Shown here one piece after another: positions 1-64,000 of a DNA stretch of 64,000 nt (within the stretch, counting starts at the first letter, position 1; each line of letters begins with the position of its first letter). The notes under the pieces are model-generated. The model saw only the letters and a program-made list of their open reading frames with translations, was not told where the DNA came from and did not search any database. Origin of the DNA: Opitutus sp. GAS368 (GTDB lineage: Bacteria; Verrucomicrobiota; Verrucomicrobiia; Opitutales; Opitutaceae); contig NZ_LT629735.1 in the NCBI RefSeq assembly GCF_900104925.1, forward strand, positions 2,078,291-2,142,290, read 5' to 3'. The translations under genes were made by a program, and so were the position numbers.

Positions 1-52
1 CCAGAAGGAGCAGGGCGAGGCCGGTGAGCAAAAGCAGGGGCGGTTTTCTCAT
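1..52 (-). CDS. N-terminus of an exported protein (partial)
   Basis: An ATG on the minus strand at 52-50 opens a frame that runs off the left edge. The 17 visible residues begin Met-Arg-Lys and continue with a run of leucines, which is how a signal peptide or first membrane segment starts. It is divergent from the gene at 213, separated by 160 bases. No clear ribosome binding site precedes it and the product cannot be identified from this fragment. Confidence 0.45.
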   Translation of the reverse strand, partial: MRKPPLLLLTGLALLLL

Positions 53-212
53 GGGAGCAAAAGGGTTGGCCGGAACGGGGCGAAAAGCAAAACGCGAAGT
101 GTCATATCGTGTGATGGGCCGGCGCGCCGGAGGGCTGCGCTTATGACCGGCGCAGGGGCGGGAATTTAGGACTGGCGTCGGGGCGGGGGATGCGGGATGC
201 CTTGCGGCTCAT

Positions 213-1745
213 ATGGCCAACTGGGAATACAAAGTCATCAGCAGCGGCAAAGGCGGATTCGCCTCCCCGGCGCTGATGGAAAAATTTATCAACGATCTGG
301 GGCAGGAACAGTGGGAGATCATCAATTTCCACACCGCGCCCGACAACGCGCTGGCCTTCACCGGCCTCGCCCGCCGCCCCGTGCAGCGCGACTGGACCCT
401 GGAGGACGCCGCCGCGACGGCGGCCCGCGCCGAGACCGACAAGCTGCGCGCGGAGTTCGAGGCCAAGTTCAAGGCCGTCACCACCGGCGCCACCGCGCCC
501 GCCACCGAGGAGAAGCCCGTCGACTTCATTGAGGAAAAGGCCGCCCCGGAGGATGGCTTCCGCCGTCCGGTCGACACCTCGCGCGACGACGATCCCGACG
601 CCCCGGAGGACGAGTGGCACAAGCTCACCGCCGAGGACGAGCTGCCGTCGTTCTTCGACGCGCTCAAGCCCCACATGCGCCGCAACCAGCGCGGGGCCGG
701 CATGTCCGTCGGCGTGGACTACCTCGCCAAGAAGTGGAAGCTCGAGGAGACCGACATCAAGACCGCGCTCGTGGAGTGCGGCCTGCAGATCCCCGCCGAC
801 GAGAACGCCAAGCCCGTCTACGTCGAATACGACGGCGACCTTTACTGGGTGAACATCAACCGCCGCGGCGAGACCTGGATCAACACACGCGAGAAGCCCG
901 AGCCGGTGTTCCGCATCGTGCAGGGCAAGCGCCTGGCCGACGACGAGGTGCCCGCGGAGATGGCGGCCACCCCCGCTCCCGCCCCGCCGGAACCGCGGCG
1001 GGAAGACCGACGCGACGAGCGCCGCGAGGAACGCCAGCGGCAGCCGCAGCAACCGGCGCAGCCGCCCCGCGAAGACGCCGGCGCGCCCAGGACTTTGCTC
1101 GCCAAGATCCGCGGCATGATGCGCCGCAACCGGCGCGGCCACGGCTGGTCCGGCAGCTTCCCTTATCTTACCAAGGCCCTGAAGCTGGACGAGGCCCAGC
1201 TGCTTGAGCAGCTGGCGGCGTTCGGCCTGCGCCTCGAGGGCGGCGCCGAACCCGTCGTCGCGCACGAAAACGGCTTTGCCTACTGGCTGAACAAGAATCA
1301 GCGCGGCGAGATCTGGATCAACGCCGAGGAAGGCGCCGGCAGCGGAGAACAGAAGACTAAAGACAGGGGACAGGACGCCGAGACGCGGCCGGAGGGCGAA
1401 CGCGCCCACGAGAGTCCCCGGGCGGACGTCGTGGAGACCAAGTCCCTGCCGCCGGAAAACATTCTCACCGCCGTCCGCCTGCTCATGGCGCCGAAGAAGC
1501 GCGGCGAGGGCGTGACCGCCCCGATCGGCGAATTGGCGGCGAAACTGGAGAAGTCCGACGAGCAGGTCATGGCCATGCTGGCCTCCACCGGGCTACAGCT
1601 GCCCGAATCGCCGAAGGCCAAGCCGACGTTCGCCGAGCACGGCGGGGAGATCTACTGGCTCAACGCGAACGCCAAGGGTCAGGTGTGGCTCAACGCCAAG
1701 CAGTCCGCCGCCAAGAAGTCCAAGGCGAAGAAGTCCGGGGACTGA
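213..1745 (+). CDS. Protein with DUF4177-like N-terminus and three repeated domains, unknown function
   Basis: 510 residues, no signal peptide or membrane segment. Residues 1-60 resemble DUF4177 proteins (start MANWEYKVI, then LGQEQWEIINF). The rest holds three copies of an approximately 80-residue unit at about 144-226, 295-372 and 417-496. Each begins with a basic patch (MRRNQRG, MRRNRRG, APKKRGEG), continues with a predicted small helical domain (LAKKWKLEETDIKTALVECG in copy 1), and ends in a Trp-rich beta segment (YWVNINRRGETWIN, YWLNKNQRGEIWIN, YWLNANAKGQVWLN). The helical part resembles a winged helix, so nucleic-acid binding is possible but unproven. Linkers are acidic or Arg/Pro-rich, and the C-terminus is a Lys/Ser-rich tail. 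The linker between units 2 and 3 contains a 7-nt tandem repeat array. No function is assigned. Confidence 0.85.
   Translation: MANWEYKVISSGKGGFASPALMEKFINDLGQEQWEIINFHTAPDNALAFTGLARRPVQRDWTLEDAAATAARAETDKLRAEFEAKFKAVTTGATAPATEEKPVDFIEEKAAPEDGFRRPVDTSRDDDPDAPEDEWHKLTAEDELPSFFDALKPHMRRNQRGAGMSVGVDYLAKKWKLEETDIKTALVECGLQIPADENAKPVYVEYDGDLYWVNINRRGETWINTREKPEPVFRIVQGKRLADDEVPAEMAATPAPAPPEPRREDRRDERREERQRQPQQPAQPPREDAGAPRTLLAKIRGMMRRNRRGHGWSGSFPYLTKALKLDEAQLLEQLAAFGLRLEGGAEPVVAHENGFAYWLNKNQRGEIWINAEEGAGSGEQKTKDRGQDAETRPEGERAHESPRADVVETKSLPPENILTAVRLLMAPKKRGEGVTAPIGELAAKLEKSDEQVMAMLASTGLQLPESPKAKPTFAEHGGEIYWLNANAKGQVWLNAKQSAAKKSKAKKSGD
1346..1373 (+). repeat. Degenerate 7-nt tandem array inside the three-repeat protein gene
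   Basis: Four consecutive heptamers: AGAACAG, AAGACTA, AAGACAG, GGGACAG. They encode residues of about 378-387 in the linker between repeated domains 2 and 3. The 28-nt array is not a multiple of three, so gain or loss of one unit would shift the frame. Confidence 0.7.
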
Positions 1746-1751
1746 CCGGCG

Positions 1752-3359
1752 TCAGGGCCGGTCAGCCGGCGCAAAGGGCGCGTGGGTGGCGGGATGGAAG
1801 CGCGCCAACGCGGCCAGCTGGTCGGCGATGAGCCGGTCGGAGCGGCCGCGGGGCATCTTGCTCAGGCTGGCGGTCCGGCCCGATTGCCGCGCCCATTGCT
1901 CAAACACCCCGGGCATGACGAGCCGCACCTGGGGCGAGTCGATCGTGCGCTCGTTGCGCCGGGCGGCGTAGTCGTGGTTGCGCGTGGCCAGCTCGGCGTC
2001 GAGCTCCGGCCCGAGCACGTTGGCCGTCGGCGTGCGGGTGGTGTGCGTGTGCAGCTCCAGCCACCATTCGTGGCACCGGACGCCCTGCCCGGCGGCGATC
2101 CGGTGCTGGAAGGGCGCGACGTGGAAGCTGACCACGTGCCAGCCGTTGCGGGCGCAGACCGCCAGCATGGTGTCGAGCAGCTCGCGCTCCGTGACCTGTT
2201 CGCCAAAGGCATTGAGATAGGATCCGAGGCGGCCGATGCACTGCAGCCGCGGCGGCGCCACCGACGTGAAACGCACGATGTCGCCCACCACGCAGCGGGC
2301 GAGCCCGGCGGGCGTCGTGACGAGCAGCACGTAGTCGACGCCCGGCTGCACCTTCTTGAGCGGCAGGCAGTGCCGGCCGGCCGAGGGCAGCTGGGCCTCC
2401 TGGTAATCCGCCAGCGGAATGAATTCGTAGAACACGCCGCCATCGGTCAGCAGGCGCAGCCCCGGCCCCGGGTGGTCGTCCTGCGCGGCGAAGATACCCT
2501 CGGCGGCGGCGTAGACCTCGTGATAATTGACCGCCGGGCCGAGCGCCGCGCGCAGCGCCTCGGCAAAGAGCCCGAGCGGGGCGCCCAGGTGAAGGAAGCA
2601 CTCGAGGTTGGGCCACACGGCCGGCAGCTGGGGCGGAGGGGATGGGGGGTCGCCGGCGGGCTGGCGCACGGCCTCGGCCAGCGCCGCAACCATGGCCGGG
2701 GTGCCGCCGACCAGCGTAACATCGCGTCGCCGCATGGCCGCCGCGATCGCGGCGATCTTGGGCGCGCCTTCCGGCAGCCGGGCCACGGCGGGCGGCGGTG
2801 CATACAGGTTCGCCTCGACCCAGGGGGAGAGGCAGAGCGCGAGCATGCCGTCGAGGCCGGTGACGTAGGTGCCGTGCGCCTCGCGCAGCGCGGTGCTGGC
2901 GCCAGCGTGCACCTGCCGGCCGAGGAACACCCCGGCATGGCCGGTCCGGGCGGCATAGAGGAACAGCGCATCGCGCAGGCCGTGGCGGTAATGCGCGAGC
3001 ATGGCCTCGGGCACGGGCAGCAGCTTGGGCGCCAGGCCCGTGGCGCCGGCGGTTTCGACAAAGAAGGGACAGCGGCCCGGCACCAGCACATCCGCCTCGC
3101 CGGCCGCCATGCGGGCAACCAGCGGTTGGAAATAGTCGTGGGTGCGCGGCGGCACGGCGTCGCGGAATTCCGCGTAGGTCGTGTCCGCCGACAGGCCGTG
3201 CGCCCGGCCGAACTCCGTGCCGGCGGCCTGCGCCATCAATCCCGTGAAGGCCGCGTGCTGCGCCGCGTCGTCGTGCCCCGGGGTCCGCAGCTTGCGCGCG
3301 AGCCGCGTCGCGCGGTAAGCCGCCCAGAGATTGACCAGGAACCGTGGCGCCAGTGTCAT
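1752..3359 (-). CDS. GH3 auxin-responsive promoter family protein (acyl-acid amido synthetase-like)
   Basis: 535 residues. The fold follows GH3 proteins, which belong to the adenylate-forming superfamily and join carboxylic acids to amines through an acyl-AMP. Visible signatures are the N-terminal FGRAHGL segment, the FFVETAGATGLAPKLLPVPE region in the P-loop-like position (family pattern is a TSGTT-type loop), the INYHEVYAAAEGIFA-like region and the YVLLVTTPAGLARCVVGDIV segment. The ATG at 3359 was chosen because the frame upstream of it is repeat-derived. Bacterial GH3 homologues are poorly characterised, so the substrate is unknown. The gene is convergent with the gene ending at 1745, with a 6-base gap. 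Confidence 0.8.
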   Translation of the reverse strand: MTLAPRFLVNLWAAYRATRLARKLRTPGHDDAAQHAAFTGLMAQAAGTEFGRAHGLSADTTYAEFRDAVPPRTHDYFQPLVARMAAGEADVLVPGRCPFFVETAGATGLAPKLLPVPEAMLAHYRHGLRDALFLYAARTGHAGVFLGRQVHAGASTALREAHGTYVTGLDGMLALCLSPWVEANLYAPPPAVARLPEGAPKIAAIAAAMRRRDVTLVGGTPAMVAALAEAVRQPAGDPPSPPPQLPAVWPNLECFLHLGAPLGLFAEALRAALGPAVNYHEVYAAAEGIFAAQDDHPGPGLRLLTDGGVFYEFIPLADYQEAQLPSAGRHCLPLKKVQPGVDYVLLVTTPAGLARCVVGDIVRFTSVAPPRLQCIGRLGSYLNAFGEQVTERELLDTMLAVCARNGWHVVSFHVAPFQHRIAAGQGVRCHEWWLELHTHTTRTPTANVLGPELDAELATRNHDYAARRNERTIDSPQVRLVMPGVFEQWARQSGRTASLSKMPRGRSDRLIADQLAALARFHPATHAPFAPADRP

Positions 3360-3425
3360 GGGATTGGGAAACGGAAGACTACATCCGCCGCCGGCCAAAG
3401 GCCACCCGGATTATGCGGCCCGTTC

Positions 3426-3476
3426 TGTAGCGGCGGTCTGTGACCGCCGTCCGGCGCTCCATAGAGCGCCGCTACA
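3426..3476. repeat. Three-way-junction palindrome
   Basis: Outer arms TGTAGCGGCG (3426-3435) and CGCCGCTACA (3467-3476) are perfect complements. Two hairpins lie inside: GCGGTC/GACCGC (3433-3447) and GGCGCTC/GAGCGCC (3453-3470). The element sits between the divergent GH3 and pseudouridine synthase genes and overlaps neither. Confidence 0.85.
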
Positions 3477-3526
3477 GGAAATACGGTTGCCGCTGCCGGG
3501 TCCCGGCGCACTGTGGCGCAAATCCC

Positions 3527-4279
3527 ATGCCGCTGCCGCCGGTCCTCTTTGAAGACGATGCCCTGATCGCGTTCGACAAGCCGAGCGGCCTGGCCGTCGC
3601 GCCCGACCGCCGCGATCAGGCGGCGGAAAACCTGATGGGCCTGGTGCGCGCGAAATGGGGCCCCGACGTGGCCAACGTGCACCGCCTCGACGCCGACACC
3701 AGCGGCCTGGTGCTGTGCACGAAGACGAAGGTCGCGCTCGATTTTGTCAGCGGGCAGTTCCAGGCCAAGACCGTGCGCAAAAGCTACCAGGCGCTGACGG
3801 CCGGCCTGCCGGCGGCGGACACTTTCACGGTGGACCTCGTGATCAAGGAGGACGAGGGGAAGCCCGGCGTGATGTGCATCGTGAAAAAACACGGCCAGGT
3901 GAGCCAGACGGAGTTCACGGTGCTGGAGCGTTTTCCCCAAACCGCCGGCCGGCCGGGTTTCGCCTGGGTGGAGTGCGCCCCGCTGACCGGCCGCATGCAT
4001 CAGATCCGCATCCACCTCGGCTCAGCCGGCACGCCGATCCTCAACGATCCGTTGTATGGCAATGACGCGCGCCTGCTGCTTTCCGACCTGAAGCGCGGCT
4101 ACAAGGGCCGGGACGACGAGAAGCCGCTGATCGCCCGCCTGGCCCTGCACGCCGGCGGGCTCACCTTCACGCACCCGCTGAGCCGGGAGAAAATGACCCT
4201 GGTCTCACCGCTGCCCAACGACCTGGAGGTCGCCCTGAAATACCTGCGCAAATTCGGCCGCCAGGCCCCCCGGTGCTGA
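3527..4279 (+). CDS. RluA-family pseudouridine synthase
   Basis: 250 residues. It contains the RluA catalytic motif HRLDADTSGLVL with the nucleophilic Asp, the KPSGLAV segment near the N-terminus, and the C-terminal GRMHQIRIHL motif. It isomerises uridine to pseudouridine in rRNA or tRNA. There is no S4 RNA-binding domain, so it is of the short RluA/RluC-like form, and the exact target base cannot be told. The ATG at 3527 was chosen because the upstream in-frame extension runs into the palindrome at 3426-3476. Confidence 0.9.
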   Translation: MPLPPVLFEDDALIAFDKPSGLAVAPDRRDQAAENLMGLVRAKWGPDVANVHRLDADTSGLVLCTKTKVALDFVSGQFQAKTVRKSYQALTAGLPAADTFTVDLVIKEDEGKPGVMCIVKKHGQVSQTEFTVLERFPQTAGRPGFAWVECAPLTGRMHQIRIHLGSAGTPILNDPLYGNDARLLLSDLKRGYKGRDDEKPLIARLALHAGGLTFTHPLSREKMTLVSPLPNDLEVALKYLRKFGRQAPRC

Positions 4280-4358
4280 TCCTCCGTTTGGGTGAAACCC
4301 CCGCGGAGGCTTTACATCGGGCGGGTGGCCGGTTGTATGTCCCGTCAAAGCATGACCC

Positions 4359-6365
4359 ATGAGCGATTCTACCCCGGTTACCCACTCCGTTGATGCGGAG
4401 GGCGTAGGCTGGATAGTTTTCGATGACCCGACGGGCCGGGCCAACGTTTTCAATCCCACCACGCAGGCGGCCTTTCGCGCCGCCGTGGCCGCCTTGGCGG
4501 CCCGGTCGCCGAAGGCCGTCGTCGTCCACAGCGCGAAGGAGAAGATCTTCATCGCCGGCGCCGACCTCAAGTGGCTGGTGGCCCTGCCCGACGCCGCGGC
4601 CGCGAAAAAACTTTCCCACGACGGCCAGGAATTGTTCGCGTCGCTCTCCGGCCTCAAGGTGCCGGTCGTGTGCGCCATCCACGGCGCCTGCGCCGGCGGC
4701 GGCTACGAGCTTGCGCTTGCGTGCCACTGGCGCCTCGCCACTGACGCCAAGGAAACCGTCATCGGCCTGCCCGAGGTCGGGATCGGCGTGATCCCCGGCT
4801 GGGGCGGGTGCGCGCGGCTGCCGCGGCTCATCGGGGCCGAGGCGGCGGTGACGCACATGCTCAAGGCCGCGCTGGTGCCGGCGGCGGCGGCGCAGCCGGC
4901 CGGGCTGGTGGACGAGCTGGTGCCCGCGGCCGAGCTGAAGGCCCGCGCCCAGGCCGCGGCGCTGCGGCTCGCGGCCGGGGGCCTGCCGCGCCGGGCGGAC
5001 TGGCCCGCGGCGTCGCCGGATTTTTTTGCCGGCCAGCGCCAGGCCGTGCTCGCCAAGCAGCGCGGCCAGCCGGCCCCGCTCGCGGTGCTCGACGCCGTGG
5101 AAAAAGGCGCGGGCCTGCCGCTGGCCGCCGCGCTCGACCTCGAGGCGGAGCTGTTCGGCGGGGTCGCCGCGGGCGAGGTGGCCAGGAACCTCATCCACGT
5201 TTTCCTGCTCAAGGAGGCCGGCAAGAAACTCACGACGGACGCCTGGTTCCCGCAGGAAAAGGCCGCGGCCAAGGTTGAGCCGTTCCGCATCATCGGCATC
5301 ATCGGCGCCGGCGTCATGGGCTCCGGCATCGCGCAATGGTGCGCGTCGCGCGGCTTCGGCGTCATCCTGTGCGACACCGACAAGGAGGCGGTCGAGCGCG
5401 GCATCAAGGTCATCCGCGGGCTCTTCAAGCAGCAGGAGGAGCGCGGCGCGCTGACGGCCGCCGAGGCGCACCGCATGATGGGCGGCATCGGCGTCACCAC
5501 CAGCCTTGAGGATTTCGACGTGTGCGACCTCGTGATCGAGGCCATCGTGGAGAACGTCGGGGCCAAGCAGAAACTCTTTGCCGAGCTGTCCAAGGTCATG
5601 GCGCCCGACTGCGTGTTTGCGTCGAACACCTCGGCCCTGCCGCTGGAGGAACTGGCGTCCACCGCGACCAATCCGGGGCGCGTGATCGGGCTGCATTTCT
5701 TCAACCCGGTCGGCCGCATGCCGCTGGTCGAGCTGGTGCTGGGGAAGGCGACGACGCGGGCGACGGCGGACCGCGCGCTGGCCTTCGTCAAGACGCTCGG
5801 CAAGACCCCGGTCATCTGCCGGTCTTCGCCCGGATTCCTCGTCACGCGCGTGCTGTTTTTCTACCTGAACGAGGCGTGCCGGCTGTGGGAGCAGGGGGCC
5901 TCGACGGAGGCGATCGACCGCGCGTTGCGCGACTGGGGCTGGCCGATGGGCCCGATGCGGCTGATCGACGAGGTCGGCGTGGACGTGACGGATTTCATCT
6001 TCGCCGAGATGCAGCATTATTTCCCGGACCGGTTTACCCGCACGACCGTCACGCAGAAGATGCTGACGGCGGGATTGAAGGGCCGCAAAAACGGCGCGAG
6101 TTCCGGCTTCTACGCCTACGCCGACGGCAAGGAGACGTTGAACGCCGCGATGGCGTCGTTCGCCCCCGCCGCGAAAACCGCGCCGGAGGCCGTGGCGGAG
6201 AAGCTCAACGGCGTGATGATCGACGAGACAAAGCGCGTGCTGGCGGAAGGCGTGCTCAAGACGGCCGACGAGGCCGACCTGGCGCTGCTGCTCGGCGCGG
6301 GCTTCCCGGCCTGGCGCGGCGGCCTGATGCGTTACGCGCGGAGCAGCGGGCAGTTTGCCGGGTAG
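4359..6365 (+). CDS. Bifunctional enoyl-CoA hydratase/3-hydroxyacyl-CoA dehydrogenase (FadB/FadJ-like)
   Basis: 668 residues carrying two beta-oxidation steps. The N-terminal crotonase domain has both catalytic glutamates in context (GGGYELALAC and GLPEVGIGVIPGWGG). The dehydrogenase domain has an NAD-binding loop (IGIIGAGVMGSGIAQ) and the catalytic-His segment GLHFFNPVGRMPLVELV, followed by the C-terminal SSPGFLVTRVLFFYLNEA. It is somewhat shorter than enterobacterial FadB. No thiolase or acyl-CoA dehydrogenase gene is adjacent. It would act in the cytoplasm on fatty or branched acyl-CoA intermediates. Confidence 0.93.
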   Translation: MSDSTPVTHSVDAEGVGWIVFDDPTGRANVFNPTTQAAFRAAVAALAARSPKAVVVHSAKEKIFIAGADLKWLVALPDAAAAKKLSHDGQELFASLSGLKVPVVCAIHGACAGGGYELALACHWRLATDAKETVIGLPEVGIGVIPGWGGCARLPRLIGAEAAVTHMLKAALVPAAAAQPAGLVDELVPAAELKARAQAAALRLAAGGLPRRADWPAASPDFFAGQRQAVLAKQRGQPAPLAVLDAVEKGAGLPLAAALDLEAELFGGVAAGEVARNLIHVFLLKEAGKKLTTDAWFPQEKAAAKVEPFRIIGIIGAGVMGSGIAQWCASRGFGVILCDTDKEAVERGIKVIRGLFKQQEERGALTAAEAHRMMGGIGVTTSLEDFDVCDLVIEAIVENVGAKQKLFAELSKVMAPDCVFASNTSALPLEELASTATNPGRVIGLHFFNPVGRMPLVELVLGKATTRATADRALAFVKTLGKTPVICRSSPGFLVTRVLFFYLNEACRLWEQGASTEAIDRALRDWGWPMGPMRLIDEVGVDVTDFIFAEMQHYFPDRFTRTTVTQKMLTAGLKGRKNGASSGFYAYADGKETLNAAMASFAPAAKTAPEAVAEKLNGVMIDETKRVLAEGVLKTADEADLALLLGAGFPAWRGGLMRYARSSGQFAG

Positions 6366-6422
6366 GGCGAATCCTCCGGATGAGCCGACAAGCGCGGCTC
6401 GTCGGGGACGGCTCGCCCTACC
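6361..6422. repeat. Three-way-junction palindrome
   Basis: Outer arms GGTAGGGCGA (6361-6370) and TCGCCCTACC (6413-6422) pair perfectly. Inside are ATCC/GGAT (6371-6381) and GAGCCG/CGGCTC hairpins. The left arm overlaps the stop codon of the preceding gene. No T-tract follows, so it is not a standard intrinsic terminator. Confidence 0.8.
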
Positions 6423-6531
6423 GCTCGGTCCACGCCTCAGCCAAAGGGATTAAAACCCGGCCCGGGCGGCACCCCGCTGATTAATGCGTTGCAGGGCGTC
6501 CGCTTTGGCGGGAAATTTCCCGGCATTCCCC

Positions 6532-9500
6532 ATGGCCACCGCCGCCACCCTGAACAAAGAACAGAAGCGTCATCTGCTGCTGACGATGCTGGAAAGCCGG
6601 CACGGCGACCTGCGCGAGGAAAGCCTGAACCGGCAGGGCAAGGGCCATTTCCACGTCTCCGGCCGCGGCCACGAGGCGCTGGCCGCCATCGGCGCCCAGC
6701 TGCGCGACAGCGATTTCATCGTGCCGTATTACCGCGACCGCGGCCTGTGCATGGGCCGCGGGCTGACCACGCGCTACCTCGCGCTGGAATATTTCGCCAA
6801 GCGCGACTCGGCCTCGCGCGGCCGCATGATGCCGTCGCATTTTTGTTCGCGCGAACACAACATCGTCAGCGTGCCCACGCCCACGGGCTCGCAGCTGCTG
6901 CCGGCCTGTGGCATCGCCTGGGGCCTGCAACTCGACCAGAAGGACGGCGTGGTCGTCACCACCATCGGCGACGCCGCGTCGCGCCAGGGCGATTTCTACG
7001 AGGCCGTCAGCTTCGCGCTGGAGAAGAAGCTGCCGCTGCTGCTCATCGTCGAGGACAACGGCTACGGCATCTCGACCCCGACCAAGGCGAACAACCCGCT
7101 GGCGCTCGGGGTCATCAACAAGGCGCAATGGCAGGTCATCGACGGCCGCGACCCCGAGGTGGTCCACGCCGCGGCCCAACAGGCGATAGCCGGCCTGCGG
7201 GCGGGGCAGGGGCCGGTGCTCTTCTGGGTGAAGGTCGAGCGGCTCTCCAGCCACACCAGTTCGGACGACCATGCCCTCTACCGCTCGAAGGAGGACCTCG
7301 CCGCACTCGAGCAGGCCGACCCCATCCGCCACCTGAAGGACCGGATGATCAAGCACGGCGAGCTGACCGAGAAGGATTATGCGGCGCTCGAGACCGAGCT
7401 GAAGGAAAAGGTGCGCCAGGATTACGCCGCCGCCGAGACGGCCGAGAACCCGCGGGCCGACGAGCTGTTCCTCGAGACCCTCGGACCTTCGCCCGACCTG
7501 CACGAGGAGCTGTTCAAGCCCGGCAAATACCGCATGGGCGACCTGATCAACCGCACGCTGCGCGCCGGACTCGACGCCGACCCGGGCCGCATCATCTTCG
7601 GCGAGGACGTCGAGGACCCGAAGGGTGGCGTGTTCCGGCTGACGCAGAAGCTCACGACGGATTTTCCCGGCCAGGTGTTCAATTCCCCGCTGGCCGAGTC
7701 CACCATCATCGGCCTCGCCGGCGGCCTGGCGCTCTACGGCCGCCGCCCGGTGTTCGAGATCCAGTTCATCGATTTCATCTACCCCGGCTTCAACCAGCTC
7801 ACGGCCAACCTGGCCAACCTGCGCTGGCGTTCCAACGGCGAGTGGAAGGTGCCGGCGGTCATCTACGCGCCCTACGGCGCCTACCTGCCGGGCGGCGGAC
7901 TCTGGCATTCGCAGGCCAACGAATCGGTCTTCGCGCATTTCCCCGGCATCAACATCGTCATCCCCAGCACGCCGGAGGACGCCGCCGGTCTGCTCTGGAC
8001 CGCGATGCACGCCGAGGACCTCGTGCTCTTCCTCGTGCCCAAGCACATGCTCTGGGCCGAGCGCGAGGTCACGAGCCCGGTCGTCTCCATCCCGCTGGGC
8101 GTGGCGCGCCGCTGCCTCGAGGGCGACGATCTCACGCTGGTCGCCTGGGGCAACACGATGGAGAAAGCCCTCGAGGCCATCGCCGGGCTGAAGGGCGAGG
8201 TCGGGGTCGATCTCATCGACCTGCGCTCGATCGTCCCGTGGGACAAGGCGACGATCGAAGCCTCGGTGCGCAAGACCGGCCGCCTCGTCATCGTGCAGGA
8301 GGACACCGAGAACTGCTCGGTCGGCCAGATGATCATCACGCACATCATGAGCCAGCCCGACCTGTGGGCGGCGTTGAAAGCCCCGCCGGTGCTCGTCTCC
8401 AAGGGCAACGTGATGATCGGCTACAACCCCATCTACGAATACGCCGCGCTGCCCGACGTGCCGCGCATCCTCGACGCCATCTGGCGCACGGTGGCGGTGA
8501 ACGTGGCGCGCGGCGAAAATGCGGGAGGGGGTTTACCTTCCGACAGGTCGGGGCATCAAGCCCCTCCCACCGCATCCGCTCCCGCCGCCCACGCCCCGCA
8601 GAACACCTTGGTCGCCGGCACGAACGACATCATCGTCCGCGTGCCGATCATGGGCGAGGGCCTGCGCTCGGCCCGCGTCGTGGCACTCAACAAAAAGCCC
8701 GGAGATCCCGTGAAGCATGACGACGTGCTCTGCGAGGTCGAGACCGACAAGGCGGTCTACCCGATCGAGGCGTCGTTCGCCGGCAGGTTCAAGGCCTGGC
8801 AGATCAAGGTCGATGACACCGTGCTCATCGGCCAGGAGATCGCGCTCGTCACCGGCGATGCCGCGAGCACCGCGAGTCTCGCCACCGAGGGCGCGACCAG
8901 GCCCGCGGCGCCCGCCGTCGTCGTCGCGAAATCCGCCGCGCCTGCTCCCGTCATTTCCTCAACACCCGCTCCCATGAAAGGCAATGTCCGCCCGCCCGCT
9001 TTGCATCCGGCCATCACCAAGCGTCTCGATGCCGTTGTCCCCGCCAACATGCTGATGGATGTCCGCTGGGACGGGTTGCGCGCCGCGCGCGAGGCGGCGA
9101 AACAGCAGCACGGCAAGGCCGCCGCGTCGCCCTCGACCATGATGGCCTGGTGCGTCGTCCGGGCGCAGGAGAAGCACGCGGCCTTCCGCTGCATCGTCAA
9201 CAAGGACGGCGCGATCCTCGAGCAGGCCGACTTCGAGCTTGGCGTGGCCGTGGCGCTCGAGGGCGACCGGCTCGCGACCGCGCCGGTCATCAACGCGAAC
9301 AAACTGGCCTGGGCCGATTTCGTGGGGGCCTACAACCGGGCCGTCGAGGACACGCGCGCCGGCAAGATCATCGAGGTGCAGGCGCCGGTGAACCTGACCA
9401 GCCTGGGCGCGTTCGGCGTCGAGAGCGCCACGCCCATCGTGGTGCCGCCCGCCATGGGCACGCTGTTCGTGGGTTCCGCGCACGAGCGGTTGATCAATGA

Positions 9501-9636
9501 CGGCGGCGTCATCCATCCCGCGGAGGTCGTCACGCTTTCGCTCACCTTCGACCACAAGGTCGTCAACGGCGCGAGCGCCGCAGCCTTCCTGCAGGAGGTG
9601 AAGAACCTGATGGAAGGGTTCAAGCTGCCGGGCTGA
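6532..9636 (+). CDS. Single-chain 2-oxoacid dehydrogenase: E1-alpha + E1-beta + lipoyl + E2 acyltransferase
   Basis: 1034 residues. About 1-330 is E1-alpha with a ThDP-binding segment (GDAASRQGDFYEAVSFALEK then EDNGYGIST). About 333-660 is E1-beta (FGEDVEDPKGGVFRLTQKL, SPLAEST). About 699-778 is a lipoyl domain with ETDKA, the lipoylated Lys being residue 740. About 824-1034 is the E2 acyltransferase. The complex would convert a branched-chain 2-oxoacid or pyruvate to acyl-CoA. No peripheral-subunit-binding domain is visible between lipoyl and catalytic domains. The E2 active-site motif reads DHKVVNGA: His1008 is kept, but the usual Asp is Asn1012. No E3 gene is nearby. The linker at residues 663-682 is encoded by a palindromic repeat. 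The start ATGGCCACC was chosen; an earlier ATG at 6484 adds 16 unlikely residues. Confidence 0.9.
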   Translation: MATAATLNKEQKRHLLLTMLESRHGDLREESLNRQGKGHFHVSGRGHEALAAIGAQLRDSDFIVPYYRDRGLCMGRGLTTRYLALEYFAKRDSASRGRMMPSHFCSREHNIVSVPTPTGSQLLPACGIAWGLQLDQKDGVVVTTIGDAASRQGDFYEAVSFALEKKLPLLLIVEDNGYGISTPTKANNPLALGVINKAQWQVIDGRDPEVVHAAAQQAIAGLRAGQGPVLFWVKVERLSSHTSSDDHALYRSKEDLAALEQADPIRHLKDRMIKHGELTEKDYAALETELKEKVRQDYAAAETAENPRADELFLETLGPSPDLHEELFKPGKYRMGDLINRTLRAGLDADPGRIIFGEDVEDPKGGVFRLTQKLTTDFPGQVFNSPLAESTIIGLAGGLALYGRRPVFEIQFIDFIYPGFNQLTANLANLRWRSNGEWKVPAVIYAPYGAYLPGGGLWHSQANESVFAHFPGINIVIPSTPEDAAGLLWTAMHAEDLVLFLVPKHMLWAEREVTSPVVSIPLGVARRCLEGDDLTLVAWGNTMEKALEAIAGLKGEVGVDLIDLRSIVPWDKATIEASVRKTGRLVIVQEDTENCSVGQMIITHIMSQPDLWAALKAPPVLVSKGNVMIGYNPIYEYAALPDVPRILDAIWRTVAVNVARGENAGGGLPSDRSGHQAPPTASAPAAHAPQNTLVAGTNDIIVRVPIMGEGLRSARVVALNKKPGDPVKHDDVLCEVETDKAVYPIEASFAGRFKAWQIKVDDTVLIGQEIALVTGDAASTASLATEGATRPAAPAVVVAKSAAPAPVISSTPAPMKGNVRPPALHPAITKRLDAVVPANMLMDVRWDGLRAAREAAKQQHGKAAASPSTMMAWCVVRAQEKHAAFRCIVNKDGAILEQADFELGVAVALEGDRLATAPVINANKLAWADFVGAYNRAVEDTRAGKIIEVQAPVNLTSLGAFGVESATPIVVPPAMGTLFVGSAHERLINDGGVIHPAEVVTLSLTFDHKVVNGASAAAFLQEVKNLMEGFKLPG
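8519..8575. repeat. Palindromic repeat translated in frame within the E1-E2 fusion
   Basis: Imperfect outer arms (ATGCGGGAGGGG at 8519-8530, CCCCTCCCACCGCAT at 8561-8575) enclose the hairpin CCGAC/GTCGG (8540-8551). It lies exactly in the hinge between E1-beta and the lipoyl domain and encodes a Gly/Pro/Ser-rich stretch. It shares the CCGACAGGT..GGGGC core with the palindrome at 56833-56893. Confidence 0.7.
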
Positions 9637-9763
9637 ACCACTTTAGGTAAGTCGCGGTTTATGCCCAACCGGCGCCGGATTGATGCCGGCGTTCCCGCGG
9701 GTAATTTTACCAAACTACCGATTGACGGGTCAGGGCCGGTGCGTAATAGCTGCACGTTTACGC

Positions 9764-11446
9764 TTGAAGAAATTGCTCCGAAAAACCCTGTTCCTGGCCC
9801 TCGGTCTCCTGAGGGTGCTCCGGCTGGCCGCGGCCGAACCGGTGGAGACGGGCGGTTTGGTCTTCACGGAGGAGGAGCGGGCCTGGATCGCGGCACATCC
9901 GGTGGTCCGGGTCGGGCAGGATGCGACCTATCCGCCCTACGCCTTTCTGGACGCGAAGGGCAATCTCGTGGGCATCGACCTCGATTACCTGGCGCACATT
10001 GCGCACCGCACCGGCCTGCGCTTCCAAAACGAGGTGCGCGAAGACTGGCCGCACGTGCTGACGGCCTTCAAGGCCGGCGAAGTGGATGTCCTGATGAGCC
10101 TCGGCTACCTGCCGGAGCGCGAGAATTTCCTGATCTACAGCCGGCCTTACAGCTACGCGCCGGATGTCGTCGTCATGCGCGACGACACGGCGCATCTCCT
10201 CGACCTGAGCGACCTCAACGGCCGCCGGGTCGGAATCGTGCGCGGCTACGACACTCTGCGGGCGGAGCTGGCCGATGCCGCCCCGTCGGCCATTCCGGTG
10301 GAATATCCGACCACCGAGGCGGCGCTGGTCGGGCTGGCGCGGGGCGAGGTCTACGGGACCCTGGCGGACGTGGTGAACGCCGCCTACCTCGTCAAGACCC
10401 GGCGGCTGACGAATCTCCGGCTCGGGAGCGTGATCGGCATGTCCGGCTCCAGCGAGATCCGCCTCGGGGTGCGCAAGGACCTGCCCGTGCTGGCCGGGAT
10501 CATCGACAAGGCCCTGGCGGATATCTCCGCGGCGGAGCGGCACGAGATTTCCAATCGTTGGGTGGCGGTCGACGTGCAGGACGACCGGTGGTCGTCCCGG
10601 GCCGTCAAGATCGCCTCCGCGGTGGCCGCCGGCGTGCTGTTCGTGCTGCTGCTGCTCTTCCTGCACAACCGCCGGCTGGCCCGCGAGCTGGCCGAGCGCC
10701 GTCGCATCCAGGCCGAGCTGGAGCAGGCTTACGACCGCCTCGCGGAGATCAGCGAACAGAAATCCGAGCTGCTCCGCACGGTGACCCACGACCTGCGCAA
10801 TCCGCTGACCGGTCTCACGCTGGGCATTGATCTCCTGCGTCTCGGCCGGGGCGCGGACGACACCCGCCGGAATCTCGACCAGATGCGCGCCACCGCCCAG
10901 CAAATGATGCGGCTCATCAACGACCTGGTCGACGCCAATGTCCTCGAGACCGGCCGCCGCAATTTCAGCTGGGCCCGGGTGGACGCGGCGGCCGTTTTCC
11001 GCGAGGCGGTGGAGAGCCTGACGGCCCCGGCCACCCGCAAGGCCATCCGGCTCACCTTCACGGCGCAAGAGCCGGCCATGTCCATCCAGTCCGACCTCAC
11101 GGCACTGCGCCAGGTGGCGGACAACCTCGTTTCGAATGCCGTGAAATTTTCCCCGCGGGACTCCGCCGTCGAGGTCGAGGTGCGGTGGACCGGCACCGGC
11201 CTGCGCGTGCAGGTGCGGGACCACGGGCCCGGCATCAGCCCGGAGGCGCGCGCCAAGGTTTTCACCCAATATGGCCTGGGTGACGCCAAGCCGACCGGGG
11301 GCGAGAAATCGACCGGTCTCGGGCTGTGGATCGCGCAGCGCGTCGTCGCCGCCCTCCACGGCCGGGTGTGGAGCGAGGACGCCGCGGGCGGCGGCGCGCT
11401 CTTTGTCGTCGAACTGCCGCGGCATCCGCCGGTGACGCCGGGCTGA
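9764..11446 (+). CDS. Membrane sensor histidine kinase with periplasmic solute-binding domain
   Basis: About 560 residues. A signal peptide is followed by a bacterial family-3 solute-binding domain (VVRVGQDATYPPYAFLDAKG, residues about 40-270), one membrane segment, a short coiled coil, then HisKA (THDLRNPLTG, His342) and HATPase (DNLVSNAVKFSP, RDHGPGIS, GLGLWIAQ). Such kinases sense a small amino-acid-like ligand outside the inner membrane. A TTG at 9764 places a clean signal peptide at the N-terminus; ATG 9683 is in frame upstream and cannot be excluded. It is convergent with the NarL-type regulator, with an 8-base gap, and may work with it. Confidence 0.85.
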   Translation: MKKLLRKTLFLALGLLRVLRLAAAEPVETGGLVFTEEERAWIAAHPVVRVGQDATYPPYAFLDAKGNLVGIDLDYLAHIAHRTGLRFQNEVREDWPHVLTAFKAGEVDVLMSLGYLPERENFLIYSRPYSYAPDVVVMRDDTAHLLDLSDLNGRRVGIVRGYDTLRAELADAAPSAIPVEYPTTEAALVGLARGEVYGTLADVVNAAYLVKTRRLTNLRLGSVIGMSGSSEIRLGVRKDLPVLAGIIDKALADISAAERHEISNRWVAVDVQDDRWSSRAVKIASAVAAGVLFVLLLLFLHNRRLARELAERRRIQAELEQAYDRLAEISEQKSELLRTVTHDLRNPLTGLTLGIDLLRLGRGADDTRRNLDQMRATAQQMMRLINDLVDANVLETGRRNFSWARVDAAAVFREAVESLTAPATRKAIRLTFTAQEPAMSIQSDLTALRQVADNLVSNAVKFSPRDSAVEVEVRWTGTGLRVQVRDHGPGISPEARAKVFTQYGLGDAKPTGGEKSTGLGLWIAQRVVAALHGRVWSEDAAGGGALFVVELPRHPPVTPG

Positions 11447-11454
11447 GCCCCGGC

Positions 11455-12096
11455 CTACGGCTGGATCAGCCCCTTGCGGATGGCGAAGCGGACCAGGTCG
11501 GTCTGCGACTGCAGGCCGAGTTTCTGCATCAGGTTGGTGCGGTGCGTCTCGGCGGTGCGCGGGCTGATGAAGAGCTTCTCCGCCATCTCGGTCGTGCTCA
11601 GGCCCTCCGCGGCGAGCGAAAGCACCTCCCGCTCGCGCGGCGTGAGCCCGTTGAGCGGGTCGGCCTGGTCGGGCGTCCGGCTGGTGAGCGCGGCGATGGC
11701 GCGCTCGGACAGCGGCGCGCTCAGGTAGCGCCGGCCGGCGACGACTTCCGCCACGGCCCGGGCGATCTCGGTGGATTCGGAGCCCTTCAAAATGTAGGCC
11801 ATCGCGCCGGCGCGCAGCGCCTCGATGACGTAGGGCTCGTCGTTATGCATCGAGAGGACGAGCACCTTGGTGTGCGGGCTGACCGTGCGCACCTGGCGCA
11901 GGGCTTCGAGACCGTGCAACCGGGGCATGGAGAGATCGAGGAAGAGCAGCGCGGGCTTGAACTTCTCGACCGCCTGCACGGCGCTGAGGCCGTCGGCGAC
12001 CTCGGCGAGCACCTTGAAGCCGCCGTCGGCCTCCAGGATGCTGCGCACGCCGCGGCGCACGACTTCATGGTCATCGGCCAGGATCACGGTGTTCAT
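11455..12096 (-). CDS. NarL/FixJ-type response regulator
   Basis: 213 residues. The receiver domain has ADDHE acidic residues, the phospho-acceptor Asp in LLFLDLSMPRLHG, and the conserved Lys (YILKG). The C-terminal LuxR-type helix-turn-helix includes LTPREREVLSLAAEG and the recognition segment SPRTAETHRTNLMQKL. It lies 33 bases downstream of the kinase gene ending at 12130 on the same strand, so the two form a probable operon and cognate pair. It is expected to bind DNA as a phosphorylated dimer. Target genes are unknown. Confidence 0.93.
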   Translation of the reverse strand: MNTVILADDHEVVRRGVRSILEADGGFKVLAEVADGLSAVQAVEKFKPALLFLDLSMPRLHGLEALRQVRTVSPHTKVLVLSMHNDEPYVIEALRAGAMAYILKGSESTEIARAVAEVVAGRRYLSAPLSERAIAALTSRTPDQADPLNGLTPREREVLSLAAEGLSTTEMAEKLFISPRTAETHRTNLMQKLGLQSQTDLVRFAIRKGLIQP

Positions 12097-12129
12097 GAGG
12101 GAATGGGAGGCGGACGTCGTTGCCGGTTG

Positions 12130-13692
12130 CTACTGGCCCGGCGTTTGTCCCGGCCGGTCGCCGGGCAAAGGGGCCAGCGGGAACTCCGCATGAATGCGCG
12201 TGCCCTGGCCGACGCGCGAGAAGATTTCCGGCCGGCCGCCGGCGAGGATGACGCGCTCGCACAGGCCGGTGAGGCCGAGCGAATCGCGGCGCGCCTGCAC
12301 GGCGTCGATGTCGAAGCCGCGGCCGCGGTCGGTGATCTCGACGATCAGTCGGGCGCCGCCGGTCGTGAGCGTGACGGTGGCGGCGGTGGTCCCCGCGTGC
12401 CGCGCGACATTGGTGAGCGCCTCCTGCACCACGCGGAAGAGGGCGGTCTCCAGGTCGCCGGGCAGGCGGCCCGGGGGCAGCGAGACATCGAGCGCCACGG
12501 TGATGCCGGTCTGGCGCTGGAACAGGTTGACATGCCACTCCAGGGCGGGGGCGAGGCCGAGGTCGTCGAGCACGCGCGGGCGCAGCTGTTGGGTCATCTC
12601 CCGCAGGTAGCGCAGGATCTCGTCGCTGGCGCCGAGGGATTCCTGGAGCAGACCCTGCAGCGCCGGCGGTGCGTCGCGGTGCGCGGCCTCGAGCTGGAAC
12701 CGCAGGCCGGTGAGCAACTGACCGAGGTGGTCGTGCAGTTCGCGGGCGATCGTGCGACGCTCCTCCTCCTGGACGCGCAGGAGCCGCATCGAGAGGGCCT
12801 GGAGCTCGCCGGTGCGGGTGCGCACCTGGGCCTCGAGGGAGCGGTTGAGCGCCTCGAGTTCGCGGGTCAGCTGCTCGTTGCTCCGCTCGGTGTCGGCGCG
12901 GCGCAGGATGTTGTTCAGCGAGAACACGAGGTCGGCCAGGTAGTCGGGCTTGTGCAGGATGTAATCCTGCGCCCCGAGCTTGAAGGCGGCCACGGCGGTC
13001 TCGCCGTCGCCGCGGGCGGCGAGGACGACGACCGGCAGCTTCGCGCGGTGCGAGCGCAGCCGCCGCAGCGTGTCGAGCGAGCTGGCCTCGCCCGGCGTCG
13101 GGCCGATGAGCACGGCCTCCGCCTCGGCGTGACCGGCAAGGATGCGCTCGAAGGCCGCCGGCGTGGCGTCGCCCGTCAGCTCGATCTGCGGCGCGTTGGC
13201 CCGGAAGAAATCCTCGAGGGTGCGGCGGGTGACGGTGGAGACCTCGACCAGCAGCACGCGGTGCTTCTGCGGCGGATCGGCCGGCGGCGCGGCGGGTTGG
13301 GTGAATTTTTCCTCCAGGTGCCGTGCGTGGACCCGCTTCACAATGTCCACGATCTGGTGAAATTGCGGCGACGTCTTGTCCACGCAGTCCACGGCGCCGG
13401 CGCGGAGGGCGCGCACGGCGAGGTCGGTCTGCCCGAGACCGCTGGCCATCACCACCGGTGTGGGATCGGCGCGCCGCGCGAGCTCCCCGAGGATCTGCAG
13501 GCCGTTGATGTCGGGCAGGACGAGGTCGAGCAGCAGCACGTTGTATCCGCCCTGGGCCTGGGCCATCTGGGCGAGGCAGGTGCGGCCGTCGGGCACAATC
13601 TCCAGGTCGATCTCGGGCGCAAAGTGCGTGAAGTAGCTCCGCACCACGGCGGCAACGTTCGGATCATCTTCGGCGTAAAGCACGCGCATCAT
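12130..13692 (-). CDS. Hybrid receiver/receiver/HisKA_3 histidine kinase, cytoplasmic
   Basis: 520 residues, no membrane segment. Residues 1-125 are a receiver with the phospho-acceptor Asp (LLLDLVLPDINGL). Residues about 145-265 are a second receiver-like domain in which the acceptor position reads AVLIGPTPGE, so it has no Asp and cannot be phosphorylated normally. A coiled coil leads to a HisKA_3 motif (ARELHDHLGQLL, His320) and an HATPase domain (VVQEALTNVARHAG, DRGRGFD, LGLTGLCERV). NarX/DegS-type kinases of this class pair with NarL-type regulators, and one follows 33 bases downstream. Either of two adjacent ATGs (13692 or 13689) may be the start. Confidence 0.92.
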   Translation of the reverse strand: MMRVLYAEDDPNVAAVVRSYFTHFAPEIDLEIVPDGRTCLAQMAQAQGGYNVLLLDLVLPDINGLQILGELARRADPTPVVMASGLGQTDLAVRALRAGAVDCVDKTSPQFHQIVDIVKRVHARHLEEKFTQPAAPPADPPQKHRVLLVEVSTVTRRTLEDFFRANAPQIELTGDATPAAFERILAGHAEAEAVLIGPTPGEASSLDTLRRLRSHRAKLPVVVLAARGDGETAVAAFKLGAQDYILHKPDYLADLVFSLNNILRRADTERSNEQLTRELEALNRSLEAQVRTRTGELQALSMRLLRVQEEERRTIARELHDHLGQLLTGLRFQLEAAHRDAPPALQGLLQESLGASDEILRYLREMTQQLRPRVLDDLGLAPALEWHVNLFQRQTGITVALDVSLPPGRLPGDLETALFRVVQEALTNVARHAGTTAATVTLTTGGARLIVEITDRGRGFDIDAVQARRDSLGLTGLCERVILAGGRPEIFSRVGQGTRIHAEFPLAPLPGDRPGQTPGQ

Positions 13693-13874
13693 GGTCGGAT
13701 AGGAGGTCGGCCCCGCATGGCCCTACGGGGGCAAAGGGTTAATTGCCACGATTTTAACCCCGGGGCGAGAAAAACCTTGGTCCCGTCCGGGAAAATCCCC
13801 CAGCGAAATCCCGCAGACCGGTTTACGGGGGTGGCCCGATGGGAGGGCGCGGCGGTTTCGGGCACACTGAGCCC

Positions 13875-14414
13875 ATGAAAAACGACCGCCGCACCGCCCG
13901 CCTCCTCCTGACGACCCTCGTGGTCGCCGGCAGCGCGCTGGTGGCACAGGCGGGGATCAAGTCCGAGCGCGTGCTCGCCGCGATCATCGAGCGCACACCG
14001 GCGCCCCGGCTCGTCGCCGAGGGCACGCAGCTCAAGACCGCCGAGGCGATCGCCGCCACCCTGCCGCACGCCAAGGCCCTCTGGGGCATCGGCGGCTCGA
14101 TGGAGCCCCTTTACGCCACCAACACCGCCGTGATCGTCCAGGAAATCAATTACGACGACATCAAGAAGGGCATGACGGTCGTCTACATCAAGAGCAACGG
14201 TCACCGGGTTGCACACAGCGTCGTCGGCGAGACGCGCGGCGGTTACCTCGTGCAGGGCGTCAACAACGACGAGGAGGACGCCGAGCTCGTCACGGCCGAC
14301 AATTTTGTCGGGGTCATTACGCAGGCCTTCGCCTCGGCTGACTCCACGTTCCGGGCCGAGACCACCAAGCGCCTCGCGGCCAAGGGCAAGATTCACACGG
14401 GCGATCGCACCTGA
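13875..14414 (+). CDS. Exported S26 signal-peptidase-like protein (SipW/ER-type Ser-His signature)
   Basis: 179 residues. The N-terminus is a signal peptide or single membrane anchor (Lys/Arg-rich, then LLLTTLVVAGSALVAQA). The body shows GIGGSMEPLY, matching the catalytic-Ser motif of S26 peptidases. It continues KKGMTVVYIKS, then VAHSVVGE, and YLVQGVNNDEED where S26B enzymes have a GD(N)N motif. This arrangement resembles S26B (archaeal/SipW-type) enzymes that use Ser-His rather than Ser-Lys. It is divergent from the kinase gene at 13692. The substrate is unknown, and it may be a periplasmic or inactive homologue. The ATG at 13875 was chosen over an upstream in-frame start because it begins the signal peptide. 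Confidence 0.65.
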   Translation: MKNDRRTARLLLTTLVVAGSALVAQAGIKSERVLAAIIERTPAPRLVAEGTQLKTAEAIAATLPHAKALWGIGGSMEPLYATNTAVIVQEINYDDIKKGMTVVYIKSNGHRVAHSVVGETRGGYLVQGVNNDEEDAELVTADNFVGVITQAFASADSTFRAETTKRLAAKGKIHTGDRT

Positions 14415-14419
14415 TTTAA

Positions 14420-14439
14420 ACCACCTGATATAAGGTGGT
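14420..14439. other. Perfect 7-bp hairpin after the S26-like gene
   Basis: ACCACCT (14420-14426), loop GATATA, AGGTGGT (14433-14439), starting six bases after the stop codon. There is no following T-run. It could stabilise the mRNA 3' end or stop transcription with Rho, but this is unproven. Confidence 0.4.
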
Positions 14440-14523
14440 CGGGTGAGTAGGACTCGACTGACGCCAACAACTGGCTATTAAATGTCCTCCGCCCGGAACG
14501 GTGCCGCGTCCCGGGCAGACCGC

Positions 14524-15657
14524 ATGACCACCCAAAGCACTCCTCCCGTTCGCGTGGAACCGGCCAAGCACAAGACTTGGAAGGTGCTTGTCATTGAGGA
14601 CGACGCCCGCTGGCGCACGCTCGTCGAACTGAGTCTCGAGGCCGACGGCCACAGCGTGCTGACCGCGGCGGACGGCCTGGCCGGGCTCGCGCTGGCCTCG
14701 GAGAAGCCGGATGTGATCTTGTGCGACGTCGAGATGCCCCGGCTCAACGGCTACGCGGTGCTGGAGGCGCTGCGCCAGCAGCCGGAGCTGCGCTCGATCC
14801 CGTTCATTTTTCTCACCGCCCGCGCGGCCCGGTCCGACCAGCGCAAGGGCATGGTGCTCGGCGCGGACGATTACATCACCAAGCCCTTCGAGCCGCGCGA
14901 GCTGGTCGAGAGCATTGCCGGCGTGCTGGCCAAGCGCGAGACCCTCTCCGAGCGGTTGAAGCACTACACCGACGAATACCACCGGGAGATGGCGGCGCCC
15001 TGGGCGCATGAACTGCTCACGCCGCTCAACGGCATCCTCGGCATCGCGGCCATGCTCGAGTCGGAGGCCGGCTCCATCCCGCCGGCCGACCTGCGCGACC
15101 TGGCCCGCTCGATCAGCCAGAGCGCCCGGCGCCAGCAGGGCCTCGCCCGCAAACTGCTGCAGTATTTCCAACTCCAGCAGCTCCGCGAGGCCAACTGGAG
15201 CGATCCCGGCGCCGCCATGGAGGCCGGCGCGGGCATCGAGGACGAGGTGATCGGCGTCGCCGAGCGGCTCAACCGCTCCGCCGACCTCCACCTGAACTGT
15301 GCGCCCGCCGCCGTCCGCATCAGCCCCGCCTGGCTCCGCGCCGCGGCGTGCGAGCTCGTCGAGAACGCCTTCAAGTTTTCCCCGGCGGGCACGCCCGTGA
15401 TGGTGACGGGCCGGATCACCGACGGCCTCTATCGCCTCGAGATCACGGACCGCGGCCCCGGCATGACGCTTGATGAGATCGGGCAGATCGCCGCCTTCCG
15501 GCAGTTTGACCGCGCCAAGCACGAGCAGCAGGGCCTCGGGCTCGGCCTTGCCATCACCGTGCACATCGCGGCGTTGCACCATGCGCCGCTGACGCTGGAA
15601 GCCGGCCCCGAGGGCGTGGGCCTCCGCGCCATCCTGGAACTGCGGCTGGCGGACTGA
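14524..15657 (+). CDS. Receiver-histidine kinase hybrid
   Basis: About 377 residues, soluble. An N-terminal receiver has acidic pair VIEDD, acceptor Asp in ILCDVEMPRLNG, and Lys in DDYITKPFEPREL. A coiled-coil linker leads to a divergent dimerisation box, WAHELLTPLNGIL, with the candidate phospho-His, then an HATPase domain (ELVENAFKFSP, ITDRGPGM, GLGLGLAITVHIA). The order receiver-kinase suggests it is an intermediate that is itself switched by phosphorylation. No partner regulator is adjacent. An in-frame ATG at 14482 would add 14 residues; 14524 was preferred because the extra stretch looks non-conserved. Confidence 0.85.
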   Translation: MTTQSTPPVRVEPAKHKTWKVLVIEDDARWRTLVELSLEADGHSVLTAADGLAGLALASEKPDVILCDVEMPRLNGYAVLEALRQQPELRSIPFIFLTARAARSDQRKGMVLGADDYITKPFEPRELVESIAGVLAKRETLSERLKHYTDEYHREMAAPWAHELLTPLNGILGIAAMLESEAGSIPPADLRDLARSISQSARRQQGLARKLLQYFQLQQLREANWSDPGAAMEAGAGIEDEVIGVAERLNRSADLHLNCAPAAVRISPAWLRAAACELVENAFKFSPAGTPVMVTGRITDGLYRLEITDRGPGMTLDEIGQIAAFRQFDRAKHEQQGLGLGLAITVHIAALHHAPLTLEAGPEGVGLRAILELRLAD

Positions 15658-15674
15658 GCTGCCCGCGGAAGGGG

Positions 15675-15786
15675 AGGAGATCGCGGAAACGCGAAAGGAC
15701 GAAAGCGCGGAAATTCCGGCCTGACTTGATCGAATCCGAATCCAGCTCCGTGTTTTCGCTCTTCCGGGCTTTCGCGATTGCTTCCT
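15675..15786. repeat. Long imperfect palindrome built of short GCGAAA-like units
   Basis: The left arm (about 15675-15712) is a run of purine-rich 7-8-mers such as GCGGAAA, CGCGAAA, GGACGAAA. The right arm (about 15753-15786) is the complementary pyrimidine-rich run (TTTTCGC, TCTTCCG, GGCTTTC). The arms pair imperfectly. The element fills the whole gap between the convergent kinase and mutase genes. Confidence 0.6.
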
Positions 15787-15790
15787 CAAA

Positions 15791-17629
15791 TCACACCATC
15801 GGCCGGAATTTTCCGACCACGCCGGTCAAACATGCGGTGATCTGACCCAGTGAGCAGGCCTCAACGGTGTGCACGAGCTCAGCGAAGACGTTGCCGCCGC
15901 CACGCGCGACATTTTCCAGCCGCTGCAGGGCTTCCGGGGATTTCTTGGCGTGCTTCTTCTTGAAGGCCTTGAGGCGTTCGACCTGCAGGCGCTGCTTGCG
16001 CGGCGGGGTGCGGGCGAGGGGAACGCTCGGCATCGGCTCGGGCGAAATATATTTGTTGAGGCCGATGATGGGGCGCTCACCGGAATAGATCTGCGTCTCG
16101 ATGCGGTGGCCGGATTCCTGGATCTTGCTGCGCTGGTAGCGCTGCTCCATCGCGGCGATGACGCCGCCGAGCGTGTCCATCTCGCGGAACACATCGAGGA
16201 TGGCCTTCTCCACCTGGCGCTCAAGCATCAGCAGGCCCGGCGCGCCGCCGAAGAGGTTCATGGTGTGTTTGAAGATCCCGGATTCCTCGAGGAGGATGGA
16301 CTGGCCGTGCGAGGCGAGCAGCGCGTATTTCTCGGTCGGCGTGGTGAACGGCTCGTCGGCGGAGTTCGAGTGGCATGAATTGGTGTAATTCATGTAGGCG
16401 ATCATCAGCTCGGCGGCCGTACGCGTGAGGTTGTTCTGGAACTCGGCGGCGATCAGCGAACGGCCGGAGGTTTGGGTGTGGAGCTTGAGGGCCTGCGCCT
16501 TGGCGTTGGCGCCGAAGACGTCGCGCATGCCGATGGCCCAGATGCGGCGGCAGACGCGGCCGAGCACGAGGTATTCGACGTCGAGGCCGCAGTCCAAGAA
16601 GAAGGAGAGGCGCGGCCCGAACTGGTTGACGTCGGCGCCGCGCGCCTTGAGCAGCTCCGCGTAAGTGAAGCCGTTGGAAAGCGTGAACGCCGCCTGCTGC
16701 ACCGGCGTGGCCCCGGCCTCGGCGATGTGGTAGCCGGAGATGGAAACGGGATACCATTTCGGCATGTTCGGCACGCACCACTCGATCATGTCGCACAGGA
16801 AACGGAGCGAGGCGTCCACGGGAAAAATGACCTCGTTCTGCGCCTGCACTTCCTTGAGCATGTCGGCCTGGATGGTGCCACGGAGATTGGCGACGCAGTC
16901 CGGGCCGAAACGGCGCTTCGCGGCGGCGATGAACATCGCGAGGATGACCGGCGCGGGCGCGTTCATCGTCATCGAAACCGAGGCGTCGGTGCGCGTCAGG
17001 TCGAAGCCGGCGAACAGCCGCGTCATGTCCTCGACGGTGTCGATGGCCACGCCGCCCTCGCCGACCTTGCCGAGCACGCCCTCGTGGTCGGAGTCGAGGC
17101 CGTAGAGCGTGGGGCCGTCGAACGCGGTGGAGAGGCGCAGGCTCTTCTGGTGCGTGTTGAGGTATTTGAAGCGCGCGTTGGTGTCCTCGGCGAGCCCGAG
17201 CCCGGCGAAGAGACGCATCGGCTCCTCGTTGACCTTGCCGTTGGTTTGCGGGTGGCGCGGGCTGATCCGGGCACGCGGGGATTTCGGCTTCGCTGCGGAC
17301 GTGTGCAGCGCGCTGGGGTCAGCGCGCTCCACCCCCTGATCCAGATACATCTCGCGGTAAGCGGCGGTGGCGTAGGGAAACTGGCCGGGGAAGCCCTGGC
17401 CGAGCAGATACTCGGCGATGGCGCCGGGCTCGTCGGTGTCGGGCAGGGCAAGGCGTGGCAGGAGCGTGCCGGTGGGCGACTGGGTCATCTCGACCGAGGC
17501 GCGCAGCTGAGCCCATTTCGCGCGGAGCTCGGCGGCAAACTTGGCGTCGGTGCGGGCGCGGGCCACCTCGGCGGCCACGTGGGCGTTGTAGGCGTCGATC
17601 GAGTCGGCGATTTTCCCGAGCTGGCTCAT
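15791..17629 (-). CDS. IcmF-type acyl-CoA mutase, catalytic (TIM-barrel) subunit
   Basis: 612 residues aligning by motif with the C-terminal half of IcmF (isobutyryl-CoA mutase fused). Seen are RLFAGLGLAEDTNARFKYLN, RLSTAFDGPTLYGLDSDH, VSMTMNAPAPVILAMF, RGTIQADMLKEVQAQN, SISGYHIAEAGATP and LHTQTSGRSL. A Phe (in LFAG) occupies the position where methylmalonyl-CoA mutases have a Tyr (YAG), as in IcmF. The enzyme would interconvert isobutyryl-CoA and n-butyryl-CoA, or a related acid, with adenosylcobalamin. Its start overlaps the stop of the B12/GTPase gene by 4 bases, so the two halves are translationally coupled. Substrate assignment is inference. Confidence 0.88.
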   Translation of the reverse strand: MSQLGKIADSIDAYNAHVAAEVARARTDAKFAAELRAKWAQLRASVEMTQSPTGTLLPRLALPDTDEPGAIAEYLLGQGFPGQFPYATAAYREMYLDQGVERADPSALHTSAAKPKSPRARISPRHPQTNGKVNEEPMRLFAGLGLAEDTNARFKYLNTHQKSLRLSTAFDGPTLYGLDSDHEGVLGKVGEGGVAIDTVEDMTRLFAGFDLTRTDASVSMTMNAPAPVILAMFIAAAKRRFGPDCVANLRGTIQADMLKEVQAQNEVIFPVDASLRFLCDMIEWCVPNMPKWYPVSISGYHIAEAGATPVQQAAFTLSNGFTYAELLKARGADVNQFGPRLSFFLDCGLDVEYLVLGRVCRRIWAIGMRDVFGANAKAQALKLHTQTSGRSLIAAEFQNNLTRTAAELMIAYMNYTNSCHSNSADEPFTTPTEKYALLASHGQSILLEESGIFKHTMNLFGGAPGLLMLERQVEKAILDVFREMDTLGGVIAAMEQRYQRSKIQESGHRIETQIYSGERPIIGLNKYISPEPMPSVPLARTPPRKQRLQVERLKAFKKKHAKKSPEALQRLENVARGGGNVFAELVHTVEACSLGQITACLTGVVGKFRPMV

Positions 17630-18843
17630 GAGGAAACCTCCAGGTGGCAGGCTTTCTCGCCGCCGGCGGACAAGGGCAGGTCGCCGAGCTTCGCGATGGT
17701 GGCGAAGAGCGCATCCACGCCCGGGTCGAAATGCTTCGCGGCCGTCGTGGCGTGGAGCGTCTGGCCCTTGCCGTTTTGGTTGAGGCGGGCCTGGATCTCG
17801 GCCTTGGCCGTGTGGGCCATGGCATGGTCGCACTTGTTGAGCGCGACGAGGTCGGCGCCGTTGAGCAGGGCAATCTTCTGCAGCTGGATCAGGCCGCCGT
17901 AATACGGGGCGAGCACGAAAAGCGTGGCGTCGACGAGCTTCGGGCCTTGGCCGAAAATCCGGAACGGGTCGCTCTCCTGGCCGACGCCGACGGACTCGAC
18001 AAGGATGAGATCGAACTCGCCGGAGGCTTTAAGAATATCGATCGCGGCGGGCGCCGCGGCCGACAAGCCCGTGAGGCTGCCACGCGTGGCGAGCGAGCGG
18101 AAGAAAACGCGGTCGTCCTGGGCGTAAATGGCGCTGACGCGGTCGCCGAGGATGGCGCCGCCGGAATCGGGATGCGACGGGTCGTTGGCGAGCAGGGCGA
18201 TGCGGCCCGTGGGGTTGGCGCGCAGGAAGCGCGAAGTCAGTTCGTCAATGAGCGTGGACTTGCCCGCGCCCCCGGGGCCGGCGACACCCACGACGAAGGA
18301 TTTCTTGGTGGAACCTGACCTCCGGGCAGGTTGGGGAAGCCCGCCCGGAGGTCGGGCTCCACCTTCCGCAATCGTAATCGCGCGCGCCAGAACGCGGTCG
18401 CCCTTGAACTTGGCGTTTGGCTTCGCGGCGCGGGCGTAGGCGCGCTTGATCTCGGCCATCATCTTGTCGAGCGGCGTGCCGGCGAAATAGATGCGGTCGG
18501 TGCCCTGGCGTTTCATCACCCGGGCATCGGCCTGGGTGATCGTGCCGCCGCCACCGCCGAAGACCGGGATGTCGCCATTGCCCGACTGCTTGAGCTGATC
18601 GGCGACGGCCTTGAAGAAGACAATGTGCCCGCCGTTGTAGGAGCTGAGCCCGACGACATTGACGTCTTCCTGGATGGCGGCGCGCACGATGGCCGAGGCG
18701 GGCTGGTGGTAGCCGAGGTAGATGACCTCGAGGCCATGACGGGCCAGCTCGATGTTGATGGTCGTGACCGCGCTGTCATGGCCGTCGCAGACCGGGACGG
18801 CGGTCAGGATGCGCAGCGGGGCGGGGGATTTGGCGACGGCCAT
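17626..18843 (-). CDS. B12-binding plus MeaB-type GTPase subunit of a split IcmF
   Basis: 405 residues. Residues 1-145 form a cobalamin-binding domain with DGHDSAVTTIN (base-off His of the DxH motif) and PVFGGGGGTI. Residues about 180-405 form a G3E GTPase with P-loop GVAGPGGAGKSTLI, VESVGVGQ switch region and ALNKCD specificity motif. In IcmF this order (B12 domain, GTPase, mutase) is in one chain; here the chain is broken before the mutase and the genes overlap by 4 bases. The GTPase loads and protects cofactor. The linker between the domains contains peptide encoded by a palindrome (18307-18363). The start is the ATG at 18843; the frame stays open far upstream only because it shadows asnS. 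Confidence 0.88.
   Translation of the reverse strand: MAVAKSPAPLRILTAVPVCDGHDSAVTTINIELARHGLEVIYLGYHQPASAIVRAAIQEDVNVVGLSSYNGGHIVFFKAVADQLKQSGNGDIPVFGGGGGTITQADARVMKRQGTDRIYFAGTPLDKMMAEIKRAYARAAKPNAKFKGDRVLARAITIAEGGARPPGGLPQPARRSGSTKKSFVVGVAGPGGAGKSTLIDELTSRFLRANPTGRIALLANDPSHPDSGGAILGDRVSAIYAQDDRVFFRSLATRGSLTGLSAAAPAAIDILKASGEFDLILVESVGVGQESDPFRIFGQGPKLVDATLFVLAPYYGGLIQLQKIALLNGADLVALNKCDHAMAHTAKAEIQARLNQNGKGQTLHATTAAKHFDPGVDALFATIAKLGDLPLSAGGEKACHLEVSS
18307..18363. repeat. Palindromic repeat translated in frame within the B12/GTPase gene
   Basis: Two 21-nt arms (18307-18327 and 18343-18363) are complementary with two mismatches. Reading frame is kept through the element, giving a Gly/Pro/Arg-rich insert of 19-20 residues between the cobalamin and GTPase domains. 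Confidence 0.8.
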
Positions 18844-19036
18844 GCGCCAAGGAGAAAGATAGAACCGCCCGGGTGCAACCGCTGAGCGGTCGGGGGCGCC
18901 CGGCAGGCGCAGTTTTGGCCCTTTTGGCGTAGAGTGATATGACCGCCAGCGGACTTGTTTGGCGGGTGAAGTGTGCTGGCGGCCCGCGCGGCGGGCCGGC
19001 CAGGTGGACGTCGTGAAACTGCTGCGCGCGGAATAG

Positions 19037-19105
19037 CGGTAGGGGCCGTTGCCCCCAACGGCCCTCGTGGTTGGGAAGAATGCTTGAGGACAAGCGCCCC
19101 TACCG
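19037..19105. repeat. Three-way-junction palindrome
   Basis: Outer arms CGGTAGGGGC (19037-19046) and GCCCCTACCG (19096-19105) are perfect complements. Inner hairpins are GCCGTTG/CAACGGC (19045-19062, overlapping the outer arm by two bases) and GCTTG/CAAGC (19082-19095). It lies between the convergent 3' side of asnS and the start of the B12/GTPase gene. Confidence 0.8.
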
Positions 19106-19118
19106 GGCAATCCGCGCC

Positions 19119-20519
<1,401 letters not shown>

Positions 20520-20669
20520 GGGGGAATATTTGTCCCCACGGATTACACGGGCGGGCGCCACGGCAGAAGCCTGAAATAGACGGAGACCGGGCTGGTATTG
20601 GGATTGCAGGCCGGGGCGGAATTTCGTCTGCTCGCCGGCGCGCCGACTGAGTTGGCGCGCGTTACCCTG

Positions 20670-21767
20670 ATGAATTCCCCCGCCAGCAGCGTTCGCCCCG
20701 CCGTGATCAATCATGTGGTCAAAGGGCTGCTGCACCTCACCGTGGCGGCTTTCCTCGGCTTTGCCGCGATCCAGTTCGGCTTTCTCGATGAGAGGATGCA
20801 GGACCAAGGGGTCCAGTTCGGTTTCGCCGCGGGCTTTGGCGCGGTGGCCCTCGGTTTTGCCCTGGCCGGCTGCCGCAACATCCATGCGTTGTTCCGCCCG
20901 CCGTTCCTGCAGCTCAGCCCCGAGGGCGTCAAGCTGCGGTGCTGGCACGGCACGGGCTTCACGGGCTTTTTCCTGCCGTATTACCGGATGCGTGATTACA
21001 CGATTTCCTGGGCCGATTTCGGCCAGACCGAGACGTTCACCCATCGCGTGAACGGCGTCCCGATCGTGCAGGAGTTGCGCATCAAGACCAAGCAGGGGCT
21101 GGTGGCTTTCGGCTGGGATGTGTTCAGCCCGAATGTCGCGCGCATCCAGCGCAGCATCCTCGATTACATCGACGAGGTGTTCCGCGGGACGAAGCGCGCC
21201 GAGGCCAGATTGGCCGATCTCCAGCGCCTCCGCTGGCAGCAACCCCTGCAGTTCAGGTTTACCATCATCCCGTTTTGGCTGGTGCCGCTCGCCCTGGTCG
21301 GCGCGGTCGCGGCGGTGGCCACCGGGCAGGCGCTGGAGGTAAAGGGGGACTGGCCGCCCGTGATCGCGATCATGTGCCTGCTCGGCGCTTTCATCGCCGG
21401 GGGCAAATGGTGGCGCGCCCGCCGGTCCTGCACCGTGGAATTCCGCAGCGACGGCCTGGCATTAGGCCCTTCTGTCAATTCATTGCGGGTCATTCCGTGG
21501 ACGGACATCCAGTTCGTGCGGCCGCAGACCTTCACGAGCACCTACGGCTGGGGTTCGGCCGGGGGCACCCCGGCCCTGGTCGGGTTGGAACTGCGCAAGA
21601 TCAATGGAAGCTATTTCACGATCGAGGGACTCAAGCCGGCGGAACTGCAAAGGCTCCACGTGCTGCTTGAACCGCCGCTCGATGCCGTGATCGCGGCCCA
21701 GGCCAGCATCGCGCGCGGCACGGCGCCCGAGGCGGCCGCGGTCGCCGCCGGCATCGCCGCGCGTTGA
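20670..21767 (+). CDS. Membrane protein with two PH-like halves, unknown function
   Basis: 365 residues. Two membrane hairpins are visible, about residues 15-65 and 215-265. Each is followed by a beta-rich soluble segment (for example [18 protein letters not shown] and later [22 protein letters not shown]). The beta segments resemble bacterial PH-like (bPH) domains that follow paired membrane helices. The duplicated layout suggests an internal repeat. The product is not recognised. The ATG at 20670 was chosen; 24 upstream in-frame residues look non-coding. Confidence 0.65.
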
Positions 21768-22118
21768 GGCCCCGTTGCCGCGTGCTCGCGGCCCGGGGTT
21801 TGTCCGGGGAATTCCGTCCTCCGGCGGATTCCCCGGCAAATCAGCGCTCGATCCCGACCGGGTGGAGCAGGTAGCGCCCGTCGTAGAATTCGCTCCGGGC
21901 GTAAAACCACTGGAGTCGCGCGGCTTTGACGCCCGGCGCCGGGATTTCCCGCGCTGTTTTTTTGCGGGGCAAAGGGCCGCCGGCGCGAATTCCTGCTGCA
22001 AAGCAATGACGTTTGTGGCGCCAGTGGCGTCACCAGGGACTTGTTTCGGGGGCGGATGGCGCTTATTCCTCGGCTGCCCGCCACCACCCGGCGGCCAACC
22101 CCAACCCCGCTCATTCCC
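21768..22118. other. Intergenic stretch with a palindrome and a possible minus-strand remnant
   Basis: 351 bases without a confident gene. A perfect 9-bp inverted repeat CCGGGGAAT/ATTCCCCGG lies at 21804-21836. On the minus strand a frame ending at the TGA at 21843-21841 encodes a C-terminal-looking peptide that includes LQWFYARSEFYDGRYLLHP. It has no ATG and only a TTG start, so it may be a very small gene or the tail of a decayed one. Confidence 0.35.
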
Positions 22119-22529
22119 ATGACCAAGCAGTGTGTGATCTCGATCGTCGTCCTGTTTCTTGTCTCCATGACCCTGGATTTCTGCGTGCACGGTCTCCTGC
22201 TGAAGAACGATTACGCCGCACAGCCGGCGCTCATGCGCCAGGAAGCCGACGCGCAGCGGCACTTCCCCGCGATGCTGCTCGCGCATTTGTTCCTCGCCGC
22301 CGGTGTCACCGTCATCTACCAGCGCGGCCGGGAAACCGGCAAGGGCTGGCTGGGCCAGGGCCTGCGTTTCGGCCTGTGGTTTGCGGTGGCCAGCAGCGTG
22401 CCCGGTTTCCTGATCTACTATGCCGTGCAGCCCATGGGCCTGATGCTGGCCGTGAAGCAGATGCTCTTCGGTGGCGGCGCGACGATCCTGCTGGGACTGG
22501 TCGCGGCGGCCATGAACAGGCAGGCCTGA
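22119..22529 (+). CDS. Small four-helix membrane protein, unknown function
   Basis: 136 residues with about four hydrophobic segments (VISIVVLFLVSMTLDFCVHG, then HLFLAAGVTVIY, FGLWFAVASSVPGFLIYYAV, ATILLGLVAAAM). The loop after the first helix contains HGLLLKNDYAAQPALMRQEA. No catalytic or transport motif is recognised. The ATG at 22119 gives a typical short basic N-terminus (MTKQ). Confidence 0.75.
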   Translation: MTKQCVISIVVLFLVSMTLDFCVHGLLLKNDYAAQPALMRQEADAQRHFPAMLLAHLFLAAGVTVIYQRGRETGKGWLGQGLRFGLWFAVASSVPGFLIYYAVQPMGLMLAVKQMLFGGGATILLGLVAAAMNRQA

Positions 22530-22641
22530 GCCAAACCGACAGTCCGCACCGCGCGATGCCGGGCGGGCAGTTGGCGCGATTTTGCCCCAGGACAGCCGCC
22601 CGGCCGGTTGACGCCATCGTGCGCCCGGGTTTGATGCCGGC

Positions 22642-23988
22642 ATGGAAACCATACTTTCCGATGCCTCTGCGCGCGCCATCCGCTACCTGCAGGACATCCA
22701 GACCCGCGCCGTGACGCCCTCGGATGCGGCGGTGGCCGCGCTCGGGGCCTTTGATGAACCCCTGCCGGCGGGGCCGACTGATCCCGCGGCTACGCTGCGG
22801 TTGTTGGACGAAGTCGGCTCGCCCGCGACAATGGGCATGGCCGGGCCGCGCTTCTTCGGGTTTGTCATCGGCGGCGCGCTGCCCGTCACGCTGGGTGCCA
22901 ACTGGCTCGCCGGCGCGTGGGACCAGAACGCCGTGCTTTACCGCGCCTCGCCGGGCACCGCGCATCTCGAGCAGGTTGCCCTGCGCTGGCTGCTGGATGT
23001 GCTGCACCTGCCCGCGACCGCGACCGGGGCTTTTGTTTCCGGGGCGACCGTCGCCAACCTGAGTGCTTTGGCCGCCGCGCGCCACGCCCTGCTCCGGCGC
23101 GCGGGCTGGAACGTCGAGGCCGACGGCCTGTTCGGGGCGCCGTCCATCACGGTGATCGTCGGCGACGAAGTTCATCCGTCGGTCACCAAGGCGCTCGGTG
23201 TGCTCGGACTCGGCCGCAACCGCGTCATCAAGGTGCCCGTGGACAACCAGGGGCGCATGCGCGCCGACCGGTTGCCGGCGATCAGCGGTCCGACGATCGT
23301 CTGCGTGCAGGCCGGCAATGTGAACACGGGGGCCGTCGACCCGATCGGCGAGATTTGCGCCCGGGCCCGCGCCGCCGGGGCTTGGGTGCATGTGGACGGG
23401 GCCTTCGGCCTGTGGGCTGCCGCCGTGCCGGACCGCGCGAAGCTGGTGGCCGGGATGGGCGAGGCCGACTCGTGGGCGACCGACGCCCACAAGTGGCTCA
23501 ATGTGCCCTATGACTGCGGCCTCGCCTTTGTGCGCGACCCGCACGCGCTGCAGGCGGCCATGGCCATCACCGCCGAATACCTGCCGACGCAGACCGAGCA
23601 GCGCAACCCGAGCGATTTCACGCCGGAGCTGTCGCGCCGCGCCCGCGGTGTCGAGGTCTGGGCCGCGCTGCGCTCGCTCGGCCGCGCGGGCCTCGCGGAC
23701 ATGGTCGGCCGGAATTGCGCCCAAGCGCGGCGCTTTGCCGAAAAACTATCAGCGGGCGGCTGCGAAATCCTCAACGACGTCGTGCTCAATCAGGTGCTCG
23801 TCGCCTTCGGCGACGCCGAGAAGACCAGGCGCGTCATCCAGGCGATCCAGGATGACGGGACCTGCTGGGCGGGCATCACGGTCTGGCAGGGGCGCACGGC
23901 CATGCGCATCAGCGTCTCGTCCTGGGCCACGACCGAGGCCGACGTGGACCAAAGCGTCGCCGCGATGTTGCGGGCCGCCCGGGTCTGA
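22642..23988 (+). CDS. PLP-dependent group II amino acid decarboxylase family protein
   Basis: 448 residues, fold type I. The Schiff-base Lys is in DAHKWLNVPYDCG, the PLP-ring Asp is in WVHVDGAFGLW, and the phosphate-binding segment is AFVSGATVANLSAL. The family includes aromatic amino acid, glutamate and diaminobutyrate decarboxylases and some lyases. The substrate cannot be assigned here. It stands alone, followed 45 bases later by a bicupin gene on the same strand that may be co-transcribed. Confidence 0.85.
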   Translation: METILSDASARAIRYLQDIQTRAVTPSDAAVAALGAFDEPLPAGPTDPAATLRLLDEVGSPATMGMAGPRFFGFVIGGALPVTLGANWLAGAWDQNAVLYRASPGTAHLEQVALRWLLDVLHLPATATGAFVSGATVANLSALAAARHALLRRAGWNVEADGLFGAPSITVIVGDEVHPSVTKALGVLGLGRNRVIKVPVDNQGRMRADRLPAISGPTIVCVQAGNVNTGAVDPIGEICARARAAGAWVHVDGAFGLWAAAVPDRAKLVAGMGEADSWATDAHKWLNVPYDCGLAFVRDPHALQAAMAITAEYLPTQTEQRNPSDFTPELSRRARGVEVWAALRSLGRAGLADMVGRNCAQARRFAEKLSAGGCEILNDVVLNQVLVAFGDAEKTRRVIQAIQDDGTCWAGITVWQGRTAMRISVSSWATTEADVDQSVAAMLRAARV

Positions 23989-24033
23989 GGCGGCTTGCCT
24001 TGGCGCCGGGTCCGGCGAAGACTGGCCCGGCTT

Positions 24034-24870
24034 ATGAAGCTACCCCGCCTGTTGTTCCTGGCCGCCGGTCTCGCGACGATCGCCCCCGCCCAGACGCCCG
24101 GGCCCGCCGCCAAGCGCGGCTCGGCGGTTTTCAAGTTCGAGGACCTGGCGGCGAAGCCCACCGGCAACGGGGAACGCCGCGATGTCACCGCTGCGCCGAC
24201 CGCCACGTTCGAACGCTTCGAGTCGCACATCACCACGCTGCTGCCCGGCCGGATATCGCATCCGCCGCACCAGCATCCGCAGGAGGAGATCATCATCCTG
24301 CGCGAAGGCACGCTCGACGTGACGATCAACGGCGTCACGACCCGCGCCGGTGCCGGTTCGCTGCTGTTCTTCGCCGCGAACGATTTTCACAACGTGAAGA
24401 ACGTCGGCGACACGCCGGCGACCTACTTCGTGTTCAATTTCACGTCGGGCCTGACCAAGTCCGCCCCGAAGCAGGGCGCGGCCGCCGCGGCCGTGCCGGG
24501 CAAGCTGGCCTCGTCTGTCTTTGACTGGGCGAAGCTCGAGGTGAGGCCGACCAAGACCGGCGAGCGCCGCGAGGTCGTGAACTCACCGACCAACACGCTG
24601 GCCAGCTTCGAGTGCCACGTCACCACGCTGAAACCCGGCGAAGCCCCGCACGCCCCGCACCACCATCCCGACGAGGAGATTGTCCTCGTGAAGGAAGGCA
24701 CGCTGGAGGTGACCATGAACGGCACCGTCTCGCGTGCCGGACCGGGATCGATCATTCTCGCGGGTTCCAACGAGGAGCACGGCTGGCGCAACGCCGGCGC
24801 CACGACCGCAACCTACTATGTGATGCGCATCGTGACCGACGCCACGCCGAAACCGGCAACCAAGGGCTGA
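24034..24870 (+). CDS. Exported bicupin protein
   Basis: 278 residues with a signal peptide (MKLPRLLFLAAGLATIAPAQ). There are two similar cupin domains of about 125 residues. The first has metal-ligand motif HPPHQHPQEE with a later His in NDFHNVKN; the second has HAPHHHPDEE with a later His in NEEHGWRN. Both copies share the GTLxVTxNG beta segment, so the protein is an internal duplication. It is likely a periplasmic metal-binding protein. Whether it is an enzyme or a ligand-binding protein cannot be decided. Confidence 0.85.
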   Translation: MKLPRLLFLAAGLATIAPAQTPGPAAKRGSAVFKFEDLAAKPTGNGERRDVTAAPTATFERFESHITTLLPGRISHPPHQHPQEEIIILREGTLDVTINGVTTRAGAGSLLFFAANDFHNVKNVGDTPATYFVFNFTSGLTKSAPKQGAAAAAVPGKLASSVFDWAKLEVRPTKTGERREVVNSPTNTLASFECHVTTLKPGEAPHAPHHHPDEEIVLVKEGTLEVTMNGTVSRAGPGSIILAGSNEEHGWRNAGATTATYYVMRIVTDATPKPATKG

Positions 24871-24901
24871 CCGTCCCTCCAATCCCATCCTGCCTCCGCC
24901 C

Positions 24902-25381
24902 ATGACCTACCGCAAAATCGCCATGCCCGCGCGCAAGCGCATCGCCCTGGTCGCCCACGACGGCCAGAAGCAGAACCTCGTCGAGTGGGCCAAGTTCAAC
25001 CGCGGCACGCTCGGCACGCATGAGATCTGGGCCACCGGCACGACGGGCGCCATGATGGAGGGTGTGCTCGGCCTGCCGGTGAACAAGCTGCTCAGCGGCC
25101 CGCTGGGCGGTGACCAGCAGATCGGCGCCATGATCGTCGAGGGCAAGATCGACTTCCTGATTTTCTTCTGGGACCCGCTCGAGCCGCAGCCGCATGACCC
25201 CGACGTGAAGGCGCTGCTGCGCATGGCCGTGGTCTGGAACGTGCCCACCGCGTGCGACCGCGCCACCGCGGACTTCATCATCTCGTCTCCGCTGCTGAAC
25301 ACGGCCTATGAGCGCCGCGTGCCGGACTACGAGGCCTACCGCAAGGCGCGGCTGGACAAGAAGGTGAAGGCGAAAAGCTGA
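24902..25381 (+). CDS. mgsA: Methylglyoxal synthase
   Basis: 159 residues. The enzyme converts dihydroxyacetone phosphate to methylglyoxal and phosphate. Signatures are IALVAHDGQK, the phosphate-binding WATGTTGAMM, and SGPLGGDQQIGAMI with the catalytic Asp, followed by FFWDPLEPQPHDPDVKALLR. It is 31 bases after the bicupin and 8 bases before the DUF488 gene. Confidence 0.95.
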   Translation: MTYRKIAMPARKRIALVAHDGQKQNLVEWAKFNRGTLGTHEIWATGTTGAMMEGVLGLPVNKLLSGPLGGDQQIGAMIVEGKIDFLIFFWDPLEPQPHDPDVKALLRMAVVWNVPTACDRATADFIISSPLLNTAYERRVPDYEAYRKARLDKKVKAKS

Positions 25382-25389
25382 GCGGGGCG

Positions 25390-25782
25390 ATGTTGCAGAC
25401 CAAGTCAGTCCATTCACCGATCGAGCCGGGTGACGGCCTGAGGCTGCTCGTGGCGCGTTTCCGCGGGCGCGGGCTGCCGGCGGACCGCTACGATGTGTGG
25501 ATGGCGAACCTCGGCCCGAGCGAACGGCTGCTGAAGTCGGTCCTCGCCAGCAAGATCACGTGGAAGGAATTTGCCAGGCGTTACCGTGACGAACTCTTCG
25601 CGCCGGCCGCGACCGACGCCGCCAATGCCACGATCAAAAACCACGGGCAGAAGTTCACGCTGCGGCTGATTGCCAAGCTCGCCGAAAAGCAAAACGTCAC
25701 GCTCCTGTGCCACTGCGCCGAGCACGCGACGCAATGCCACCGATTCCTGCTGCAAGACCTGATCGCGCGGGAAGGCGGCTAA
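25390..25782 (+). CDS. DUF488 family protein
   Basis: 130 residues. Family features are the N-terminal arginine-rich strand, the WKEFARRYRDEL segment, and the C-terminal CHCAEHATQCHRFLL motif with paired Cys-His. DUF488 proteins are widespread and of unknown biochemical role. The gene follows mgsA by 8 bases on the same strand and is probably co-transcribed. Confidence 0.88.
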   Translation: MLQTKSVHSPIEPGDGLRLLVARFRGRGLPADRYDVWMANLGPSERLLKSVLASKITWKEFARRYRDELFAPAATDAANATIKNHGQKFTLRLIAKLAEKQNVTLLCHCAEHATQCHRFLLQDLIAREGG

Positions 25783-25815
25783 ACAGTCTGAGATTCACCC
25801 TCCCCTTTGGCGAAT

Positions 25816-25877
25816 GTCATCTAATGGATGACAAACCGGAGGCGGGAGCACCCGTCGTTGGTAGTCTATTAGATTAC
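25816..25877. repeat. AT-rich inverted repeat
   Basis: Arms GTCATCTAAT (25816-25825) and ATTAGATTAC (25868-25877) are complementary with one mismatch. The arms are AT-rich in a GC-rich background, like the longer element at 63656-63734, which also contains CTAATAG. It lies in the 112-base gap between the DUF488 gene and the ORF6N gene. Confidence 0.5.
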
Positions 25878-25894
25878 GAACGACCGGGGGATGC

Positions 25895-26512
25895 TCACGG
25901 GCGTTTTTTCAGCGTGGTGTGAAATCCCATCTCCTTGGCCGGCGCGTCGGGTCCGGGCGGCGGATCGAGCAGGAGCATGATGCGCTGCAGCACGTCGAAG
26001 ATCGCGGTCTCGTGCGAATCGAGTCGCGAGGTCAGTTCCTTTTCCAACGAGGCAAGTTTCTTCGCCAGCTCGCGGGTGTCGGTGAGCAGCCCGCGCATCT
26101 TCACGAACGCCCGCACGACAAAGACGCTCATCTGGACAGCCTGCGGGCTGTTGAGGATATTGGCCGCCATGATGGCGCCGTGTTCCGTGAAGGCGAAGGG
26201 CCGGAACTTCACATTTTTGCCGTGTTTCAAGGTCACAATTTGTGACCTTGAGATTGTATCTTGTTGGAACCTGAGACGTTGCAGATTTGCGGCTTCCGCA
26301 TTTGTGAGCTCTAACAGGAAATCTGGCGGGAACTTCCGGCGGTTGCGGCGGACGGCCTGATTGAGGGCTTTCGTCGGGACGCCGTAGAGCTTGGCCAACT
26401 CTGCATCAAGGATCACGCGCTCGCCGCGGACGGTGTAGATAACGCTCTCGACGGAAGCGATCGGAGCGGACGGAGCATTCGAGACAGAAGATTTGCGCAG
26501 ACGGGCACACAT
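25895..26512 (-). CDS. ORF6N domain protein
   Basis: 205 residues. The N-terminal ORF6N domain is clear (VILDAELAKLYGVPTKALNQ, then RRNRRKFPPDFLLELTNAE, and FRPFAFTEHGAIMAANIL). A coiled-coil C-terminus follows, including LAKKLASLEKELTSRLDSHE. ORF6N domains occur in phage antirepressor-like DNA-binding proteins and as isolated chromosomal genes. No phage structural or integrase gene is near, so this is a solitary copy. Its AT content is higher than its neighbours and it is flanked by palindromes on both sides, consistent with transfer. Confidence 0.88.
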   Translation of the reverse strand: MCARLRKSSVSNAPSAPIASVESVIYTVRGERVILDAELAKLYGVPTKALNQAVRRNRRKFPPDFLLELTNAEAANLQRLRFQQDTISRSQIVTLKHGKNVKFRPFAFTEHGAIMAANILNSPQAVQMSVFVVRAFVKMRGLLTDTRELAKKLASLEKELTSRLDSHETAIFDVLQRIMLLLDPPPGPDAPAKEMGFHTTLKKRP

Positions 26513-26581
26513 AAAATGAGCGGCCCGTGGCGGAAACGATGCAGAAATCACCGGCCGCGTAAAGGTCGTGAAGAGCAACGA

Positions 26582-26656
26582 TTACTCGGATGTTTTGCTG
26601 GCGTCGGTCGACACCAGCAAGCACAGCGCGGACAGAATCAGCACAAGGACGATCAT
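26582..26656 (-). CDS. Possible 24-residue hydrophobic peptide
   Basis: An ATG at 26656 opens a 24-codon frame encoding a single hydrophobic helix (MIVLVLILSALCLLV) and a short polar tail, ending TAA at 26582. Only the helix-plus-tail pattern supports it. It lies upstream of the ORF6N gene on the same strand. Confidence 0.25.
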   Translation of the reverse strand: MIVLVLILSALCLLVSTDASKTSE

Positions 26657-26686
26657 CCCGCAGGTTAACACAGCCCGCTGACAGCC

Positions 26687-26905
26687 CTATGTCAGGAGAT
26701 GCCGGGCCGGGCCGACAGCAATAGCTCCGTCAAATTCTCGCATGATGCCTTCGGGTCCCAGCTCAACAAGTCGGGCAATTTCTCTCGCGTAGAACTCAAG
26801 GCGGTTGCTGACCGTTCTAAAACCCGACTCTGCGCAGCACAGACGCGCAGCCTTTAGATCAGCAAGGATTTTGGCGTAGGCATCCGTGGCGTGGAGCTGA
26901 TCCAT
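26687..26905 (-). CDS. Small hypothetical protein, start within a repeat
   Basis: 72 residues of soluble, helical, coding-like composition (for example GFRTVSNRLEFYAREIARLV). The only ATG near the N-terminus (26905-26903) is the tip of the palindrome that spans 26903-27056. The original N-terminus may therefore have been lost when the element inserted. It is not recognised. Confidence 0.45.
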   Translation of the reverse strand: MDQLHATDAYAKILADLKAARLCCAESGFRTVSNRLEFYAREIARLVELGPEGIMREFDGAIAVGPARHLLT

Positions 26906-27056
26906 TAGGGAGTGTTTCAAACCCAACAAATACCCGTTTCCTGTCATTCTGAACGAAGTGAAGAATCCATGCGTTCGCTCGCGATATGGCCTTCGTTGCC
27001 GTGGATCCTTCGCTCCGCTCAGGATGACAAACCGGGTTTGAAAAAATTCCCTAATG
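26903..27056. repeat. 154-bp nested palindromic element
   Basis: An outer imperfect pair (26903-26924 with 27034-27056: CATTAGGGA at one end, TCCCTAATG at the other, with TTTCAAACCC/GGGTTTGAAA) encloses an inner pair starting TGTCATTCTGAACGAAG (from 26942) and ending GCTCAGGATGACA (to 27029). The inner part resembles the TGTCATTCTGAGCGAAG-type repeats dispersed in many bacterial genomes. It has no coding capacity and resembles a MITE. Confidence 0.8.
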
Positions 27057-27073
27057 ATTCGCGGTAGCGAAAA

Positions 27074-28546
27074 TTACTTCACGAATGCACTAACGAATTC
27101 TTGGGCCGGCATCGCCTCGAGCTTGGTGCGGTCGGCGAAGAGGGACATGAGCTGCGCGGCCTTGGCCTTGCCGTAGTGGGCGGCGAAGGCGTCGCGCGCC
27201 TTCTGCTGGAGGACGGGGATTCCCTCGCTCCGGCGGCGGCGGTGGCCGATGGGGAAGTGGACCTCGATGCGGTCCGTCTTTGAGCCGTCCTGGAAAAAAA
27301 CCTGCACCGCATTGGCGATGGAGCGTTTCTCGGGGTCGAGGTAGTCCTTCGAGTAGGATTTGTCCTCGGCGACCTTCATCTTGGCGCGGAGGGCGTCAAT
27401 GCGCGGGTCGGCGGCGACCTTGTCCTCGTAGTGGTCCGCCGTGAGCGCGCCGAAGATCAGCCCGATGGCCGTCATGTATTGCAGGCAGTGGTCGCGGTCA
27501 GCCGGGTTGTTCAGCGGGCCGGACTTGTCGATGATGCGGATGGCCGACTCGTGGGTGGTCAATTCGACGCGCTCGATCGCGTCGAGGCGATCCTGGACAA
27601 GCGGGTGCAGCTTCATGGCACATTCGACAGCGGTCTGGGCGTGGAACTCGGCGGGGAAGGAGATCTTGAAGAGAATCTGCTCCATCACGTAGCTGCCGAG
27701 CGGACGGGCGAGCTTGAGGGGGTTGCCCTTGAAGGAGACATCCTGGAAGCCCCAGGTCTTCGCGGTGAGCACGGACGGGTAGCCCATCTCGTCCGTCAGC
27801 GCGATGAGCGCGAGGCGCACGGCGCGGCTGGTGGCGTCACCCGCGGCCCAGGACTTGCGCGAGCCGGTGTTGGGCGCGTGGCGGTAGGTGCGCAGCGCGG
27901 AGCCGTCGAGCCAGGCGTGGGAGATGGCGTTGATGACCTGGTCGCGCGTGCCGCCGAGCATCGCGGCGGTGACGGCGGTGGAGGCGATGCGGACCAGCAG
28001 CACGTGGTCGAGGCCGACGCGGTTGAAGGAATTCTCGAGTGCGAGCACGCCTTGGATCTCGTGCGCCTTGATCATGGCGGTGAGGACGTCCTTCACCGTG
28101 AGCGGGCGGGCGTTGAGCTTGGTGGCAAAGGCGGCGACGGGCGTGCCGGCGGCGGCGTTGCGCGAGAGCCAGTCGGCGGTCGCGAGGATCGCGCCGAGGT
28201 TGTCGGAGGGGTGGCCCCACTCGGCGGCGAGCCAGGTGTCGTTGAAATCGAGCCAGCGGACGATGGCGCCGATGTTGAAGGCGCCCTGCACCGGATCGAG
28301 CTCGTGGCTGGTGCCCGGGACGCGGGCGCCGTTCTTGATGGTGGTGCCGGGGACGACGGGGCCGAGGAGCTTGGTACAGGCCGGGTAGGCGAGGGCCATG
28401 ATGCCGCAGGCGAGCGTGTCGGCGAGGCACCAGCGGGCGGTGTCGTAGGCCTCGTCACTCGTGAGCTTCGCGCTGAGCGCGTAGTCGGCGAGGTCGGCGA
28501 GGAGCTTATCCGGGGCGGGGCGGACGTTGGAAATGGGGGAGGACAT
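27074..28546 (-). CDS. prpD: 2-Methylcitrate dehydratase (MmgE/PrpD family)
   Basis: 490 residues, the normal PrpD length. Family segments include [73 protein letters not shown] and [19 protein letters not shown]. It dehydrates 2-methylcitrate to 2-methyl-cis-aconitate in the methylcitrate cycle. It is the last gene of a prpB-prpC-prpD operon on the minus strand. A palindromic repeat separates it from prpC. Confidence 0.93.
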
Positions 28547-28559
28547 GGGTCTGAATCGT

Positions 28560-28627
28560 TCTCGTTCTCTTACTCGTAATCATTCTCTCATCTCGAGGAC
28601 GAGAAAGATTACGAGAACGAGAGCGAG
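28560..28627. repeat. Palindrome built of 6-nt CGAG-type units between prpC and prpD
   Basis: The left arm (from 28560) reads CGTTCT, CTTACT, CGTAAT, CATTCT-like hexamers. The right arm (28607-28627) is the complement, GATTACGAGAACGAGAGCGA. Sixteen bases of the right arm pair with the left arm allowing one gap. A transcript would form a hairpin in the middle of the operon. Confidence 0.75.
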
Positions 28628-28639
28628 TCGCCGGCTGAA

Positions 28640-29809
28640 TTAACCCCTTTGGGCGAGCGGCGGGAAGGGCCGGGGGTCGGGGCCGGTGTAGTTGGCGCCG
28701 GGGCGGATGATCTTGCCGTCGATGCGCTGCTCGATGATGTGCGCGGCCCAGCCGGCGGAGCGGGCCACGACGAACAGCGGCGTGAACATGGCGGTCGGCA
28801 CGCCCATCTCGTGGTAGGCCACGGCGCTGAACCAATCGAGGTTGGGGAACATCTTTTTCTCGTTCCCCATGAGCGTCTCGATCCGCTCGGCGATGTGGAA
28901 GAGGTTCACGTTGCCGGTCTCGGCGCAGAGGTGGTGGGCGATCTGCTTGATGATGGCGTTGCGCGGGTCGCTGACGGTGTAGACCGGGTGGCCGAAACCG
29001 ATGACGATCTCCTTGGCGGCAAGGCGTGCGCGGATGTCGGCCTCGGCCTGGTCGGGAGACTTGTAGCGCTGCTGGATCTCGTAGGCGACCTCGTTGGCGC
29101 CGCCGTGTTTGGGGCCGCGCAGCGCGCCGATGGCGCCGGTGATGGCCGAGTGAAAGTCCGTGGCCGTGCCGGCGATGACGCGGGCGGTGAAGGTCGAGGC
29201 GTTGAACTCATGCTCGGCGTAGAGGATGAGCGAGCGGTCGAGCGCACGGACGTGCGAGCCCGTCGGCGGGCGCTGGTGCAGCAGGTGCAGGAAATGCGCG
29301 GCGATGGAATCGTCCGCCATGTCGACCATGATGCGTTTGCCGTGGCGGGCGAAGTGGTGCCAGTAGAGCAGCATCGAGGGGAAGCAGGCGAGCAGCCGGT
29401 CGGCCAGGTCGCGGGCGCCCGGGGCGGAGGCGGCGCCGGCGCCGGCCGACGGGAGCTTCTCGTGCTCGAGGTTGCCGAGCATCGAACAGCCGGTGCGCAG
29501 GACGTCCATCGGGTGGGCGCTGGCCGGGATCTGCTCGAGCACGGCGCGCAGTGGCACGGGCAGGCCCCGGAGTTTCTTCAGTTTCTCGCGGTAGGCGTGC
29601 AGCTCGGCGGCGTTGGGCAGGCGCTCGTGGATGAGCAGGAAGGCGACTTCCTCGTAGGTGGCGTGCGCCGCCACGTCGGCGATGTCGTAGCCGCGGTAAT
29701 GGAGGTCGTTCCCGGTGTGGCCGACGGTGCAGATGGCGGTGTTGCCCGCGATGACGCCGGAGAGCGCGACGGATTTCTTGACCTTGGGGGCGGGGGCGTC
29801 GTCGGACAT
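28640..29809 (-). CDS. prpC: 2-Methylcitrate synthase/citrate synthase
   Basis: 389 residues, type II short-form citrate synthase. Catalytic His residues are in [16 protein letters not shown] and [11 protein letters not shown], and the catalytic Asp is in [13 protein letters not shown]. The N-terminal [20 protein letters not shown] segment is typical of the PrpC/GltA2 branch. It condenses propionyl-CoA with oxaloacetate. Location 6 bases after prpB and ahead of prpD supports PrpC rather than a general citrate synthase. Confidence 0.92.
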
Positions 29810-29815
29810 GGTGGA

Positions 29816-30646
29816 TTATTTCGGGGGTTGATAGCCAAGAATGTCGTAGAGATCGGCGCGGGTCTGCATCTGGCCGACGACGTTCTTCTGGGTGCCGTCC
29901 TGGCGGAGGGCGGCGTAAACCTCGCGCGAGGCGGCGGCGGCGGCGCGCGAGGCGGAAAGCGGGTAGAGCGCCATTGCGAGGCCCGCGGCGCGGAGTTCGT
30001 CGCGGGTGAAATAGGGCGTCTGGCCGAACTCGGTGAGGTTGGCCAGCACCGGGGCCGGCACCGCGGCGGTGAAGGCGCGGAAATCGTCGAGCGAGCGCAG
30101 CGCCTCGGCGAAGATCATGTCGGCCCCGGCGGCGACGTAGGCCTGGGCACGGGCGATGGTGGCCGGCACGCCCTCGTTGGCTGCGGCGTCCGTGCGCGCC
30201 ATGACGACGAAGTCGCGGTCAGGTTTGCCGGAAACGGCGGACTGCACACGCGTGACCATCTCGGCGGTGGACACAAGGTGCTTGCCCGGGAGATGACCGC
30301 AGAGCTTGGCCGGGACCTGGTCCTCGATATGCACGGCGGCGACGCCGGCCGCGGCCATTTCGCGGACGGCGCGGGCGGGATCGTCCCAGCCGGTGTCGAT
30401 GTCAACCAGCAGCGGCAGGTCCACCCGCTGGGCAATGCGGCGGGCGTCGATGAGCACATCGGCCAGCTCGGTCTGGCCGGTGTCGGGCAGGCCGTAGCTG
30501 TGGTTGGCCACGCCGGCTCCGGACAGATAGAGAGCCCGGAACCCCGCGCGTTGGGCCAGCAGGGCCGCATAGGCGTTGAGGGCCCCGGCGATCTGGAGCG
30601 GTTTTTCGGCCAGGAGGGCTTCGCGGAATTTTTTGCCGGGGGACAT
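29816..30646 (-). CDS. prpB: 2-Methylisocitrate lyase
   Basis: 276 residues, isocitrate lyase/PEP mutase superfamily. The catalytic Cys is in KLCGHLPGK, with substrate and Mg contacts in VDIDTGWDDP, HIEDQVPAK and ARTDAAANEG. It splits 2-methylisocitrate to pyruvate and succinate. It is the first gene of prpBCD. No prpE or specific aconitase is in this window. Confidence 0.94.
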   Translation of the reverse strand: MSPGKKFREALLAEKPLQIAGALNAYAALLAQRAGFRALYLSGAGVANHSYGLPDTGQTELADVLIDARRIAQRVDLPLLVDIDTGWDDPARAVREMAAAGVAAVHIEDQVPAKLCGHLPGKHLVSTAEMVTRVQSAVSGKPDRDFVVMARTDAAANEGVPATIARAQAYVAAGADMIFAEALRSLDDFRAFTAAVPAPVLANLTEFGQTPYFTRDELRAAGLAMALYPLSASRAAAAASREVYAALRQDGTQKNVVGQMQTRADLYDILGYQPPK

Positions 30647-30847
30647 CAGTGAGGAATAGTTGGGCTGGGGCCGCGTCCGCCTTCGCCAAGGCTACGGCGC
30701 GACGAGCGGAATTTCTGGCCTGGGGTCGTGAGCATCGGGAAGGGGAAAAAGCGTCCGGCAAGTTAGGTCACGGCAGCCGCGATGTCGAGGCGGCGTCCGC
30801 CGTCGTCCCGCTCCGGTGCGACCAGGCTGGGGCGCGCCGGAGCCGGT
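30647..30847. other. Divergent intergenic region upstream of prpB and the sugar operon
   Basis: This 201-base stretch separates prpB (leftward) from the deoxysugar operon (rightward). It contains a GC-rich inverted repeat, GCTCCGGTGCG with CGCGCCGGAGC, at about 30810-30843. No convincing gene was seen. Regulatory sites for both operons are probably here, but no operator is recognisable. Confidence 0.4.
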
Positions 30848-30856
30848 TGTTATAAT
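30848..30856 (+). promoter_or_regulatory. Extended -10 promoter of the deoxysugar operon
   Basis: TGTTATAAT: a perfect TATAAT at 30851-30856 with the TGn extension. The -35 position 17 bases upstream is poor (TGGGGC), as is usual for extended -10 promoters. It is 69 bases before the first start codon at 30926. In this GC-rich background the match is unlikely to be random. Confidence 0.6.
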
Positions 30857-30925
30857 AGCGTATAGGCCGGGGTGCGCCGTGTTGGCTCTTGCCCAACCCG
30901 GCGACAATGGGTGAGATTTGCGGCT

Positions 30926-31708
30926 ATGAAAGTAGTCATACTTTGCGGTGGCAAGGGCACCCGTCTGCGCGAGGAGACGGAATACCGGCCGAAGCCCATG
31001 GTGCCGATCGGCAACCGGCCGATCCTGTGGCACATCATGAAGACCTACGCGCACTACGGGCACAAAGACTTCGTCCTCTGCCTCGGCTACAAGGGGGACA
31101 TGATCAAGGACTACTTCCGCAATTACCTCTGGAACACCTGCGATGTCACGCTCTCCCTGGGCCAGAAGCCCGCCGCCCGGTTCCACCATGGCCACGGCGA
31201 GGAGGACTGGAGCGTGACCTTGGCGGACACCGGCGAAAACACCATGACCGCCCACCGCGTGAAGCAGATCCAGCGCTACATTCCCGAGGGCAAGCCGTTC
31301 ATGCTCACCTACGGCGACGGCCTGGCGACCATCGACATCAAGGCGCTGGTCGCAGCGCACAAAAAGTCCCGCAAGGTCTGCACGCTCTCGGCGGTGCACC
31401 CGGCGGGCCGCTTTGGGGCGCTCCGCATCGAGGCTGACGGCCGCATCCAGACCTTCAGCGAGAAGCCCCAGTTCGAGGACGCCCACGTCAACGGCGGCTA
31501 CATGGTCTGCGAACACCGCATGTTCGACTACCTGCCCGACGACCCCACCGTCATGCTCGAGCGGCAGCCGATGGAAAAACTGGTGCGCGACGGCCAGCTC
31601 AACGCCTACCCGCACGAGGGCTTCTGGCAGCCGATGGACACTTACCAGGAGACGCAGCACCTCAACTCCCTGTGGGCCGCGGGCAACGCGCCATGGAAAG
31701 TCTGGTGA
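30926..31708 (+). CDS. rfbF: Glucose-1-phosphate cytidylyltransferase
   Basis: 260 residues. It makes CDP-glucose from CTP and glucose-1-phosphate. Signatures are the nucleotidyltransferase loop ILCGGKGTRLREETEYRPKP, VPIGNRPILWHIMK, the metal-binding LTYGDGLATIDI, and AVHPAGRFGAL. This is the first step of CDP-3,6-dideoxyhexose synthesis. It starts the eight-gene operon and overlaps the next gene by 16 bases. The ATG at 30926 (MKVVILCGG) is the family start. Confidence 0.95.
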   Translation: MKVVILCGGKGTRLREETEYRPKPMVPIGNRPILWHIMKTYAHYGHKDFVLCLGYKGDMIKDYFRNYLWNTCDVTLSLGQKPAARFHHGHGEEDWSVTLADTGENTMTAHRVKQIQRYIPEGKPFMLTYGDGLATIDIKALVAAHKKSRKVCTLSAVHPAGRFGALRIEADGRIQTFSEKPQFEDAHVNGGYMVCEHRMFDYLPDDPTVMLERQPMEKLVRDGQLNAYPHEGFWQPMDTYQETQHLNSLWAAGNAPWKVW

Positions 31709-32844
31709 AAGGCGGCGCCGGCAATTCGCGGTCCTTTGGCGGGGCCTTCGCCGGCAAGCGCGTGCTCGTCACCGGCCACACCGGCTTCAAGGGCGCGTGG
31801 CTGTGCGAGTGGCTGCTCGCGCTCGGCGCGCATGTCACCGGGTTCGCCCTGCCGCCGGTCACGACGCCGGCGCTGTTCGACGAGCTCGGGCTCGCCGGCC
31901 GGATCAAGGACCGGCGCGGCGACGTTCGCGATCTCGCCGCCGTGCGGGCCGCCGTGGACGCGGCGCGGCCCGACTACGTCTTCCATCTCGCGGCGCAGCC
32001 GCTCGTGCGGCTGTCCTACGCGCAGCCGGTCGAGACCTATGCCACCAACATCATGGGCACGGTGCACCTGCTCGAGGCGGTCCGCCTCGCCGGCATCCGC
32101 TGTGCGGTCGTCGTGGTGACCACGGACAAGTGCTACGAGAACACGGAGCGCGCGCACGCCTACCGCGAGGAGGAGCCGATGGGCGGCCACGATCCCTACA
32201 GTTCCTCCAAGGGCGCGACCGAGCTCGTGGTGTCGGCCTACCGGCGTTCGTATTTTTCCGCGGCGGACTCTCCGGTGCGACTCGCCTCGGCGCGCGCCGG
32301 CAACGTCATCGGCGGCGGCGACTGGGCGCTGGACCGCATCGTGCCGGACTGCATCCGCAGCCTGCAGCGCGGCGAGGCGATCCCGGTGCGCAACCGCCAC
32401 GCCACGCGGCCGTGGCAGCATGTGCTGGAACCGCTCAGCGGCTACCTCTGGCTCGGGGCAGCATTGGCCAATCCTCAGGTTTCAGGTCTCAGGTTTCAGG
32501 TTTCTGATTACGCCTCCGCCTTCAACTTCGGCCCGTCGCCCGACGCGACCCGGCCGGTCGTCGCCCTCGTCGAGGAAGTGCTGAAGCACTGGCCGGGCCA
32601 ATGGGAGGACCGGACCGACCCCAAGGCCGTGCACGAGGCCACGCTGCTCAGCCTCGCCATCGACAAGGCCGCCCGCGTGCTCGGCTGGAAGCCGGTATGG
32701 GATTTTACTGCGACCATTGCGCAAACGGTCGGGTGGTATAGGCTGGTTTCCGCGGACGCGGCCGTCGCGGCCACGCACACCCGCCGGCAGATCGCGGCCT
32801 ACGAGACGGCGGCCCGCGCGCTCAACCTGACTTGGACCCAATGA
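31693..32844 (+). CDS. rfbG: CDP-glucose 4,6-dehydratase
   Basis: 383 residues, extended SDR. It has the NAD loop VTGHTGFKGAWL, TTDKCYEN, and the catalytic Tyr-Lys pair in YSSSKGATE. HATRPWQHVLEPLSGYLWLG is diagnostic for this enzyme. It converts CDP-glucose to CDP-4-keto-6-deoxyglucose. Between GYLWLGAALAN and YASAFNFGPSPD the gene carries a 7-nt tandem array (32475-32502) that adds a short extra loop. It overlaps rfbF by 16 and rfbH by 4 bases. Confidence 0.94.
   Translation: MESLVKGGAGNSRSFGGAFAGKRVLVTGHTGFKGAWLCEWLLALGAHVTGFALPPVTTPALFDELGLAGRIKDRRGDVRDLAAVRAAVDAARPDYVFHLAAQPLVRLSYAQPVETYATNIMGTVHLLEAVRLAGIRCAVVVVTTDKCYENTERAHAYREEEPMGGHDPYSSSKGATELVVSAYRRSYFSAADSPVRLASARAGNVIGGGDWALDRIVPDCIRSLQRGEAIPVRNRHATRPWQHVLEPLSGYLWLGAALANPQVSGLRFQVSDYASAFNFGPSPDATRPVVALVEEVLKHWPGQWEDRTDPKAVHEATLLSLAIDKAARVLGWKPVWDFTATIAQTVGWYRLVSADAAVAATHTRRQIAAYETAARALNLTWTQ
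32475..32502 (+). repeat. 7-nt tandem array inside rfbG
   Basis: Four heptamers: TCAGGTT, TCAGGTC, TCAGGTT, TCAGGTT, followed by a decayed fifth (TCTGATT). It encodes a surface-loop peptide about QVSGLRFQVS. Slippage by one unit would frameshift the dehydratase. Confidence 0.85.
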
Positions 32845-34358
32845 ACAAGACCCCGGCAGAACTGAAGGCGGAGATCCTGCGCCTGACCCGCGAATTCTCG
32901 GCGCTCACCCACGGCGCCAACCGGGCCGGCGCGGACAACACGGCGCCCTTTGTCGCCGGCCAGACGACGGTGCCCTACGCGGCGCGCGTCTTCAACGCCG
33001 ACGAGGTCGAGGCGGCCGTCGGCGCGACGCTCGACTTCTGGCTCACGCTCGGGCCCGAGGGCGCGGCCTTCGAGACGGAACTCGCGGCGCTGCTGGGCGT
33101 GAAGCACTCGCTCCTCGTCAACTCCGGCTCGTCCGCCAACCTGGTGGCCTTCTCCACGCTGACGACGCACAAGCTGCCGGCGGCGAAGCGCATCGCGCCC
33201 GGCGACGAGGTCATCACCGTGGCGGCCGGTTTCCCCACGACGGTGGCGCCCATCATCCAGGGCGGCGCGGTGCCGGTCTTCATCGACAACGATCCCGCCA
33301 CGGGCAACGCCCGCGTGGAGCAGCTCGAGGCGGCTTTCGCGCCCGGCAAGACCAAGGCCGTGATGATGGCGCACACGCTCGGCAATCCCTTCGACCTGGG
33401 CGCCGTGCTCGAATTCTGCCGGAAGCACGACCTGTGGCTGATCGAGGACAACTGCGACGCGCTCGGCTGCACCTATTCGCTGCCGGTGGCCCGCGCGAAC
33501 GCGCTCGGCTTCAAGGAAAACTCACCGGGGATTCCGGGTAACGGCACGCACATCACGCGTTTTACCGGGGCGTGGGGCGATATCTCGACGCAGTCGTTCT
33601 ATCCACCGCACCACCTGACGATGGGCGAGGGCGGGGCGGTGAGCATCGTCCACCGGCCGCCGCTCAAGACCTACGCCGAGAGTTTCCGCGACTGGGGCCG
33701 CGACTGCTGGTGCGCGAGCGGCAAGGACGATACCTGCGGCAAGCGCTTCCAGTGGCAACTCGGCGAGCTGCCGAAGGGGTATGATCACAAATACATCTAC
33801 AGCCACCTCGGCTACAACCTGAAGCCGCTCGACCCGCAGGCCGCCATCGGCCGCCAGCAGCTGAAGAAGCTGCCGGCGTTCATCGAGGCGCGGAAAAAAA
33901 ACTGGGAGACACTGCGCGCGGGGCTGGCCGACCTCGGCGAGTTTTTCGACTTCTCCCTGCCCACCCACGCCACCGCGTGGAATTCGCCGTCCTCCGTCGT
34001 CCGTTCTCCGTCCTCTGTTTTTTCCTGGGACGCCACGGGCTGCCGCACCGACTGTTCGTGGTTCGGTTTCATGCTCCGCGTGAAGGCCGGCGCGCCGTTT
34101 TCTCACACGGACCTCGGGCGGCACCTCGACGCGAAGAAGATCGGCAACCGCATGCTCTTTGGCGGCAACCTGCTCCGGCAACCGGCGTTCGTGCAGCTCA
34201 AGAAGGACCGGCCGGCGGCGCTCCGGGTCATCGGCGACCTGCCCGGCGCCGACGAGCTGATGCACCGGGCGCTGTTCCTCGGCACCTATCCCGGCCTCAC
34301 GCCCGCGATGCTGGCCTACGAGCTGGAGGTCATCCACGAGTTCGTGCGCTCCCGCTGA
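32841..34358 (+). CDS. rfbH: CDP-4-keto-6-deoxyglucose 3-dehydrase (E1, RfbH/DdhC)
   Basis: 505 residues, DegT/DnrJ/EryC1 fold. The Schiff-base Lys is replaced by His (His257) in FYPPHHLTMGEGG, the hallmark of PMP-dependent 3-dehydrases. The [2Fe-2S] motif is visible as DCWCASGKDDTCGKRF. It removes the C3 hydroxyl, giving the 3,6-dideoxy-4-keto sugar. The usual reductase partner (E3/DdhD) is not in the window. It is longer than usual because an insert near residues 380-405, encoded by a heptamer array and following bases, precedes SWFGFMLRV. The ATGA overlap with rfbG indicates coupling. Confidence 0.94.
   Translation: MNKTPAELKAEILRLTREFSALTHGANRAGADNTAPFVAGQTTVPYAARVFNADEVEAAVGATLDFWLTLGPEGAAFETELAALLGVKHSLLVNSGSSANLVAFSTLTTHKLPAAKRIAPGDEVITVAAGFPTTVAPIIQGGAVPVFIDNDPATGNARVEQLEAAFAPGKTKAVMMAHTLGNPFDLGAVLEFCRKHDLWLIEDNCDALGCTYSLPVARANALGFKENSPGIPGNGTHITRFTGAWGDISTQSFYPPHHLTMGEGGAVSIVHRPPLKTYAESFRDWGRDCWCASGKDDTCGKRFQWQLGELPKGYDHKYIYSHLGYNLKPLDPQAAIGRQQLKKLPAFIEARKKNWETLRAGLADLGEFFDFSLPTHATAWNSPSSVVRSPSSVFSWDATGCRTDCSWFGFMLRVKAGAPFSHTDLGRHLDAKKIGNRMLFGGNLLRQPAFVQLKKDRPAALRVIGDLPGADELMHRALFLGTYPGLTPAMLAYELEVIHEFVRSR
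33987..34021 (+). repeat. 7-nt tandem array inside rfbH
   Basis: Heptamers CCGTCCT, CCGTCGT, CCGTTCT, CCGTCCT, then decayed CTGTTTT. It encodes a Ser/Pro/Val-rich insert just before the conserved SWFGF segment. It has the same period and copy number as the array in rfbG, 1.5 kb upstream. Confidence 0.8.
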
Positions 34359-35419
34359 TGCCCGCTCCGCTGCCACCGCTGCCCGCCGAGGATCTCGACC
34401 ATGTGCTGGCCCACACCGGCCAGCTCTGGGTCGGCGCGCGTGGGGCGACGATCTTCGTCACGGGCGGCACGGGTTTTTTCGGCACCTGGCTGTTGGAGAG
34501 CTTCGTCCGCGCCAACGACACGCTGGGACTGGGCATGCGGGCGACCGTGCTGACGCGCGATCCCGCGGCCTTTGCCCGGAAGGCCCCGCACCTGGCGGGG
34601 CGCAGCGACCTGGCGTTTCATCAGGGCGAGCTGCGCACCTTTGCGTTTCCCGCCGGGCGCTTCACCCACCTGATCCACGCCGCCGCCGACACCGGCGTGT
34701 GGACGAAGAACGAGTCTCCGGCCGGGTTGATCGAACGCATCGCCACCGGCATGCGCCACCTGCTCGACTTTGCCGCCGGCGCGGGGATCAAAAATTTCCT
34801 GCACGTCAGCTCGGGCGCGGTCTACGGTCCGCAGCCGGCCGCACTGACCCACGTGCCCGAGGATTATCCGGGCATCACCGATCCGCTCCCGGCCGGCGCG
34901 GCTTGGGCCGAGGGCAAGCGGGTGGCCGAGCAGCTGTGCCTCGCGCACGCGGCCCAGCACGGCTATGCGCTTAAGATTGCCCGCTGTTTTGCCTTTGTCG
35001 GCCCGCATCTCGACGAGAATTACGCCATGGGCAATTTTATCGGCGATGCGCTGCATGGCCGGCCCATCCAGGTGAAGGGCGACGGCACGCCGCACCGCTC
35101 CTACCTTTATGCGTCCGATCTCGCGATCTGGCTGTGGACGCTGCTCTTTGCCGGGGCGCCCGGCCGGGCTTACAATGTCGGCTCGCCGGACGATCTGAGC
35201 ATCGCGGAAACGGCGCGGACCGTGGCCGCCGCCGCCGGCGAATCGCTGCCGGTGAAAATCGCCGAGACGCCCGCACCGGGCCGCCCGCTTTCCCGCTATG
35301 TCCCGTCGGTTGAGCGGGCTGAAATCGAACTCGGTTTGCGGGCCTGGATCCCGCTGAATGAGGCGGTCCGCAAAACCCTCGCCTGGCAGCGCAGCGCCAA
35401 GGCAGTCCTTTCCTCATGA
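34358..35419 (+). CDS. NAD(P)-dependent SDR epimerase/reductase lacking the catalytic Tyr
   Basis: 353 residues. The Rossmann loop is VTGGTGFFGTWLL. HVSSGAVYGPQP and ARCFAFVGPHLD are typical of extended SDRs acting on nucleotide sugars. The YxxxK site reads WAEGK, so Trp183 replaces the Tyr while Lys187 remains. The sister protein at 37346-38440 has Tyr at the same residue number. The two are paralogues (both begin with GARG/LRGQ-type leader and GTGFxGTWLLE). The role could be C4-keto reduction or sugar binding only. It overlaps rfbH by one base. Confidence 0.88.
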   Translation: MPAPLPPLPAEDLDHVLAHTGQLWVGARGATIFVTGGTGFFGTWLLESFVRANDTLGLGMRATVLTRDPAAFARKAPHLAGRSDLAFHQGELRTFAFPAGRFTHLIHAAADTGVWTKNESPAGLIERIATGMRHLLDFAAGAGIKNFLHVSSGAVYGPQPAALTHVPEDYPGITDPLPAGAAWAEGKRVAEQLCLAHAAQHGYALKIARCFAFVGPHLDENYAMGNFIGDALHGRPIQVKGDGTPHRSYLYASDLAIWLWTLLFAGAPGRAYNVGSPDDLSIAETARTVAAAAGESLPVKIAETPAPGRPLSRYVPSVERAEIELGLRAWIPLNEAVRKTLAWQRSAKAVLSS

Positions 35420-36291
35420 GCGCAAAAAAACTCGGCGTCGCCATCCTGGGCACCGGCAACATCGGCACCGACCTGATGATGAAGGTGCTGCGCTCGCCGG
35501 TGCTCGAGTGCCGCCTGTTTGCCGGCCGCAACCTGTCCTCGCCGGGCATGACGAAGGCCAGCCTGCTCAATGTGCCAGTCTCGGCGAAGGGCTTCCAAAG
35601 CATCGTCGACCTGAAGGACGAGCTCGCCCTGGTGTTTGATGCCACGAGCGCCATGGACCACCAGAAGCACGCGCCCGTGCTGAAGGAGCTCGGCCTGGTC
35701 GCGGTTGACCTCACTCCGGCCAAGGTCGGGCGGATGTGCGTGCCGGCGGTGAACCTCGCCGAGTGTCTGCACGAACCCAACGTCAACATGATCACCTGCG
35801 GCGGCCAGGCCTCGATCCCGCTGGCCTACGCGATCAAGTCGGCGAATCCCGGTGTGGAATACCTCGAGGCCGTCTCGAGCATCGCCTCGCGCAGCGCCGG
35901 GCCGGCCACGCGCATCAACCTCGACGAATACCTCCAGACCACGGAGCAGGGACTCCAGCTGTTCGGCGGCTGCGCCCGAACCAAGGCGATCCTGAACCTG
36001 AACCCCGCCCAGCCCTGCGTGCACATGCAGACCACCGTGATGGCCAGGATCGCGAAACCGGATCTTGAGCGCACGCGCGCCGCGGTCGCGGAGATGGTCG
36101 CCCGGATCAAGGCCTACATCCCCGGCTACCAGCTGGTCCTCGAACCGATGCTCGAGAACGGCCGGCTCGTGGCCATGGTGCGCGTGGACGGGCTCGGCGA
36201 CTACCTGCCGCGCTACGCCGGCAACCTTGACATCATCAACTGCGCCGCGATTGCTTTTGCCGAAGCCTACGCCCGGCAACGGACCGCTTAA
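35416..36291 (+). CDS. Acylating acetaldehyde dehydrogenase (DmpF/MhpF-like)
   Basis: 291 residues. It shows the NAD loop AILGTGNIGTDLMMKV, the catalytic Cys in NMITCGGQASIPLAYAI, and the C-terminal NLDIINCAAIAFAE. In aromatic catabolism this enzyme forms a channelled complex with 4-hydroxy-2-oxovalerate aldolase and turns acetaldehyde into acetyl-CoA. Its partner gene follows 11 bases later. No ring-cleavage gene is present; the pair sits within a CDP-sugar operon, overlapping the preceding SDR gene by 4 bases. Confidence 0.92.
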   Translation: MSAKKLGVAILGTGNIGTDLMMKVLRSPVLECRLFAGRNLSSPGMTKASLLNVPVSAKGFQSIVDLKDELALVFDATSAMDHQKHAPVLKELGLVAVDLTPAKVGRMCVPAVNLAECLHEPNVNMITCGGQASIPLAYAIKSANPGVEYLEAVSSIASRSAGPATRINLDEYLQTTEQGLQLFGGCARTKAILNLNPAQPCVHMQTTVMARIAKPDLERTRAAVAEMVARIKAYIPGYQLVLEPMLENGRLVAMVRVDGLGDYLPRYAGNLDIINCAAIAFAEAYARQRTA

Positions 36292-36302
36292 ACCTGATCC
36301 CC

Positions 36303-37349
36303 ATGTCTGACGGCAAACCCACCATCACGGTCTGCGACGCGACGCTGCGCGACGGTTCGCACGCCTACAGCCACCAGATCACGCTCGAGCAGGTGAAGGC
36401 CTACGCGACGGCCGCGGAAGCGGCCGGTTTCAATTTCCTCGAGGTCGGCCACGGCAACGGGCTCGGCGCCTCCTCGCTGCAGGTCGGGGAAAGCCTCGTG
36501 CCGGAGGGCGAGATGCTGCGCGCCGCCAAGGCCTGCCTGCAGCGCACCAAGCTGAGCGTCCATGTCATTCCCGGCTTTGCCACCATCAACCGTGAGATCG
36601 CGCAGGCGATGGAGGCGGGCGTGGAGCTGTTTCGCGTCGGCTGCCACTGCACCGAGGCCGACATCACGCAGCGGCACATCGGCCACGTGCGCTCCGCGGG
36701 CCGCGAGGCCTGGGGCGTGCTCATGATGAGCCACATGGTTTCCGCCGATGTCCTGCTGGAGGAGACCAAGAAGATGCAGTCCTACGGCGCCCAGGGCATC
36801 GTGCTCATGGACTCGGCCGGCGCTTATTTCCCGGCCGACGTGACCGCCAAGGTCGGCCTGCTGGCCGCGAAGCTCGAAGTGCCGGTGGGTTTCCATGCGC
36901 ACAACAATCTCGGGCTCGCCGTCGCCAACTCGATCGCCGCGCTCGAGGCGGGCGCCCGCATTGTCGACGGCACGGGTCGCGGCTTCGGCGCCGGGGCCGG
37001 CAACGCGCCGATCGAGCTGATCGCGGCGGTGCTGATCAAGCAGGGCTACACCACCAGCCTCGACCTCTACAGGGCGCTCGATGCCGGCGACCTCGCGGCG
37101 AAGCTCTTCGCCGGCTCGCTGCCCGAGTCCAACGGCGTGACCATCGTCAGCGGCATGACGGGTGTATTCTCCGGTTTCTCCAAGCCCGTGCAGCGCGCCG
37201 CGAAGCAGTTCGGCGTCGACGGGCGCGACATCTTCTTCGAGCTCGGCAAGCGCAAGGTCGTCGGCGGCCAGGAGGACCTGATCCTCGAGGTGGCCGACCA
37301 ACTGGCGAAGCACAGCAAGGACGCGGGCCAAACCCCGCCAGTGCCATGA
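36303..37349 (+). CDS. 4-Hydroxy-2-oxovalerate aldolase (DmpG/MhpE-like)
   Basis: 348 residues, including the C-terminal domain that contacts the dehydrogenase. Active-site segments are DATLRDGSHAYSHQ (Arg-Asp), VGFHAHNNLGLAVANS (metal His) and DGTGRGFGAGAGNAPIELI. It splits 4-hydroxy-2-oxoacids to pyruvate plus an aldehyde, and the reaction is reversible. In this operon it may build or trim a pyruvate-derived chain. It overlaps the next SDR gene by 4 bases. Confidence 0.93.
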   Translation: MSDGKPTITVCDATLRDGSHAYSHQITLEQVKAYATAAEAAGFNFLEVGHGNGLGASSLQVGESLVPEGEMLRAAKACLQRTKLSVHVIPGFATINREIAQAMEAGVELFRVGCHCTEADITQRHIGHVRSAGREAWGVLMMSHMVSADVLLEETKKMQSYGAQGIVLMDSAGAYFPADVTAKVGLLAAKLEVPVGFHAHNNLGLAVANSIAALEAGARIVDGTGRGFGAGAGNAPIELIAAVLIKQGYTTSLDLYRALDAGDLAAKLFAGSLPESNGVTIVSGMTGVFSGFSKPVQRAAKQFGVDGRDIFFELGKRKVVGGQEDLILEVADQLAKHSKDAGQTPPVP

Positions 37350-38440
37350 ACCAGGCCATCGCCCTCGTCCGCGCCGACGCCGAGGCCGTGCTGTCGGGCC
37401 GCCTCGAGCGCCTGGCCCCGTTGCGTGGGCAGCACCTCTTCATCACCGGTGGCACCGGTTTCCTCGGCACGTGGCTGCTCGAACTCGCGAAGGTCCTGAA
37501 CGAGCGGCACCAGTTCGGGCTGCAGGTCACCGTCTTCAGCCGCAACACCCAGGCCTTCGCCGCGCGCTGGCCGCATCTCGGGAAGGAGAAGTGGGTGACC
37601 CTGCAGGACGGCGACATCCGCTATTTCACGGAGCTGCCGCGCGACGTGCGCTACGTCATCCACGCCGCCGCGCTCACCGACCGCCGCGTGTTCGCCTCAC
37701 ACCCGAGCGCGGTGGCGGAAACCAACACGGTGGGCACGCTGCGGATCCTCCGCGCCGCCACGCTGCTCGAGGACCTGCAGAAGGTCGTGCTCCTGAGCTC
37801 GGGCCTCGTCTACGGCGGCCAGCCGTGGGACCTGCCGCGCATCAACGAGGATTTCGGCGGCGTGTTGAAGTGCAACGACGTGAACGCGGTCTACCCCGAG
37901 TCCAAGCGCCTCGCCGAGGTGATCGCGCAGTGCGCGATCAGCGAGAGCAAGCTGCCGGTGGTGACGCTGCGGCCGTTCGCCTTTGTCGGGCCCTATCAGT
38001 CGCTGCAGCTGCCGTGGGCGGTGACGGACTTCATCCGCGACAGCTTCCGCGGCGGACCGATCCGGCTCATGGGCGACGGGGCGACGGTGCGCAGCATCAT
38101 GTATTACAGCGATTTTGCCTGCGGGGTGCTGCTGGCGCTCGCGGCCGGCCGGCCGCGCACGACCTATAATCTCGGCAGCGACGAGCCGGTCGACCTGCTC
38201 ACGCTGGCGCAGAAGATCACCCGGTATTTCTCGCCGGTGCCCGAGATCAAGCTGCGCCTTGGTCAGGCCGGCCACGACCGCAACCGGCTGGTGCCGGACA
38301 CGTCACGGATGGCGGCGGATCTCGGCTTCAATGTCACTGTGCCGCTGGATGCCGCCCTCCAGAAAACCATCGAGTGGCACCGGCTCACCGGGGGCTGGCA
38401 GAGTGTCCCGCCGTTTTCCAATGCAACGAAAAGTCAGTGA
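37346..38440 (+). CDS. NAD(P)-dependent SDR epimerase/dehydratase
   Basis: 364 residues. The Rossmann loop is ITGGTGFLGTWLLELAK, with LLSSGLVYGGQP (catalytic Ser region) and the intact Tyr183-Lys187 pair in YPESK. LRPFAFVGPYQS and GDGATVRSIMYYSDFA are typical of nucleotide-sugar SDRs. It is a paralogue of the protein at 34358-35419, but it alone has the catalytic Tyr, so it may act after branching, for example reducing a side-chain ketone as YerF does. It overlaps the ThDP enzyme gene by 20 bases. Confidence 0.9.
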   Translation: MNQAIALVRADAEAVLSGRLERLAPLRGQHLFITGGTGFLGTWLLELAKVLNERHQFGLQVTVFSRNTQAFAARWPHLGKEKWVTLQDGDIRYFTELPRDVRYVIHAAALTDRRVFASHPSAVAETNTVGTLRILRAATLLEDLQKVVLLSSGLVYGGQPWDLPRINEDFGGVLKCNDVNAVYPESKRLAEVIAQCAISESKLPVVTLRPFAFVGPYQSLQLPWAVTDFIRDSFRGGPIRLMGDGATVRSIMYYSDFACGVLLALAAGRPRTTYNLGSDEPVDLLTLAQKITRYFSPVPEIKLRLGQAGHDRNRLVPDTSRMAADLGFNVTVPLDAALQKTIEWHRLTGGWQSVPPFSNATKSQ

Positions 38441-40259
38441 CCTGATCGCGGAGTTTTTTGAGCGGAAGGGCGTGAAGCACGCCTTCGGCATCATTGGCTC
38501 GGCCAACGCCCACATCTTCGATTCGATCTTCTACCAGTCGAAGATCGAGCTGATCTGCCCGCACCACGAGCAGGCCTGCACCATGGCGATCCAGAGCTAC
38601 TGGAAGGTCAGCGGCCAGCCGACGTTCGCCTTGGTCACCGCCGGCGCCGGCTCGAGCAACGCGATCACCGGTGTGCTCTCGGCGTGGGCCGATTCCATCC
38701 CCTGCCTGATCATCTCCGGCCAGGAAAACGCGCGCTACGTCACGCCCGGCTTCGATCGCCGGATGTATGGCATCCAGGGTTACGACAGCCCGTTTGCCGT
38801 CAGCAAGATGACGAAATACGGCGCGCGGGTGATGACGCCGGAGCAAACGTTGTATGAACTGGAGAAGGCGTGGCACATCGCCACGACCGGCCGGCCGGGC
38901 CCGTGCTGGATCGATTTTCCGCAGAGCGTGCAGTCGGCGATGGTGAAGGAGAGCACGCTGGCGCACTATACACCCGAAGCGCCGCCAACGGCCGTCGCCC
39001 CGCTGGTGGGCGAGGCTTTGCAACGCGAGGTGGTGGCGACGCTGACACGCCTGCGCGGCGCGAAGCGACCGCTGCTCTGGCTCGGCGTGGGCATTCGCAT
39101 GGCCGGCGCGCAGAAAGAATTGAAGGCATTTGTCGAGGCGCTCGGCGTGCCCGTGCTGGTGACCTGGTCGGCGATCGACCTGCTGCCCGGCGGACATCCG
39201 CTGGTGATGGGCAGCGCGGGCGTCTACGGCCAGCGCGCGGCGAACTTCATTCTCCAGAGTTGCGACTGCCTGGTGACCATCGGGACCCGGCTCGCGATCC
39301 CGCAGGTCGGGTATGACATCAGCGAACTGGCGCGGGCGGCCAAGGACATCACGGTCGTCGACATCGACCCGACCGAGCTGAAGAAATACCCGGAGCGGTT
39401 CAACCATCCGGTGCGCGCCGATGCAGGCGGCTTCATCCGCGAGCTGCAGCGACAGGCGGCGACCGCCCCGCTCCCGGCGCCGAAAGAGTGGCTCGCTTGG
39501 TGCGGCGAGGTGCGCGCGCGCTTCCCGTGGATCGGGCCCGAGCACGCCGACAAGGACGGGTTTATCAATTCCTACAAGTTCATGGACCGGCTGGTCGGCC
39601 AGCTCAAGCCCGACCAGGTGGTCGTGACGGACATGGGCACGGCGCTGCTCAGCGGCCACCAGGCGCTGCGAATCACGCCGCCGCAGCGGCTGATCACGTC
39701 GCAGGGCCTCGGCGAGATGGGCTTCGGCCTGCCCGGCGCCATCGGCGCCTCCTTCGCGCGCAACCGCGGCGAGGTGCTCTGCCTGAACTGCGACGGCGGC
39801 ATGATGATGAACCTGCAGGAGCTGCAGACCGTCGCGCACCACCAGCTCCCGATCAAACTCATCATCTTCAACAACGACGGCTACCTGATGATCAAACACA
39901 CGCAGAAAGCGGTGCTCAAGGGCCGCTACGCCGGCACGGACGCCAAGTCCGGCGTATCGTGTCCGGATTTCAGCAAGCTGGCGACAGCGTTCGGCATGCC
40001 GGCCTTCCGGATCCGCACGTGGGAGGATTTCGACCGCGAGATGCCGAAGGTGCTGGCCGCGGCCGGCCCGGTGATCTGCGAGGTGTTCATGGCGCCCGAG
40101 CAGTTCTTCCACCCCAAGCTGGGCATCTCGGTGCAGCCCGACGGCACGCTCATCTCGCCGCCGCTCGAGGACCTGTCGCCCTTCCTGCCGCGCGAGACGC
40201 TAAGGGCCAACCTGCAGGGGCCGCTGCACCCGAAGTCGGAGAAGATCCAGCCGGGTTGA
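38421..40259 (+). CDS. ThDP-dependent acetolactate synthase-like enzyme (YerE-like)
   Basis: 612 residues. The ThDP-activating Glu is in PHHEQACTMAI, and the Mg/ThDP motif is LNCDGGMMMNLQELQT ending IFNNDGY. The middle domain fits the FAD-binding family fold. Context argues against valine/isoleucine synthesis: no small regulatory subunit is present and the gene ends a CDP-dideoxysugar operon. YerE in yersiniose A synthesis is a ThDP flavoenzyme that transfers the two-carbon unit of pyruvate to C4 of CDP-3,6-dideoxy-4-hexulose. A similar role is inferred here. Confidence 0.85.
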   Translation: MQRKVSDLIAEFFERKGVKHAFGIIGSANAHIFDSIFYQSKIELICPHHEQACTMAIQSYWKVSGQPTFALVTAGAGSSNAITGVLSAWADSIPCLIISGQENARYVTPGFDRRMYGIQGYDSPFAVSKMTKYGARVMTPEQTLYELEKAWHIATTGRPGPCWIDFPQSVQSAMVKESTLAHYTPEAPPTAVAPLVGEALQREVVATLTRLRGAKRPLLWLGVGIRMAGAQKELKAFVEALGVPVLVTWSAIDLLPGGHPLVMGSAGVYGQRAANFILQSCDCLVTIGTRLAIPQVGYDISELARAAKDITVVDIDPTELKKYPERFNHPVRADAGGFIRELQRQAATAPLPAPKEWLAWCGEVRARFPWIGPEHADKDGFINSYKFMDRLVGQLKPDQVVVTDMGTALLSGHQALRITPPQRLITSQGLGEMGFGLPGAIGASFARNRGEVLCLNCDGGMMMNLQELQTVAHHQLPIKLIIFNNDGYLMIKHTQKAVLKGRYAGTDAKSGVSCPDFSKLATAFGMPAFRIRTWEDFDREMPKVLAAAGPVICEVFMAPEQFFHPKLGISVQPDGTLISPPLEDLSPFLPRETLRANLQGPLHPKSEKIQPG

Positions 40260-40274
40260 GTCGCGCGCCGCGGT

Positions 40275-41204
40275 TCAGAAGTTGAGGCGTTCCCGCTCCA
40301 CGACGAGCGGGCGCTTGGTCACCTTGGTGTGGATGGCGCCGATGTATTCGCCCAGCACACCGATGAAGAAAAGCTGCACCGAGCCGATGAAGAACAGGCC
40401 CACCACCACGGGCGCGGTGCCGAGGGTGAAGCTGTCCCAGTTCAGCAGCTTGTAGACGAAATAACCCGCGCTCACCCCGAAGCAGAACGTTGCCATCAGG
40501 AAGCCGACCATCGTGGCGAGGCGCAGCGGCACCTTGGTGTGGTTGGTGAAGCCGAGCATCGCGATGTCGAAGAGCGTGTAGAGGTTGTTCTTGGTGAACC
40601 CGCGGGCGCGGCGGGGCTGCACGAACGGCACGCGGGCGACGGGGTAGCCGATCTCGGAGATCTGCCCGCGCAGGTAGGGGTAGGGGTCCTCGCTGGCGCG
40701 GAGATACTCGACCAGCGCGCGATCGTAGAGGCCGAAGCCGGTGAAGTTGAGGAGCAGGTCGACGTCCGCCAGCCGCGCCACCAGCTTGTAGTAGACCTTG
40801 CGGACGAGGAAGAACACGGGCGATTCCTTGCTCTCGTTTTTCACGGCCGCCACGGCCTTCCAGCCCTGTTCCCAGAGGGGGATGAACTGCTCGATCAGCT
40901 CCGGCGGGTCCTGCAGGTCGGAGGCGAGGAAGATCACGGCGTCGCCCGGCGCCTGCAGGATGCCGTGGTAGGGCGAGCGGATGTGGCCGAAGTTGCGGGC
41001 GTTGAGGATGACCTTCAGGCGGGGGTCCGCGGCCGCGAGGCGGCGCAGGATTTCCGGCGAGCGATCGGTCGAGCAGTTGTCGATGATGAGGCAGTTCCAG
41101 TCATACTGCGGAAACTTGGCGGCCACGGCCCAGACCCGGCGCAGGAGTTCCTCGAGGTTGCCCTCCTCGTTGTAGCAGCCGCTGACGACCGTGATTTTTT
41201 TCAT
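40275..41204 (-). CDS. GT2 glycosyltransferase, polyprenol-phosphate type with two C-terminal helices
   Basis: 309 residues. The GT-A domain shows VVSGCYNEEGNLEELLRR, IIDNCSTDRSPEIL and the metal-binding region ASDLQDPPELIEQF. Two membrane helices follow near residues 230-290. Proteins of this type (GtrB/ArnC/Dpm1-like) load a sugar on undecaprenyl phosphate for use by GT-C enzymes outside. Its start overlaps the stop of the upstream GT-C gene by 4 bases. It is convergent with the deoxysugar operon, with a 15-base gap. Confidence 0.92.
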   Translation of the reverse strand: MKKITVVSGCYNEEGNLEELLRRVWAVAAKFPQYDWNCLIIDNCSTDRSPEILRRLAAADPRLKVILNARNFGHIRSPYHGILQAPGDAVIFLASDLQDPPELIEQFIPLWEQGWKAVAAVKNESKESPVFFLVRKVYYKLVARLADVDLLLNFTGFGLYDRALVEYLRASEDPYPYLRGQISEIGYPVARVPFVQPRRARGFTKNNLYTLFDIAMLGFTNHTKVPLRLATMVGFLMATFCFGVSAGYFVYKLLNWDSFTLGTAPVVVGLFFIGSVQLFFIGVLGEYIGAIHTKVTKRPLVVERERLNF

Positions 41205-42973
41205 GGCTTGGGTTTTTCCTTGGCCGGTCCGCCGCCGGCCTCGCCGCCGTAGACCTTGAGGCCCATGGCGTCGGCCAGCTCCTGCGGGACGGCGATTTCC
41301 AATGCTTCGTCCTCCACGTATAGCACCGGGAGGTAGCGGGCGCGTCGATAGAAATCATTGACCGCCTCCCAGCGGGCCTTGTGCAGGAACATCAGCGGAC
41401 GGACGCTCTGGATGTAATTCCAGCGTTTCTGGTTCATCGGCTGGTCGGCCAGGCCGATCCACGTGACGTAATAGGGCGTGGGATTGGTGCGGTTCTTCGT
41501 GAAGCACAGGAACAGGGCGTCATTGCCGATCAGGGCGCTGGGGATGCCCGGCTGGTGGCGCTCGATCTGTTCCAACACGGCCGTGATCCGGTGGAAGCTT
41601 TGCGCCTGCACAGCGGTGACCTGGATGCCGCGCAGCACGGCCGGGTGCTCGAGCGTCACGAGGGGCCGGGCCAGGGACTGCCGGGCGGACTGGATCTTGG
41701 CCCAGAGGGAAGGGACGAAGGCGGCCGTCAGGACCAGCGTGGTCACGGGGACCGACCAACGCGCGCTCCGCCAGAAAATATACACGGCCAGACCGAAGGC
41801 CGGGGCCAGGGCCCACAAGATATGCCACGAATCCGGCACCGGGTAATATTGCAGCAGGGAGCCGGCCGCCTGCGCCGCCAGCGCGGCGACCAGGTAATAC
41901 TCGGTGGTTTTGGGCGTTTCCGTCTGCCGGAATACCAACCCCAGGCAAAGGAGCGCCTGACCCAGCACCACCACGGGCAGCAGCGCGGTCCAGCCGCCGT
42001 CCCGCAGGGCCAGCAGGCCGAGCACCCGCTCATGCTGCCAGGCCAGCACGCCGGCGAGGACCAGGTAATAGAGCCCCTGGCGGCGCGGCGTGAGGACCAG
42101 CCCGGCGCGTGGCAGCAGGCCGGGTGCGAAAAGGGCGAGCAGGAGGACCAGCAGGCCGGCGCCGGCGCCGGGATGCACGAAGAAGGAGACGAACAGGCCC
42201 CAGCTGACATTCTCGCTGCCCTGCGCCCATTTGCTGGGCCAGATAAAATTCTGATACCACCACTCGGGCAGGGCGCCCGTGAGGGCCACGCTGCCCAAAA
42301 GGAGAACGTTCACCGCTACGAAGCCGGCGAGGGTCGCGACGACAATGGCGCGGCGCGTGGCGTTGACGGGCGTCCAGCCCGCCCATTGCAGCGCCAGCCA
42401 GCTCGCCCCCGCGCAGCCGGTCATGATGACCCCGACCGGCTGGCGGCACCAAAACGCGCAGGCGCAGGCCGCCCCCAGGATTGCCCCCCAGCGAACCGCG
42501 TGCGCGTCCCGGATGATCTGGGTGAGGGCAAAGAGCCCGAGGCCCTGGAACATCAGCGCATAAACCGACGACCAGGGCAGCAGCATCCAATATTGGTCGA
42601 GCCAGTTTTTCTCGTAACCCGGGATGAACAGGGCGAACAGGCCGCAGGCCAGCACCGTGAGCGGCCGCGGCAGGATCAGGCGCCAGGTGGCATAGAGGAA
42701 AAACAGCGCCAGCGCATAGGCCGCCACCGTCATGAGCCGGAGCGCCAGCAGGGTGGGTTGAAACCAGAGCATCGCCGCCTGTAGGTAGGTGGTCAGCGCG
42801 CCGTATTGCGTGAAGGTGTCCCGGAACAGCACCTGACCTGACAGCACGTCGAGTGCGGGCTTGAGCATGATGCCGTCATGGTGCTGGTCCACCCCCTGGC
42901 GGGCCAGAGGCCACAGCAGGACCACCACGAGCACGGCGAGCAGCCCGGCGACGAGGGCGTCGCGCCTAGGCAT
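41201..42973 (-). CDS. Polytopic GT-C-like membrane protein
   Basis: 590 residues with about 12 hydrophobic segments. The first extracytoplasmic loop holds QGVDQHHDGIMLKPALDVL and FRDTFTQYG. A similar acidic loop (HDDEGY, later VFTQYG) occurs in the protein at 56906-59104. This loop position matches the catalytic acidic motif of GT-C enzymes that use lipid-linked sugars. A soluble C-terminal domain of about 160 residues follows. Acceptor and donor are unknown. It is translationally coupled to the GT2 gene downstream. Confidence 0.75.
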   Translation of the reverse strand: MPRRDALVAGLLAVLVVVLLWPLARQGVDQHHDGIMLKPALDVLSGQVLFRDTFTQYGALTTYLQAAMLWFQPTLLALRLMTVAAYALALFFLYATWRLILPRPLTVLACGLFALFIPGYEKNWLDQYWMLLPWSSVYALMFQGLGLFALTQIIRDAHAVRWGAILGAACACAFWCRQPVGVIMTGCAGASWLALQWAGWTPVNATRRAIVVATLAGFVAVNVLLLGSVALTGALPEWWYQNFIWPSKWAQGSENVSWGLFVSFFVHPGAGAGLLVLLLALFAPGLLPRAGLVLTPRRQGLYYLVLAGVLAWQHERVLGLLALRDGGWTALLPVVVLGQALLCLGLVFRQTETPKTTEYYLVAALAAQAAGSLLQYYPVPDSWHILWALAPAFGLAVYIFWRSARWSVPVTTLVLTAAFVPSLWAKIQSARQSLARPLVTLEHPAVLRGIQVTAVQAQSFHRITAVLEQIERHQPGIPSALIGNDALFLCFTKNRTNPTPYYVTWIGLADQPMNQKRWNYIQSVRPLMFLHKARWEAVNDFYRRARYLPVLYVEDEALEIAVPQELADAMGLKVYGGEAGGGPAKEKPKP

Positions 42974-43034
42974 GGCTGGGGGCGGGACGGGAAGAGGGCA
43001 GTCCGGGACGGTGCATCGGGTCGCTTTATGGGGG

Positions 43035-43069
43035 GAGGAAAAGCAAAGGGGAAGAGGGAAAAGGAAAGC
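43035..43069. repeat. Intergenic 7-nt purine tandem array
   Basis: Five heptamers: GAGGAAA, AGCAAAG, GGGAAGA, GGGAAAA, GGAAAGC. It lies in the 127-base gap between two GT genes on the minus strand. Same period and size as the arrays found inside three genes. Confidence 0.6.
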
Positions 43070-43100
43070 GCGCGACGCGGCCCCGCCATTCGCGCGGCGA

Positions 43101-44294
43101 TCAGGACGGAAGAAACCCGAGCCGTTGCAACTGCCTTTGCAGGTAGAGCAACAGGCTGCGGCCGAGGATCACCGCCAGGATCCAGCCGAGCAGTTGGCTG
43201 ACCACCAGCGTGGCCTCCAGCACGCGCTGGCCCGTGACGGACGTCCAGGCGGAGAAAGTAACGCTCAGGTTGATCACGACCGCCATGGTTCCCTCCAGCC
43301 AGAGCACGGCCAGCAGCAGGAGGGAGATGATCCGGCGCAGGCGATCGGCCGGCGGCGCGCGCCAAAGCCAGGGCAACAGCCAAAGGGCGAAGACCAGTTT
43401 GTAGACGTAGGACGAGCCGTGCACGAAGCAGCCCACCACCATCACGGCGCCGCAGACAAACTCACGCTCCTCATCGCTGGAAGCGAGGGGCCGGGACGCG
43501 GGCGCAGGCTTGACCGCCAGGCGGCTGGCGCCCACCGCGAGCAGAAAAGCGCCAGCGATCAGGGCGGCCGGCACGGTGAGGTGGAAATCCCGGAAGAGCA
43601 CCGGGGCGCCGAAGGCATACAGCCAGTCCGGCGCCGGCTGGCTCCGGGCCGCGGCGCGCAAGCCCGGTTCCAGCGCCGGCCAGGCAAGCAACAACACGAG
43701 CCCGTAGAGCACGATCCAGCCGAGCAATTCGCGCCGCGTGCGGGCCTCGAGCAACAGGAGCACCGCCGCCAGCGGGAAATATTTCAGGACGGCGGCGATC
43801 GCCAGCAACACGATGCCCAGGGCCCGCCACGGCGGACGTCCGGCGCGCAGGCAACCCAGGGCCCCACACATGATCACAAAGACGACCAGGTCGTTGTTGG
43901 CCCGCGCGGCTGCCATCAGCAACGCCGGTGACGCCAGGCAGAGCACCAGGCTGCCGGCTTCCCGCACGCTGGCCGGCCGGGTGAGCAGCACCGCGCTGAG
44001 CAGGGTCATCCCGATGAGCAGCGTGCCGAGCCACCGGGTGTCCGCCAGGGTGAGTCCGAGGCGGCCGCTTACCAGCCACCACTCGGTGTAGACGAGCGGA
44101 CGGTTGTAGGGATCGCCGGGGTTGTGGAGGTAGGGATCGTGTCCGGCCCGGGCGTATTCGCCGGCGGCCAGCAGGCTTTGCAAATCCAGGAAGGGTTTGT
44201 CGGCCTCGCCGATGCCCGTTGCCGCCCACACCACCGGAAAACGGAAGCACGCGGCCCAGATCGCGGCCACCAGCAGCACGCTCAGGAGCGGCAT
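43101..44294 (-). CDS. GT87-like (DUF2029) polytopic mannosyltransferase homologue
   Basis: 397 residues with about 9-10 membrane segments. It has the family pattern AARANNDLVVFVIMC, the loop DPYLHNPGDPYNRPLVYTEWW, and LKYFPLAAVLLLLEARTRRE. GT87 enzymes use polyprenyl-phosphate sugars at the outer face. The protein at 50448 is a paralogue with the same ANNDL motif and DPY loop. The ATG at 44294 was chosen; the frame stays open upstream only because of the tRNA-Leu sequence. Confidence 0.8.
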   Translation of the reverse strand: MPLLSVLLVAAIWAACFRFPVVWAATGIGEADKPFLDLQSLLAAGEYARAGHDPYLHNPGDPYNRPLVYTEWWLVSGRLGLTLADTRWLGTLLIGMTLLSAVLLTRPASVREAGSLVLCLASPALLMAAARANNDLVVFVIMCGALGCLRAGRPPWRALGIVLLAIAAVLKYFPLAAVLLLLEARTRRELLGWIVLYGLVLLLAWPALEPGLRAAARSQPAPDWLYAFGAPVLFRDFHLTVPAALIAGAFLLAVGASRLAVKPAPASRPLASSDEEREFVCGAVMVVGCFVHGSSYVYKLVFALWLLPWLWRAPPADRLRRIISLLLLAVLWLEGTMAVVINLSVTFSAWTSVTGQRVLEATLVVSQLLGWILAVILGRSLLLYLQRQLQRLGFLPS

Positions 44295-44368
44295 CGTCCA
44301 GCGACCGCGCGAGACGAGGCCGGGGCTTGGTTGGGCGGAAGGGGTCAAGAAGGACCTGGTTGGTGAAA

Positions 44369-44455
44369 TGGTGCCCGGGGTGGGACTCGAACCCACACTC
44401 CTTTTCAGGTCACGGATTTTAAGTCCGATGCGTATACCAATTCCGCCACCCGGGC
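44369..44455 (-). tRNA. tRNA-Leu(UAA)
   Basis: The minus strand folds as a class II tRNA. The acceptor stem is GCCCGGG (44455-44449) with CCCGGGC (44379-44373). The D arm starts TGGCGGAATTGGTA, the anticodon loop is ACTTAAAAT with anticodon UAA, there is a long variable arm, and the T loop is GGTTCGAGTCC. Discriminator A and an encoded CCA are at 44372-44369. Confidence 0.95.
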
Positions 44456-44566
44456 GAGGTTTGGGATTGCCGAAACAGGATTGCGGAATGAAGTGGGCCG
44501 CGTGGCAAGAGAGTTCCCATCGCCTGTTTCCCGGTCCGGCCGTCACGGCTGGACCGGCGTGTGCGC

Positions 44567-45145
44567 ATGAAGATCGGCTTTCTGGGCGGCAGTTTCGACC
44601 CGGTGCATTTCGGGCACCTGATCGCGGCGCAGGACGTGCTGGAGCAGTTTCACCTCGACCGGCTGCTGTTGGTGCCGGCGGCCCAGGCCCCGCTGAAACC
44701 CAATGACATCCAGTCCACGGTCGAGGACCGGCTGGCCATGCTCCGATCGGCCACCGAATGGGACCGCCGGCTGGAGATTTCCGACTATGAGCTGCGCAAG
44801 GGCGGTATCAGCTACACGGTGGATTCCGTGCGGCATTTCCGGACCCAGTTTCCCGGCGACGAATTGTTCTGGATCATCGGCGGCGACCAGCTGCCCCTGC
44901 TGCACAAGTGGAAGGAGATCGGCGCCCTGGTGCGGCTGATAGATTTCATCTTTCTCGAACGGCCGAAGCACCCCACCAAGCCGCACGTGGAGATCGACGG
45001 GCTGCGCCTGCACCGGTGCGACGGCCACCTGATCGAGATCAGCTCGAGCGAGCTCCGGTCGCGGGTGCAGGCCGGCCGGTCGCTGCATTATTTCTGTCCG
45101 CAGAAAGTTATCGCCTATATTGAAAGCAGGAAACTGTATCGCTGA
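44567..45145 (+). CDS. nadD: Nicotinate-nucleotide adenylyltransferase
   Basis: 192 residues. It adenylates nicotinate mononucleotide in NAD synthesis. The nucleotide-binding motif GGSFDPVHFGHL, with its HxGH-type histidines, and the C-terminal IEISSSELRSRV (SSTxxR-type) are present. It is followed 5 bases later by rsfS, a common pairing. The ATG at 44567 (MKIGFLGGS) is the family start; a GTG two codons upstream is less likely. Confidence 0.96.
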   Translation: MKIGFLGGSFDPVHFGHLIAAQDVLEQFHLDRLLLVPAAQAPLKPNDIQSTVEDRLAMLRSATEWDRRLEISDYELRKGGISYTVDSVRHFRTQFPGDELFWIIGGDQLPLLHKWKEIGALVRLIDFIFLERPKHPTKPHVEIDGLRLHRCDGHLIEISSSELRSRVQAGRSLHYFCPQKVIAYIESRKLYR

Positions 45146-45150
45146 TACCG

Positions 45151-45582
45151 ATGAAAGCCAAAGCCCCCAAGAAAACGAGCGCCGTCCGCAAGGCCAAGGC
45201 CCCGGCCCGGGTCGCCGCCCCGGCGGACAAGCCCACGGAAAAATTGATCAAGCTCATCGTGCAGGCGCTGGACAGCAAGAAGGCCGAAGACCTGCGGGTG
45301 CTGGATGTGAGCAAACTTTCCAGCATCACTGACTATCTCGTGCTTGCGACTGGCACCTCGGAGCCGCACCTCCGCGCCCTGCGGATCGAGCTCGAGCGGG
45401 TGCTGGACGACCAGCAGGCCAGGATCCTGGCCGTGGACACCACCAAGGGTAGCGGCTGGACCGTGGTGGATGCCTTTGAGGTGATGGTGCACCTCTTCAC
45501 GCCCGAGAATCGGGACAAGTACCGGATGGAGCTGCTTTGGCGCGATGCGGTCGCGCTGCCTCTGGCGAAAATCCTGAAGTGA
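45151..45582 (+). CDS. rsfS: Ribosomal silencing factor RsfS
   Basis: 143 residues. The RsfS/Iojap core covers about residues 30-143 (LIVQALDSKKAEDLRVLDVS, SSITDYLVLATGTSEPHLRA, GSGWTVVDAFEVMVHLF). It binds uL14 and blocks subunit joining in slow growth. There is an N-terminal extension of about 28 residues, Lys/Ala/Pro-rich, not found in short forms. It forms an operon with nadD. Confidence 0.94.
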   Translation: MKAKAPKKTSAVRKAKAPARVAAPADKPTEKLIKLIVQALDSKKAEDLRVLDVSKLSSITDYLVLATGTSEPHLRALRIELERVLDDQQARILAVDTTKGSGWTVVDAFEVMVHLFTPENRDKYRMELLWRDAVALPLAKILK

Positions 45583-45704
45583 TTCAATCTCCCTGAAAAT
45601 AGGGACCAATGGCCCCTCTTTGGGGCCAGATGAGCAACTTTCAGATGGTTTTTACCTTGTAAGGCGAAATCCTACCTTGGTTCTCCCACGGAAACATTCT
45701 TATT

Positions 45705-45767
45705 ATGAAGCGCGTCGTTAAGGCAGTTCAGCCAAAAATAATACATAAAATAGCTCAGCCAAAATAA
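45705..45767 (+). CDS. Possible 20-residue leader peptide upstream of the pilin genes
   Basis: ATG at 45705 followed by 20 codons and TAA, encoding a basic peptide (MKRVVKAVQPKIIHKIAQPK). It runs through the first copy and into the second copy of the duplicated leader. Translation would end just before the pilin start at 45776. There is no independent evidence of expression. Confidence 0.25.
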   Translation: MKRVVKAVQPKIIHKIAQPK

Positions 45768-45777
45768 TACATAAAAT
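45729..45777 (+). repeat. Tandem duplication of the pilin leader
   Basis: CAGCCAAAAATAATACATAA... (45729-45751) is repeated at 45756-45777 with one A fewer. The second copy ends in the pilin ATG; in the first copy the matching place reads ATAG. Both copies are AT-rich with no Shine-Dalgarno sequence. Confidence 0.85.
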
Positions 45778-46123
45778 GAATACTCGTCCCACCAAGGGCT
45801 TCACGCTCGTTGAAATCATGATCGTCGTGGTCATCATCGGCCTCCTGGCCGCGATGGCCATTCCCGCGTTCCAGAAGGTCCGCCAGTCCTCGCAGGACAA
45901 AGCGGTGTTGAACAACGCCCGCCAGCTGTCGGCGGCCGCTGACCAATTCTACCTGGAGAACGGTGTCTCCACCTGTGCCTCGACTGACCTCGTGGGTGCA
46001 ACGAACTACGTGAAGGCCGTCAACACGGTCGCGCAGGAGACCTACCCGGTCGGCTTCACCCAGGGCGTCACGATTACGATCGCCGGCGTCGCCGGTGCCC
46101 GCACCGTGACCTACGCCCCGTAA
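45776..46123 (+). CDS. Type IV pilin-like major prepilin, copy 1
   Basis: 115 residues. The leader MNTRPTKG is followed by FTLVEIMIVVVIIGLLAAMA, the class III prepilin N-terminus cleaved between Gly8 and Phe9, with Glu at mature position 5. The rest is a short helical and beta domain with one Cys. It would be processed and methylated by a PilD-type peptidase, then polymerised; no assembly gene is in the window. It differs from copy 2 at 8 of 115 residues. No Shine-Dalgarno is seen; CATAAAATGAATAC precedes both copies. A strong terminator follows. Confidence 0.92.
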   Translation: MNTRPTKGFTLVEIMIVVVIIGLLAAMAIPAFQKVRQSSQDKAVLNNARQLSAAADQFYLENGVSTCASTDLVGATNYVKAVNTVAQETYPVGFTQGVTITIAGVAGARTVTYAP

Positions 46124-46152
46124 AGCCATACCTTATAATGCTCTAACGTAAG

Positions 46153-46182
46153 CCCTCCCCTCCCGGGGAGGGTTTTACTTTT
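46153..46182 (+). terminator. Intrinsic terminator after pilin 1
   Basis: Stem CCCTCCCC (46153-46160), loop TCCC, GGGGAGGG (46165-46172), followed by TTTTACTTTTT. It makes pilin 1 a separate transcript, or attenuates read-through to pilin 2. Confidence 0.9.
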
Positions 46183-46284
46183 TCTTTAACAAATTGGCTC
46201 TTGAGCCTACGGCCCCAAAGCGATTTGCTGCAGCGTCGCTCACATTTTGTGGGCGAAAAGAAATAACCTCATAATCCACATAAA

Positions 46285-46632
46285 ATGAATACACGTTCCA
46301 CCAAGGGTTTCACGCTCGTTGAAATCATGATCGTCGTGGTCATCATCGGCCTCCTGGCCGCCATGGCCATTCCCGCGTTCCAGAAGGTCCGTCAGTCCTC
46401 GCAGGACAAAGCGGTCCTCAACAACGCCCGCCAGCTGTCGGCCGCTGCTGACCAATACTTCCTGGAGAACGGTGTCTCCACCGTTGCTTCGACGAGCCTC
46501 ATCGGCGCGACGAACTACGTGAAGGCCGTCAATACGGTCGCTCAGGAGTCCTACCCGGTCGGCTTCACCCAGGGCGTGACGATCACGATCTCTGGCGTCG
46601 CCGGTGCCCGCACCGTGACCTACGCTCCGTAA
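46285..46632 (+). CDS. Type IV pilin-like major prepilin, copy 2
   Basis: 115 residues with the same leader cleavage site and hydrophobic helix as copy 1. Differences cluster in the mature C-terminal half (for example YFLENGVSTVASTSLIG against FYLENGVSTCASTDLVG), and the single Cys is lost. Near identity at DNA level shows a recent duplication or gene conversion. It is preceded by its own 108-base leader after the terminator of copy 1 and ends in its own terminator. Confidence 0.92.
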   Translation: MNTRSTKGFTLVEIMIVVVIIGLLAAMAIPAFQKVRQSSQDKAVLNNARQLSAAADQYFLENGVSTVASTSLIGATNYVKAVNTVAQESYPVGFTQGVTITISGVAGARTVTYAP

Positions 46633-46667
46633 CGCAAGTTACCCAGCGCAAGGAAAACATTCCTTCC

Positions 46668-46700
46668 AAGGCCGCCCTGCAAAGGGCGGCCTTTTCTTTG
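46668..46700 (+). terminator. Intrinsic terminator after pilin 2
   Basis: Perfect 11-bp stem AAGGCCGCCCT (46668-46678), loop GCAA, AGGGCGGCCTT (46683-46693), then TTCTTTG. Confidence 0.9.
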
Positions 46701-46798
46701 CCGCGCCACCCGGCGCGCCGAAACAAACCTTTGCTTATGGGGCGGGCCTTTCCTAGTGAATGGGCCCATCCGGCGCCACCCGGCGCCACTTACATCCT

Positions 46799-48640
46799 AT
46801 GGATCGTCGTCTTGTGTTGCTCTGCCTGAGCGCGGCCCTGGCCGTGGTTCTCGGCTTTCTCACTTTCACTCCCGACCAGTCCTTGCAGGCGGTGATTTAC
46901 GGCGGCTACTGGGCCATGCTGCTCCTGACCGGACTGTTCGGCTGGTCACTGGTCAAGATCGCGCGGGATTCCCGGGCGGACTGGCCGGATTGGCGGCACA
47001 GCCCGCGCTGGCCCGTCCTGCTGATCACCGGCTGCAGCCTGCTGCTGCTCGTGCACGAGGCCTACGGATTCAAGATTCTGATGGATGAAGTCATGCTGCT
47101 GGGCACGTCGATGAGCATGCACCTCGACAAGACCGCGCTCGTGCCGATGCGGGGCCACGACATCCAGGGTGCGTTCCAGCTCCTGGCCGGCCAGCTCGAC
47201 AAGCGTCCGCTGTTCCAACCCTTCCTGGTGTCGGTGCTACATGATTTCACCGGCTACCGGCCGGAGAACGTTTTCGCCCTCAACACGGTGCTCACGTTCG
47301 TGCTGCTGACGCTGACCTATCTCACGGGCTGCCGGATCAGCGGGCGCGGCGCCGGCGCCGTGGCGGTGCTGCTGCTGACCAGCCTGCCCCTGCTGGCCCA
47401 GAACGCCGTGGGCGGCGGCTTCGAGTTGCTCAATCTGGTGATGATCCTCGCCACCCTGCTGCTGGGCATGCGTTACGTGGCCCGGCGGGACGCGAACTCG
47501 CTCGAGGCGTTCGGGCTGGCCGGCATCCTGCTGGCCAACACCCGCTACGAGTCCGTCCTTTTCCTCGTTCCCGTCGGCCTGACGGTGCTGTGGGTCTGGT
47601 GGAGCGACCGGAAGCCCGTGGTGACATGGCTGGTCGTGGCCATGCCCTTGTTGCTGCTGCCGTATGCGCTGCACAACAAGGTGTTCAGCGTGCGGACCGC
47701 GTCCTGGGAGATGGCCAGCCGGCCGGGTTACGACAAGCCCTTCTCCCCGGACTTCATTCCCGATAACATCGGGCACGACCTGAACTTCTTCTTCAACACC
47801 ACCGGCGAGCATTCCAACTCGCTTGTCCTGTCCGGGCTGGGCTTCCTCGCGCTGCCGTTCTTCGGGCTGTGGACGCTCAAGACGCTGCTCAATTTGCGCA
47901 GCGCGCCGCCGGCCCGGGGCGCGCTGGCGATCTTCGCCCTCGGCCTCGCCGCGCACACGCTGCTGATGCTCTGTTATTTCTGGGGCAAGTTTGACGACCC
48001 GGTCATCCGCCGCCTCAGCCTGCCGCTGAACCTCACGCTGGTCATCGCGATCATCACGGTCGCGGCCGAGATGAACTGGCGCGGCCGGGTTTGGGGTGTG
48101 CTGGCCGCGCTGACCGGCGCCGGGTTCTTCGGCTACTCGCTGCCGGCGATGGCGCGACACTCCTACTCGCTGGATTATTATATCGGGCGGGAGATGGACT
48201 GGCGGCGCGAGTTCATCGCGGCGCACCCGGAGCGCGACTACCTGTTCATCGACCAGGACTCCATCATGTGGCTCACCCACCACGTCTCGGCCACGCCAGT
48301 CCGCCAGGCCCTGGACCACAAGGAGAACATCATCTTCAACGCCCGCAACCACCTCTTTACCGCCATCTATGCCTTTCAGCGCTACAACGTGGATCCCGCG
48401 ACCGGCCGCCCGGTCGTGGACGCAGCCGATGACCTCGGGCCTGACTACCAGCTGGAAACGGTGTGGGAGCGGCGGTTCACGCCGCTGACCGTCAGCCGCA
48501 TCAGCCGGGTCGTTTCCATCCGCGAGGGCCCGACCGCGCTGCCGGTCGCCCAACCCAAGCCGCTGGAAGGCCTGAGCCCGGCCGAGCAGGAAAAGATCCG
48601 CGAACAGTTCCTGGACCGCTTCATCAAGCGGCTCCCCTGA
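46799..48640 (+). CDS. Polytopic GT-C-like membrane protein (GT39/ArnT-like)
   Basis: 613 residues, about 12 membrane segments and a soluble C-terminal domain. The first large loop has LMDEVMLLGTSMSMH with the Asp-Glu pair typical of GT-C active sites, followed by DKRPLFQPFLVSVLHDFTGY. It is a paralogue of the next protein, sharing DKRPxFxPFL and HDxTGYRPxN. Donor is expected to be a polyprenyl-phosphate sugar. The ATG at 46799 was chosen at the start of the hydrophobic N-terminus. Confidence 0.8.
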   Translation: MDRRLVLLCLSAALAVVLGFLTFTPDQSLQAVIYGGYWAMLLLTGLFGWSLVKIARDSRADWPDWRHSPRWPVLLITGCSLLLLVHEAYGFKILMDEVMLLGTSMSMHLDKTALVPMRGHDIQGAFQLLAGQLDKRPLFQPFLVSVLHDFTGYRPENVFALNTVLTFVLLTLTYLTGCRISGRGAGAVAVLLLTSLPLLAQNAVGGGFELLNLVMILATLLLGMRYVARRDANSLEAFGLAGILLANTRYESVLFLVPVGLTVLWVWWSDRKPVVTWLVVAMPLLLLPYALHNKVFSVRTASWEMASRPGYDKPFSPDFIPDNIGHDLNFFFNTTGEHSNSLVLSGLGFLALPFFGLWTLKTLLNLRSAPPARGALAIFALGLAAHTLLMLCYFWGKFDDPVIRRLSLPLNLTLVIAIITVAAEMNWRGRVWGVLAALTGAGFFGYSLPAMARHSYSLDYYIGREMDWRREFIAAHPERDYLFIDQDSIMWLTHHVSATPVRQALDHKENIIFNARNHLFTAIYAFQRYNVDPATGRPVVDAADDLGPDYQLETVWERRFTPLTVSRISRVVSIREGPTALPVAQPKPLEGLSPAEQEKIREQFLDRFIKRLP

Positions 48641-48663
48641 ATCCGGTCCGGCCGCTTTCCTCC

Positions 48664-50451
48664 GTGTCTCCTCCCGGCGCCACCCTTCTGCAACGGACCG
48701 AATTCCGGCTCGCGCTGTTCGGCCTGGCCGGAGTCACCGCGGTCTACCTCGGCTTCATCGGCCTCAAGGTGGAAACCGCCGAGTTCCTGGTGAAGCACGG
48801 CGCCTACTATGTCGTCTTGCTGACGTTTGCCGCCTGGTGCGCGCAACTCTGGCGGCTGTGGGCGCAACGCCAGCCCGGAGACGGGCCCGGCCGGCGCGAA
48901 CTCCTGCTCGCCGGCCTGGCCATCGCGCTGTTTTCGGTCATGGCGGTCAACTCCGAGCCGTTCCGGAGCAAGGTGCTCTACGACGAGTTCGTGCTGCAGT
49001 CCACCGCCTACAACATGCACTATTTCCGCGACACGGCGACGATGGTGCGGGGCTACGACATCCTCGGGACCTTCCTGTCGCTCGACAACTACCTCGACAA
49101 GCGGCCCAACTTTTATCCGTTCCTCATTTCCCTGGTGCACGACCTGACCGGTTACCGCCCGGCCAACGCCTACGCGCTGAACGCCGCGCTTTTCCCGGTC
49201 ACCCTCGGTCTGGCGTATTACCTCGGCCGGCGGCTGGCGGGCCAGTGGGGGGCAATGCTCGTGGTGCTGTTGCTCGGGTCGCTGCCGCTGCTCGGCCAGA
49301 ACGCCACCGGCTCGGGCATGGAGCTGCTCAACTTCTGCATGATCCTGGTCGTGGCCGCGCTGGGCGGCGCCTACCTGCGTTCGCCCGACCCCACCCGGCT
49401 TTCCGCGCTGGTGCTGGGCGCGGTGCTGCTGGCGCAGTCGCGGTATGAATCAGCCCTGTATGTGCTGCCGGTCGCCGTCATCATCCTGGTCGGTTGGTGG
49501 AAGCGCGGGGAGATCATCCTGTCCTGGACGGCGGTCGTGGCGCCCCTGCTGCTGCTGCCGATCGCCCTGCAGAACAAGGTGCTGAACGCCACGCGCTGGC
49601 AGTGGGAGCTGAAGGAGGACCAGAACACGCGCTTCAGCCTCGATTACCTCGCGGGCAACCTGCACAGCGCGCGCGAATTTCTGCTCAGCACGTCCCAACG
49701 CTACGCGAATTCGCTGACGCTCACGATCCTGGGGGCGCTGGCGCTGGGCTGGCTGGGGTGGCACCTGGTCCGCCGCCGGCCGTCACTGCGCGACGCGGAC
49801 GGCGACCGGCTGGCGCTTTTCCTCGTCGGGCTCGCGGCCCTCGGCAACACCGGGCTGATCATGTTCTATTACTGGTCCAATTTCAGCGATCCCATGGCCT
49901 CCCGGTTCAGCCTGCCGCTGTATCTGGTCCTCGCGTTCGCCGTCGTGGTCGCCGGGGCGACCTTGGGGCGCCGGTGGCCGGCGCTGCCGGCCCTGCTGGT
50001 GGGCACGGCCCTGCTGGCCGTCGTGACGGCCACGAGTCGCTTTGCCGAGCCGCTTTATTCCCACACGGGCATCGACGAAATCGAGTGGGAGCGCCGGTTC
50101 GTGGCCGCCCGGCCGCCCGGCCCCCGGTTGATCCTCACCAACAAATCCACGCTGCCCTGGCTGCTGATCAAAACCCCGTCGATCCTGGTCGGGCGCGCCA
50201 ACATCGTGGCCGACCGCCTGCAGGCCCAGCTGCAGGACCGGATCTTCACCGAGATCCTGGTCATGCAAACTTTCCATCCCACCTCGCCCGACGGGGATTA
50301 CCAGATGAATCTCTCGGACCGCCTGCCCAAGGGCTTTGAGATCGAGCTGCTCGCGGAGCGCCGGCTCGGAACGCGGATCACGCGCATCAGCCGGCTCGTG
50401 GCGGTGACGCTGCCGGCGGCCAAGGGCGAACCGGTGCCCGCGACGCGATGA
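48664..50451 (+). CDS. Polytopic GT-C-like membrane protein, paralogue of the preceding gene
   Basis: 595 residues. The loop KVLYDEFVLQSTAYNMHYFR carries the acidic pair and is followed by LDKRPNFYPFLISLVHDLTG, as in the preceding protein. About 12 membrane segments are present. The start is GTG at 48664, the only reasonable start after the preceding stop at 48640. It overlaps the following GT87-like gene by 4 bases, so this block is one transcript. Confidence 0.78.
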   Translation: MSPPGATLLQRTEFRLALFGLAGVTAVYLGFIGLKVETAEFLVKHGAYYVVLLTFAAWCAQLWRLWAQRQPGDGPGRRELLLAGLAIALFSVMAVNSEPFRSKVLYDEFVLQSTAYNMHYFRDTATMVRGYDILGTFLSLDNYLDKRPNFYPFLISLVHDLTGYRPANAYALNAALFPVTLGLAYYLGRRLAGQWGAMLVVLLLGSLPLLGQNATGSGMELLNFCMILVVAALGGAYLRSPDPTRLSALVLGAVLLAQSRYESALYVLPVAVIILVGWWKRGEIILSWTAVVAPLLLLPIALQNKVLNATRWQWELKEDQNTRFSLDYLAGNLHSAREFLLSTSQRYANSLTLTILGALALGWLGWHLVRRRPSLRDADGDRLALFLVGLAALGNTGLIMFYYWSNFSDPMASRFSLPLYLVLAFAVVVAGATLGRRWPALPALLVGTALLAVVTATSRFAEPLYSHTGIDEIEWERRFVAARPPGPRLILTNKSTLPWLLIKTPSILVGRANIVADRLQAQLQDRIFTEILVMQTFHPTSPDGDYQMNLSDRLPKGFEIELLAERRLGTRITRISRLVAVTLPAAKGEPVPATR

Positions 50452-51695
50452 ACCCCGCGCCCCGGATCTTCGGTTATTCGGTCAACCCCACGCTGTTGCT
50501 GGCGGTGATTTGCCTGACCGGCTGGATGGCCTGCGTGCTCTGGCCGAAAATCCTGACGAGCCTGGGCCTCGCCGCCTACGGCATGACCTACCTCGATTCG
50601 TATGCGATCCTGGCAGCGGTGGACGTGGTCCGCGCCGGCGGGGATCCCTACATTGTCAACCCGCTGGATCCGCTGGGGCGGTGGCACGTCTATTCGGACT
50701 GGTGGCTCGCCCTGCGTTGGCTCGGCCTCGGCCGCGCGGACAATTTCCTGGTGGGCAGCTCGTGGATCGCGGCGTTTGCGCTGTCGTGCTGGCTGGCGGT
50801 GAAGCCCCGGAACCTGCGGGAAGTGGGCTGGATGGCGGCGGTGCTGCTCTCGCCCCCGGTCCTGCTGGCCTTCCTGCGGGCGAACAACGACCTGGTGATC
50901 TTCGTGCTCATCGCGCTGGTCGGGGTGGCGGCCGCCGGCGCCGGCGGGCTGCGCCAGCTGCTCGCGGTGGGGGCGCTGGTGCTCGCGACCGGCCTGAAAT
51001 ATTATCCGGCGCTGGCGGCGCCGGCGTTTCTGTGGACGCGCCCGTTGCGCCGGAGGCCCGTGCTGGTGGCGGTGGCGGTGGCGGCAGCGGGCCTGACGCT
51101 GTTCGAAGTCGCGCCGCAAATGGCGCGCGCGAAGTTCCGGATCGATTCCGGCGTCCACACCATGGGCGCACCGCTGCTCGGACGCGACCTGGGCTGGTCG
51201 GAGCAGGCCTCGCAGGGGTTGAGTGTGGTCGTGCTGGCCCTCGGCGCGCTGGCGCTGGTGCGGACCCGTTGCACGACCGGCCTGGCCTCGCGCGGCGAGC
51301 CGCGCGAACTCATGCTGGCGACGCTGGGCACCATCCTGCTGCTTGCCTGTTTCATGGCCGGCGTGAATTACGCCTATCGCTGGATCTTCATCTTCTGGAT
51401 GGCGCTCTGGGTCTGGCGCCAGGCGGCCCCGGGGATGGGCACGCGGCGGGAGACCCGGACCGCGCAAGTGGCCTGCGTCCTGTTGATGTTTGCGCTGTGG
51501 TCGGATGGCGCGCTGTGTGTTTTCTTCAACCGGATCATGCCCCTGCTGCCGAGCCAGTTTGCCGGCTTTGATGCGCCCTGGCGCCTGCTGACGCAGCCCT
51601 TGCATTGGGCGCTGATGATGCTGTTTGCCGGCTGGCTGCTGGAGGGCGTGCTGGCCACCGTGCGGGAGTGGTGGGACGCGAGGAAGGCAACCTGA
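50448..51695 (+). CDS. GT87-like (DUF2029) polytopic membrane protein
   Basis: 415 residues, about 10 membrane segments. It shares with the protein at 43101-44294 the loop GGDPYIVNPLDPLGRWHVYSDWW, shortened as DPYIVNPLDPLGRWHVYSD, and the AFLRANNDLVIFVLI helix. GT87 enzymes transfer mannose or related sugars from polyprenyl phosphate. It overlaps the preceding gene (ATGA). Confidence 0.8.
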   Translation: MNPAPRIFGYSVNPTLLLAVICLTGWMACVLWPKILTSLGLAAYGMTYLDSYAILAAVDVVRAGGDPYIVNPLDPLGRWHVYSDWWLALRWLGLGRADNFLVGSSWIAAFALSCWLAVKPRNLREVGWMAAVLLSPPVLLAFLRANNDLVIFVLIALVGVAAAGAGGLRQLLAVGALVLATGLKYYPALAAPAFLWTRPLRRRPVLVAVAVAAAGLTLFEVAPQMARAKFRIDSGVHTMGAPLLGRDLGWSEQASQGLSVVVLALGALALVRTRCTTGLASRGEPRELMLATLGTILLLACFMAGVNYAYRWIFIFWMALWVWRQAAPGMGTRRETRTAQVACVLLMFALWSDGALCVFFNRIMPLLPSQFAGFDAPWRLLTQPLHWALMMLFAGWLLEGVLATVREWWDARKAT

Positions 51696-51723
51696 ACGTC
51701 GCGCGACCCGCGCCGGTTGAATC

Positions 51724-53973
51724 ATGATCGCCCCGCCCGGACTGATTTTTGCCGCCGACGCCGCCCTGGTCGGGTTGACGGCGTGGCTCGGCCTTTGTGC
51801 CGCCGGGCTGGGCCGGCGGGGGCTGATCGAAGCGTCGCAGGGCTGGCTGCTGCTGGCGCTGGCGTGGATTGCGGGCTCCGGGATCCTGCTCGGTCTGGGC
51901 GGCGGACTCGGTCGGTCGGGATTTCTCGGGCTGCACGCCGCCGGCCTCGCGGTCTTGCTGCTGGGGCGGCGGAAGCAATGGCGCGGGGATATCGGACAGG
52001 GACGGGACTGGCTTGCGGCGTGGGGCCGGCTGGTGCGCGGCGGCACGCCGGAAGGCTGGCTGGTGGGCGGCTTGATCGTCGTGCTGCTCGGCCTGACCGT
52101 GCTGGCGGCGCAGGCCGAACCCATCGTGTATGATGCGCTGACCTACCGGCTGTCGCGCATCGGCGCCTGGCTGCAGGACGGAACGATCCGCCATTATGCG
52201 ACCGACGACCCGCGGTTGAACTACATGCCCGTCGCGCCGGACGTGGTGATCGCGTGGCTGCTCGGCGCCACCAACGAAGGATTTCATCTCGCGCCGCTGG
52301 CGCAGCTGGCGGGCGGGCTGTTGCTGCTGGGCGCCACCTTCGGCCTGGGCCGGACCGCCGGCCTGTCGCGGCTCAACGCCCTCGGGGCGGTCGCGCTGGC
52401 GCTCGGCATGGCGAATGTCGCGGTGCAGTTCACCACGATCCAGAGCGACCTGTTCACCGCCGGCGTGTTCGCGGCGAGTTATCTCCTGTGGCATCGCGCG
52501 CTGGAGCGCGGCGAGGGCTCATGGGTCGCGGGTGTGGGCGCAGCCCTGGCCTTTGGCTCGAAGGGGACAATGTTCTACCTGGCGCCCGGCGCGGCGCTGT
52601 GGGTGGGCTGGCTGGCCTGGCGGCAGCGCGCTCATTGGCAGGCGCTGGGGCCGACGGCCCTCGGCCTGTTGGTCGCGGCCCTGGTTTTTGTGCTGCCCGG
52701 TTGTTGGCGGAATGTCGTCACCTACGGGTCGCTCTTCGGTCCCCGCGACGCGGTGCGGCTGCACCACGGAGAATTCACCACGCCCGCCCACGCGGCGGAG
52801 AAGCTGGTCTGGAATCTCGGCACGTCCGCCGTGCAGCTGCTTGAACCCACCGCGCAGCCGCTCTGGCTGCAGGGCGTCAGCCGCCGCGCAGGGGAAAAGC
52901 TGACCGCGCGGTTTTCCGCGGAAGCCGATCCGTATGTGTTCATCGGGCAATCGCGGCGCGATCAGCTGGAACGGGTGATGCGACTGACGGAGCCCGACGC
53001 CGATGTCGTCACGTGCGGGATCCTGGGCGCGTTGTTGTTTGTCGCCGGCCTGTTGCTGGCTGCGACGATGCGCCAACGCCCCGCGGCCGCGCAGATGCTG
53101 GTGTGGGGCGGCGGGGTGATCATTTATCTCCTGGTGCAGCACGGTCTGGTGCAATGGCATCACTGGGCTTTCCGGTTCATGGTGCTCGCGGCGCCGTGGA
53201 TGGCGGTGGTCGGGGCGTGGGGCGTCGGCGGCCTGCCGCGAGGCTGGCGCGTCGGAGCCTGGGCCATGCTGCTCATGTCGGCGACGGAGGTGTTTGCCTT
53301 CACGCAATGGCGCACGAGCCAGGCGGCCTGGCAGGCGCTGACGCAGCCCGGGCGTTCCGCCTCCTATTTTGTCTACAGCCATTGGCGCGCCTGGGCGGAG
53401 CAACTCGACCAGCCGGGCGAGCCGCTGCGGCTGGCCTTTCCCATCGATAAGCCGCTGGCCTCATTCTACCGCCTCGGGCCACCGCGGCCGGTGAAACTGG
53501 AGCAGTTGTCCGGAATGAAAACCGCCACCGCCGAGGCCGCGGTGGGCGCGGGTGCGGGCTGGCTGGTGGTTCCGCTCGAGCAATTCAAGGGCCGCGAGGG
53601 CCGGGTCATGGGCCGGACGAGATTGCCGGATCTGGCCGCCTACCGGGCGCTGCGCCCCGGCGAACAGCCGCAGCCGCTGCTCTACCGCCACCGGTTGATC
53701 ACGGAGGGGGAGCGTATCCGCCGGGAACTGCTGGTGCGCACCTGGAGCAATGTTCCGGTGCGGGTGGAGTTGTTCAACCCGATGGCCTCGGCCTGTCCCT
53801 TTGAGCTGAGCACGCCCACGGGCCGGGTCACGGACGTGGTGTCGGCTGGGTCGCGTCTGGTGGTGGTGGCGCCCGTGCCGGCGGATATGCTGGCCGTGGT
53901 GACGATTGATTTCCCCAAACCCGCGTCGGGGGCGGCGGACCAAGGCATTCCGCTGGTCCGGCTGGTGCCGTGA
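51724..53973 (+). CDS. Large polytopic GT-C-like membrane protein
   Basis: 749 residues, about 12 membrane segments and a C-terminal soluble domain of about 150 residues. The loop EPIVYDALTYRLSRIGAWLQ carries an acidic residue in the GT-C position, then DGTIRHYATDDPRLNYMPVA. WHHWAFRFMVLAAPWMAVVG is typical of late helices in this class. It follows the GT87 gene by 28 bases on the same strand. It ends one base before the end of a convergent gene. Confidence 0.75.
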   Translation: MIAPPGLIFAADAALVGLTAWLGLCAAGLGRRGLIEASQGWLLLALAWIAGSGILLGLGGGLGRSGFLGLHAAGLAVLLLGRRKQWRGDIGQGRDWLAAWGRLVRGGTPEGWLVGGLIVVLLGLTVLAAQAEPIVYDALTYRLSRIGAWLQDGTIRHYATDDPRLNYMPVAPDVVIAWLLGATNEGFHLAPLAQLAGGLLLLGATFGLGRTAGLSRLNALGAVALALGMANVAVQFTTIQSDLFTAGVFAASYLLWHRALERGEGSWVAGVGAALAFGSKGTMFYLAPGAALWVGWLAWRQRAHWQALGPTALGLLVAALVFVLPGCWRNVVTYGSLFGPRDAVRLHHGEFTTPAHAAEKLVWNLGTSAVQLLEPTAQPLWLQGVSRRAGEKLTARFSAEADPYVFIGQSRRDQLERVMRLTEPDADVVTCGILGALLFVAGLLLAATMRQRPAAAQMLVWGGGVIIYLLVQHGLVQWHHWAFRFMVLAAPWMAVVGAWGVGGLPRGWRVGAWAMLLMSATEVFAFTQWRTSQAAWQALTQPGRSASYFVYSHWRAWAEQLDQPGEPLRLAFPIDKPLASFYRLGPPRPVKLEQLSGMKTATAEAAVGAGAGWLVVPLEQFKGREGRVMGRTRLPDLAAYRALRPGEQPQPLLYRHRLITEGERIRRELLVRTWSNVPVRVELFNPMASACPFELSTPTGRVTDVVSAGSRLVVVAPVPADMLAVVTIDFPKPASGAADQGIPLVRLVP

Positions 53974-53974
53974 A

Positions 53975-56068
53975 TCAGGGCTGGGCGGCGGCGTGGGCGC
54001 GTTCGATGGCCGCGGCCAGCTGGCGCAGGTCGCCGTTCAGCGCGGCGTCGAGCTCCGCCTGGTCCAGCCGGTAGACAAGGATCGAGTAGCCGGGCTGCGC
54101 GTCGGGCTGCCGCGCACGCAGGTAGTGGCACAGCCGGGCGAAGCGCAGCTGCTCGAACTGCTTCCAGGCCTTGGTCCATTCGTCGGAGGTGAAGCCCTGC
54201 GCCGCCTCAGGCCGGCCCGACGGGTCGAACTTGAGGCGGCGGAAGTTGACGTCGTTCTGCCGCAGCAACTGGTAGAGGCGTTCGTTCTCCAGCGTCCACG
54301 GCCCGCGTTGCGGCTGGTAGACGTGCGAGAGCATGGTGGCGCTGATGGCATAGAGCCCCGGTTCGCACGAATGCCACGGACGCGGCCGGTCAAAGGTCGG
54401 CAGGCGCGGCATGAGCACGGCGTCGGGCACGTAGCGGGCGGGCTCATCGGTGCCGAAGTAGGAAAGATACACGCGCTCGCCCGGCCGGCGATTGTCGTGC
54501 AGCCAATGTTGCAGCGCCGGCAGGTCCTGCCCCCAGTCGAGGGAGCTGTCCACGAGATGTTGGTAACCGTGCGCGGGACCGCCGACGAGCGGACTGAAAT
54601 AGGCGAGGTAATGCGGATAGATCTGCGCGGCGGTCGCGGCCTGCCAGCCGACGAGCGCGGCGAGGCCCACGGCGAACGCCGCGCCGGTTTGCCGCGAATG
54701 ATGCCAGGCGCGCAACATCGCCCACCCGAGAGCTCCGGCCAGGATATAGAGCACCGGGTAGGTGGGCAGGATGTGGCGATGGCCGATGTTGAGGTGGCTG
54801 GTCAGCGAAATAAACCAATAGACGGCAAACAGCGCCAGCAGCGGCGTGACGCGGTAGAAATATCGGCCCAGGCGGGCGGGAGCAAGGGCGCGGAACCGCC
54901 AGGCGAGCAACCCCGCGCTGGCCGCCAGCGCGGCCAGCAGCGCCGGCGGGGTTTTGTAGAGGAAGGTCTTCGGGAAGAAATCCACCCAGCCGAAGATGCT
55001 GTATTCCCCGTCGAGAAACGCGGCGCGCGCCTCGGCGTGCTTCAGGACGAAGGCCAGCCCGTAGAGCCAGCCCTCGGGCAGCAGGTGATGGTCGCGGCCG
55101 AACTGGATGCACTGGGCCTTCAGGCCGCCGAAGGAGAGAATGAAATCCCACGGCAGGTTGAACTCGCCCGGCGGCAGCGCAGGATTGCAGACGCCGTAGC
55201 GGAAGCCGAAGAACGCCCAGATCACGGCCACGGCGACCAGCCCCTGGGCGGTCGTGGAAGCGGCGATGGCGCCCAGCCGGCCGGGGCGCGTGCGGAACGT
55301 GAAGCGCCCCAGCGCGAGCGGCGCGGGATTGAAAACCCGCAGCGCGGCCATGATCACCGCCAGCGGCAGCAGCAGCACGGCGGTGTATTTGGCCACAGCC
55401 GCCAGGCCCAGCACGAGGGCGCTCAGCCACCAGGTGCGCCACCGGCCGTCATGCAGGTGCCGCCAGTAGGCGCCGGATGCGGCCAGCAGGAAAAACGCCA
55501 TGCACATGTCCGAGGTGGCCAGGCCGCTGTGCGCCAGCATGGTCGGGCAGAGGGCGGCGAACGCGGCGGAGACCAGCGCGCCGGCCTCGCCCCAGAGTCC
55601 GCGGGACCAGAAATAAACGAGCAGCACCAGCGCGGCGCCGAACAGGGAGTTCATCGCGCGGGCGGCGAACAGCATCCACGCGGGATCGTTGCCGGTCTCG
55701 TAGAAAAACGCGTGGCCGGTGAGCCAGACCTCCGACTTGCGCCAGACCAGCGTGTCCATCGGCGGATACGCGGCGCCGCGCAGCGCGGTCGGCAGCGCCT
55801 GCCAGCGCTGCGGCAGGTTGCCGTTCTCCGGCTGCATGCGGTAATCGTTCCAGTGATCGAAGGTGTAGCCGCCCGTCACGTGCGCAAGCTCATCGGCCGT
55901 CGTGGACTTCTCCCGCATCGCGAGGGTGGCGAGGACGGCGTGGCCGAGCGCCAGCAGCAGCGCGAGCCAGGTCAGTCCGGAGGGCAGGAGTGGTGAACGG
56001 GTGGAAGGCAAACGGAAGCCGGGGAGAAATTGATAAGCAGTATGGACACGTTCCGGCGCGCCGCACAA
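53975..56068 (-). CDS. GT39/PMT-like polytopic glycosyltransferase
   Basis: 697 residues. The first loop contains STTADELAHVTGGYTF and then DYRMQPENGNLPQRW, matching the acidic motif and the YxLNPEHPPL-like segment of PMT/ArnT-related proteins. FISLTSHLNIGHRHILPTYP and the soluble segment SLDWGQDLPALQHWL are common to this bacterial family. About 11 membrane segments. The start is uncertain: TTG at 56068 is given, another TTG at 56011 fits equally, and no ATG precedes the first helix. It is divergent from the methyltransferase gene. Confidence 0.8.
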   Translation of the reverse strand: MCGAPERVHTAYQFLPGFRLPSTRSPLLPSGLTWLALLLALGHAVLATLAMREKSTTADELAHVTGGYTFDHWNDYRMQPENGNLPQRWQALPTALRGAAYPPMDTLVWRKSEVWLTGHAFFYETGNDPAWMLFAARAMNSLFGAALVLLVYFWSRGLWGEAGALVSAAFAALCPTMLAHSGLATSDMCMAFFLLAASGAYWRHLHDGRWRTWWLSALVLGLAAVAKYTAVLLLPLAVIMAALRVFNPAPLALGRFTFRTRPGRLGAIAASTTAQGLVAVAVIWAFFGFRYGVCNPALPPGEFNLPWDFILSFGGLKAQCIQFGRDHHLLPEGWLYGLAFVLKHAEARAAFLDGEYSIFGWVDFFPKTFLYKTPPALLAALAASAGLLAWRFRALAPARLGRYFYRVTPLLALFAVYWFISLTSHLNIGHRHILPTYPVLYILAGALGWAMLRAWHHSRQTGAAFAVGLAALVGWQAATAAQIYPHYLAYFSPLVGGPAHGYQHLVDSSLDWGQDLPALQHWLHDNRRPGERVYLSYFGTDEPARYVPDAVLMPRLPTFDRPRPWHSCEPGLYAISATMLSHVYQPQRGPWTLENERLYQLLRQNDVNFRRLKFDPSGRPEAAQGFTSDEWTKAWKQFEQLRFARLCHYLRARQPDAQPGYSILVYRLDQAELDAALNGDLRQLAAAIERAHAAAQP

Positions 56069-56085
56069 CCTTCGTGTGCACCTGC

Positions 56086-56820
56086 ATGAACGCTGAGGAA
56101 TACGCCAACATGGACCAGATGGAGACCGCCCACTGGTATTACGCCGGCAAGCGGGATTTCGCCCGGGGCTGGCTGCTCCGGGTGCGGCCGCCGACGGCCG
56201 CAGACCTGCTGTTGGATTGCGGCGCAGGTACCGGCCGGTTCGCGAAGGAAATGGAGGCGCACTGCCGGGTGATGGTGCTCGACGACCACGAGGAGGCGCT
56301 GCGGCTGCTGCGCACGCGCTTCCGGCCGGAGCAGATTCTCAGTTTGGCGGGCGACCAGGTGCCGCTGCCCGCGGCCTCCCTCGACTACGTGACCGCGCTC
56401 GACGTGCTGGAGCATACGCCCGACGACCAAGCCGTGGTGACGGGGTTTCACCGCCTGCTGAAGCCGGGTGGCGTGGCGCTGGTCACGGTGCCGGCGAGCA
56501 TGGCGTTGTGGAGCGACTGGGATGTCGCGCTGCACCACTTCCGGCGCTACTCGCGGCCGCAGCTCAAGGCGCTCTTTCCCGACGCGCAGTGGGAGCTGCT
56601 TTACGCGAACTACACGAACGTCGTGGTCTACCCGGCGGTCTGGCTCGTGCGCAAGTGGCGGAAATGGTTTCCGCAAAAGGGCGGCCAGGTCCGCACCGAG
56701 GACAAGCTGCCCGCCCCGGCGCTCAACGCCGTGTTGCGCTGGCTCTTCGTGCGGCCGGCGTTCTGGCGCGTGCCGTTTCCGTTCGGAGTCAGTCTCGTGT
56801 TAGTGGCGCGGAAACGCTAG
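56086..56820 (+). CDS. SAM-dependent class I methyltransferase
   Basis: 244 residues. The SAM site is LLLDCGAGTGRFAKEM, the acidic loop after strand 2 is VMVLDDHEEAL, and the post-III region is HRLLKPGGVALVTVPAS. HFRRYSRPQLKALF and the C-terminal hydrophobic segments are typical of methyltransferases in polysaccharide loci (methyltransferase 11 type). It likely methylates a glycan or lipid intermediate. The target is unknown. The ATG at 56086 was chosen; upstream residues overlap the divergent gene. Confidence 0.85.
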   Translation: MNAEEYANMDQMETAHWYYAGKRDFARGWLLRVRPPTAADLLLDCGAGTGRFAKEMEAHCRVMVLDDHEEALRLLRTRFRPEQILSLAGDQVPLPAASLDYVTALDVLEHTPDDQAVVTGFHRLLKPGGVALVTVPASMALWSDWDVALHHFRRYSRPQLKALFPDAQWELLYANYTNVVVYPAVWLVRKWRKWFPQKGGQVRTEDKLPAPALNAVLRWLFVRPAFWRVPFPFGVSLVLVARKR

Positions 56821-56832
56821 CCCGAGGCCCTT

Positions 56833-56893
56833 GTAGGTCGGGGTATATCCCCGACAGGTGGGGCCAAACGTCGGCCATAAAGCCCCGACCTGC
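56833..56893. repeat. Palindrome with alternative hairpins
   Basis: The left arm GTCGGGG (56837-56843) can pair with CCCCGAC at 56849-56855 or with CCCCGAC at 56883-56889; AGGTCGGGG/CCCCGACCT form the long outer stem. It lies between the convergent methyltransferase and GT-C genes and shares a core with the element inside the E1-E2 gene. Confidence 0.75.
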
Positions 56894-56905
56894 ACCAAGC
56901 TCCGG

Positions 56906-59104
56906 CTACCGGGCCGGGTCGTCGTAGCAGGCCTCAAACAGCGGGTGCCCGGCGGCATCGAGGAACACAAGCTGCTGCGCGGGCCGGCCCGCGGGCACCG
57001 GCAGGCTGTGATACAGGTGCAGCTGGCGCAGCCCGTCGATCTGCAGCGGCCAAGAGCTGGGTTGCGGTTCGCCGGCCGTCTGCCCCAGGGCGTTGATCCG
57101 GCTGACGGTCACCCGGCAGTTGTCCGCCGACCAGGAGGCGAGATTCATCGCGGGATTCCGCACATCGCGCAGCACGATGCGGGCGACCGTGGCCCGAATC
57201 GCGACATTCACCGTGATCAGGCGGGGCTCGACGCCCGCGGTGGCGGAGGCGCTTTCGAAGTTCTGCGCGACGTAGAAGGGTGCCGCCCGGCTGTCCCGCG
57301 GCACGAGGAAATCATAACCCGACACGCTGAAAAGCTGCCGGTAATGCTGCCGGATGAAGTCGTTCAGGGGGCCGGTGATGGTCAGGCCGACCTTCTGGTC
57401 GAGGAAGTCGATGAGCGGCCGGCTGCTGATGACGGCCGTGCGGGGCTCGGCCTGCAGGCGGGCGACGATGGCCTGCTGTTCCTCGGGCGTGAGCAGCCAG
57501 AACCAGTGCGTGGCGTTGCGCAGCGTGGGGGGCGGCACGCCGCTCCAGAGATTGAAGCTGAACATGCCCGGCCGCGAGTAGAGCAGATCGGCGTGGAGCT
57601 GGGCGTTGGCCGTGAGGATGCGCAGCGCGTAGCGGACGTTTTCCTGCGGCCGGAGGGATTCGGCCCCCGGCAACTCCAGCGCATCCGAGGTGGTCCAACG
57701 CTGCCAGCCTTGGTCCGACAACAGGTTCACCTGCCAGGCGGCGGCGAGCAACGCGACCGCCGCGACGGCAGGCTCGAGCCAGCTGCGTTGCAGGCGCCGG
57801 GCCAGGTGGCCGGCGGCCTCGGCCAGGCCGCTGACAAAGAGCGGCAGGAGCAGGAACGAACCCCACGCCAGCTGCGTGCCGGCGACCGGGTAGGCGTGCA
57901 GCACCTGTCCGACGCCGATCAGCGCGACGAGCGCCGTGGCCTGCCGGCGGCGGTCGCCGGCCGGGGCCTCGTCCAAGGGCAGGAGGAACAGGGGCGTCAG
58001 CGGCAGCACGAGGCTGATCATGCGGCCGGGTCCGTGGATGGTGAGCCAGGTGTCCGCCTGCCAGGCGAAGCAACCCAGCGCCAGCAGGCGCAGCAGGGCG
58101 ATTCCGCCGGCCAGTCGGGGCCGCAGCGCGGGGCGCATGAGCCAGAGGGCGGTGAGAGCGACCGCGAGGACAACCACGACCCAGGCGAGCGGGGGCCAGA
58201 GGAAACCGAAGTGGAAATTGACGGGATGCCGGAGCGGGTCGAGCAACACGCCGTTGACCAGCCCGCGCGGGCTGGTGCCACGGGCGAGGATGGCGATGAT
58301 GGTGGCCGCGCCCAGCCCGGCAAAGCCGGCGGCACCGGCGAGCCAGTCGCGGAATTGCACGGCGGGCGGATGCCCGGCGGCCACCAGCGCGCAGACGGCG
58401 GCACCCGACAGGGCGAACACCACCGCGAAGTCGAACACCCACGATTCGCCCAGCAGCGGGCGCATCAAAACAAAGGGCAGCGCCATGAGGCCGGCCGCGG
58501 CGAGCCAGGCGCCGCGCCGCGCGGTGCCGATCAGGAGGAAGGCGCCGGCCGAGCAAATCCAGAAGAGCCCCACGTTGATCTTGGTGAGGATCAGCGCGGC
58601 GCCGGCGAGGCCCAGGATCAGCGTGGCGACGGCTGTGCGGCCGCGCGCCAGCGCCTCCACGGCCCCGGCCAGGCCCACGGCAATGATCAGGGCGATCAAC
58701 CCGCCGGGGTGGGGCGGCTCCCACGTCATCTGCCACAGATACCCGAAGACGGCCACCAGCGTGAACAGCGCCGTCCAGTAGCGCTGCGAGAGCCGCCACG
58801 CGATCAGGCCCGCCGCGAAGGCGGCGACGATCCAGTGCACCAGCGTCAGCGTGCGGCCGAACAGGTTGGTGACCGGCCAGTCGAACAGGCGGTGCCAGCC
58901 CTCATAATAGAGGAAGGGAACCGGGCCGTATTGCGTGAAGACCTCGTCGTAGAGCCGGCCGTGCGCGGAGAAATTCTTCAGGCCGATCAACACGTAACCC
59001 TCGTCATCGTGGATCATGAAGTTGGTGCTCATCAGCAGCCAACCGGCGAACGCCAGACACGCCGCCAGCACCAGCAGACCCGGCACACGCAGGCGGGACA
59101 TCAT
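56906..59104 (-). CDS. Large polytopic GT-C-like membrane protein
   Basis: 732 residues. The first loop STNFMIHDDEGYVLIGLKNF carries an Asp-Asp-Glu cluster, followed by YDEVFTQYGPVPF, as in the protein at 41201-42973. There are about 12 helices, then a soluble C-terminal domain of about 250 residues. Two adjacent ATGs (59104, 59101) overlap the stop of the upstream GT2 gene, so it is translationally coupled to that gene, which probably supplies its lipid-linked donor. Confidence 0.78.
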   Translation of the reverse strand: MMSRLRVPGLLVLAACLAFAGWLLMSTNFMIHDDEGYVLIGLKNFSAHGRLYDEVFTQYGPVPFLYYEGWHRLFDWPVTNLFGRTLTLVHWIVAAFAAGLIAWRLSQRYWTALFTLVAVFGYLWQMTWEPPHPGGLIALIIAVGLAGAVEALARGRTAVATLILGLAGAALILTKINVGLFWICSAGAFLLIGTARRGAWLAAAGLMALPFVLMRPLLGESWVFDFAVVFALSGAAVCALVAAGHPPAVQFRDWLAGAAGFAGLGAATIIAILARGTSPRGLVNGVLLDPLRHPVNFHFGFLWPPLAWVVVVLAVALTALWLMRPALRPRLAGGIALLRLLALGCFAWQADTWLTIHGPGRMISLVLPLTPLFLLPLDEAPAGDRRRQATALVALIGVGQVLHAYPVAGTQLAWGSFLLLPLFVSGLAEAAGHLARRLQRSWLEPAVAAVALLAAAWQVNLLSDQGWQRWTTSDALELPGAESLRPQENVRYALRILTANAQLHADLLYSRPGMFSFNLWSGVPPPTLRNATHWFWLLTPEEQQAIVARLQAEPRTAVISSRPLIDFLDQKVGLTITGPLNDFIRQHYRQLFSVSGYDFLVPRDSRAAPFYVAQNFESASATAGVEPRLITVNVAIRATVARIVLRDVRNPAMNLASWSADNCRVTVSRINALGQTAGEPQPSSWPLQIDGLRQLHLYHSLPVPAGRPAQQLVFLDAAGHPLFEACYDDPAR

Positions 59105-60060
59105 TCTTTGGCTCCCGGCCGCGGATTCCGCCGGAGCAGGTAAAGCGGCCGGTGTTTCACCTCGTCATAGATGCGCCCGAGGTATTCGCCGAGCACGCCG
59201 ATGCCGATCAGCTGCACGCCGCCGAGAAACAGCACGATGGTGACCAGCGTGGTATAGCCGGTAGGCGCCGTCTCGATGCCGATGATCCGGCGCACCGCGT
59301 AGAAGATCGCGGCCGAGAAGCCGAGGAACGCGATGAAGAGCCCGGCGTAGGTCAGCAACCGCAGCGGCAGGTAGGAAAAACTGAACACGCCGTCGGTGGC
59401 GTAGCGGATCAGCCGGCGGAAGGTCTGCTGCGGCTCGCCCGCGGCGCGCTCCTGACGGTCGTAGCGGATCTCCGCCGTCTGGTAGCCCACCCACGAGCGC
59501 AAGCCGGGGAAAAAGCGGTTGCGCTCGGGCAGCTGCTTGAGGGCGTCCACCGCGGCCCGGTCCATCAGGCCGAAGGTGCCGGTGTTGGACTCAATGGGAA
59601 AATCGGACACCCGGCTGAAGACGGCGTGGAAGAGATCCATGCCGAGCCGCCGCGGGCCGGTCTCCTGCCGGGAGCGGCGCACCGCGCGCACGACCTGGGC
59701 GCCCTCGTGCCACTTGGCGACCATCTCGGGAATGCACTCCGGCGGGTCCTGCAGGTCGGCATCCATGGTGATGACGGCCTCGCCCTGTGCGTGCGTCAGG
59801 CCGGCGGCGAGTGCGGCCTGGAAGCCGAAGTTGCGGCTCAACTCGACCAGCACGAAGCGCGGGTCCTTCGTCGCGTGCGCGCGGATCAGCTCCGCCGAAC
59901 GGTCGCGGCTGCCGTCGTCGACCAGCAGCGCCTCCCACCGCGTGGCCGGATTGGTGTCGAAGACCGCGGTCAGGCGGGCCAGCAATTCGGGCAACACCTC
60001 TTCCTCGTTGAAAATGGGCAGGACGACCGAGACGGCGGATTGGGGCGAGGGCGAAGCCAT
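59101..60060 (-). CDS. GT2 glycosyltransferase, polyprenol-phosphate type with two C-terminal helices
   Basis: 319 residues. VVLPIFNEEEVLPELLARL, LLVDDGSRDRSAELI and TMDADLQDPPECIPEM are the GT-A donor and metal motifs. Two membrane helices near residues 235-295 are followed by the LGEYLGRIYDEVKHRPLYLL tail typical of GtrB-like proteins. It makes undecaprenyl-phosphate sugars. The ATG at 60060 (MASPSPQ) is the natural start; a longer frame adds 13 unlikely residues. Confidence 0.93.
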   Translation of the reverse strand: MASPSPQSAVSVVLPIFNEEEVLPELLARLTAVFDTNPATRWEALLVDDGSRDRSAELIRAHATKDPRFVLVELSRNFGFQAALAAGLTHAQGEAVITMDADLQDPPECIPEMVAKWHEGAQVVRAVRRSRQETGPRRLGMDLFHAVFSRVSDFPIESNTGTFGLMDRAAVDALKQLPERNRFFPGLRSWVGYQTAEIRYDRQERAAGEPQQTFRRLIRYATDGVFSFSYLPLRLLTYAGLFIAFLGFSAAIFYAVRRIIGIETAPTGYTTLVTIVLFLGGVQLIGIGVLGEYLGRIYDEVKHRPLYLLRRNPRPGAKE

Positions 60061-60154
60061 GCTGGCCGGGATGAAGACAGAAGCGCCCGGCCAGTGCAAG
60101 CGGCCGAACCGTGAAATGGATCTTAATCTTCGCGCCGGCCGGCGGCTCGCCGGC

Positions 60155-60844
60155 TCAGACGAGGTTGTATTTCACGATGGCGTAGATGGCCCGGAAGCCG
60201 TCGCGCCAGCCGATCTTCTTCCCCTCGGCGTAGGTACGGCCGTAGTAGGAGATGCCCACCTCGTAGATGCGGCACTCCGGGAGCCTCGCCATCTTGGCCG
60301 TGATCTCCGGCTCGAAGCCGAAGCGGTTTTCCTGGATGACGATCTTCGCCAGCACCTCGCGCCGGAACAGCTTGTAGCAGGTCTCCATGTCCGTGAGGTT
60401 GAGATTGGTGAACATGTTCGAGAGCAGCGTGAGGAAGCGGTTGCCCACCATGTGCCAGAAATAGACCACGCGGTGCGCCTCGGCGCCCATGAAGCGCGAA
60501 CCGAAGACGACGTCCGCCTTGCCGTCGAGGATGGGTTTGAGCAGCCGCGGATATTCCTGCGGGTCGTATTCGAGATCGGCATCCTGCACGATGACCGCGT
60601 CGCCGGTCGCGGCGGCGAAACCCGTGCGCAGGGCCGCGCCCTTGCCCTGGTTGACCGCGTGGTAGATGATGCGGGTCACCAGCGGCTCGATCTCGCTCTT
60701 GAGGATGTCGCGCGTGCCGTCCGCCGAGCAGTCGTCGACGACGATGATCTCCTTGTCGGCCACCGGGGCGGCGCGGACGGCGTCGACGATGGCGCGGATG
60801 GTTTTGCGTTCGTTGTAGCAGGGAATGACGATCGAAAGCTTCAT
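60155..60844 (-). CDS. GT2 glycosyltransferase, dolichol-phosphate mannosyltransferase-like, no membrane helices
   Basis: 229 residues. [35 protein letters not shown] and [19 protein letters not shown] are donor and metal motifs; VFGSRFMG and [13 protein letters not shown] are typical of the Dpm1-like group. The C-terminus ends [20 protein letters not shown], also characteristic. It lacks C-terminal helices, unlike the two other GT2 proteins here. It lies 94 bases upstream of the next GT2 gene on the same strand. Confidence 0.93.
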
Positions 60845-60942
60845 GCGGAGCAGGCCGTCACGCTAGCGCCGGCCCCCGGCTAGGAAAGCCTTTTCCCGCC
60901 TCCGCCCTTGACGGGGGCAAACCGGCCCGGACATCGTGCCCC

Positions 60943-61614
60943 ATGGCCAAATCCGCCCCGCGCCCGAATCGCGCCCTGCTCATCAAGCTCGCCGCCGCGG
61001 CGGTCGTGTTGCTCGTGGCCGTGGTCCTCGTGGCGCGCGGGCTCGACCTCAAGGCGTTGCTGGCGTCAGGCCTCGATCTGATCCGCCACGCGGGGCCGGT
61101 GGCCTTTTTCGGTTCGATGGCCCTGTTGCCATCGTTCGGCGTGCCGCTGTCGCCCTTTGCGCTGACGGCCGGATCGGTTTTCGCACCCACTCTCGGCATG
61201 CCGCTGGTCATCGTGCTCGCGCTGACGGCCGTGACTTTCAACATCATGCTTTCCTATTATCTCGCGCGCCGGGCGTTCCGGCCGCTGTTGGAAAAACTGG
61301 TGGTCCGGCTCGGCTACAAGCTGCCGGAGGTCGCCGCGGGCGACGCGACCGACTTGATCGTCTTGGTGCGCGTCACCCCCGGGGTGCCGTTTCCGGTCCA
61401 GAACTACCTGCTGGGACTCGCGCAGGTGCCGGTGGTCAAATACGCGGTGATCTCCTGTGCCGTGCAATGGTCGTTCAACACCGCGTTCATCCTCTTCGGC
61501 GACGCGCTGCTGCACGGCAAAGGCCAGTTGGCGCTGCTGGGCCTTTGCGGGCTGATGGCGCTCACGGTGGGCACGCAGCTCCTGCGGAAGCACTATGGCA
61601 AAAAAGGAACCTGA
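60943..61614 (+). CDS. VTT-domain (TVP38/TMEM64/DedA-like) membrane protein
   Basis: 223 residues, about six hydrophobic segments. The VTT core shows LLPSFGVPLSPFALTAGSVF, an internal re-entrant region, and LVRVTPGVPFPVQNYLLGLA. Family members include lipid scramblase-like and polyprenyl-phosphate-recycling proteins. The precise role is unknown, though recycling of undecaprenyl phosphate would suit the neighbouring glycan genes. It overlaps xseA by 20 bases. Confidence 0.88.
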   Translation: MAKSAPRPNRALLIKLAAAAVVLLVAVVLVARGLDLKALLASGLDLIRHAGPVAFFGSMALLPSFGVPLSPFALTAGSVFAPTLGMPLVIVLALTAVTFNIMLSYYLARRAFRPLLEKLVVRLGYKLPEVAAGDATDLIVLVRVTPGVPFPVQNYLLGLAQVPVVKYAVISCAVQWSFNTAFILFGDALLHGKGQLALLGLCGLMALTVGTQLLRKHYGKKGT

Positions 61615-62881
61615 GCTGCCACTGGAGGACGCCGGCCGCGTGGCCAGCGTCACCGAATTCACCCGCCGGGTGAAGGAACTGCTGGAGGGCGGCCTCCCGC
61701 CATGCTGGGTGCGCGGCGAGGTCTCGAACCTTCGCGCGCAGGCCAGCGGCCACGTTTATTTTTCGCTCAAGGACGCCGGCGCGCAGCTGTCGTGCGTGCT
61801 CTTCCGTGGTGACGCGGCCCGGCAGAGCCTGGCGCTGCGCGACGGCCTGGCGGTGCTGGCCTACGGCGAGGTCAGCGTCTACGAGGCGCGCGGTCAGTAT
61901 CAACTCGTGGTGCGCGCGCTGATCGACCGTGGCGCCGGCCGGCTTCAGCAGGAACTGGAGAAACTCAAGCAGCGCCTCGCGGCCGAGGGCGTGTTCGACC
62001 CGGCGCGCAAGCAGCCCATCCCGCTGCTGCCGCGCGCCGTCGGCTTCATCACCTCACCGACCGGCGCCGCGGTGCAGGATTTCATCCGCATCCTCACCCG
62101 GCGCGATTGGACGGGCCGGCTCGTCGTGCTGCCGGCCAGGGTGCAGGGCGAAGGCGCCGCGGCCGAGCTGGCCGCCATGTTGCGCACGGCCGAGGCGCTG
62201 AAGATTTTTGACCTCCTCGTCATCGGCCGCGGCGGCGGCAGCATCGAGGACCTGTGGGCCTTCAACGAGGAACCGCTCGTGCGCGCCGTCGCCGATTGTG
62301 GCGTGCCGATCATCTCGGCGGTCGGCCACGAGATCGACACGACGTTGTGCGACTACGCGGCCGATGTGCGGGCGGAGACACCCAGCGGCGCGGCCGAGCT
62401 GATCTCGAGCAACTATGTCGCCGCCACCGAGCGCCTGCAGCAGGCGACCGCCGGACTCGTGGATTCACTGGCCGGAGCGGTGGCGCAGGCGGCGGAGAAA
62501 CTCGACCACGCGCGCAGCCGGCTGCGGCTGCTCGCGCCCACCGCGGTCATCGAGCACAATCACCTGCGGCTCGACGATCTCGGCAACCGGCTCGGTTCGG
62601 CGCTGCGGGCCTCCGTCCAGTTGCGGCGCGAGGCGCTCGGCACCGCGCGAGCACGGCTCGCGACGGCCTCGCCGGAAAAACGCGTGCAGCTCGAGTCGCA
62701 CCGGCTGCTGGGGTTGTGGAAGCGTCTGGAGTCGGCCAGCCCGGCGTCGGTGCTCAAACGTGGCTACGCCATCGTGCGCGACGAGGCGGGAAAACCGGTG
62801 GCGCGCGCCAAGGGTCTCAAGCCCGGCCAGGCGCTGGTGAACGAGTTCCATGACGGCAAGTTGCGCGTGCGGGTGGAATAA
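61595..62881 (+). CDS. xseA: Exodeoxyribonuclease VII large subunit
   Basis: 428 residues. The N-terminal OB-fold (WVRGEVSNLRAQASGHVYFS) is followed by the catalytic domain: GFITSPTGAAVQDFIRIL, IGRGGGSIEDLWAFNEE and SAVGHEIDTTLCDYAAD. A coiled-coil region and a C-terminal SVLKRGYAIVRDEAG segment complete it. With XseB it degrades single-stranded DNA. xseB is not in this window. Start overlaps the VTT gene. Confidence 0.96.
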   Translation: MAKKEPELPLEDAGRVASVTEFTRRVKELLEGGLPPCWVRGEVSNLRAQASGHVYFSLKDAGAQLSCVLFRGDAARQSLALRDGLAVLAYGEVSVYEARGQYQLVVRALIDRGAGRLQQELEKLKQRLAAEGVFDPARKQPIPLLPRAVGFITSPTGAAVQDFIRILTRRDWTGRLVVLPARVQGEGAAAELAAMLRTAEALKIFDLLVIGRGGGSIEDLWAFNEEPLVRAVADCGVPIISAVGHEIDTTLCDYAADVRAETPSGAAELISSNYVAATERLQQATAGLVDSLAGAVAQAAEKLDHARSRLRLLAPTAVIEHNHLRLDDLGNRLGSALRASVQLRREALGTARARLATASPEKRVQLESHRLLGLWKRLESASPASVLKRGYAIVRDEAGKPVARAKGLKPGQALVNEFHDGKLRVRVE

Positions 62882-62986
62882 AGGGGCGGGCGGCGGCTCT
62901 CATCCCGACATCCCCGTCGGCTTGCCACGCCATAGCCTTGGCGCGGGCGGGTTGCGAAAACGTAATTTAACCGTATCCCTCCTCCC

Positions 62987-63613
62987 ATGAAGAAGTGGCC
63001 CCTCTTTCTCACCGCCTTGCTGGGCGCGGCCGTGCTGGTCGCCAGCGGGCTCCGCGCCGCCGATTCCAAAATGAAATCCACGAAACCCACCGCCCCCAAG
63101 GACGCCCTCGAGTGCCGACCCGGTGAAATCTCCGCGTGCGGCCTGCCGTCGAACGTCGTCATCGACATGAGCAAGGCCCGTGTGCAGCACACCGACGCCG
63201 AGTGGCAGAAGCTGCTCACGCCGCGCCAATACCAGGTCGCCCGGCAGCAGGGCACCGAGCCGCCCTTCGAGAACGAATTTTGGGACAACCACGCCGATGG
63301 CGTTTACTTTTCCGTGTGCAGCGAAACGCCGCTCTTCGACAGCCGCGACAAGTTCGATTCCGGCACGGGCTGGCCAAGCTTCACGAAGCCGATCGAGAAG
63401 GCGCTGGTCGGCGAGACGACCGATACCAGCTACGGCATGACGCGCGTCGAGGTGCATTCCAATGTGGACGGCGCGCATCTCGGGCACGTGTTCGACGATG
63501 GCCCGCGCCCGACCGGCCTGCGCTACTGCATCAATTCCGCCTCGCTCCGTTTCATGCCCCGCGCTGCCTACGACGCGTGGGTGGCGAAGAACAGCGCCGC
63601 CGCGAAGAAGTAA
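62987..63613 (+). CDS. msrB: Exported peptide-methionine (R)-S-oxide reductase
   Basis: 208 residues with a signal peptide ([20 protein letters not shown]). The MsrB domain spans about 68-200: [44 protein letters not shown] and the catalytic Cys in [11 protein letters not shown]. The zinc site is absent: the first CxxC reads VCSETPLF, and the second pair is replaced ([11 protein letters not shown]). It would repair methionine-R-sulfoxide in periplasmic proteins. Confidence 0.93.
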
Positions 63614-63655
63614 TGTTCAGGCCTCCGGTCCCGTTCCGGCCGGGCCAGTCCGGCT

Positions 63656-63734
63656 GATGTCAACTAATAGTATACTTAGGCCCGAGGACCTCTGCGCGAC
63701 ACGTCGCAGCCAAGGTATACTATTAGTTGACATC
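63656..63734. repeat. 79-bp element with perfect 20-bp AT-rich inverted repeats
   Basis: Arms GATGTCAACTAATAGTATAC (63656-63675) and its exact reverse complement (63715-63734) flank a 39-bp GC-rich centre. The arms are much more AT-rich than the surroundings. No gene lies inside. Confidence 0.9.
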
Positions 63735-63787
63735 GGCACGTGCCAGCGAGCGGTGAGGCGGCGGCGAAGCGACCGGTGCCACGCGAC

Positions 63788-64000
63788 TCAACGGCCCGCG
63801 AGGTCCTTGCGTCGGTAAATCCGGGCCTGCGCGAATTCCTCGACGAGCACGTAGTCCGCGCTGACCGCGGCGGCCAGTGCCGGAAAATTCCGCTCGTGGG
63901 CATATTCCGGGGTCTTGAACTGGAAGGCGGCCGGGCAGGTGACATCGACAAACAGCTCCGGTTTGTTGCGCCGGAAGTCGGCGAGGTAATGCGCGCGCGC
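63788..64000 (-). CDS. C-terminus of a probable polytopic glycan-related membrane protein (partial)
   Basis: The last 70 codons of a frame that enters from beyond the right edge and stops at TGA 63790-63788. It includes YLADFRRNKPELFVDVTC, NFPALAAAVSADYVLVEEF and YRRKDLAGR. Soluble C-terminal tails with this pattern (FRRxxPELFVD, then FPxLAxxVxxxYVLV) end several bacterial GT-C-like proteins; this is from memory and not certain. Its membrane part is outside the window. Confidence 0.7.
   Translation of the reverse strand, partial: ARAHYLADFRRNKPELFVDVTCPAAFQFKTPEYAHERNFPALAAAVSADYVLVEEFAQARIYRRKDLAGR

What the first reader, a model, noticed from the sequence alone, without database searches (positions are those of the whole stretch)
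30926..40259. Eight-gene operon fusing CDP-3,6-dideoxyhexose synthesis with pyruvate/acetaldehyde C-C bond chemistry
Seen: rfbF, rfbG, rfbH, SDR, acylating acetaldehyde dehydrogenase, 4-hydroxy-2-oxovalerate aldolase, SDR and a ThDP acetolactate-synthase-like enzyme, all on one strand with overlaps or an 11-base maximum gap. Known: YerE in yersiniose A synthesis is a ThDP flavoenzyme that adds a two-carbon unit from pyruvate to the C4 ketone of CDP-3,6-dideoxyhexulose, and YerF reduces the branch. Known: the dehydrogenase-aldolase pair normally ends catechol meta-cleavage. Inference: here the three C-C enzymes make a branched or chain-extended sugar. Either the aldolase adds pyruvate to an aldehyde on the sugar, or the dehydrogenase scavenges acetaldehyde leaked by the ThDP enzyme. 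The E3 reductase is missing.
Basis: partly seen in the sequence, partly recalled or inferred. Interest (0 to 1): 0.88.

Follow-up and report, generated by a model that had tools for sequence, protein, structure and literature searches.

The report
Branched ten-carbon sugar operon, inverted aldolase
Eight neighbouring genes look like one assembly line in which enzymes normally used to break down aromatic pollutants run backwards to build a four-carbon side chain for a rare surface sugar, and the aldolase is changed at the two active-site positions that chemists altered to flip this enzyme's handedness.

Summary
In detail: rfbF, rfbG, rfbH, SDR1, dmpF-like, dmpG-like, SDR2 and a ThDP lyase lie on one strand at 30926-40259, overlapping or 11 bases apart. 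The ThDP protein is a JanthE-type (CDG motif) YerE-like lyase. The published relatives ErwE and JanthE accept 4-hydroxy-2-oxopentanoate, which DmpF+DmpG would make from acetyl-CoA and pyruvate when run in reverse. I therefore infer a donor-supply module for a 10-carbon, erwiniose-type C4-branched 3,6-dideoxyhexose. Of 80 CDG-type loci, titled to about 12 phyla, 75 have DmpF and 75 have DmpG nearby. Sugar-locus DmpGs keep the catalytic residues, but 78 of 82 aligned have His for BphI Leu87 and Phe for BphI Tyr290, and none of the 82 has Leu87 or Tyr290; 25 of 27 with aromatic-pathway marker genes have both. Changing these two positions flipped BphI from 4S to 4R. Prediction: natural 4R-specific pyruvate aldolases dedicated to sugar synthesis. 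No enzyme was assayed, and the sugar has not been seen.

The parts
30926..31708 (+). RfbF: glucose-1-phosphate cytidylyltransferase (makes CDP-glucose)
   Evidence: TIGR02623 332.6 bits, over cut-off
31693..32844 (+). RfbG: CDP-glucose 4,6-dehydratase
   Evidence: TIGR02622 460.1 bits, over cut-off; start read from sequence
32841..34358 (+). RfbH: E1-type CDP-4-keto-6-deoxyglucose 3-dehydrase (PLP and [2Fe-2S])
   Evidence: NF011936 618.4 bits, over cut-off; PPHH motif (His in place of the aminotransferase Lys, a recalled E1 feature) with His256 in 90 of 90 and Cys 204, 288, 290, 298 in 90 of 90 aligned RfbH, numbered from codon 32844
34358..35419 (+). SDR1: extended SDR, probable nucleotide-sugar ketoreductase or epimerase; related SDRs also lie in GDG-type clusters that lack DmpFG
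   Evidence: PF01370 126.4 bits; hits in GDG loci; paralogue of SDR2 at 32% identity
35416..36291 (+). DmpF-like acylating acetaldehyde dehydrogenase, proposed to run from acetyl-CoA to acetaldehyde
   Evidence: TIGR03215 371.8 bits, over cut-off; catalytic Cys128 in 90 of 90 aligned DmpF; PDB relatives 7z3s, 4jn6, 4lrs, 1nvm
36303..37349 (+). DmpG-like pyruvate aldolase with communication domain; His87 and Phe289 replace BphI Leu87 and Tyr290
   Evidence: TIGR03217 355.6 bits, PF07836 87.9 bits; residues
37346..38440 (+). SDR2: extended SDR, proposed to reduce the ketone left on the branch
   Evidence: PF01370 107.6 bits; DmpG lies within 250 bp of an SDR2 hit in 69 of 80 CDG loci; SDR2-like hits also occur in 8 of 36 GDG loci without DmpG
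38421..40259 (+). JanthE-type YerE-like ThDP lyase with CDG motif, proposed to transfer the decarboxylated donor to the C4 ketone
   Evidence: best PDB match 8rph (JanthE), 779.3 bits; NCDGG motif; JanthE pocket positions

Best explanation
The operon is a nearly self-contained pathway for a CDP-activated, C4-branched 3,6-dideoxyhexose with ten carbons (erwiniose type). RfbF, RfbG and RfbH (with an E3 encoded elsewhere) make CDP-4-keto-3,6-dideoxyglucose. DmpF reduces acetyl-CoA to acetaldehyde and passes it through the DmpF-DmpG channel to DmpG, which adds pyruvate to give 4-hydroxy-2-oxopentanoate. The ThDP lyase decarboxylates this keto acid and transfers the four-carbon 3-hydroxybutanoyl unit to the C4 ketone. 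SDR2 (SDR1 is the alternative) reduces the new branch ketone, giving a 1,3-dihydroxybutyl branch. The irreversible decarboxylation pulls the otherwise unfavourable DmpF step. Because the aldolase has His87/Phe289 where BphI has Leu87/Tyr290, it is predicted to make the 4R acid, opposite to BphI. Shown here: gene identity, linkage, residues, phylogeny. Published for relatives: the donor range of ErwE and JanthE, and the 4S-to-4R switch. Inferred: flux direction, the actual donor, the stereochemistry here, the order of the reductases, and the final sugar.
For: (1) The ThDP enzyme is JanthE-type. [quoted passage not shown] JanthE accepts 4-hydroxy-2-oxovalerate with benzaldehyde, and its physiological substrates are unidentified (PMC12247030 section 6; PMC12188165 passages). 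(2) Of 80 CDG-type loci 75 have DmpF and 75 have DmpG nearby; in those 75 DmpF or DmpG lies within 2.5 kb of a ThDP hit. Of 45 in-phylum relatives of the ThDP gene 40 were fetched: 36 lack DmpG and all 36 have GDG; both CDG loci have DmpG; 2 of 38 GDG loci do. (3) A Duganella ThDP protein matching JanthE at 1186.6 bits over 610 residues (L107) has DmpF and DmpG downstream. (4) R16, D17, H20, H198 and H200 with H87 and F289 are found in 75 of 75 aligned CDG-cluster DmpGs (73 from the scan, plus L032 and L033). In a table of 119 DmpGs, 82 of 82 with sugar genes have neither L87 nor Y289; 25 of 27 with aromatic-pathway marker hits have both. (5) A draw not chosen for ThDP: 369 genomes of the class of a Duganella genome; 26 DmpG loci aligned, leaving out the centre genome; the 2 with H87/F289 are the 2 beside RfbFGH and ThDP, the other 24 have L/I87, Y289 and no such hits. 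(6) BphI L87N/Y290F and L87W/Y290F use the 4R and not the 4S acid. (7) No dmpE hydratase family hit in this genome and only weak sub-cut-off extradiol hits. (8) Sugar DmpGs group apart from the aromatic-context ones, apart from two plasmid copies named under evidence against.
Against: No assay, no mutant and no sugar structure. His87 itself was not among the BphI variants that I read of (Asn, Trp, Ala), so the 4R prediction is by analogy; Y290F alone loses rather than inverts stereocontrol. JanthE also takes pyruvate. CDG was a search pattern for the 80 loci, so the CDG count is by construction, although the DmpFG linkage is not. L120, L134 and L135 have CDG ThDP without DmpFG; in L134 and L135 a transketolase-like pair stands upstream instead. 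DmpG also pairs with GDG-type ThDP genes (L047, L054, L165). The GDG contrast set is imperfect: only 23 of its 36 loci show RfbG and RfbH and L056, L061 and L067 are under 7 kb. SDR2-like hits also occur in 8 of those 36. Sequences are related (L032 and L098 are the same locus), so 82 of 82 is not 82 independent events. Two of 27 DmpGs with aromatic marker hits, L152 (Leu87, Phe289) and L154 (Phe87, Phe289), do not have the catabolic pair; with L153 they lie in the sugar branch of the tree. Acetyl-CoA to acetaldehyde is uphill. I saw no O-antigen cluster around the operon.
Confidence: 0.75

Rival explanations
1. Yersiniose-like pathway: the ThDP enzyme uses pyruvate and adds a two-carbon branch; DmpF/DmpG only remove acetaldehyde released by side reactions (one of the first reader's options).
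For: YerE uses pyruvate and JanthE can; many GDG-type ThDP loci in the phylum have RfbGH and no DmpFG, so pyruvate-type pathways probably exist.
Against: Scavenging needs DmpF but not DmpG, yet both are kept (75 of 80 each); 36 of 38 GDG loci show no DmpG (with the contig-length caveat); DmpG stereocontrol residues are altered while catalytic ones are kept; three ThDP pocket positions differ from the usual letters of the GDG set without DmpG.
Confidence: 0.1
2. Same route with a longer acyl-CoA: propionyl-CoA gives propionaldehyde, hence 4-hydroxy-2-oxohexanoate and an eleven-carbon sugar.
For: BphI L87A favours propionaldehyde; ErwE accepts the hexanoate; PrpD-, citrate-synthase- and PrpB-like genes lie divergently next door at 27074-30646.
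Against: His87 is bulkier than Ala; the known ten-carbon sugar erwiniose fits acetaldehyde; I did not test whether the prp genes recur beside other copies.
Confidence: 0.08
3. The aldolase adds pyruvate directly to an aldehyde carried on the nucleotide sugar (the other option of the first reader).
For: BphI accepts aldehydes of several lengths.
Against: No gene in the operon evidently oxidises or cleaves the sugar to an aldehyde; the PF07836 communication domain and the partner DmpF are kept, which suggests a small channelled aldehyde.
Confidence: 0.03
4. A catabolic DmpFG pair that lies here by accident.
For: The families are best known from catechol meta-cleavage.
Against: Linkage repeated across phyla; separate branch; single copy and no dmpE family hit in this genome.
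Confidence: 0.01

Closest known systems
ErwE / erwiniose pathway of Pectobacterium atrosepticum
   Same: YerE-like ThDP lyase joining a 4-hydroxy-2-oxo acid to CDP-4-keto-3,6-dideoxyglucose; 10-carbon branched product
   Different: I did not see the ErwE gene cluster, so whether it carries DmpFG is not tested; the review calls CDG unique to JanthE, which implies GDG for ErwE, while this enzyme has CDG
JanthE of Janthinobacterium sp. HH01 (PDB 8rph)
   Same: CDG motif, best match among solved structures, similar pocket residues; JanthE accepts 4-hydroxy-2-oxovalerate
   Different: Physiological substrates not identified; its own cluster was not fetched, only that of a close relative in Duganella (L107)
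YerE/YerF, yersiniose A
   Same: CDP-3,6-dideoxy-4-keto acceptor and YerE-type chemistry
   Different: Pyruvate donor, two-carbon branch; DmpFG is not named in the description that I read
DmpFG / BphIJ aldolase-dehydrogenase complexes
   Same: Same two families, catalytic residues and communication domain
   Different: Catabolic direction, BphI 4S-specific, Leu87/Tyr290; here His87/Phe289 and linked to sugar genes
Caryophyllose pathway (MMAR_2332), Mycobacterium marinum
   Same: 4-C-(1,3,4,5-tetrahydroxyhexyl) branch with the deoxy position expected from a pyruvate aldol product (name in PMC5706390); donor preference similar to ErwE
   Different: Six-carbon branch, so a different aldehyde; its aldolase was not examined here

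Membership tests
YerE-like ThDP lyase, JanthE type | CDG in place of GDG in the ThDP motif | tested here: met
   NCDGG in window
YerE-like ThDP lyase, JanthE type | Sequence nearest to JanthE among solved structures | tested here: met
   8rph 779.3 bits, next best 249.8
YerE-like ThDP lyase, JanthE type | Carboligation onto a ketone to give a tertiary alcohol | not testable with these tools
   needs an assay
YerE-like ThDP lyase, JanthE type | FAD bound besides ThDP | not tested
   JanthE is shown with FAD; binding site not mapped here
Acetolactate synthase (TIGR00118) | Score over the curated cut-off | tested here: not met
   336.8 against 538.35 bits
DmpG 4-hydroxy-2-oxovalerate aldolase | Catalytic Arg, metal Asp/His/His, base His (roles recalled) | tested here: met
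   R16, D17, H20, H198, H200
DmpG 4-hydroxy-2-oxovalerate aldolase | Communication domain for DmpF | tested here: met
   PF07836 87.9 bits
DmpG catabolic type | Leu87 and Tyr290 of BphI (4S stereocontrol) | tested here: not met
   His87, Phe289
DmpF acetylating aldehyde dehydrogenase | Catalytic Cys (role recalled) | tested here: met
   Cys128, 90 of 90
RfbH / E1 3-dehydrase | His instead of PLP Lys, and [2Fe-2S] cysteines | tested here: met
   (meaning of the motif recalled)
CDP-3,6-dideoxyhexose pathway | E3 reductase for E1 | tested here: inconclusive
   none in operon; two partial matches elsewhere in the genome with one query
Erwiniose pathway | Product is the 10-carbon branched sugar | not testable with these tools
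   needs sugar analysis

The most novel reading that the evidence does not exclude
Bacteria in about a dozen phyla carry a dedicated biosynthetic branch of the DmpF-DmpG channelled complex that runs in reverse and has, by natural substitution at the same two positions that were engineered in BphI, inverted its stereospecificity to 4R, in order to feed C4 branches to ThDP sugar-branching lyases. Swapping this supply module (DmpFG, transketolase pair, HMGL-type lyase, or none for pyruvate) would be how nature varies the branch of 4-C-branched sugars.
Probability: 0.5. Interest if true: 0.82.

Novelty: new variant of a known kind. Interest (0 to 1): 0.74.

Why it matters
It gives a concrete candidate for the physiological donor of JanthE-type lyases, whose natural substrates are stated as unidentified, and a gene-level rule to tell four-carbon from two-carbon branching. 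It suggests that a textbook degradative, channelled complex was recruited for biosynthesis, and it offers a family of probably 4R-selective pyruvate aldolases, an engineered property in the papers whose passages I read. Surface sugars of many uncultured bacteria would become predictable.

Tried and rejected
Rejected: catabolic DmpFG (linkage, residues, tree); acetaldehyde scavenging; a plain acetolactate synthase; foreign GC content (none).

Led nowhere: papers on the ErwE gene cluster or on DmpFG in sugar loci. Searches listed no paper that I recognised as describing this pairing. Lists were capped (for example 20 of 54, 20 of 242, 15 of 145) and for most papers I saw the listing only, so absence from print is not shown; the library lacks most subscription journals. 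One listed paper with both terms (PMC8696081, passages) describes a phenol degradation locus. The three M. marinum papers that I searched had no match for 'aldolase' in the main text. I found no promoter evidence (1 promoter-like site against 0.6 expected by chance). Structure prediction was not run.

Rows dropped before counts: the in-phylum search gave 45 matches besides the own one, of which 40 were fetched; the ThDP residue table leaves out L089, L123 and L146 by length; the DmpG table holds 119 rows that passed length and score limits; L089 and L149 (CDG loci with DmpG) and L193 are not in it. Of 30 matches, 27 were fetched (not the centre genome and not two weak ones). Ten DmpG rows had no assigned context: eight with Leu or Ile at 87 and Tyr at 289, plus L153 and L166. 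The ThDP tree holds 85 rows, with about half of the 80 loci.


Full report
What is there. Eight open frames at 30926-40259 on the + strand code for RfbF, RfbG, RfbH, SDR1, a DmpF-like dehydrogenase, a DmpG-like aldolase, SDR2 and a ThDP enzyme. The nearest relatives of the ThDP and DmpG proteins are titled Opitutus sp. and other Opitutaceae, Verrucomicrobiota, so the window is probably from that family. The genome is one 4.15-Mb contig. Four other genomes of the same genus among those drawn have no ThDP match at E 1e-120 and no DmpG match, so the operon is patchily distributed.

The ThDP enzyme. It scores under the acetolactate synthase cut-off. Its best solved relative by far is 8rph, JanthE (779.3 bits; next 249.8). 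It has the CDG motif that the literature calls uncommon or unique for JanthE. Five JanthE pocket positions named in PMC12188165 (passages seen), mapped by me through L107 (an offset of two residues, chosen because all five letters then agree), read I, Y, P, Y, K in the window; in 36 GDG-type relatives without DmpG the first three are most often D (26), L/I/M (26) and R (26) (a first mapping with an offset of one was wrong). Three GDG-type loci with DmpG (L047, L054, L165) do not carry that D and R either.

Why the aldolase and dehydrogenase are there. [quoted passage not shown] PMC12188165 (passages) says JanthE accepts 4-hydroxy-2-oxovalerate (with benzaldehyde) and that its physiological substrates are not identified. 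4-Hydroxy-2-oxopentanoate is the DmpG substrate; in reverse, DmpF and DmpG would make it from acetyl-CoA, NADH and pyruvate. Erwiniose is a 10-carbon branched sugar (PMC8657720 passage): six carbons plus four. This step is inference.

Comparative test. One scan with the three-sequence alignment A1 gave 80 loci, the best of 92 (pattern NCDGGMM, so the CDG is by construction). DmpF is near the ThDP gene in 75 of 80 and DmpG in 75 of 80; an RfbH hit of any strength in 66 of 80, and RfbF, RfbG and RfbH all at over 120 bits in 59 of 80; many contigs are short. DmpF and DmpG lie on one strand within 60 bp in 57 of the 74 loci that hold both; DmpG lies within 250 bp of an SDR2 hit in 69. Of the five without DmpG, L075 and L137 are cut by contig ends; L120, L134 and L135 are local absences. 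Record titles and taxonomy cover Verrucomicrobiota, Bacteroidota, Pseudomonadota, Omnitrophota, Spirochaetota, Bdellovibrionota, Hydrogenedentota, Walliibacteriota, Gemmatimonadota, Actinomycetota, Armatimonadota and Acidobacteriota; many are metagenome bins, so single assignments may err. The contrast set is 40 in-phylum ThDP loci of 45: 36 without DmpG, all GDG, of which 23 show RfbG and RfbH and three are under 7 kb long; 2 CDG, both with DmpG; 2 GDG with DmpG. From the other side, 10 of 387 phylum genomes have a DmpG_comm match: five lie with the ThDP gene (window, L032, L033, L047, L054), and so do L164 (partial ThDP hit at a contig end) and L165; L166 is a divergent row without DmpF; two weak matches were not followed up.

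The aldolase residues. In window numbering R16, D17, H20, H198 and H200 are invariant in 75 aligned CDG-cluster DmpGs (73 from the scan plus L032 and L033; L032 is the same locus as L098). Position 87 (BphI Leu87) is His and 289 (BphI Tyr290) is Phe in all 75; nine dmpG copies from plasmid records (one, L162, without aromatic markers) are all Leu and Tyr. In an enlarged table of 119 DmpGs the 82 in sugar context read, at 52/87/289, NHF 78, NFV 2, NFF 1, NYF 1. Of 27 with aromatic-pathway marker hits 25 are DLY; the other two (L154 NFF, L152 NLF) are actinomycete plasmid copies, of which L154 is annotated beside a KAS III and an ACP and L152 has no annotation. Ten rows are unassigned (DLY 6, ALY 1, DIY 1, NFF 1, VFH 1). 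A draw not chosen for ThDP used 369 genomes of the class of a Duganella genome: 26 DmpG loci aligned, the centre genome left out; 24 have Leu or Ile at 87 and Tyr at 289 and no RfbFGH or ThDP hits; two (L187, L190) have His/Phe, both with RfbFGH and ThDP. The mapping to BphI numbers rests on alignment to 1nvm, DmpG, and on the published use of DmpG as model for BphI.

What those residues do. PMC3962088 and PMC4012138 (passages) report that wild-type BphI is strictly 4S, that Y290F loses stereocontrol, and that L87N/Y290F and L87W/Y290F use the 4R acid and not the 4S one. The natural sugar-locus enzymes change both positions, 87 to polar His or aromatic Phe/Tyr and 290 to Phe or Val. I therefore predict 4R products. 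A hint: caryophyllose is named 3,6-dideoxy-4-C-(D-altro-1,3,4,5-tetrahydroxyhexyl); by my own Fischer derivation its 3'-hydroxyl has the same sense as in the 4R acid. The full name of erwiniose as I recall it (a D-gulo-octose) gives R at the corresponding carbon, also by my derivation. These two points are unchecked hand derivations.

Tree. All 82 sugar-context DmpGs fall in one supported group (SH-aLRT 99, quick method, midpoint root) together with the three actinomycete plasmid copies L152-L154; the other 25 aromatic-context rows lie outside. The ThDP tree puts the CDG type in one group (100), with L134/L135 at its edge and the GDG+DmpG loci elsewhere. So the DmpFG module appears to have joined ThDP lyases more than once.

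Other parts. RfbH keeps E1-type His and cysteines. E3-like hits (Fer2, FAD and NAD domains) occur in 24 of the 80 related loci, none of them titled Verrucomicrobiota; the queries also hit three aromatic or unassigned loci. In this genome one E3 query finds only partial matches outside the window. SDR1 and SDR2 are paralogues; SDR2-like hits also occur in 8 of 36 GDG loci without DmpG. Which SDR reduces the branch is not settled.

Judgement. Chemistry of this kind (YerE-like branching with a hydroxy keto acid) is known; what seems new, as far as the searches named in Tried and rejected show, is the dedicated DmpFG supply module, its spread and the altered stereocontrol positions. No enzyme was tested.

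Noticed in passing
L134:7265-9135 and L135:7899-9769: In two CDG-type loci without DmpFG a split transketolase-like pair stands upstream of the ThDP gene, as if another donor-supply module had been swapped in; L112 has both a more distant pair and DmpFG.
   Followed up: partly
L068:10815-11639, also L057 and L066: An HMGL-like lyase lies beside a GDG-type ThDP gene in L068, with homologues in two more in-phylum loci; perhaps another keto-acid supplier.
   Followed up: no
L046:11341-12414, L051:11505-12590, also L058: A 3-dehydroquinate-synthase-like gene near the ThDP gene; may point to a carbocyclic branched sugar.
   Followed up: no
L153, L154 (Streptomyces plasmids), L152 (Embleya): DmpFG copies with Phe289 inside the sugar branch of the tree; in L153 and L154 annotated beside KAS III and ACP genes, possibly biosynthetic use in secondary metabolism.
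   Followed up: partly
L113, L116, L121 (Pseudomonas), about 1.8 kb before the CDG ThDP gene: A second, distant ThDP enzyme (30-32% identity to the window's) lies next to the CDG-type one.
   Followed up: no
window 27074-30646: PrpD-like, citrate-synthase-like and PEP-mutase/isocitrate-lyase-like genes, probably a methylcitrate cycle set, divergent from the operon.
   Followed up: no
window 40275-44546: On the opposite strand a family 2 glycosyltransferase and two large proteins without Pfam hits, convergent with the operon.
   Followed up: no
window 45776-46123 and 46285-46632: Two nearly identical pilin-like genes in tandem (judged from the translations).
   Followed up: no
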